IMG/VR virus record: IMGVR_UViG_3300008448_000890
Coordinates: 1 to 20,003 of that record
Length of the DNA stretch: 20,003 nucleotides
Strand: one strand, 5' to 3'
Origin: a virus
A model generated the notes under the pieces. It had not been told where the DNA came from, ran no database searches, and saw only the letters and a list, made by a program, of their open reading frames with translations. Position 1 is the stretch's first letter, and each line of letters starts with the position of its first letter. Below, one piece after another: positions 1 through 20,003 of the stretch. The position numbers and the translations under genes were made by a program.

Positions 1-375
1 GATATATTTTCCCTCAAATTCGGGGAGCATGGCGATAACTTTACCATTGACAATCTGAACATATTTTGCCTTGTCAAGTGGCTTGTCTTGTGACTTTACC
101 ATGAAGTGCGGGGATTTGTAGGGATTGTAAGTCACCTCGTCACGATAAACAGGGGAGTTGGGTATGAAAGGGAAACGCTCGCCAATCATTGCGGCGTGGA
201 CATTCTTTCTCTTTTCTTTGATTACTCGCTGGCGACCAGCCTCGCTAACCTTAAAGGTTACGTTGATAAGGTTAATGTCGTTAGTATGCTCAACGACTTT
301 CCAACGTCCATTCACTTTTTCTTGAACGCTGTAGAGTTTTTTGTGGAGGTTGCGATAGATTCTTACTTTTGTCAT
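1..375 (-). CDS. Conserved phage protein of the 'YRNLHK' type, C-terminus outside the window
   Basis: The frame is open from ATG at 375 down to base 1 with no stop, giving 125 residues of a longer protein. It begins MTKVRIYRNLHKKLYSVQ and continues with VTFKVSEAGRQRVIKEKRKNVHA around residues 40-62. From memory this resembles a family of small phage hypotheticals with an RNLHK...YSV start and a KVSEAGR..V..E.RKNVHA segment. No biochemical role is known to me. The start is fixed by a sigma70 promoter whose -10 box ends 9 nt before the ATG. It is the first gene after the double palindrome at 491-556. Confidence 0.8.
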   Translation of the reverse strand, partial: MTKVRIYRNLHKKLYSVQEKVNGRWKVVEHTNDINLINVTFKVSEAGRQRVIKEKRKNVHAAMIGERFPFIPNSPVYRDEVTYNPYKSPHFMVKSQDKPLDKAKYVQIVNGKVIAMLPEFEGKYI

Positions 376-384
376 GGCAAGAGA

Positions 385-413
385 AAAATACACTTTATAC
401 GGCTATTTGTCAA
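385..413 (-). promoter_or_regulatory. Sigma70 promoter of the gene starting at 375
   Basis: TTGACA (408-413), 17-nt spacer, TATTTT (385-390), 9 nt (TCTCTTGCC), ATG. The seventh base after the -10 is G, predicting a 3-nt leader. Confidence 0.8.
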
Positions 414-490
414 CAACTTTTTGTAAATAAAAATCAAATAAATAGTAAATAAATAACCGTTAAATAACTGTGTAGGGCGAATCTAACAGA

Positions 491-523
491 TTTTTATGCC
501 AGCCCCGCACCTTGGCATAAAAA
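491..523 (-). repeat. 33-bp palindromic element, copy 1 of 8
   Basis: TTTTTAT (491-497), 19-nt centre, ATAAAAA (517-523), preceded by TCTAACAGA. The stem extends inward as GCCA/TGGC, giving 11 perfect pairs. The G-rich strand of the centre is the minus strand. This is the only copy whose GGGG is shifted by two positions. It abuts copy 2 directly and lies in a gene-free stretch between the genes at 1-375 and 594-755. Confidence 0.85.
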
Positions 524-556
524 TTTTTATCATAGCACCCCGCGCCAGTATAAAAA
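524..556 (-). repeat. 33-bp palindromic element, copy 2 of 8
   Basis: TTTTTAT (524-530), 19-nt centre, ATAAAAA (550-556), followed by TTCGTTAGAG. It touches copy 1 without a gap. On the minus strand the centre reads ACTGGCGCGGGGTGCTATG, with GGGG at positions 9-12 as in the other copies. Confidence 0.85.
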
Positions 557-593
557 TTTCGTTAGAGTTTTTGGGGGATTGTCAAGATATTTT

Positions 594-755
594 TTACTTA
601 AAAAAACGGTATTTTGCTCTTGCTTGCAATTCAGCATTGACTTTTTCCAATTCGACTTGAAAGTCAAAACCCTTGGGAACTTTAACGGAAGAATGCATTG
701 CGCTTTTTGCTAGCGATTGTGCAACGGCTTTTTTATCTTGTGCGGTTGTAATCAT
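594..755 (-). CDS. Small phage protein of unknown function, 53 aa
   Basis: ATG at 755, TAA at 594-596. The protein begins MITTAQDKKAVAQSLAKSAM and ends in KYRFFK. It is short, soluble and lysine/alanine-rich, with no recognisable domain. It is supported by its own promoter with the exact TTGACA-17-TAACTT-9-ATG geometry and by tight packing against the HD-domain gene (stop at 800). It is the last gene of its unit, followed by the paired palindromes at 491-556. Confidence 0.7.
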   Translation of the reverse strand: MITTAQDKKAVAQSLAKSAMHSSVKVPKGFDFQVELEKVNAELQARAKYRFFK

Positions 756-764
756 GGCAAGAAA

Positions 765-793
765 AAGTTAGTTGTTTTGTGGTGGGCTGTCAA
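765..793 (-). promoter_or_regulatory. Sigma70 promoter of the gene starting at 755
   Basis: TTGACA (788-793), 17 nt, TAACTT (765-770), TTTCTTGCC, ATG. The spacer shares ACAAAACAAC with the promoters at 1205 and 2203, marking a duplicated subfamily. Confidence 0.8.
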
Positions 794-799
794 GATATT

Positions 800-1195
800 T
801 CAGTCATTAAGTAAGACGGCGAGAGCTTTTTTGTATTTTTCTTTCTGCCGATCTGTTGGAGAGTCTGAAAGGTTGGCGAAGATATCGGCGATTTTAATTT
901 TTTTAGGATTGTAACTACGCGCCACTCTCTCTATGTATTGCGCGTATGTTTCTTCTTTTCGATGCGTCAACCACTCAACACTAACTATCACAGAATCACT
1001 TATCCCAGCTTTCGCAAGATCGTTTTTCGTCCATTTGGTATCTTCCAAAACATCGTGCAGCCAAGCAACTTGCCAAGCCATACTTCCCTTCTTAAAGAAA
1101 GATGCAACGGCTTCGGGGTGCGTGATGTAAGGTGTGACCCCATCGCGGCGGAATTGTCCTGCGTGGGCTTGTGTGGCGATTTCTTGTGCGTTCAT
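800..1195 (-). CDS. Small HD-domain (p)ppGpp hydrolase-like protein (MESH1/RelA-SpoT hydrolase type)
   Basis: 131 aa. Seen: an opening AHAGQFRRDGVTPYITHP (residues 10-27) that matches the first motif of small alarmone hydrolases, WLHDVLEDT (45-53) with the metal-binding His47-Asp48 pair and Glu51-Asp52, and ADIFANLSD (103-111) matching the AD..NL motif of the family. Known: such proteins remove the 3' pyrophosphate of (p)ppGpp using Mn2+ in an HD fold. Inferred: a phage enzyme that lowers host alarmone levels. It is shorter than stand-alone MESH1 (about 180 aa), so it is a minimal HD core, and a different nucleotide or phosphomonoester substrate is possible. Start fixed by its own promoter. 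Confidence 0.82.
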   Translation of the reverse strand: MNAQEIATQAHAGQFRRDGVTPYITHPEAVASFFKKGSMAWQVAWLHDVLEDTKWTKNDLAKAGISDSVIVSVEWLTHRKEETYAQYIERVARSYNPKKIKIADIFANLSDSPTDRQKEKYKKALAVLLND

Positions 1196-1204
1196 GGCAG
1201 AGAT

Positions 1205-1233
1205 ATGTTAGTTGTTTTGGGGTAAGTTGTCAA
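1205..1233 (-). promoter_or_regulatory. Sigma70 promoter of the HD-domain gene
   Basis: TTGACA (1228-1233), 17 nt, TAACAT (1205-1210), ATCTCTGCC, ATG at 1195. Predicted leader GCC, 3 nt. Confidence 0.82.
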
Positions 1234-1246
1234 GATATTTTTTTGA

Positions 1247-1519
1247 TTAAAAAGGGCAATCATCATCGCCCTTTGCGTGTTGCGCGATAGCTCCCGCCCA
1301 GGTTTTTGCTTTCAACGATGCGAGATACTCTTGATGATCCTCCCATTCTTCGGGTGTTCTGTCATCTTCGGGGTGTTGCTGTTCTTCCCCGCGATAAAAC
1401 GGGTTGCGCTCCCAAGTGTCCCAGTCTGTCAAAATCCATTGGCGGTCTTGTTGCTCCATGCCGAAAATTTGAACTTGTTCGGCAATGCCTTCTGCGATGA
1501 TGTGTTGTCTTGCGTCCAT
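1247..1519 (-). CDS. Unknown phage protein, 90 aa, acidic and Trp-rich
   Basis: The protein starts MDARQHIIAEGIAEQVQIFG and ends in KGDDDCPF. The middle third is rich in Glu, Asp, Trp and Gln (ERNPFYRGEEQQHPEDDRT, then PEEWEDHQEYL). No domain recognised and no membrane segment. Its promoter is 5 nt further from the ATG than usual (14 nt), predicting an 8-nt leader ACACCACC. The -35 box of that promoter directly follows the TAA of the upstream gene (1563-1565), so the two genes share no spare sequence. Confidence 0.75.
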   Translation of the reverse strand: MDARQHIIAEGIAEQVQIFGMEQQDRQWILTDWDTWERNPFYRGEEQQHPEDDRTPEEWEDHQEYLASLKAKTWAGAIAQHAKGDDDCPF

Positions 1520-1533
1520 GGTGGTGTGGGGAA

Positions 1534-1562
1534 AGAATAGTTTACTTTGTGCGGTGTGTCAA
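1534..1562 (-). promoter_or_regulatory. Sigma70 promoter of the gene starting at 1519
   Basis: TTGACA (1557-1562), 17 nt, TATTCT (1534-1539). There are 14 nt from the -10 box to the ATG, the one clear exception among the short-leader genes. Confidence 0.78.
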
Positions 1563-1787
1563 TTATTTTTTGATTGTTTTCAGGATGCGATAGCTTTTGA
1601 AAGTAGATCTATCAGCCCAGCCAATTTGAGCAGAAACCAACCAATCCGCTAGTGCTTGGCGAGCGCAAGATTCACTGTTTTCCACTAGCAAGAGATTTGT
1701 TTGATTGTGGAAAGTGCCAACATCGCGACCATCGCGAATGTCTTTTGTTTCGTAGCTAACTTGGGCGAGATATGTGGTGGTGGTCAT
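1563..1787 (-). CDS. Unknown small phage protein, 74 aa
   Basis: The sequence MTTTTYLAQVSYETKDIRDG...LLLVENSESCARQAL...SYRILKTIKK has an alternating beta/alpha/beta look: a beta strand near 5-13, a strand LLLVEN near 32-37, a helix near 40-51 and a C-terminal strand. It could be a small single-domain fold, but I recognise no family. It is the first gene of its unit, downstream of the 29-bp element at 1857 and palindrome copy 3. The promoter has the weaker -35 TTGCGC. Confidence 0.72.
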   Translation of the reverse strand: MTTTTYLAQVSYETKDIRDGRDVGTFHNQTNLLLVENSESCARQALADWLVSAQIGWADRSTFKSYRILKTIKK

Positions 1788-1795
1788 GCAGGGAA

Positions 1796-1824
1796 AGAGT
1801 AGCAGTAAAAACCAATCGGCGCAA
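1796..1824 (-). promoter_or_regulatory. Promoter of the gene starting at 1787 (TTGCGC type)
   Basis: TTGCGC (1819-1824), 17 nt, TACTCT (1796-1801), TTCCCTGC (8 nt), ATG. It belongs to the unit-first class with a non-consensus -35 box. Confidence 0.72.
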
Positions 1825-1856
1825 GTATTTTCTTTGATTATTTTCCGAAAAAAAGT

Positions 1857-1885
1857 TTGTCATACGTGCGAAAAACACTTGACAA
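1857..1885 (-). promoter_or_regulatory. 29-bp upstream element, copy 1
   Basis: On the plus strand, TTGTCA (1857-1862), 17 nt, TGACAA (1880-1885), with conserved CATAC at the near end. It begins 70 nt before the ATG at 1787. Possible operator or upstream promoter. Confidence 0.55.
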
Positions 1886-1911
1886 GTTTCTAACAGAAAG
1901 CGTCTAACAGA

Positions 1912-1944
1912 TTTTTATCTTGGCGAGGGGCGGTCACATAAAAA
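1912..1944 (+). repeat. 33-bp palindromic element, copy 3 of 8
   Basis: TTTTTAT, centre CTTGGCGAGGGGCGGTCAC, ATAAAAA. The outer arms TCTAACAG and TTCGTTAGA extend the inverted repeat to about 16 bp each side with two mismatches. It lies at the 3' end of the unit 2419-2044. Confidence 0.88.
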
Positions 1945-1998
1945 TTCGTTAGACTAACCGATTTTTTTGTTAGATTTTTCTGTTAGATAGCTCCTAAC

Positions 1999-2026
1999 AA
2001 AAAGCCAACCCCTCTCGGGGCTGGCT
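1999..2026 (-). terminator. Rho-independent terminator after the gene at 2044-2193
   Basis: On the minus strand AGCCAGCCCC-GAGA-GGGGTTGGCT (2026-2003) is followed by TTTT. The GC-rich stem with a tetraloop and T run lies 17 nt past the stop codon. Confidence 0.8.
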
Positions 2027-2043
2027 TCGCGTTTGCTTTTCCG

Positions 2044-2193
2044 TTAGACGAACTCCAGAGTGCCTAACGGAACTTCATCCTCGCGCCCATCCTCAAAACG
2101 AATGAGGGCGCGATTTCCAACTGGAGTATTGACAACTTCGACAAGCTCAACTTCTGAGCCACAGTAAATGACGATTTCGATTTCTTCGATCAT
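2044..2193 (-). CDS. Unknown 49-aa acidic phage protein
   Basis: ATG at 2193, TAA at 2044-2046. Protein MIEEIEIVIYCGSEVELVEV then VNTPVGNRALIRFEDGREDE, ending VPLGTLEFV. The pattern of short beta strands (IEIVIYCG, EVELVEVV, RALIRFEDG, EVPLGTLEFV) suggests a small SH3-like beta barrel; this is inference from hydrophobic patterning only. The stop codon lies inside a TCTAAC repeat unit. Followed by a good terminator. Its own promoter has a 16-nt spacer. Confidence 0.72.
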   Translation of the reverse strand: MIEEIEIVIYCGSEVELVEVVNTPVGNRALIRFEDGREDEVPLGTLEFV

Positions 2194-2202
2194 GGCAAAA
2201 GA

Positions 2203-2230
2203 AAGTTAGTTGTTTTGGGGGGATTGTCAA
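2203..2230 (-). promoter_or_regulatory. Sigma70 promoter of the gene starting at 2193
   Basis: TTGACA (2225-2230), 16 nt, TAACTT (2203-2208), TCTTTTGCC, ATG. Predicted leader GCC. Confidence 0.78.
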
Positions 2231-2233
2231 GAT

Positions 2234-2419
2234 TTATTTTCTGTTTTTAAGTATTTCTTCCAATTTGTTTTTATCGTAAAAGAAGCTATCTTCATTCAAT
2301 TTACCGAAGAAAAAAGATTTTGGCTCATCAGCGTCACTGATCTCATAGTCAAGAGAAGACAAGATTTCATAAATGCTTGTGAGTAGGTGAACGGGAACTT
2401 CAATAGTTTGATTTGGCAT
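2234..2419 (-). CDS. Unknown small phage protein, 61 aa
   Basis: The start is taken at ATG 2419 (MPNQTIEVPVHLLTSIYEIL), not at the longer open frame to 2455, because the promoter -10 box ends 9 nt upstream of 2419 and its -35 box covers the longer start. The protein has an amphipathic helix around residues 9-22 (VHLLTSIYEILSSL) and a charged C-terminus (DKNKLEEILKNRK). No family recognised. First gene of its unit, after the 29-bp element at 2490. Confidence 0.73.
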   Translation of the reverse strand: MPNQTIEVPVHLLTSIYEILSSLDYEISDADEPKSFFFGKLNEDSFFYDKNKLEEILKNRK

Positions 2420-2428
2420 GGCGGGGAA

Positions 2429-2457
2429 AGAGTAACAGAAAAAACCAATCAGCACAA
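2429..2457 (-). promoter_or_regulatory. Promoter of the gene starting at 2419 (TTGTGC type)
   Basis: TTGTGC (2452-2457), 17 nt, TACTCT (2429-2434), TTCCCCGCC, ATG. The spacer is nearly identical to that at 1802-1818 (GATTGGTTTTT), so the two are recent copies. Confidence 0.72.
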
Positions 2458-2489
2458 GTATTTTCTTTGATTATTTTCCGAAAAAAAGT

Positions 2490-2518
2490 TTGTCATACGC
2501 GCAAAAAAAACTTGACAA
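2490..2518 (-). promoter_or_regulatory. 29-bp upstream element, copy 2
   Basis: TTGTCA (2490-2495), 17 nt, TGACAA (2513-2518) on the plus strand. It begins 71 nt before the ATG at 2419. Confidence 0.55.
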
Positions 2519-2554
2519 CTTCCTAACACAAAAGCCTAACAGATTTCTAACAGA

Positions 2555-2587
2555 TTTTTATCGGGGAGGGGGGCGGTCACATAAAAA
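2555..2587 (+). repeat. 33-bp palindromic element, copy 4 of 8
   Basis: TTTTTAT, centre CGGGGAGGGGGGCGGTCAC, ATAAAAA. It is preceded by three CTAACA units at 2523, 2536 and 2547 that look like iterons, and followed by GTTAGACTAACAG. Confidence 0.88.
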
Positions 2588-2640
2588 TTCGTTAGACTAA
2601 CAGTTTTTTGTCTTTTTTTTGTCTTTTTTTTGCATTTTTT

Positions 2641-2672
2641 GAGGGGAGCGGCTAACCATAACCGCCCCCCTC
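2641..2672. terminator. GC-rich stem-loop at the 3' end of the gene at 2682-2978
   Basis: GAGGGGAGCGG (2641-2651), 10-nt loop, CCGCCCCCCTC (2662-2672). It lies 9 nt past the stop codon. On the minus strand it is followed by A residues, not T, so it is either a 3'-protecting hairpin or a non-canonical terminator. Confidence 0.5.
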
Positions 2673-2681
2673 TGCCATGCA

Positions 2682-2978
2682 TCAATCCACCACGATTGAA
2701 AACTCTTTGTCAATCTTGCCGCATTTCAGGGCAAGAACTTTTTCGGGTTTGAAGCAGAAGTAGCTGTTGCGGTTGCGGTCAACAGCGAACATGTAGCCGC
2801 CTTGACGAAGCGCATTAGTGGCGGGAGAGCCAGTGCCTTTGACCAAACCAGTGAAACGGTCTTTTGCGTTAATGGTGCGGATTGTGCCATCTTTCTTGGC
2901 AAACGTAAGAGAAAAGAATTTTCCTTTTGTTGCGTCGATGAGGGCGGCGATTTCTTCTTTAGTGGGTGTGTGTTGCAT
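2682..2978 (-). CDS. SH3 beta-barrel (WYL_2-like) phage protein
   Basis: 98 aa from ATG 2978 (MQHTPTKEEIAALIDATKGK). After an N-terminal helix comes FFSLTFAKKDGTIRTINAKDR (residues 21-41), then YMFAVDRNRNSYFCFKPEKVLAL. This order, helix then F.V.F.KKDGT.R..., then ...V.D......R.F....V..., is what I know from small phage proteins annotated as SH3 beta-barrel/WYL_2. Their role is unknown, probably nucleic-acid or protein binding. The frame stays open to 3206, but that 174-aa reading overlaps the next gene in another frame and crosses this gene's promoter, so the short start is preferred. The leader is 22 nt and A/C-rich. Confidence 0.75.
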   Translation of the reverse strand: MQHTPTKEEIAALIDATKGKFFSLTFAKKDGTIRTINAKDRFTGLVKGTGSPATNALRQGGYMFAVDRNRNSYFCFKPEKVLALKCGKIDKEFSIVVD

Positions 2979-3006
2979 AGTGTTTGTTTTGTTAGTAGGC
3001 GGGAGA

Positions 3007-3035
3007 ATGTTAGCGAATTTTTCGGAGTTTGTCAA
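3007..3035 (-). promoter_or_regulatory. Sigma70 promoter with A/C-rich leader, gene starting at 2978
   Basis: TTGACA (3030-3035), 17 nt, TAACAT (3007-3012). The predicted start G3000 gives a 22-nt leader containing TAACAAAACAAAC with no Shine-Dalgarno sequence. Confidence 0.78.
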
Positions 3036-3036
3036 C

Positions 3037-3213
3037 TTATTTTTTGCATAAGTTTTGTAGATGTGCCAGAGCATAGCAAGTTGCGCCGAAAAGAATGAAG
3101 CACAAGCAATCAAACAATTCGTTTTTGCCCCGATAGATAGCAAACGCGCAAAGGCTGAAAGTAGGCGAGAGAGTAACGACTGCGGATGAGAAGATGAGGA
3201 TTGCATTTTTCAT
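3037..3213 (-). CDS. Small two-helix membrane protein, 58 aa
   Basis: ATG at 3213, TAA at 3037-3039. Protein MKNAILIFSSAVVTLSPTFS then LCAFAIYRGKNELFDCLCFI, ending in LQNLCKK. Two hydrophobic stretches (about 4-26 and 35-51) are separated by a charged YRGKNELFD turn, so a hairpin in the inner membrane is predicted. It has the same size and layout as the proteins at 4577-4750 and 6484-6660. It is read in a different frame from the longer overlapping open frame 2682-3206. The promoter and A/C-rich leader support it. Confidence 0.72.
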   Translation of the reverse strand: MKNAILIFSSAVVTLSPTFSLCAFAIYRGKNELFDCLCFILFGATCYALAHLQNLCKK

Positions 3214-3243
3214 TGTGGTGTTGTGTTGTTAGTAGGCGGGGAA

Positions 3244-3272
3244 AGAATAGTTTATTTTTGCGGAGTTGTCAA
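3244..3272 (-). promoter_or_regulatory. Sigma70 promoter with A/C-rich leader, gene starting at 3213
   Basis: TTGACA (3267-3272), 17 nt, TATTCT (3244-3249). The predicted leader is 24 nt starting at G3237 and contains TAACAACACAA, shared with the leader before 7071. Confidence 0.8.
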
Positions 3273-3280
3273 CAAGTTTT

Positions 3281-3520
3281 TTATGCAAGTGCGCGTTTTG
3301 CGCGGAAAGTTCTCAACAGTCTTGCAGCTTCTTTGCGCGAAACAAAAAGAGCAACTGCCATATTTGCACCGCCGAAGATAACCATTTCTTCCATGCATTG
3401 AGAGCGGCGGAAGCGGGTCATCTCGAAAAGTTCGCAATCATATTTTGTGCGTTCTGCGGTGCGAGTAGTGGTGAATTTTCCATTGGAGTTGATTTTGATG
3501 AATTGCTGTTGTGGTGTCAT
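3281..3520 (-). CDS. Unknown phage protein, 79 aa, basic C-terminus
   Basis: The protein MTPQQQFIKINSNGKFTTTR...YDCELFEMTRFRRSQC...MVIFGGANMAVALFVSRKEAARLLRTFRAKRALA has a strand-rich N-terminal half and a basic helix at the end (RKEAARLLRTFRAKRA), suitable for nucleic-acid contact. The hydrophobic GGANMAVALFV segment is too short for a confident membrane span. No family recognised. First gene of its unit, but its -35 box is TTGACT, an exception to the TTGCGY rule. Confidence 0.75.
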   Translation of the reverse strand: MTPQQQFIKINSNGKFTTTRTAERTKYDCELFEMTRFRRSQCMEEMVIFGGANMAVALFVSRKEAARLLRTFRAKRALA

Positions 3521-3529
3521 GGCGGGGAG

Positions 3530-3558
3530 AGAATAGTCTTTTTTGCGCGAATAGTCAA
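3530..3558 (-). promoter_or_regulatory. Sigma70 promoter of the gene starting at 3520
   Basis: TTGACT (3553-3558), 17 nt with GCGCAAAAAA, TATTCT (3530-3535), CTCCCCGCC, ATG. Confidence 0.8.
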
Positions 3559-3590
3559 CATTTTTTTTGTTTTATTTTCAGAAAAAAGTT

Positions 3591-3619
3591 TTGTCATACA
3601 TGAGAAAAACGCTTGACAA
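3591..3619 (-). promoter_or_regulatory. 29-bp upstream element, copy 3
   Basis: TTGTCA (3591-3596), 17 nt, TGACAA (3614-3619) on the plus strand, beginning 71 nt before the ATG at 3520. Confidence 0.55.
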
Positions 3620-3644
3620 CTTTCTAACAGAAACGTCTAACGAT

Positions 3645-3677
3645 TTTTTATCTCGGCGCGGGGCGGTCACATAAAAA
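3645..3677 (+). repeat. 33-bp palindromic element, copy 5 of 8
   Basis: TTTTTAT, centre CTCGGCGCGGGGCGGTCAC, ATAAAAA. CTAACA and CTAACG units precede it. A minus-strand TTGACA (3686-3691) points into it, as also seen at copies 2 and 8. Confidence 0.88.
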
Positions 3678-3713
3678 TTTCTCAGTTGTCAAGCTTTTTT
3701 TTTATTTTTTTTC

Positions 3714-3759
3714 GTTAGAGAGCGCCTCCCGTTTCTGTTAGAGAGGCGCTGAGTCTAAC
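3714..3759. terminator. Long stem-loop past the 18-aa peptide gene
   Basis: GTTAGA-g-AGCGCCTC pairs with GAGGCGCT-gag-TCTAAC, with a 14-nt loop. T5 follows on the plus strand (3762-3766) and an A run on the minus strand. It may block plus-strand transcription or close the minus-strand unit. Confidence 0.45.
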
Positions 3760-3764
3760 GCTTT

Positions 3765-3821
3765 TTATTTTCTGTCTGCCAAGATGAATAGCAGCACTGC
3801 AACCAGCAAGAAAAAAATCAT
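3765..3821 (-). CDS. Possible 18-aa membrane micropeptide
   Basis: ATG at 3821, TAA at 3765-3767, 11 nt after the stop of the gene 3833-4528. The peptide MIFFLLVAVLLFILADRK is one perfect hydrophobic helix with a charged end, unlikely in random AT-rich sequence. There is no promoter of its own and no Shine-Dalgarno, so it would be translated from the upstream gene's message. Chance cannot be excluded. Confidence 0.35.
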   Translation of the reverse strand: MIFFLLVAVLLFILADRK

Positions 3822-3832
3822 TTTTTTGCGCG

Positions 3833-4528
3833 TTAGTGTTCGATCACAAAACCGCTTTCGTCTTTTTTCGCCTTGCCTTTCTCGACAAGTCCGATGATTT
3901 TTCCCGCGCCATCGAGGAAGCGCAAGTCTGTTTCGTCTCCATTGATTACGTCAACGCCTAACCATTTTGCGGGAAGAGACTTTCTGAAAACCATTGCGAC
4001 ATTGCCGCCAGACTTTAGAATTGATTCAGCGATTGCACCGTTAGTCTCAGACTTGGAAAAAGTCAAGTGATAATTTTTTGGCATTTCACCAGCAAGGAAA
4101 GCCGTCATTCTTTCGGGCGACTTGGTGTAGTCGTAAAACATCACTTGCGGGAACAGTTGGAAAACTGTCTTGTCATTCAATTTGATTTTTTCCCATGGCA
4201 AGTCAGAAGTGAGATTTAGGCGGAAAACGGCAGTGAGGCTCTGCTTTTCGGCAGACTTAATGGCGGCGGCAATTTCTTTGATTAATTGCGCCAAGAAAGC
4301 AACTTTATTTTTGAAAAACAAACGTGTCTTTTCAATTCGCGCAAGTTGCACGTTTGAGAATGCGCCCATGCCAGCGGTATTTAAGCACGATGCGGCACAG
4401 CCAGCAGAAGCATCTTTGCAGACGTTAAAGCCAGAGAGTGAAGCGGGGGCGAGGTGAATGCCAAAGGTTTTGAAACCGATTTTTTCACCTTTGCGGATTT
4501 TTGCGTTTGCGGTAGTAAGTAATTTCAT
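3833..4528 (-). CDS. GP88-like phage protein
   Basis: 231 aa, by far the longest gene of the left arm. The start MKLLTTANAKIRKGEKIGF... followed by GIHLAPASLSGFNVCKDASA and GCAASCLNTAGMGAF (residues about 23-57) matches the hallmark of the widespread phage 'gene product 88' family: LAP..LSG.N.CP.A..GC...CL...G....N.Q.AR..KT. Also seen: ARIEKTRLFF, FRLNLTSDLPWE and FYDYTK, all typical of the family. The conserved cysteines (37, 44, 48) may bind metal. Function unknown. The promoter fixes the start at 4528. Confidence 0.85.
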   Translation of the reverse strand: MKLLTTANAKIRKGEKIGFKTFGIHLAPASLSGFNVCKDASAGCAASCLNTAGMGAFSNVQLARIEKTRLFFKNKVAFLAQLIKEIAAAIKSAEKQSLTAVFRLNLTSDLPWEKIKLNDKTVFQLFPQVMFYDYTKSPERMTAFLAGEMPKNYHLTFSKSETNGAIAESILKSGGNVAMVFRKSLPAKWLGVDVINGDETDLRFLDGAGKIIGLVEKGKAKKDESGFVIEH

Positions 4529-4537
4529 GACGGGGAA

Positions 4538-4565
4538 AAGTTAGCAGATTGAGAGATTTTGTCAA
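4538..4565 (-). promoter_or_regulatory. Sigma70 promoter of the GP88-like gene
   Basis: TTGACA (4560-4565), 16 nt, TAACTT (4538-4543), TTCCCCGTC, ATG. Confidence 0.8.
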
Positions 4566-4576
4566 CAGGTTTTTTA

Positions 4577-4750
4577 TTATTTTTCTTTCAACGCTTCCGA
4601 AAGCATAACAAACAAACCCATCGAACCAACAAAACAAGCGATGCATCCAACGTGGACATGCGTTTCGCAAGATTGCGCTCCCGTGATGATTGAAAAAGCG
4701 GCGACGAAAAGACTAAAAACAGCAAGGGCAAAGATAACAAAGTATTTCAT
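4577..4750 (-). CDS. Small two-helix membrane protein, 57 aa
   Basis: The start is ATG 4750 (MKYFVIFALAVFSLFVAAFS), fixed by the promoter, in preference to the longer frame to 4759, whose start falls outside the predicted transcript. Two hydrophobic spans (about 3-23 and 36-51) flank a Cys/His-containing turn (SCETHVHVGC), and the C-terminus SEALKEK is charged. It resembles the proteins at 6484-6660 (both start MKYF) and 3037-3213 in length and layout. Inferred role: inner-membrane modulator such as a superinfection-exclusion or host-takeover peptide; no direct evidence. Confidence 0.73.
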   Translation of the reverse strand: MKYFVIFALAVFSLFVAAFSIITGAQSCETHVHVGCIACFVGSMGLFVMLSEALKEK

Positions 4751-4759
4751 GATGCGCAA

Positions 4760-4788
4760 AGAGTAGCATTTCGGGAGCCAACGCGCAA
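4760..4788 (-). promoter_or_regulatory. Promoter of the gene starting at 4750 (TTGCGC type)
   Basis: TTGCGC (4783-4788), 17 nt, TACTCT (4760-4765), TTGCGCATC, ATG. The seventh base after the -10 is A. Confidence 0.7.
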
Positions 4789-4819
4789 GTATTTTTTTCT
4801 ATTTTTTAATCTTTTTTTT

Positions 4820-4848
4820 GTGTCATATTGCGATTTTTTTCTTGACAA
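4820..4848 (-). promoter_or_regulatory. 29-bp upstream element, copy 4
   Basis: GTGTCA (4820-4825), 17 nt, TGACAA (4843-4848) on the plus strand, beginning 70 nt before the ATG at 4750. Near end CATAT. Confidence 0.5.
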
Positions 4849-4893
4849 ACAGCTCAGCCAGCCCCCTAACGGATTTTTCTAACATCTAACGGA

Positions 4894-4926
4894 TTTTTAT
4901 GGGGGCGCGGGGCGCTGGCATAAAAA
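4894..4926 (+). repeat. 33-bp palindromic element, copy 6 of 8
   Basis: TTTTTAT, centre GGGGGCGCGGGGCGCTGGC, ATAAAAA. Preceded by CTAACGG, CTAACA and CTAACGG units. Confidence 0.88.
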
Positions 4927-4928
4927 TT

Positions 4929-4960
4929 GTTAGACCAGAAGCTTTTGCCGCTGGTCTAAC
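4929..4960 (-). terminator. Stem-loop terminator after the acidic protein gene
   Basis: GTTAGACCAG (4929-4938) pairs perfectly with CTGGTCTAAC (4951-4960) around a 12-nt loop. Read on the minus strand it is followed by AATTTTTAT, whose T run is the arm of palindrome copy 6, so it would work as an intrinsic terminator 23 nt past the stop codon. Confidence 0.62.
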
Positions 4961-4983
4961 AGATTGGCGAGGCGCGGGAACTG

Positions 4984-5217
4984 TTAGAAGTCCCCACAGC
5001 AGCCGTCCATGCCATACTCCGATTGGTCTTCCCAGTAGGAATCGAGATAGCGGTCTTCACCGCCCTCATACTCATAATCCTCCCAGTCCCCATCGAGGTG
5101 GGAGTCATCGAGAGGTTCAGGGTCGGGGAGTTGGTCGGCAGGGTCCGCGAACGCTTCCATGGCTGCGGTGTATTCTTCGAACTCGGCGGTGGTGGTGATG
5201 AATGGATGAGGAAACAT
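4984..5217 (-). CDS. Highly acidic 77-aa phage protein
   Basis: MFPHPFITTTAEFEEYTAAM is followed by a long Asp/Glu-rich tract (residues about 25-70: LPDPEPLDDSHLDGDWEDYE, then YEGGEDRYLDSYWEDQSEYG) and a CCGDF end. The charge is strongly negative with few basic residues and many Trp/Tyr. Acidic small phage proteins sometimes mimic DNA to block host nucleic-acid enzymes; that role is only an inference here. It forms a unit alone, with its own TTGCGT promoter and terminator hairpin. Confidence 0.75.
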   Translation of the reverse strand: MFPHPFITTTAEFEEYTAAMEAFADPADQLPDPEPLDDSHLDGDWEDYEYEGGEDRYLDSYWEDQSEYGMDGCCGDF

Positions 5218-5226
5218 GACAGGGAG

Positions 5227-5255
5227 AGAATAGCCCCGAACTGATAAAAACGCAA
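5227..5255 (-). promoter_or_regulatory. Promoter of the gene starting at 5217 (TTGCGT type)
   Basis: TTGCGT (5250-5255), 17 nt, TATTCT (5227-5232), CTCCCTGTC, ATG. Confidence 0.73.
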
Positions 5256-5287
5256 GAACTTTTTTCTATTTTGTGCAAAAAAGTTTT

Positions 5288-5316
5288 TTCGAGAAAGCGC
5301 ATTTTTTTGTTGACAA
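5288..5316 (-). promoter_or_regulatory. 29-bp upstream element, degenerate copy
   Basis: TGACAA (5311-5316) sits at the expected place, but the other half is TTCGAG instead of TTGTCA. It begins 71 nt before the ATG at 5217. Confidence 0.35.
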
Positions 5317-5352
5317 GTTTCTAACGAAAACGCTTTTTCCGCATCTAACAGA

Positions 5353-5385
5353 TTTTTATCAAAGCGGGGGGCGCTCGCATAAAAA
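5353..5385 (+). repeat. 33-bp palindromic element, copy 7 of 8
   Basis: TTTTTAT, centre CAAAGCGGGGGGCGCTCGC, ATAAAAA, with outer arms TCTAACAG and TTCGTTAGA as in copies 3 and 4. Confidence 0.88.
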
Positions 5386-5388
5386 TTC

Positions 5389-5420
5389 GTTAGACTAACA
5401 GCTTTTGCCGCTAGCCTAAC
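5389..5420 (-). terminator. Stem-loop after the gene at 5445-5696
   Basis: GTTAGACTAA and CTAGCCTAAC can pair (8 of 10) around the same AGCTTTTGCCGCT region as at 4929-4960. On the minus strand it is followed by GAATTTTTAT from palindrome copy 7. Confidence 0.5.
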
Positions 5421-5444
5421 AGATTTGATGAAGCTTAAAAGTTG

Positions 5445-5696
5445 TTAGACCACAAGGTCAATTCCCGCAAGATGCAAGTTGCGGTATTTACTTTCTCCGC
5501 CATCGTCAACATCAAACGCTTTCACGGTGACATAACGCTTGCCATTTTTGGCAAAGGCGACATTTTCAACAGCTTCAATTTTCAGGACGCGAACGCCGCT
5601 TTTTGTAACGCTAGACTTTTCCGCAAAGTAGCGCACGGTTTTATTGACAAGGGCGGAAACGAGTTTTTCAGTTGGTGTATTGTAGTCGAAGAACAT
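5445..5696 (-). CDS. Unknown 83-aa phage protein, possible SH3/WYL-like barrel
   Basis: After MFFDYNTPTEKLVSALVNKT comes a run of strands: VRYFAEKSS, VRVLKIEAVENVAFAKNG, KRYVTVKAFDVDDGGESKYR and NLHLAGIDLVV. The order R..KIE.....NGK.YVTV.AFD.D.GE.R...L..I resembles WYL-type beta barrels, which bind nucleic acid or nucleotide ligands, but similarity is only by pattern. The stop lies in GGTCTAACAAC. The -35 of its promoter overlaps the TGA of the upstream gene (5731-5733). Confidence 0.75.
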   Translation of the reverse strand: MFFDYNTPTEKLVSALVNKTVRYFAEKSSVTKSGVRVLKIEAVENVAFAKNGKRYVTVKAFDVDDGGESKYRNLHLAGIDLVV

Positions 5697-5705
5697 AACG
5701 AGGAA

Positions 5706-5734
5706 AAGATAGAAGATTTTTGCGGTGGAGTCAA
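5706..5734 (-). promoter_or_regulatory. Sigma70 promoter of the gene starting at 5696
   Basis: TTGACT (5729-5734), 17 nt with CGCAAAAA, TATCTT (5706-5711), TTCCTCGTT, ATG. The -35 contains the stop codon of the upstream gene. Confidence 0.8.
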
Positions 5735-5892
5735 GAAAAAATCACTTCAAAAGTGGAAAAATTTTTGATGATTCTTTTCAAGTAATCAATCACTTCATGC
5801 GCTGGATCATCGCCTAACGGATGCGAGCCTTGACGCTCATTCATGCGATAAGAAACAAAACCAGCGTGGACAGTAAAAACAAGATGATTCAT
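5731..5892 (-). CDS. Unknown 53-aa phage protein
   Basis: ATG at 5892, TGA at 5731-5733. The protein MNHLVFTVHAGFVSYRMNER continues QGSHPLGDDPAHEVIDYLKR and ends IIKNFSTFEVIFS. A beta hairpin followed by one helix (AHEVIDYLKRIIK) is likely. No family recognised. It is the third of three tandem genes whose ATG is preceded by the same CTCTGAYACAATTA signal instead of a TTGACA promoter, and it overlaps the next gene's promoter. Confidence 0.62.
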   Translation of the reverse strand: MNHLVFTVHAGFVSYRMNERQGSHPLGDDPAHEVIDYLKRIIKNFSTFEVIFS

Positions 5893-5898
5893 ATTGTA

Positions 5899-5907
5899 AT
5901 TGTATCA
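5899..5907 (-). promoter_or_regulatory. Extended -10 promoter-like repeat before 5892
   Basis: TGA-TACAAT (5907-5899), then TACAAT, then ATG. A start 7 nt after the -10 would be the A of the ATG. The repeat GAACTCTGATACAATTACA is shared with 6174 upstream. No good -35 box. Confidence 0.5.
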
Positions 5908-5922
5908 GAGTTCCTTAGATTG

Positions 5923-6174
5923 TTATACTAAACCTTGCAGCAATTGACTAACCCAAATTTTCTTACTTGTGTCAATTACTTTTCCTTCGTTTGTAGCAGT
6001 GCGAACAGTCACGATTCGGTCAGGTTTACCAAAGCGAGTCGAGACATCTTCCAGACCAATTACCGTGCTGACATAAAACCAGTGGCGACCGATAGCATGA
6101 AAGATTTGATTTGAGGTGAAAACGTCACCAACGCAAACTTCTAAGTAGGATGGATTTACTTTATTGGTGTTCAT
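5923..6174 (-). CDS. Unknown 83-aa phage protein, strand-rich
   Basis: The protein MNTNKVNPSYLEVCVGDVFT...HAIGRHWFYVSTVIGLEDVSTRFGKPDRIVTVRTATNEGKVID...WVSQLLQGLV reads as a series of beta strands with VGDVF, FYVSTVIG and RIVTVRTA, consistent with a small barrel. No family recognised. It is spaced 12 nt from the upstream stop; the upstream TGA (6187-6189) also serves as the TGn of its extended -10 sequence. It ends in TAA 30 nt before the next ATG. Confidence 0.74.
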   Translation of the reverse strand: MNTNKVNPSYLEVCVGDVFTSNQIFHAIGRHWFYVSTVIGLEDVSTRFGKPDRIVTVRTATNEGKVIDTSKKIWVSQLLQGLV

Positions 6175-6180
6175 ACTGTA

Positions 6181-6189
6181 ATTGTATCA
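6181..6189 (-). promoter_or_regulatory. Extended -10 promoter-like repeat before 6174
   Basis: TGA-TACAAT (6189-6181), then TACAGT, then ATG. The TGA is also the stop codon of the upstream gene. Confidence 0.5.
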
Positions 6190-6402
6190 GAGTTCGTTTA
6201 GTTCTTTAACCTTATCAGTCATCTCCCAGAATCCACTAGTGGATTGGTATCTCACAAGAAAGCCGAGATTAACAAGTTGACGAACAGTCTTCAATTGAGC
6301 ATCTGTGTAAGCAAAGACCAGGCGTTTGTCGCCATACTGCTTCGTTGGAGGGTTAGCAAGAAACCTCTTCTGATTACCTGTAAGTCGGGCTGTATTGTTC
6401 AT
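6187..6402 (-). CDS. Possible winged-helix phage protein, 71 aa
   Basis: From ATG 6402 (MNNTARLTGNQKRFLANPPT). The second half, TDAQLKTVRQLVNLGFLVRY then QSTSGFWEMTDKVKELNEL, has the helix, L..LG.L......G.W.MT......L order of a small winged-helix domain of MarR type; pattern-based inference. The start is uncertain: the normal promoter at 6442-6470 puts an ACG codon (6430-6432) exactly where every other gene has ATG, in frame and without a stop for ten codons (ACG ATA AAA ... GGC ATG). Either ACG is a rare start, or the ATG at 6402, preceded by the CTCTGACACAATTA repeat, is used. Confidence 0.68.
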   Translation of the reverse strand: MNNTARLTGNQKRFLANPPTKQYGDKRLVFAYTDAQLKTVRQLVNLGFLVRYQSTSGFWEMTDKVKELNEL

Positions 6403-6407
6403 GCCTA

Positions 6408-6416
6408 ATTGTGTCA
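6408..6416 (-). promoter_or_regulatory. Extended -10-like repeat before 6402
   Basis: TGA-CACAAT (6416-6408), then 5 nt and ATG. Third and most diverged copy of the CTCTGAYACAATTA signal. Confidence 0.4.
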
Positions 6417-6441
6417 GAGTTCGTTTTATCGTGGCGGCGAA

Positions 6442-6470
6442 AGTATAGTATTTTCGGGGCAAGGTGTCAA
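6442..6470 (-). promoter_or_regulatory. Sigma70 promoter facing an ACG codon
   Basis: TTGACA (6465-6470), 17 nt, TATACT (6442-6447), TTCGCCGCC, then ACG at 6432 where the other promoters have ATG. Confidence 0.78.
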
Positions 6471-6483
6471 CAAATTTCTTTGA

Positions 6484-6660
6484 TTATTTCATGGCAAGGA
6501 CAATCTTTTGCATACGGAAGAAAAAGAGAGCTGTAACGATAAAGGCGATACCATAACAAACGTGTTCCCCGATTGTTTTCGCCTCAGTAGCGGCGAGAAC
6601 GATAATGCAAGGGGCAAAGAGGGAAACAGCGGCGATTGTAAGCGTGGCGAAGTATTTCAT
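6484..6660 (-). CDS. Small two-helix membrane protein, 58 aa
   Basis: ATG at 6660, TAA at 6484-6486. Protein MKYFATLTIAAVSLFAPCII then VLAATEAKTIGEHVCYGIAF, ending in RMQKIVLAMK. Hydrophobic spans lie at about 5-24 and 35-48 with a charged, His/Cys-containing linker. The first residues MKYF and the layout match the protein at 4577-4750. Both may descend from one duplicated cassette including the promoter. Confidence 0.72.
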   Translation of the reverse strand: MKYFATLTIAAVSLFAPCIIVLAATEAKTIGEHVCYGIAFIVTALFFFRMQKIVLAMK

Positions 6661-6669
6661 GACGGGGAA

Positions 6670-6698
6670 AGAATAGAAGATTTTTGCGATATTGTCAA
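6670..6698 (-). promoter_or_regulatory. Sigma70 promoter of the gene starting at 6660
   Basis: TTGACA (6693-6698), 17 nt with CGCAAAAA, TATTCT (6670-6675), TTCCCCGTC, ATG. Confidence 0.82.
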
Positions 6699-6723
6699 CA
6701 AGTTTTTTTTGTTTTTTTATTTA

Positions 6724-7071
6724 TTATACAATCTCCCAAATGGTGGTTTTGTATTCACGCACGATACAGAATTCGCGGCGAGTAATCCAATCAGCGGGAA
6801 CAAGGTGTGTTTTTGTTTTCACACCGTCTGCTTCGATTGCGTTAATCAGGTGGCAGTTGTAACCGTCTAACACTGCAAAGCCTCCATTGCAAGGCTCAAG
6901 TTGCACCTTGTCGCCAGCTTTAACATTGAGCGTATTGTAGTGCAACTCCACAGTAAAATCTTTTGCGGCATAGTAGTTAAAGAACGTCTTGCCTTGTGTT
7001 GTCTTGGCTTCGGTGTTGATTTCTTTTGTGATTACTTCGGTGACGAATTGCGGTGTAGTGGTAGGTGTCAT
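6724..7071 (-). CDS. Unknown 115-aa phage protein
   Basis: The protein from ATG 7071 starts MTPTTTPQFVTEVITKEINT, with VKAGDKVQLEPCNGGFAVLDGYNCHLINAI in the middle and REFCIVREYKTTIWEIV at the end. The strand-rich middle suggests a small barrel. The frame extends to a GTG at 7095 that would coincide with the predicted transcript start (+1 G). ATG 7071 is preferred because the intervening 24 nt contain TAACAACACAA, the leader motif also found before 3213 and, in a variant, before 2978. Confidence 0.7.
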   Translation of the reverse strand: MTPTTTPQFVTEVITKEINTEAKTTQGKTFFNYYAAKDFTVELHYNTLNVKAGDKVQLEPCNGGFAVLDGYNCHLINAIEADGVKTKTHLVPADWITRREFCIVREYKTTIWEIV

Positions 7072-7101
7072 GTCGTTTGTGTTGTTATTGCTCACGGGGA
7101 A

Positions 7102-7130
7102 AGTATAGCGCGAAACGCATAGAAACGCAA
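7102..7130 (-). promoter_or_regulatory. Promoter with A/C-rich leader (TTGCGT type), gene at 7071/7095
   Basis: TTGCGT (7125-7130), 17 nt, TATACT (7102-7107), TTCCCC, then G7095 as predicted start. Confidence 0.73.
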
Positions 7131-7224
7131 GAACTTTTTTGTATTTTTTCTCATATTTATTTTGCGGCGATGTGTATTTTTTTCTTTACAAGAACCTAAC
7201 AGAAACAGCTTTTTATCTAACAGA

Positions 7225-7257
7225 TTTTTATGCCAAGGCCCCGCCCCAGCGTAAAAA
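7225..7257 (-). repeat. 33-bp palindromic element, copy 8 of 8
   Basis: TTTTTAT (7225-7231), 19-nt centre, GTAAAAA (7251-7257, one mismatch). The G-rich strand is minus, GCTGGGGCGGGGCCTTGGC, with GGGG at positions 9-12. TCTAACAG precedes it. It lies at the 3' end of the unit 8334-7308. Confidence 0.85.
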
Positions 7258-7307
7258 TTTCTTACGTGTCAAGTTTTTTTTATTTATTTTTTTTTCTTGA
7301 CAAAAGC

Positions 7308-7550
7308 CTAACAGCGCAAACTGTTCGGCAGAGAATTGATTCCGCGCATCCGTTCTGCCTGTTCCTCGCGTATATCTTCCGCAAGTTGCGCTTCGTGTTC
7401 TTTGCGGAGTTCCTCGGCAAATTCGGGATTACATTGGTCGCATCCGTCCCCTAATAGGTGATGAGCGAGGGTCTGGCATTTACACCCAAAAGGCGAAGAT
7501 GCCGAACAATTCGTGAGAGGCAACGCCTCGGAGTTGGTTGGTGTAGTCAT
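7308..7550 (-). CDS. Small Cys-rich phage protein, possible zinc binder
   Basis: 80 aa. The N-terminal half has FGCKCQTLAHHLLGDGCDQC (C-x-C ... C-x2-C plus two His), suggesting a zinc knuckle. The second half is a charged helix (FAEELRKEHEAQLAEDIREE). Its ATG overlaps the stop of the upstream gene (ATGA, 7547-7550), so it is translated by coupling and needs no promoter of its own, the only such case in the left arm. GGAGG lies 16-17 nt upstream, too far for a normal Shine-Dalgarno. Confidence 0.75.
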   Translation of the reverse strand: MTTPTNSEALPLTNCSASSPFGCKCQTLAHHLLGDGCDQCNPEFAEELRKEHEAQLAEDIREEQAERMRGINSLPNSLRC

Positions 7551-7816
7551 AGCGGTTTGGTGCGGGCCTCCACAGAGGCGTTAGCGCGTAGCATTTTGGC
7601 GAGTGCGTCTGATGATTTTTTTTCGTTAGCTTCATCTTGGATTTCGATGAAGTGCAGGGACTGATAGCCAACCCAACCGCTTTCAAAGATTGCGGTTTGA
7701 CCGTCCCAATGGGAAAAGATTCCGTAGTTAGTTTTTGTCCCTTTTTTCAAGGTATCGGAAAGTTGCGATGCAACGGATGCGAAGTAAGCGGCGGTGCCGT
7801 AGAGCAAGGTATTCAT
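7547..7816 (-). CDS. Unknown 89-aa phage protein
   Basis: MNTLLYGTAAYFASVASQLS starts with a moderately hydrophobic helix, followed by strands YGIFSHWDGQTAIFES and YQSLHFIEIQDEA and a helix SSDALAKMLRANASVEAR. The first 20 residues could be a membrane or signal-like helix, but there is no clear charged n-region. No family recognised. Overlaps the next gene by 4 nt. Confidence 0.74.
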   Translation of the reverse strand: MNTLLYGTAAYFASVASQLSDTLKKGTKTNYGIFSHWDGQTAIFESGWVGYQSLHFIEIQDEANEKKSSDALAKMLRANASVEARTKPL

Positions 7817-7825
7817 GACGGGGAA

Positions 7826-7854
7826 AGTATAAGTTTTTTTTGCGCGTTAGTCAA
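7826..7854 (-). promoter_or_regulatory. Sigma70 promoter of the gene starting at 7816
   Basis: TTGACT (7849-7854), 17 nt with GCGCAAAAAA, TATACT (7826-7831), TTCCCCGTC, ATG. Confidence 0.84.
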
Positions 7855-7872
7855 CAATTTTCTTTTGTTTTT

Positions 7873-8067
7873 TTAGAACATTTTCAACTGTTCGGGCAAG
7901 ATTTTTTCTGTTTTTTCTTGACTGTCTGACAAGTCGCGGAACTTTACAACAACGAATTTTTCGCCCTTGTCGTTGATTTTCGTTTCTGTTGCAATCACGC
8001 GCACGGGGCGAGCTGTTGTTGCTGTTGTGAGTGTGGCGAGATTGAATTGTGGGTTCCAGTATTGCAT
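7873..8067 (-). CDS. Unknown 64-aa phage protein, strand-rich
   Basis: MQYWNPQFNLATLTTATTAR is followed by PVRVIATETKINDKGEKFVV and VKFRDLSDSQEKTEKILPEQLKMF. The V.VI..E......GEK.VVVKFRD.......I....L pattern parallels the strand order at 5445-5696, so both may be small SH3-like barrels. No firm family. Stop 19 nt before the next gene's -35. Confidence 0.73.
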   Translation of the reverse strand: MQYWNPQFNLATLTTATTARPVRVIATETKINDKGEKFVVVKFRDLSDSQEKTEKILPEQLKMF

Positions 8068-8076
8068 GACGGGGAA

Positions 8077-8105
8077 AGTATAGAATGTTTTTGCGCGTTA
8101 GTCAA
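8077..8105 (-). promoter_or_regulatory. Sigma70 promoter of the gene starting at 8067
   Basis: TTGACT (8100-8105), 17 nt with GCGCAAAAA, TATACT (8077-8082), TTCCCCGTC, ATG. One of the best matches to the shared cassette. Confidence 0.85.
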
Positions 8106-8133
8106 CAAGTTTTTTTGTTTTTTTGCGGGGAGC

Positions 8134-8334
8134 TTAAAGCTCCTCCGCTTCGATGATGTTATCCTCATAAGACAGCTCAGGATGAAAAGGACATGCGCCA
8201 AGGAAGCCCACATGAGGCTTTCCGTTATAGTCAAATTCAACTTCCCATTCCGCCCAATTGTCATCTACGCGATCAGCGATAGAAACAAAAGCAAGGTCGG
8301 TAACGTCAGCGGTGTTAAGTGATGCAATTCTCAT
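8134..8334 (-). CDS. Unknown acidic 66-aa phage protein
   Basis: The start is ATG 8334 (MRIASLNTADVTDLAFVSIA), not the longer frame to 8412, because the -10 box ends 9 nt before it and the longer reading crosses the promoter. The protein is acidic with WAEWEVEFDYNGKPHVGFLG and ends SYEDNIIEAEEL. Strand-rich. No family recognised. It is the first left-arm gene, facing away from the right arm. Confidence 0.74.
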   Translation of the reverse strand: MRIASLNTADVTDLAFVSIADRVDDNWAEWEVEFDYNGKPHVGFLGACPFHPELSYEDNIIEAEEL

Positions 8335-8343
8335 GACGGGGAA

Positions 8344-8372
8344 AGTGTAACCTGAAACATGCGGAAACGCAA
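8344..8372 (-). promoter_or_regulatory. Promoter of the gene starting at 8334 (TTGCGT type)
   Basis: TTGCGT (8367-8372), 17 nt, TACACT (8344-8349), TTCCCCGTC, ATG. Confidence 0.72.
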
Positions 8373-8405
8373 GAACTTTTTTTGTGTGATGCGAAAAAAA
8401 CTTTT

Positions 8406-8434
8406 GTGCCATACTCGAAGAAAAAACTTGACAA
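8406..8434 (-). promoter_or_regulatory. 29-bp upstream element, copy 5
   Basis: GTGCCA (8406-8411), 17 nt, TGACAA (8429-8434) on the plus strand, with CATAC at the near end. It begins 72 nt before the ATG at 8334. Confidence 0.5.
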
Positions 8435-8699
8435 GACCCCCCCTATTTCTTGAAAAATGCGCGACAGCTCGGCGTAGAAACGGCGGGGGGGATACTATTT
8501 TCAATCTCCCAAAACACCACCAACAACACTACTTCTCCAGAGCGCCAAACGGCGTTCTGTCCTGCTCCGCACCACCCACCCCCCCCCTATTTCCCAAAGC
8601 GTTTCGCAATCGTTTCAAGAATTACCCCAAAAAACCCAAAAAAAATCCACGCCCCAATTTTATAAAACCTTTTGTAATCAGAAAAAGGTGTAATACACT
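8435..8699. other. Gene-free switch region between the divergent arms
   Basis: About 265 nt with no convincing gene. Open frames here are Pro/Asn/Thr-rich composition artefacts. It holds CCCCCCCTATTTC twice (8437-8449 and 8581-8593) and a G7 tract (8485-8491) followed by ATACTATTTTC. The plus strand is rich in A and C toward the right end. The region marks the boundary between minus-strand small genes and plus-strand virion genes. Confidence 0.6.
8688..8698 (+). promoter_or_regulatory. GTGTAATACAC palindrome before the first right-arm gene
   Basis: An 11-nt palindrome ending 1 nt before the ATG at 8700. GTGTAA also occurs just before 9565 and 16576. Candidate late promoter core or operator; the match is short. 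Confidence 0.35.
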
Positions 8700-9545
8700 A
8701 TGATGTCCGTTATACGCTACGAAAATATTCCAGTCTCTATGCCCCGAAACGATTTCGAGGGAAAGAAGTTTATTGCACCCGCAAACAGTGTATCTATCTC
8801 TCATGCCGCGAAAGTAAGTGCATATAGAACTCTTGCCCCGAATACTTTGCCAGATATGAGAGTTGGGGGTGGCACAGACACGAAAATAACCATAGCATTT
8901 CCGCTGTGCAATAAGTTTGCTGGTAATGTTTCTTCTGCTGATTCATACAATTTCGGATCTGGCGTTTTCGCTAACCTCACAGGAACAGGCAGTGCAGACA
9001 TAACAATCGGCGGTCGAACATTCAGTGGATGCTATCTCGACAGCTTGTCTGTGGATATAGTGCCATTTCAAGCCGCGACAATGTCTACATCTTTCACTTG
9101 CACGAATCCACCTACAGGATTAACAATGCTTTCGGGGCTGAGTACAGGAGAAACAAACATGACAAACAAATTCTCGTATGGTCATTCCGCAACAATTTCG
9201 GGGGCAGATAATTATTCTTCAGATATTCACTCTAGTATTTCTTTTTCTCTTGATTTAAAAAGAACCTATTCCTATGCGATTTCCAAGCGAAACGCTTACA
9301 ACGTCTTTTTGGATGAAGCATCAAAGCAACTACGGATAAAAGCAACAAACATAAAAACATTTATCAACGAATCTGGAGCGCTTTCTTCTTTTTCTGTTGA
9401 TTTAAAAAACGAATCTGGCGAATTTGTTTTGCCTTCAGGAACGCTATCTACTTCTACTCGCGGAAGACTCAGCGCCCAAAATCTAACCTCTTCGCCGCCA
9501 AATATTTTGATCGCAGATGTAACTATTGACGAGCCGTTGCTCTAA
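8700..9545 (+). CDS. Virion structural protein, probably tail-tube-like
   Basis: 281 aa starting MMSVIRYENIPVSMPRNDFE; a second ATG at 8703 is also possible. Seen: strand-rich, Ser/Thr/Gly-rich sequence throughout with few charges, and a central IGGRTFSGCYLDSLSVDIVP (about residues 102-121) followed by FTCTNPPTG. The second half (YSSDIHSSISFSLDLKRTYS and SFSVDLKNESGEF) looks like a second beta-sandwich. This overall pattern is what I associate with tail tube or related virion proteins of large phages, but no diagnostic motif proves it. First gene of the right arm. AAGG 9-13 nt upstream is a weak Shine-Dalgarno. Confidence 0.6.
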   Translation: MMSVIRYENIPVSMPRNDFEGKKFIAPANSVSISHAAKVSAYRTLAPNTLPDMRVGGGTDTKITIAFPLCNKFAGNVSSADSYNFGSGVFANLTGTGSADITIGGRTFSGCYLDSLSVDIVPFQAATMSTSFTCTNPPTGLTMLSGLSTGETNMTNKFSYGHSATISGADNYSSDIHSSISFSLDLKRTYSYAISKRNAYNVFLDEASKQLRIKATNIKTFINESGALSSFSVDLKNESGEFVLPSGTLSTSTRGRLSAQNLTSSPPNILIADVTIDEPLL

Positions 9546-9564
9546 ATGGGTGTAAACTATACAA

Positions 9565-10296
9565 ATGCCTAAAAAAAGATTTAGTCAGTCGGACTCAGTT
9601 GAGATTCAATTAAATCAAGTGAGTAAAATCAAAACTAAGAAAAAGAATTTCAGATTCACCCCAAAACAAGTTCAACTATTGGGGATGCTACTAGACCCCG
9701 AAAATAAAATTATTTTTATATCTGGTGCGGCGGGAACTTCTAAAACATATATGGCACTTTATGGGGCAGTCGAGATGATGTCTGAAGACCCCGAAAAGCA
9801 ACTCATTTATATTCGCAGTATTATTGAAAGCGCAGATAAAGGCTTGGGCAGCTTACCTGGAGATATTGCAGAGAAATTCGACCCATTCTTGATGCCTCTA
9901 TACGACAAGTTGGAGGAGATTGTTTTGCCGCAAGATGTGGCGAATCTTAAATCAACAGGAAGAATCAGTGCCGTGCCAATTAACTTTTTGCGGGGCGCAA
10001 GTTGGAATAATAAGATTATTGTTGCCGACGAAGCACAAAACTTCTCTGCCAAAGAACTCATTACTTTGATTACAAGAATTGGCGAAGGCTCCAAGATTAT
10101 CATTTGCGGCGATACTATGCAAAGTGATATTGGAAAACTCAAGTCTGGTTTTTCACCTATGATGAATACTTTCAACGACGAAGAAAGTAAACAAAAGGGA
10201 ATTCAAACATTTGTTTTCACTAAAGAAGACATTGTGCGTAGTGAAATCCTTAAATTCATTGTGAAAAAACTAGAAGAGGGCGACTTTCATGTGTAA
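9565..10296 (+). CDS. phoH: PhoH-like P-loop ATPase
   Basis: 243 aa. A basic N-terminal tail is followed by FRFTPKQVQLLGMLLDPENK (29-48), the Walker A motif SGAAGTSKT (53-61, Ser in place of the usual Gly before Lys), LIYIRSIIESADKGLGSLPG (80-99), Walker B IIVADEAQN (151-159) and CGDTMQSDIG (181-190). These are the hallmarks of the PhoH family, ATPases with proposed RNA helicase or ribonuclease-linked roles that are very common in phages of aquatic bacteria. The start 19 nt after the structural gene lacks a Shine-Dalgarno; GGGTGTAAACTATA precedes it. Followed by an intrinsic terminator. Confidence 0.93.
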   Translation: MPKKRFSQSDSVEIQLNQVSKIKTKKKNFRFTPKQVQLLGMLLDPENKIIFISGAAGTSKTYMALYGAVEMMSEDPEKQLIYIRSIIESADKGLGSLPGDIAEKFDPFLMPLYDKLEEIVLPQDVANLKSTGRISAVPINFLRGASWNNKIIVADEAQNFSAKELITLITRIGEGSKIIICGDTMQSDIGKLKSGFSPMMNTFNDEESKQKGIQTFVFTKEDIVRSEILKFIVKKLEEGDFHV

Positions 10297-10336
10297 ATAA
10301 CTATAACAGGGTTACACACAACGCTCGCAGCGAAAT

Positions 10337-10380
10337 GCAGGAAATATACGTGTATTCCCTGCCTTTTCGTGTCTTTTTTT
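10337..10380 (+). terminator. Rho-independent terminator after phoH
   Basis: GCAGGAAATA (10337-10346) pairs with TATTCCCTGC (10353-10362) with one mismatch and a short loop, followed by CTTTTCGTGTCTTTTTTT. It separates phoH from the next gene. Confidence 0.75.
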
Positions 10381-10416
10381 CTATTGAAAAATCAACGAAA
10401 AAACTCATTATTAATT

Positions 10417-10797
10417 ATGAGCGTTATTTATTGTTCTGAGTGTGGAAAGAAGCACGAATATAATTTTGCAAAGCCCAATTTCTGTTCTAGTTGTGGCGGT
10501 CCTTTTGGAATGGCTAAGCTGAAAAAGCAAAAGCCTGAACAAGAAGAAGAGGAATACGACGATGAAGAGGAAGAAGACGAAGAAGATTTTGAAGATGATG
10601 GCGAATCATTTACCAATTCTACTCGCGTTCCCAACATTCGCAAAATCCAAGTAGAAGTAGAAACATCTGCACAATACAACACTTTTGATTTGGGTTCTAT
10701 TATCGGCTCTGAGGCTAATCCTGTGCCTAAAGGTTCTACGCCAAAAAGAAGCAGCCGCCCAATTTCTCTTGAAGACTTTAAACAGAATAAAAAGTAA
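10417..10797 (+). CDS. Zinc-ribbon protein with acidic linker
   Basis: 126 aa from ATG 10417 (MSVIYCSECGKKHEYNFAKP). Cys6, Cys9, Cys23 and Cys26 form a C-x2-C...C-x2-C zinc ribbon. A run of about 30 Glu/Asp residues follows (EQEEEEYDDEEEEDEEDFED) and the C-terminal part is basic and Ser/Pro-rich (PKRSSRPISLEDFKQNKK). The frame extends to a GTG at 10369, but that lies inside the terminator's tail. It is translated just ahead of the sigma-like gene (TAA then GTG with no gap), so a role in transcription with that protein is plausible. The ATG sits in an imperfect 18-nt palindrome (10403-10420). Confidence 0.75.
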   Translation: MSVIYCSECGKKHEYNFAKPNFCSSCGGPFGMAKLKKQKPEQEEEEYDDEEEEDEEDFEDDGESFTNSTRVPNIRKIQVEVETSAQYNTFDLGSIIGSEANPVPKGSTPKRSSRPISLEDFKQNKK

Positions 10798-11487
10798 GTG
10801 GAACAACCTAAAAAAAAGACATACGAAGAGTGTTATCATATTATAGACACTGTTGTTTCAAAATATCAGAGCAAGTGGAGGCTTAACGCCATCAATTGGT
10901 TTGACTTTGAAGATGTAGCACAGATTGTCAAGACTCACATTTTCAAAAAGTGGGACTTGTGGGATCAGGAGCGTCCGTTGGAGCCATGGGTTTCAAGAAT
11001 CGCTTCTCATCAAATCAAAAACATAGTAAGAAACAACTACACCAATTATGTAAAGCCTTGTATGTCTTGCCCCCACAATCTTGGGGATAATCTATGCGCA
11101 CTAACCAAATCTGGCGAGCAAAACTCATCGTGCAAAATATATGCAAAATGGGCAAAGTCAAAGCGTCAAGGTTATGGCGTAAAGATGCCACTCGCTATGG
11201 AAAATCATCAGCAAGAAATTGATTCGTTTACTGATTCTGGTGTCGATTTTGATTCTTCTATCGAAAAACTAAATGCAGTACTCAAGCTAGAACTATCAGA
11301 TGAACACTATCGAGTATACATGATGCTATTCTTCGAGAATGCTTCAGAAGATGACGTAGCAAAATACATGGGCTACAAAACATCCGAAAAGAATCGTGCC
11401 GCTGGCTACAAACAGATAAAAAACCTCAAAAAAATGCTGAAAGAAAAAGTGCAGCAAATCATTGCCAAAAACGACATCATACTATGA
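10798..11487 (+). CDS. Sigma-like transcription factor with Cys4 insertion
   Basis: 229 aa starting with GTG directly after the TAA of the zinc-ribbon gene. FDFEDVAQIVKTHIFKKWDL (36-55) and LEPWVSRIASHQIKNIVRNN (61-80) match region 2 of ECF/gp55-type sigma factors (D..Q...  ...W...I..N...). A Cys4 set, Cys88, Cys91, Cys100 and Cys112, is inserted after it. LSDEHYRVYMMLFFENASED then DVAKYMGYKT...YKQIKNLKKML (166-213) fits a region 4 helix-turn-helix. Such phage proteins redirect host RNA polymerase to late promoters; here that is inferred. It overlaps the next gene by 4 nt (ATGA). Confidence 0.78.
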   Translation: MEQPKKKTYEECYHIIDTVVSKYQSKWRLNAINWFDFEDVAQIVKTHIFKKWDLWDQERPLEPWVSRIASHQIKNIVRNNYTNYVKPCMSCPHNLGDNLCALTKSGEQNSSCKIYAKWAKSKRQGYGVKMPLAMENHQQEIDSFTDSGVDFDSSIEKLNAVLKLELSDEHYRVYMMLFFENASEDDVAKYMGYKTSEKNRAAGYKQIKNLKKMLKEKVQQIIAKNDIIL

Positions 11488-12536
11488 GTTTAAATGACGA
11501 ACAAAAGCAAAAAGTCCAAGAGGCTTTTGCCAAGAATCCCGATTTGAATGAGATAGTCAAACATGTGTTTGATAATCCACAACTTGACGGTCGCTCGAAA
11601 GAGGGGCGCGAAGTAAGAAAATACATGGTGCAAGCAGGTATGAAATTTAATACCGCTCGCCGCGAAAAGAAAGAAGACATTGTCTTCTCGCCGCAACAAA
11701 GGCAATTCATCATTGATCAAGCGAACGCTGGTCTATCTTCTTTGGCTATTGCTGAACTACTGTTTCCAAAGCAGGAAGTAAAGCCGCTCTCTATGGAGCA
11801 GCGAGCTGTTTTCGCGCTGATGAGAGAGATTAATCCAGACTACAATCCTTCTCAAGACACAGACGCTGTGCTGTCCAGCTACGTGGCTCCGAAGGCGCTA
11901 GGTAGAGTTTTGAAAAAAATCAACGATGCGACTGGGAATGTTTTCGAGGAGGAGAAGATTAATCGCCAGCACAGGATTTGTGTCGATAAGTTAACCATTA
12001 ACTTGAATAATTCGCGGTTCGTGAAAATCATGAACAATTACACTTCCAAAGACGATAGGGAGTTGTTCGAGCAAGAGTTTATTCGTTTGACTTGGGATAA
12101 GCCTGATTTGACCTCAGATGAGATTAACCTTTACATGAACGTGTGCAAAGAAATCATTAATCTTGAGGTGATTAGTAAGCATTTGAATAAACTGAACGAT
12201 ATGTTCGACATTGCAAACGATCAGGAAGAAATGAGCGTTCGACTTGCAGAAATCATTAAAGCAAAAAGCAGTGAATATCATCAATGCGAAACTCGTATTG
12301 AAAACCTTACGAAAAAGCTTCAAGGTGATCGAGCATCGCGTATGCAGAGTAAACAAAAAGAAAACGCTTCTCTTTTGGCGCTAGTGCAATTCTTTCAAGA
12401 CGAAGACGAGCGAAAGAATATGGTTCATATCGCAGAAATGCAAAAGGCTCTAGTATCTGAAGAAGCTAATCGACTAGAGGGAATGGAAGAATGGAAAGCT
12501 CGCATACTTGGAATATCAAAAGATCATGTCATTTAA
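11484..12536 (+). CDS. Putative small terminase / DNA-binding packaging protein
   Basis: 350 aa. The N-terminal part (1-60, MSLNDEQKQKVQEAFAKNPD then LNEIVKHVFDNPQLDGRSKEGREVRKYM) and FSPQQRQFIIDQANAGLSSLAIAELLFP (about 68-95) both have helix-turn-helix character. The rest is helical and charged, with a coiled-coil-like region around 240-300. The gene sits two places before the large terminase and is translationally coupled to its neighbours, which fits a small terminase, though it is longer than most and I see no diagnostic motif. It could instead be a neck or regulatory protein. Confidence 0.5.
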   Translation: MSLNDEQKQKVQEAFAKNPDLNEIVKHVFDNPQLDGRSKEGREVRKYMVQAGMKFNTARREKKEDIVFSPQQRQFIIDQANAGLSSLAIAELLFPKQEVKPLSMEQRAVFALMREINPDYNPSQDTDAVLSSYVAPKALGRVLKKINDATGNVFEEEKINRQHRICVDKLTINLNNSRFVKIMNNYTSKDDRELFEQEFIRLTWDKPDLTSDEINLYMNVCKEIINLEVISKHLNKLNDMFDIANDQEEMSVRLAEIIKAKSSEYHQCETRIENLTKKLQGDRASRMQSKQKENASLLALVQFFQDEDERKNMVHIAEMQKALVSEEANRLEGMEEWKARILGISKDHVI

Positions 12537-13458
12537 TTGTAAAGAGTGCAATGAGTCATTTGATTCATTAAAAAGCCTACACCATCATTTCAAGAAACAC
12601 GATATGATGTTGGGCGATTATTACGTCAAGCACTATCCACGCTTCAATAAGCTAACGGGCGTTCCTATTCAGTTCAAAACGTATGAAGATTACATGGAGA
12701 GAGATTTCGCCACATACGATCAATTAGTCGAGTGGTGTGATACAGCGGATCAGGAAGAAGTTGGGGCATATATTCTTTTATTGCTTAAAAAGCGCATAGA
12801 AAAAAAGGAACTAGATTATGGTCCCTGCTCGACAGAATTATTCACATCAGACTTGCCGCCAATTAGAGTATACAAGCGTATCTTTGGCAGCTATAAAAAA
12901 GTGTGCGATGAATGTGGCGTTAAACCGATGTTCGGTTCAAACTTGCCACAAGAATTCCACAACGATTACAGAGATGTAAAGATTTTGATTGATACGAGAG
13001 AGCAGCAACCACTCAAGTTCCGTTACTCTGCGCCACTCAAGCTAGATGTTGGCGATTATGCCGTGACAAAAGAAAACTTTAAGTATACGTATGCGGATAG
13101 AAAATCGTTTGCTGACTTTTGCAGCACTTTGTCGGCAGAGTATAAGAGATTCGTCAGAGAGCTTCAACGCTGTAGGCAAGCGGGGTGTTTCTTATTCATT
13201 GTGATTGAAAGCGATCTACATAAGATGCGCGAAATCAACAAGTATGCTCCGAAACGATTTAATCTCGACTACATCTTCCACAACATGAAAGAATTGCAAA
13301 GAGATTTTAGAGACTGTTGCCAGTTTGTATTTGCAAAGAATAGAAGCAGCAGTCAAATACTGATACCAAAGCTCCTAATGCTTGGTCCAAAGATATGGAA
13401 CGTGGATGTTCAATACTTTTTGGATGTTGGAGAAATGAATTACTTCGAAATTAAATAA
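12526..13458 (+). CDS. ERCC4-type nuclease with N-terminal C2H2 zinc finger
   Basis: 310 aa from ATG 12526; a TTG at 12508 in frame is less likely. Residues 5-25 form a C2H2 finger (Cys5, Cys8, His21, His25) and a further C-x2-C is at 127-130. From 153 the sequence ILIDTREQQPLKF, then LDVGDYAV (173-180) and YADRKSFADF (189-198) give the D..R...V-GD-...-(E/D)RK signature of ERCC4/XPF nucleases, with Asp191 in place of Glu. Such enzymes cut branched or double-stranded DNA with Mg2+. It lies between the putative small and large terminase and overlaps the former by 11 nt, so a role in genome processing before packaging is inferred. Confidence 0.8.
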   Translation: MSFNCKECNESFDSLKSLHHHFKKHDMMLGDYYVKHYPRFNKLTGVPIQFKTYEDYMERDFATYDQLVEWCDTADQEEVGAYILLLLKKRIEKKELDYGPCSTELFTSDLPPIRVYKRIFGSYKKVCDECGVKPMFGSNLPQEFHNDYRDVKILIDTREQQPLKFRYSAPLKLDVGDYAVTKENFKYTYADRKSFADFCSTLSAEYKRFVRELQRCRQAGCFLFIVIESDLHKMREINKYAPKRFNLDYIFHNMKELQRDFRDCCQFVFAKNRSSSQILIPKLLMLGPKIWNVDVQYFLDVGEMNYFEIK

Positions 13459-13460
13459 AT

Positions 13461-16400
13461 ATGGCGTGGGAAAAAGGACATCAAATCTTACATAAGAAAT
13501 TCGAAAATGTAAACCAAGAAATCTTGGACACAGAAGGCTTCATTGAAGAAGAAAAGGCGAAGGTTCTTTTGTATAAGTTCTTGCGCGAGAATCCTTCATT
13601 TACTTCGGAGCTGATTTCAGGCATTTCATTGTTTCCATTCCAACACATGGCGATTAAGGCAATGATGGAGACGGATTACTTTTTGGGGATATGGTGTCTT
13701 GCGGAAGATGAATATGTACTAACTGAAAATGGGTTCAAAAAAATTAAAGATATTCAAGTTGGTGAAATGGTTCGTTCTCGCGAGCAGCTCAATTTAGTCA
13801 CAGACAAAAGAATTAACCCACTGGAAGATGGACTAGAAATAACCCTGAAATCTGGCGATTCATTTAAGGCTAAAATTGGACATAAAACTCTTGTTTTCAG
13901 AAATTTTCAGTTTCAATTTGAAGAGATTCAAAATATTAAAGAAGGAGACATTGTTCCAGTAAAATTGGGAACAGATGTCTGGGGAAACCAGGATATTTTT
14001 AAAGATTTTAATTTCAAAAACAAGCAGCACTTATTCTACTGGCTGGGATATGTTTTGGGCGATGGTTATCTCAATCAAGATGGAGTTCACTATTGCTCGG
14101 AAAATTATGAAATTCAAGAAGTGATCTTGAAATTTACACAAGCTAATGATTTTAAAATGTATGCTCGTCAACGCAACGCTAATTTAAATTTCTACGAGTA
14201 TTCGGTATTTAATCGAGAATTGGTTAAAGCATTAGAATCAATAGGCTGGGATAAATCTCTAAAATCAAAAGATAAACTAATCTGCGATCAAATCTTAGCC
14301 ACAGAAAAAGGAAATCTATGCGCTTTAATTGGTGGATTATTTGATGCGGATGGATATGCATCTTTTCAACCAAACAATAGTAAAGTAGGATTAAAAAACA
14401 CATCTCTTCAATTATTGCGTCAAGTAAAAATGCTTTTAAATAACTTGGGAGTGGAATCTAATTTGAGGCTTTCTGGGCAACACAATGATGTGCCTTATTA
14501 TGATCTAGTATTAACAAATGACGTTTCTAGCTTAAAGAAATTTCAAGCAGAAATAGACTTTATTGTTTCTCATAAAAAATCCAATCTTCAAAAAATCATT
14601 GATAGATCTAGCTCAAGAAACTACCAAAATAAACTGATACCAAGATTTGGACAATTACTAAAAAAAGAAGGTTCACGTGAAAAGCTCTGTGGGAAAAAGG
14701 GGCAATGGGGAATAGGTTTCTCTCAAAATGAATTGGATAATCTCCAAGGTTTGTCAGAAGATACTAAATATATTATTGATTCAATTAAAGAAGAGCGGGT
14801 TTCGTTTTCTGTGGTAAAAACTATTACGCCTTGCCAAGTAAGATCAGTGGATATTACTGTAGAAAATGAAGAGTGTTATATCGGCAACGGTATTGTGCAT
14901 CATAATTCGAGGGGTCTTTCCAAATCATTCACCACTGGTATTTTCGCGGCTATGGACGCTATCTTGAATCAAGGTGTTTATATTGGCATTATATCAAAGT
15001 CTTTCCGTCAAAGTCGAATGATCTTCAACAAGATCGAAGAAATTGCCAAGAGTCCCAAAGCTGCATATCTATCACAATGCATCACAAGAGTCAGTAAGTC
15101 TAATGACCAATGGGTTATGGAAATTGGGCGTAGTAAAATCATTGCCCTGCCGCTTGGAGATGGTGAAAAATTAAGGGGTTTCCGTTTTCAGCGAATGATT
15201 ATTGACGAGCTTCTTTTGATGCCCGAAAAAATCATTAACGAAGTTATTCTTCCGTTCTTGGCGGTTGTGGAAAATCCGACAGAGCGTCAAAAGATCTACG
15301 ATCTTGAAACACAAATGATTGCTGCTGGGAAAATGACCGAAGAGGAGCGTCACAAATGGCCACATAACAAGATTATTGGTCTTTCTTCTGCTTCTTATAA
15401 GTTTGAGTATCTATACAAGCTTTACCAACAATACGAAAACCTTATTCTCAATCCATCTAAACAAGATAATGCTCATCGAGTGATTATGCACTTGAGCTAT
15501 GATTGCGCCCCGAAACAACTTTACGATCAAAACCTTTTAGATCAGTCTAAAGCGACAATGAGTGAGGCGCAGTTTGAAAGAGAGTTTGGATCAATCTTCA
15601 CAGATGATAGCTCTGGTTACTTTAAGGTTAGCAAAATGGCAGCTTGCACCGTTCCTGATGGTGAAGGTCAATCAGTAGAGGTAGTAGGCGATAAAAGCAG
15701 CGAATACATACTGTCATTTGACCCATCGTGGTCAGAGAGCGAAGGCTCCGACGACTTCGCAATGCACGTTATCAAGTTAAATGCTGACAAACGCAGTGGA
15801 ACTATAGTACATTCGTATGCTTTGGCAGGAGCCAACTTGAAAAAGCATATTGTTTACTTCCATTATTTATATACCCACTTTAATATTCGTATGATTGTGG
15901 GTGACTATAACGGTGGCGTTCAGTTTCTCAACTCCTGCAACGAAAGTGAAATCTTTAAGAAAGCTGGAATCCAAATACAATGTATGGACGTTGATTTTGA
16001 TGACCCCCAAAGCTACAATACAGATTTGCGCGTTGCCCGAAATCAATACAATGTAGAATCAAAGAAGATATGCATACTTAGAAAGCCAAGTTCATCGTGG
16101 ATTCGATCAGCAAATGAGATGCTTCAATCTGCTTTCGATCATAAAAAGATTTGGTTTGCTGGAACAGCTTTGGATGACGATTATTCGCGGCAAAAGTCAG
16201 CGACGATTCCTATTGATGAGATTACATTCTCGCGATACAACGATGAAGGCGACTCATACGCTAAACAAATCGACCTAATTGAGCATTTGAAAGACACAAT
16301 TGATGCCACGAAAGTCCAATGCGCACTTATACAAGTATCAACTACAGCAAATGGCTCCCAATCATTTGATTTACCATATAATCTCAAGAAACAGCGTAAC

Positions 16401-16532
16401 GCTGACAAGGCAAGAAAAGACTCTTACTCAGCTTTGGTTCTCGGCAATTGGTTAATGAACATCTACTTCGACATGATGGCGACACCAGAGGCATCTGTTC
16501 AGACTACATTTGTCCCAATGTTTGTTGATTAA
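13461..16532 (+). CDS. terL: Large terminase (ATPase/nuclease) interrupted by an intein
   Basis: 1023 aa precursor, predicted to splice to 619 aa. The N-extein (1-78) ends FLGIW. The C-extein begins SRGLSKS (483-489), a Walker A motif of the T4 gp17 type (SRQLGKT there), then Walker B RMIIDEL (578-584). The nuclease part has candidate acidic metal ligands Asp754 (LSFDPSW), Asp815 (IVGDYNGG) and Asp987 (KDSYSAL). The protein drives ATP-powered DNA packaging into the prohead and cuts the concatemer. It begins 2 nt after the nuclease gene without a Shine-Dalgarno, and its stop codon lies in the palindrome 16529-16545. The ATPase is predicted to be inactive until splicing, since the insertion lies against the P-loop. 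Confidence 0.93.
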   Translation: MAWEKGHQILHKKFENVNQEILDTEGFIEEEKAKVLLYKFLRENPSFTSELISGISLFPFQHMAIKAMMETDYFLGIWCLAEDEYVLTENGFKKIKDIQVGEMVRSREQLNLVTDKRINPLEDGLEITLKSGDSFKAKIGHKTLVFRNFQFQFEEIQNIKEGDIVPVKLGTDVWGNQDIFKDFNFKNKQHLFYWLGYVLGDGYLNQDGVHYCSENYEIQEVILKFTQANDFKMYARQRNANLNFYEYSVFNRELVKALESIGWDKSLKSKDKLICDQILATEKGNLCALIGGLFDADGYASFQPNNSKVGLKNTSLQLLRQVKMLLNNLGVESNLRLSGQHNDVPYYDLVLTNDVSSLKKFQAEIDFIVSHKKSNLQKIIDRSSSRNYQNKLIPRFGQLLKKEGSREKLCGKKGQWGIGFSQNELDNLQGLSEDTKYIIDSIKEERVSFSVVKTITPCQVRSVDITVENEECYIGNGIVHHNSRGLSKSFTTGIFAAMDAILNQGVYIGIISKSFRQSRMIFNKIEEIAKSPKAAYLSQCITRVSKSNDQWVMEIGRSKIIALPLGDGEKLRGFRFQRMIIDELLLMPEKIINEVILPFLAVVENPTERQKIYDLETQMIAAGKMTEEERHKWPHNKIIGLSSASYKFEYLYKLYQQYENLILNPSKQDNAHRVIMHLSYDCAPKQLYDQNLLDQSKATMSEAQFEREFGSIFTDDSSGYFKVSKMAACTVPDGEGQSVEVVGDKSSEYILSFDPSWSESEGSDDFAMHVIKLNADKRSGTIVHSYALAGANLKKHIVYFHYLYTHFNIRMIVGDYNGGVQFLNSCNESEIFKKAGIQIQCMDVDFDDPQSYNTDLRVARNQYNVESKKICILRKPSSSWIRSANEMLQSAFDHKKIWFAGTALDDDYSRQKSATIPIDEITFSRYNDEGDSYAKQIDLIEHLKDTIDATKVQCALIQVSTTANGSQSFDLPYNLKKQRNADKARKDSYSALVLGNWLMNIYFDMMATPEASVQTTFVPMFVD
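13695..14906 (+). mobile_element. Intein with LAGLIDADG homing endonuclease in terL
   Basis: 404 residues (79-482 of the precursor). It begins CLAEDEYVLTENGFKKIKDI, a typical block A with Cys1. A His at 141 (GHKTLVF) is the block B candidate. The two endonuclease motifs are LFYWLGYVLGDGYL (191-204) and ALIGGLFDADGYAS (288-301). Block F ends ECYIGNGIVHHN, and Ser483 is the +1 residue. All splicing residues (Cys1, His481, Asn482, Ser+1) are present, so it should splice. The coding sequence is visibly more AT-rich than the flanking exteins, suggesting a recent arrival. The block F His is replaced by Cys472, a tolerated variation. Confidence 0.93.
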
Positions 16533-16545
16533 CTTTTAAAGTTAA
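16529..16545. repeat. Palindrome at the end of terL
   Basis: TTAACTTTTAAAGTTAA, an interrupted perfect inverted repeat containing the terL stop codon, followed by CTTTTGGACTTTTTTGTG. It may be a weak AT-rich terminator or part of the promoter region of the portal gene. Confidence 0.4.
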
Positions 16546-16575
16546 CTTTTGGACTTTTTTGTGTAATATAGAGTA

Positions 16576-18573
16576 ATGGATAAGCGACACTATAATAAAA
16601 AGTCTGAGTATTGGAAAAAATTTGATAAATCGCCAATAAAAATCATGTCACAAGCTCATGAAGACTATGAGCCAGAGCTATGCGGCGAGCCTTTCTATGT
16701 CGCAGAGGCATCATTGAACACTTCATTCGCAAATGATGACTATTCTCGCGTAGATAGCTCTTCTCGTAGCGGCAGTCGTCGCAATAGAGCCGCTACCTCA
16801 AGAACTCATGATCGCTTTAGCAGCATCCGCAATGGGCTTTTGCCTTATAGCTATGCTATGGACGGCGTTAATGTTCGCGAGGCAATCGAATTGTGTCAAA
16901 AAGCTTATGCCAATGTTGCTGTATTCAGAAACTCTATCGACATTATGTCGGAGTTTTCCAATACCGAGCTGTATCTTGAAGGTGGTTCGCAAAAGAGCCG
17001 CGATTTCTTCAATCAATGGTTTAAAAAAATCAAATTGTGGCACTTGAAAGATCAATTCTTCAGAGAATTCTATCGTAGTGGAAACATTTTCTTTTATCGC
17101 GTAGATGGCACAATCCAAACAGGAGATTTCACCAAGTTGATTCAACAAATCGCTGATGAACAACCCACCTCTAGTAAAGTTCCTGTTAGATACATCCTTC
17201 TCAATCCTTTTGACATCGTAGCAAAACGAGGATCGAGCTTCGAGACGGGAGCTTATGAAAAAATCTTGTCTGAATACGAATTGGCTCGCTTGCAGAATCC
17301 AGTTTCTGAAGAAGACCGCGAAACTCTTAATGGTTTGCCAGACAATGTTAGACAAGATATTCAAAAAGGAGCTTATTATCAGAATGGTTTGAAAATCAAA
17401 CTCGATCCAAACAAAATCATTTTCGTTTTCTACAAAAAACAAGACTACGAGCCGTTCGCAATTCCATTTGGCTACCCAGTGTTGGAAGACATTAACGCCA
17501 AGCTCGAATTGAAGAAAATGGATCAGGCAATTACTCGCACTGTTGAGAATGTCATTCTATTGATTACTATGGGCGCTGAGCCAGACAAAGGCGGCATCAA
17601 TCAAAACAATTTGGTAGCAATGCAAAAACTCTTCAAGAACGAAAGTGTTGGTCGAGTTCTTGTTTCTGACTATACCACGAAAGCTGAGTTCGTTATCCCA
17701 GATTTAAACAAGGTTCTTGGTCCAGAAAAGTATAAAGTTCTCAATGAAGACATTAAACAAGGACTGCAAAACATTATTGTCGGAGAAGAGAAGTATAGCT
17801 CTACAGAAGTTAAAGCCGAAATCTTTTTGGACAGACTTAAAGAAGCTAGAAATGCGTTCTTGAATGATTTCTTGCAGCCCGAAATTAAAAGAATCGCTAA
17901 AACTCTTGGCTTGAAAAAATATCCTACTGCCAAGTTTAGAGACATTGATATTAGAGACAAAACGCAGCTCATGCGCGTAACAACTCGTTTGATGGAGCTT
18001 GGCATCATCACTCCACAACAAGGTATTGACATGTTCCATACTGGAGAGTTTCCAAAATCAGAAGATATTGCGCCATCTCAGCCAGAATTTGTTTCGCAGC
18101 GAAAAGAAGGTTACTACAATCCAATCGTCGGTGGCATTCCAACAATCTCACCGCCAGAACCCAAAGATACTACAGATTCGGGACCAATTAATGCGACTCC
18201 AAAAGTTGCTGGTCGTCCAGAAGGAACAACTGGTATTCCATTGGCAAAAGCTAAAGTATCAGTAAAAAATATTCGCGGCATTGTTAGTAAGATCGAAGAA
18301 CTTCATGCATCTATCGAAAGCGAATTGAAAGCATCGCTATCGTTGGAAACACTATCTGATAATCAACAGGAAATGGTGAATAAGTTGTGTGAAACCGTTA
18401 TTGTTTCAAGCAATTTAGAAAGTTGGGCTGAAGTCGCATCTTCTTGTGTAAAGGACTTTGAGGCGATTGCCTCTTTGTCTACTTTGCCAGAAGTATTAGA
18501 AGCGGCTGCGGAATTCGAAATCGACGATGATTATTCTGCGGCACTACTGTATCACTCAAGCGGATTAGTTTAA
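16576..18573 (+). CDS. Portal protein
   Basis: 665 aa. After a basic/Ser-rich N-terminus come AIELCQKAYANVAVFRNSID (about 99-118), an opening typical of portal proteins, then FREFYRSGNIFFYR (about 165-178), RYILLNPFDIVAKRG, KIIFVFYKKQDYEPFAIPFG and LELKKMDQAITRTVENVILL, and a long helical region. The order and the place between the large terminase and protease/scaffold gene fit the dodecameric portal through which DNA enters the head. The last 150 residues (after PEPKDTTDSG) are low-complexity then helical and look like an added tail. The start lies 15 nt after GTGTAA; no Shine-Dalgarno. It ends 1 nt before the next ATG. Confidence 0.8.
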   Translation: MDKRHYNKKSEYWKKFDKSPIKIMSQAHEDYEPELCGEPFYVAEASLNTSFANDDYSRVDSSSRSGSRRNRAATSRTHDRFSSIRNGLLPYSYAMDGVNVREAIELCQKAYANVAVFRNSIDIMSEFSNTELYLEGGSQKSRDFFNQWFKKIKLWHLKDQFFREFYRSGNIFFYRVDGTIQTGDFTKLIQQIADEQPTSSKVPVRYILLNPFDIVAKRGSSFETGAYEKILSEYELARLQNPVSEEDRETLNGLPDNVRQDIQKGAYYQNGLKIKLDPNKIIFVFYKKQDYEPFAIPFGYPVLEDINAKLELKKMDQAITRTVENVILLITMGAEPDKGGINQNNLVAMQKLFKNESVGRVLVSDYTTKAEFVIPDLNKVLGPEKYKVLNEDIKQGLQNIIVGEEKYSSTEVKAEIFLDRLKEARNAFLNDFLQPEIKRIAKTLGLKKYPTAKFRDIDIRDKTQLMRVTTRLMELGIITPQQGIDMFHTGEFPKSEDIAPSQPEFVSQRKEGYYNPIVGGIPTISPPEPKDTTDSGPINATPKVAGRPEGTTGIPLAKAKVSVKNIRGIVSKIEELHASIESELKASLSLETLSDNQQEMVNKLCETVIVSSNLESWAEVASSCVKDFEAIASLSTLPEVLEAAAEFEIDDDYSAALLYHSSGLV

Positions 18574-18574
18574 T

Positions 18575-20003
18575 ATGAAAAAAAATTATCTATACACAAC
18601 TTCTTTTGATTCACCGATTCTTGCTTATACGCAAGAAGAAGAGTCGTTTATTTCAAAAGCGTCACTCAAGAATTTACGTTCTTTGTTGCCGCAAGATATT
18701 GACTTTTCACAGAACATTGACTTGTTGGGTGTTGCTTTTAATGCGGCGGTAGTTAATCAATTCAATAAAAATGACGATGGCATTGATTCGGCATTGGCGG
18801 CACAAGTGATTCAAAACTTTCGACATAAGCCTACTAATATCGAACACAACAAAGAAAACATTGTCGGACATATTATCAACGCTGGATTCAGCGAATATAA
18901 TAATTCGAACAAAATGATTTCAGCAGAAGAGGCTCGCGATATAAAAGATCCTTTTAATATTGCTTTGGGAGCTGTTGTTTATAAATCTGTAAACAAAGAC
19001 TTTGTCAAATTGATTGAAAGATCGGTTGATGAACTCGACACTCTACACGAAGCTATTTCTGCTAGCTGGGAAATTGGTTTCAGTGAATACGACATTTTGG
19101 TCGGAAGCAGAAACATGAAAGAAGCTGAGCGCATTGATCCTAAACACTTTAATGAAATCAAACCGATGCTTAGAGCCTATGGCGGCAATGGATCAATGAA
19201 AGATGGAACTAAAGTATATAGACTGCTTAAAGGAGAAATCTTCCCACTTGGTATCGGCTTTACTACTAAGCCAGCAGCCGATGTAAAAGGTTTGTATTCT
19301 GAAAATGCAACAACTAATAATATCACTTTTAAAGACAAAAGAGATGCAAAAGCGTATTTCGATATTAAAAATAACATTTTTTCCAAAAAAAATAATGCTT
19401 TTATTTCCCATTTAAGTAATGATGATGTAAAAAACAAAAAAGAAACTAATATGGATATTGAACAAATTCTTGCTGAACTGAAAGGTCTCCTTGTTGAGAA
19501 GAAATTCTCCGAAGAGGCTGTTGCTAACATGACGCAAACCTTTGCGGAAGCAATCAAAAAGAAAGACGAAGAATATCGCGATTCTATGACCAAGGCTGAA
19601 AAAGAAAAAGAAGACATGGCCAAGGAAAAAGAAGAGATGAAAAATTCTGTCAAAAAAGTTGAGGCTGAACTTAAAGCCGCTGTTGAAAAAATTCAAGAGT
19701 TTGAAAACTTCCAAAAACAAGAAGAAGCTGTTGCTCGTTTCAATTCCCGCATGGAAGTGATTGATCAAGGTTATGAGCTTGACGACGAAGATCGTAAAGT
19801 TCTCGCTTCCGATCTGAAAGAACTTGCTCCTACCGAAGAAGCTTTTGCTGCTTATAAAGACAAACTTGCCGTTATGTGGAAACACAAAAACAAAGAAGCT
19901 AAAGCAGCTTTCGAAAAACAAATTCAAGCTCGTATTGATGAAGAAGTCGCTAAGAAACTTTCTGTTTCGAACGCTTCCGAAGCAAAAACCGCAGAAGAAC
20001 TGG
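18575..20003 (+). CDS. Prohead protease fused to scaffold, C-terminus outside the window
   Basis: 476 codons seen, open to the window's end. The N-terminal part has NIEHNKENIVGHIINAGF (88-105) with candidate catalytic His91, then ALGAVVYK and EAISASWEIGF (159-169) with Ser162/Ser164, matching the H...S layout of prohead serine proteases. From Met293 (MDIEQILAELKGLLVEKKFS) the sequence turns into a long Glu/Lys coiled coil (about 320-400), typical of scaffold. ATG 19451 could start a separate scaffold product in frame, as known for some phages. The position right after the portal supports this reading. Confidence 0.75.
   Translation, partial: MKKNYLYTTSFDSPILAYTQEEESFISKASLKNLRSLLPQDIDFSQNIDLLGVAFNAAVVNQFNKNDDGIDSALAAQVIQNFRHKPTNIEHNKENIVGHIINAGFSEYNNSNKMISAEEARDIKDPFNIALGAVVYKSVNKDFVKLIERSVDELDTLHEAISASWEIGFSEYDILVGSRNMKEAERIDPKHFNEIKPMLRAYGGNGSMKDGTKVYRLLKGEIFPLGIGFTTKPAADVKGLYSENATTNNITFKDKRDAKAYFDIKNNIFSKKNNAFISHLSNDDVKNKKETNMDIEQILAELKGLLVEKKFSEEAVANMTQTFAEAIKKKDEEYRDSMTKAEKEKEDMAKEKEEMKNSVKKVEAELKAAVEKIQEFENFQKQEEAVARFNSRMEVIDQGYELDDEDRKVLASDLKELAPTEEAFAAYKDKLAVMWKHKNKEAKAAFEKQIQARIDEEVAKKLSVSNASEAKTAEEL

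What the first reader, a model, noticed from the sequence alone, without database searches (positions are those of the whole stretch)
800..1195. Phage-encoded minimal alarmone hydrolase
The 131-aa protein keeps the HD motif and the AHAGQ..DG.TPYI.HP opening of small (p)ppGpp hydrolases. A phage that degrades ppGpp could keep host growth and translation active or disarm alarmone-based immunity.
Basis: partly seen in the sequence, partly recalled or inferred. Interest (0 to 1): 0.55.

Follow-up and report, generated by a model that had tools for sequence, protein, structure and literature searches.

The report
Phage-encoded small alarmone hydrolase gene
An uncultured phage carries, in an exchangeable gene slot, a small intact-looking enzyme gene of a well-known kind that probably strips stress-signal pyrophosphate from nucleotides or tRNA; similar phage enzymes are already known, so it is a new member rather than a new kind of system.

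Summary
The ORF is real: 131 aa, minus strand, 800-1195, with every catalytic residue of the RelA/SpoT-type hydrolase domain. Its confident predicted fold (pLDDT 97.4) matches the (p)ppApp hydrolase Aph1 best (Z 20.6) and human MESH1 well (Z 16.8). Such genes are common in phages (443 of 50,697 records), and one, PaSpo of Salmonella phage SSU5, is published to undo tRNA pyrophosphorylation by a toxSAS toxin.

The protein keeps an Arg needed for (p)ppGpp hydrolysis in Rel/SpoT. The Aph1-like group has Asp there plus an Arg at Asn+5 (62 of 62 Asp-type, 0 of 46 Arg-type). But MESH1 and PaSpo, which also act on adenosine substrates, carry that Arg too, so the substrate stays open.

It is not a toxin-immunity gene like Aph1: no MuF-Apk2 toxin was found in the window or in 12 records with close homologues. 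It has its own promoter-like element and sits in a variable slot; 0 of 41 TerL-related records carry it. Most likely it is an accessory early gene that reverses alarmone or tRNA pyrophosphorylation. Activity is untested. Also noted: a seemingly leaderless, Shine-Dalgarno-free phage.

The parts
800..1195 (-). small alarmone hydrolase (SAH) gene, 131 aa
1115..1165 (-). residues 11-27 HAGQFRRDGVTPYITHP: substrate loop with Arg16 (RelSeq R44 position), Tyr23, and metal ligand His26
   Evidence: alignments A2, A3, A6; residue roles from PMC13299517 and PMC9974481
1040..1060 (-). residues 46-52 LHDVLED: HD metal ligands His47/Asp48 and catalytic Glu51/Asp52
   Evidence: H47, D48, E51 and D52 identical in 113 of 113 distinct homologues
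872..895 (-). residues 101-108 KIADIFAN: Lys101, metal ligand Asp104, Asn108; no Arg at Asn+5
1205..1233 (-). promoter-like TTGACA-N17-TAACAT, 9 nt before the ATG, no Shine-Dalgarno-like run
469..1787 (.). variable slot that holds the SAH gene: collinear relatives match on both sides (181-468 and 1788 onward) but carry other small genes between

Best explanation
The gene encodes an active, Mn2+-dependent 3'-pyrophosphohydrolase of the small alarmone hydrolase group, of the Arg-loop type, made from its own early-type promoter as an exchangeable accessory gene. During infection it most likely strips 3'-pyrophosphate from alarmones, (p)ppGpp and/or (p)ppApp, and possibly from pyrophosphorylated tRNA 3' ends, and so keeps translation and nucleotide pools open against the stringent response or toxSAS/CapRel-like defence. 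Shown by computation: homology, fold, catalytic residues, Arg-loop type, no linked MuF-Apk2 toxin, variable slot, promoter-like element. Inferred: activity, substrate range, timing of expression, benefit to the phage.
For: Catalytic residues complete and fold confident. Arg16 kept; the equivalent R44Q (RelSeq) and R45A (SpoT) abolish (p)ppGpp hydrolysis (PMC13299517, PMC9974481; passages). The phage SSU5 enzyme PaSpo is also Arg-loop type and undoes FaRel2's tRNA modification (PMC11559606). MuF-Apk2 profile: 0 of 13 Arg-type records (window + 12) against 4 of 5 Asp-type records picked as controls. Own promoter-like element. Variable slot and patchy presence fit an accessory gene.
Against: No activity is shown for P0001 or for any member of its 20-row clade in the sources read. 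SpoT R144, which helps hold the 3'-pyrophosphate, is Ile105 here. PaSpo is only 30% identical over 122 columns. Absence from 41 of 41 TerL-related records (many short fragments) means it is not needed by the lineage. Early timing is inferred from promoter-like sequence and strand only; the host is unknown.
Confidence: 0.55

Rival explanations
1. It is a dedicated (p)ppGpp hydrolase that only relaxes the host stringent response.
For: Arg16 as in the long RelA/SpoT proteins (15 of 15 long rows with the RelA/SpoT-type tail carry Arg); [quoted passage not shown]
Against: MESH1 and PaSpo carry the same Arg and also act on adenosine substrates; size and fold are nearer Aph1 (Z 20.6) than SpoT (14.3) or RelSeq (13.0).
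Confidence: 0.2
2. It is an Aph1-like (p)ppApp-specific hydrolase serving as immunity protein of a toxin or as protection from (p)ppApp toxins.
For: Aph1 is the nearest solved relative by sequence and fold; the best hits in the phage collection are proteins encoded next to MuF genes.
Against: It lacks the Asp/Arg pair that 62 of 62 Asp-type homologues share; no MuF domain or MuF-Apk2 toxin in the window or in the 12 records with close homologues; own promoter-like element, not in a toxin operon.
Confidence: 0.12
3. It acts on another nucleotide (for example PAPS, NADPH or a phage-made nucleotide) and has no link with alarmones.
For: The HD fold is versatile; human MESH1 is solved with NADPH and with PAPS.
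Against: The whole RSH-type set Arg16, Tyr23, Glu51/Asp52, Lys101, Asn108 is kept.
Confidence: 0.1

Closest known systems
Aph1, adenosine 3'-pyrophosphohydrolase (PDB 7smg; immunity gene of MuF-Apk2 prophage toxins)
   Same: minimal ~130-149 aa HD domain; best sequence and fold match
   Different: Aph1-type proteins have Asp at the Arg16 site and Arg at Asn+5; in S. pneumoniae, Mannheimia and Pasteurella phages they lie next to a MuF gene
PaSpo, small alarmone hydrolase of Salmonella phage SSU5
   Same: phage-encoded stand-alone hydrolase, Arg-loop type; published to reverse toxSAS tRNA pyrophosphorylation (PMC11559606). That SSU5_099 is PaSpo is my identification: the only gene annotated as metal-dependent phosphohydrolase in the 100 kb viewed
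   Different: 213 aa, 30% identity over 122 columns
MESH1 / Mesh1 (HDDC3)
   Same: fold, catalytic set, Arg loop followed by TPYI.HP
   Different: ~178 aa; about 30% identity over 130 aligned residues
Small alarmone hydrolase of Pakpunavirus Adele and relatives
   Same: phage accessory SAH; a Pakpunavirus homologue (L007, phage Kat) falls in the same supported clade
   Different: Tyr at the Arg16 column in phage Kat; substrate also unknown there (PMC12846349)

Membership tests
Small alarmone hydrolase (stand-alone RSH HD domain) | HD metal ligands and ED catalytic pair | tested here: met
   H26, H47, D48, E51, D52, D104, N108
Small alarmone hydrolase (stand-alone RSH HD domain) | RSH-type hydrolase fold without a synthetase domain | tested here: met
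   AF2 pLDDT 97.4; Z 14-21 to SAH and SpoT structures; the protein is 131 aa in all
Small alarmone hydrolase (stand-alone RSH HD domain) | Pfam HD_4 curated cut-off | tested here: not met
   23.7 against 27.2 bits; a score threshold, not a biological feature; phrog_990 gives 139.6 bits
Small alarmone hydrolase (stand-alone RSH HD domain) | hydrolysis of 3'-pyrophosphate from alarmones | not testable with these tools
   needs purified protein
Aph1 (p)ppApp hydrolase | Asp at the RelSeq R44 site with Arg at Asn+5 (signature found here; that it sets specificity is my inference) | tested here: not met
   P0001 has Arg16 and Pro at Asn+5; Asp-type 62 of 62 have the Arg
Aph1 (p)ppApp hydrolase | linkage to a MuF-Apk2 toxin | tested here: not met
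   0 hits in the window with PF04233 and with the A5 profile; the contig is a fragment
Aph1 (p)ppApp hydrolase | specific hydrolysis of (p)ppApp | not testable with these tools
   needs an assay
toxSAS-neutralising phage SAH (PaSpo-like) | Arg-loop type phage SAH | tested here: met
toxSAS-neutralising phage SAH (PaSpo-like) | removal of pyrophosphate from the tRNA CCA end | not testable with these tools
   needs an assay
Long RelA/SpoT (Rel, RelA, SpoT) | synthetase and regulatory domains | tested here: not met
   131 aa ORF; PF04607 no match in the window, though PF04607 also misses 2 of 3 phages with the MuF-linked layout

The most novel reading that the evidence does not exclude
The Arg-loop orphan clade (P0001 and 19 mostly viral relatives) is a dedicated counter-defence family: early, exchangeable phage enzymes that erase the products of alarmone- or tRNA-pyrophosphorylating immunity (toxSAS/CapRel type), evolved apart from the Asp-loop Aph1 immunity proteins that protect prophage carriers from their own toxins. 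The Asp/Arg charge swap would let one tell the two roles apart from sequence alone.
Probability: 0.3. Interest if true: 0.6.

Novelty: new member of a known kind. Interest (0 to 1): 0.32.

Why it matters
Phages that erase alarmone or tRNA pyrophosphorylation marks would show that toxSAS/CapRel-type immunity and the stringent response matter in natural phage-host conflict. The clean Arg-loop versus Asp-loop split gives a simple, testable rule for sorting hundreds of phage 'HD phosphohydrolases' into toxin-immunity genes and free-standing antidotes. The gene itself is one more member of a common phage family.

Tried and rejected
Chance or mis-called ORF: rejected. Start codon doubt: the ATG at 1195 sits 9 nt after a promoter-like element, the same distance as in the other 7 exact matches, so it was kept although the N terminus is roughly 4-15 residues shorter than in the close relatives. 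Immunity gene of a linked toxin: no MuF or Apk2 in the window. RelA_SpoT synthetase partner: PF04607 found none in the window or in 21 records, but the same model rang in only 1 of 23 Asp-type records and missed 2 of the 3 phages with the MuF-linked layout, so I rely on the A5 profile instead, which was built from those three phages and rang in 4 of 5 Asp-type records. Those 5 were picked from records that already had a MuF hit, so 4 of 5 is not a rate.

Result against my reading: 0 of 41 TerL-related records carry the gene, although the profile rings in 13 of 13 records known to hold it (12 of those 13, the window included, gave sequences to the profile or are duplicates of one that did). All are fragments, some short; I gave the of the 80 loci. 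Arg-loop as a proof of ppGpp specificity: rejected, because MESH1 and PaSpo carry it and act on adenosine substrates.

A single-sequence search of viral contigs found no relative, I think because the seed patterns were too strict; the alignment search found 490 (80 kept). Defence-system models: none of 5 proteins matched. Rfam: no match in 1-9600. Host: not identified. Literature: eight searches; the primary Aph1 paper (PMC10083569), Jimmy et al. 2020 and PMC9293644 are not held, so whether the Asp/Arg swap is already described there is unknown to me. Of PMC10865808 (a phage RelA-like synthetase) passages were read and set aside as not bearing on a hydrolase.

Rows dropped: homologue set = P0001 + all 80 viral loci + 11 of 12 annotated phage/plasmid loci (L005 had no annotation) + 39 of the 80 genome loci, chosen by me; 131 rows, 113 distinct; tree on 95 of 113 (near-copies and poor rows left out). 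In one search the tail was misread by a regular expression in several rows; one search repeats the count on alignment columns and replaces it.

Full report
What is there. The ORF at 800-1195 lies on the minus strand and encodes 131 aa. It matches phrog_990 'metal-dependent phosphohydrolase' at E 2.9e-40, the RelA/SpoT hydrolase region at 4.2e-12, and solved alarmone hydrolases, best 7smg, a (p)ppApp hydrolase, at 4.3e-9. The Pfam HD_4 match (23.7 bits) is under that model's cut-off (27.2). The window is a whole 20,003-base virus record classed as linear. Its plus strand carries PhoH, a sigma-like protein, an ERCC4-type nuclease, TerL and a large gene after TerL (I call it 'portal' from its position, no family model named it), and its minus strand carries many small genes including GP88.

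Catalytic set. Across 113 distinct homologues H26, H47, D48, E51 and D52 are invariant; K101 is in 112, D104 and N108 in 111. These map on the SpoT residues described in PMC9974481 (passages): H54, H78/D79, E82/D83, K140, N147, with R16 and Y23 on R45 and Y51. The mapping is mine by alignment; D104 as metal ligand is recalled knowledge of the family. SpoT R144 is Ile105 here. The AlphaFold model (32-row alignment A2) has mean pLDDT 97.4 and pTM 0.90. Foldseek: 7smg E 3.7e-8, MESH1 3.7e-6, P. aeruginosa SAH 2.2e-5. VIA-align: Z 20.6 with rmsd 1.7 over 129 residues (7smg), 17.2 (PaSAH), 16.8 (MESH1 3nr1), 14.3 (SpoT).

Two types. At the RelSeq R44 column P0001 has Arg16. Of 113 distinct homologues 62 have Asp, 46 Arg, and 5 something else there (3 Tyr, 1 Gly, 1 gap). 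All 62 Asp-type rows have Arg exactly five residues after the conserved Asn; none of the 46 Arg-type rows does (L026 has one at +4). The 15 long RelA/SpoT rows are all Arg-type. The rows are related, so this is a clade signature rather than 62 independent events. The phage relatives encoded right after a MuF gene and a small gene in Streptococcus, Mannheimia and Pasteurella phages are Asp-type; this is the apk2-iapK-aph1 layout described in PMC12226406 (passages). In Rel/SpoT the Arg contacts the base and is needed for (p)ppGpp hydrolysis (PMC13299517 and PMC9974481; passages). It does not prove guanine specificity: MESH1 (QRRKD...TPYI) hydrolyses both alarmones (PMC7644958), and PaSpo of phage SSU5 (QKRKYTG) removes toxSAS-made tRNA modification (PMC11559606). 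Tree: P0001 falls in a 20-row set (18 Arg-type, one Tyr, one gap) with SH-aLRT 98; most forks are unresolved (144 columns). Of the 20 rows, P0001 and 16 others come from viral contigs, two from phage records (L007, L008), and L094 from a bacterial MAG contig of 13 kb.

Not a linked toxin-immunity gene. No Phage_Mu_F or RelA_SpoT domain in the window. Phage_Mu_F rings in 10 of 35 records: 10 of 23 Asp-type and 0 of 12 Arg-type. A profile of three MuF-Apk2 proteins (A5) finds nothing in the window, in 12 records with close Arg-type homologues, or in two close relatives of the window, and rings in 4 of 5 Asp-type records picked for having MuF. PF04607 alone is a poor test.

Setting. The start codon follows TTGACA-N17-TAACAT by 9 nt with no Shine-Dalgarno-like run. 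Close relatives of the phage exist: TerL 96% identical in L176 (a 133,831-base record). Its record matches the window on both sides of the gene (181-468 and from 1788) but carries other small genes between; a second relative (G005) does the same. None of 41 TerL-related records has the gene, while the same profile finds it in 13 of 13 known carriers. More distant relatives L021/L022 (TerL 40%, sigma 37%) do carry an Arg-type SAH near TerL. So this is an accessory gene in an exchangeable slot.

How it works, most likely. Established knowledge of the family gives the chemistry: Mn2+-activated water attacks the 3'-pyrophosphate. I infer that the phage uses it to erase alarmones and perhaps tRNA-PP, against the stringent response or toxSAS-type defence. 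Fold, residues, type, slot and promoter-like element are computed results; activity, substrate and benefit are inference.

What is known. SAH relatives are found in 443 of 50,697 phage records at E <= 1e-5, 614 at 1e-3. A 2025 paper on Pseudomonas phage Adele annotates one and says that its substrate cannot be reliably predicted (PMC12846349, passages). PaSpo is used experimentally against FaRel2 and with CapRel (PMC11559606, PMC9712102; passages). I therefore file the gene as a new member of a known kind.

Noticed in passing
window 373-8105, minus strand; also L018, L019, L020, L026, L029, L254, L255: Small minus-strand genes have their own TTGAC[AT]-N17-TANNNT element exactly 9 nt before the ATG (8 matches, 0.06 expected; 10 of 12 with relaxed spacing), and 0 of 19 checked starts (17 genes, two with an alternative start, both strands) have a Shine-Dalgarno-like run: the phage looks leaderless or nearly so. 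Among 80 SAH-bearing viral loci only 4 (L019, L020, L026, L029) have 5 or more such elements, all Arg-type relatives, against 0 of 80 genome loci.
   Followed up: partly
window 8688, 9550, 16561 (+); L176 4988, 5850, 11655: GTGTAA(T/A) boxes shortly before the ATGs of plus-strand genes (5 matches in the window, 0.69 expected), at the same genes in a relative: a candidate late promoter, perhaps for the phage's own sigma-like protein at 10798-11487.
   Followed up: partly
window 13461-16532 (+): TerL carries an intein with a LAGLIDADG domain at about residues 104-482; the TerL of relative L021 lacks it, and matches span it in 12 of 80 TerL-related loci.
   Followed up: partly
window 480, 1901, 2544, 3634, 4883, 5342, 7214: Seven copies of an intergenic ~46-nt hairpin-forming repeat (CTAAC.GATTTTTAT ... 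CATAAAAATT); four copies tested fold with z -2.6 to -6.5; no Rfam match.
   Followed up: partly
window 1-8700: The ~45-60-nt promoter repeats between small genes recur in relatives whose genes between them differ, which could let genes be swapped by recombination between repeats.
   Followed up: no
TerL loci L174-L253: A large uncultured phage lineage: 568 TerL relatives in one capped scan of IMG/VR, contigs up to 133,831 bases, against only weak (<60% identity) matches in 66 of 50,697 named phage records.
   Followed up: partly
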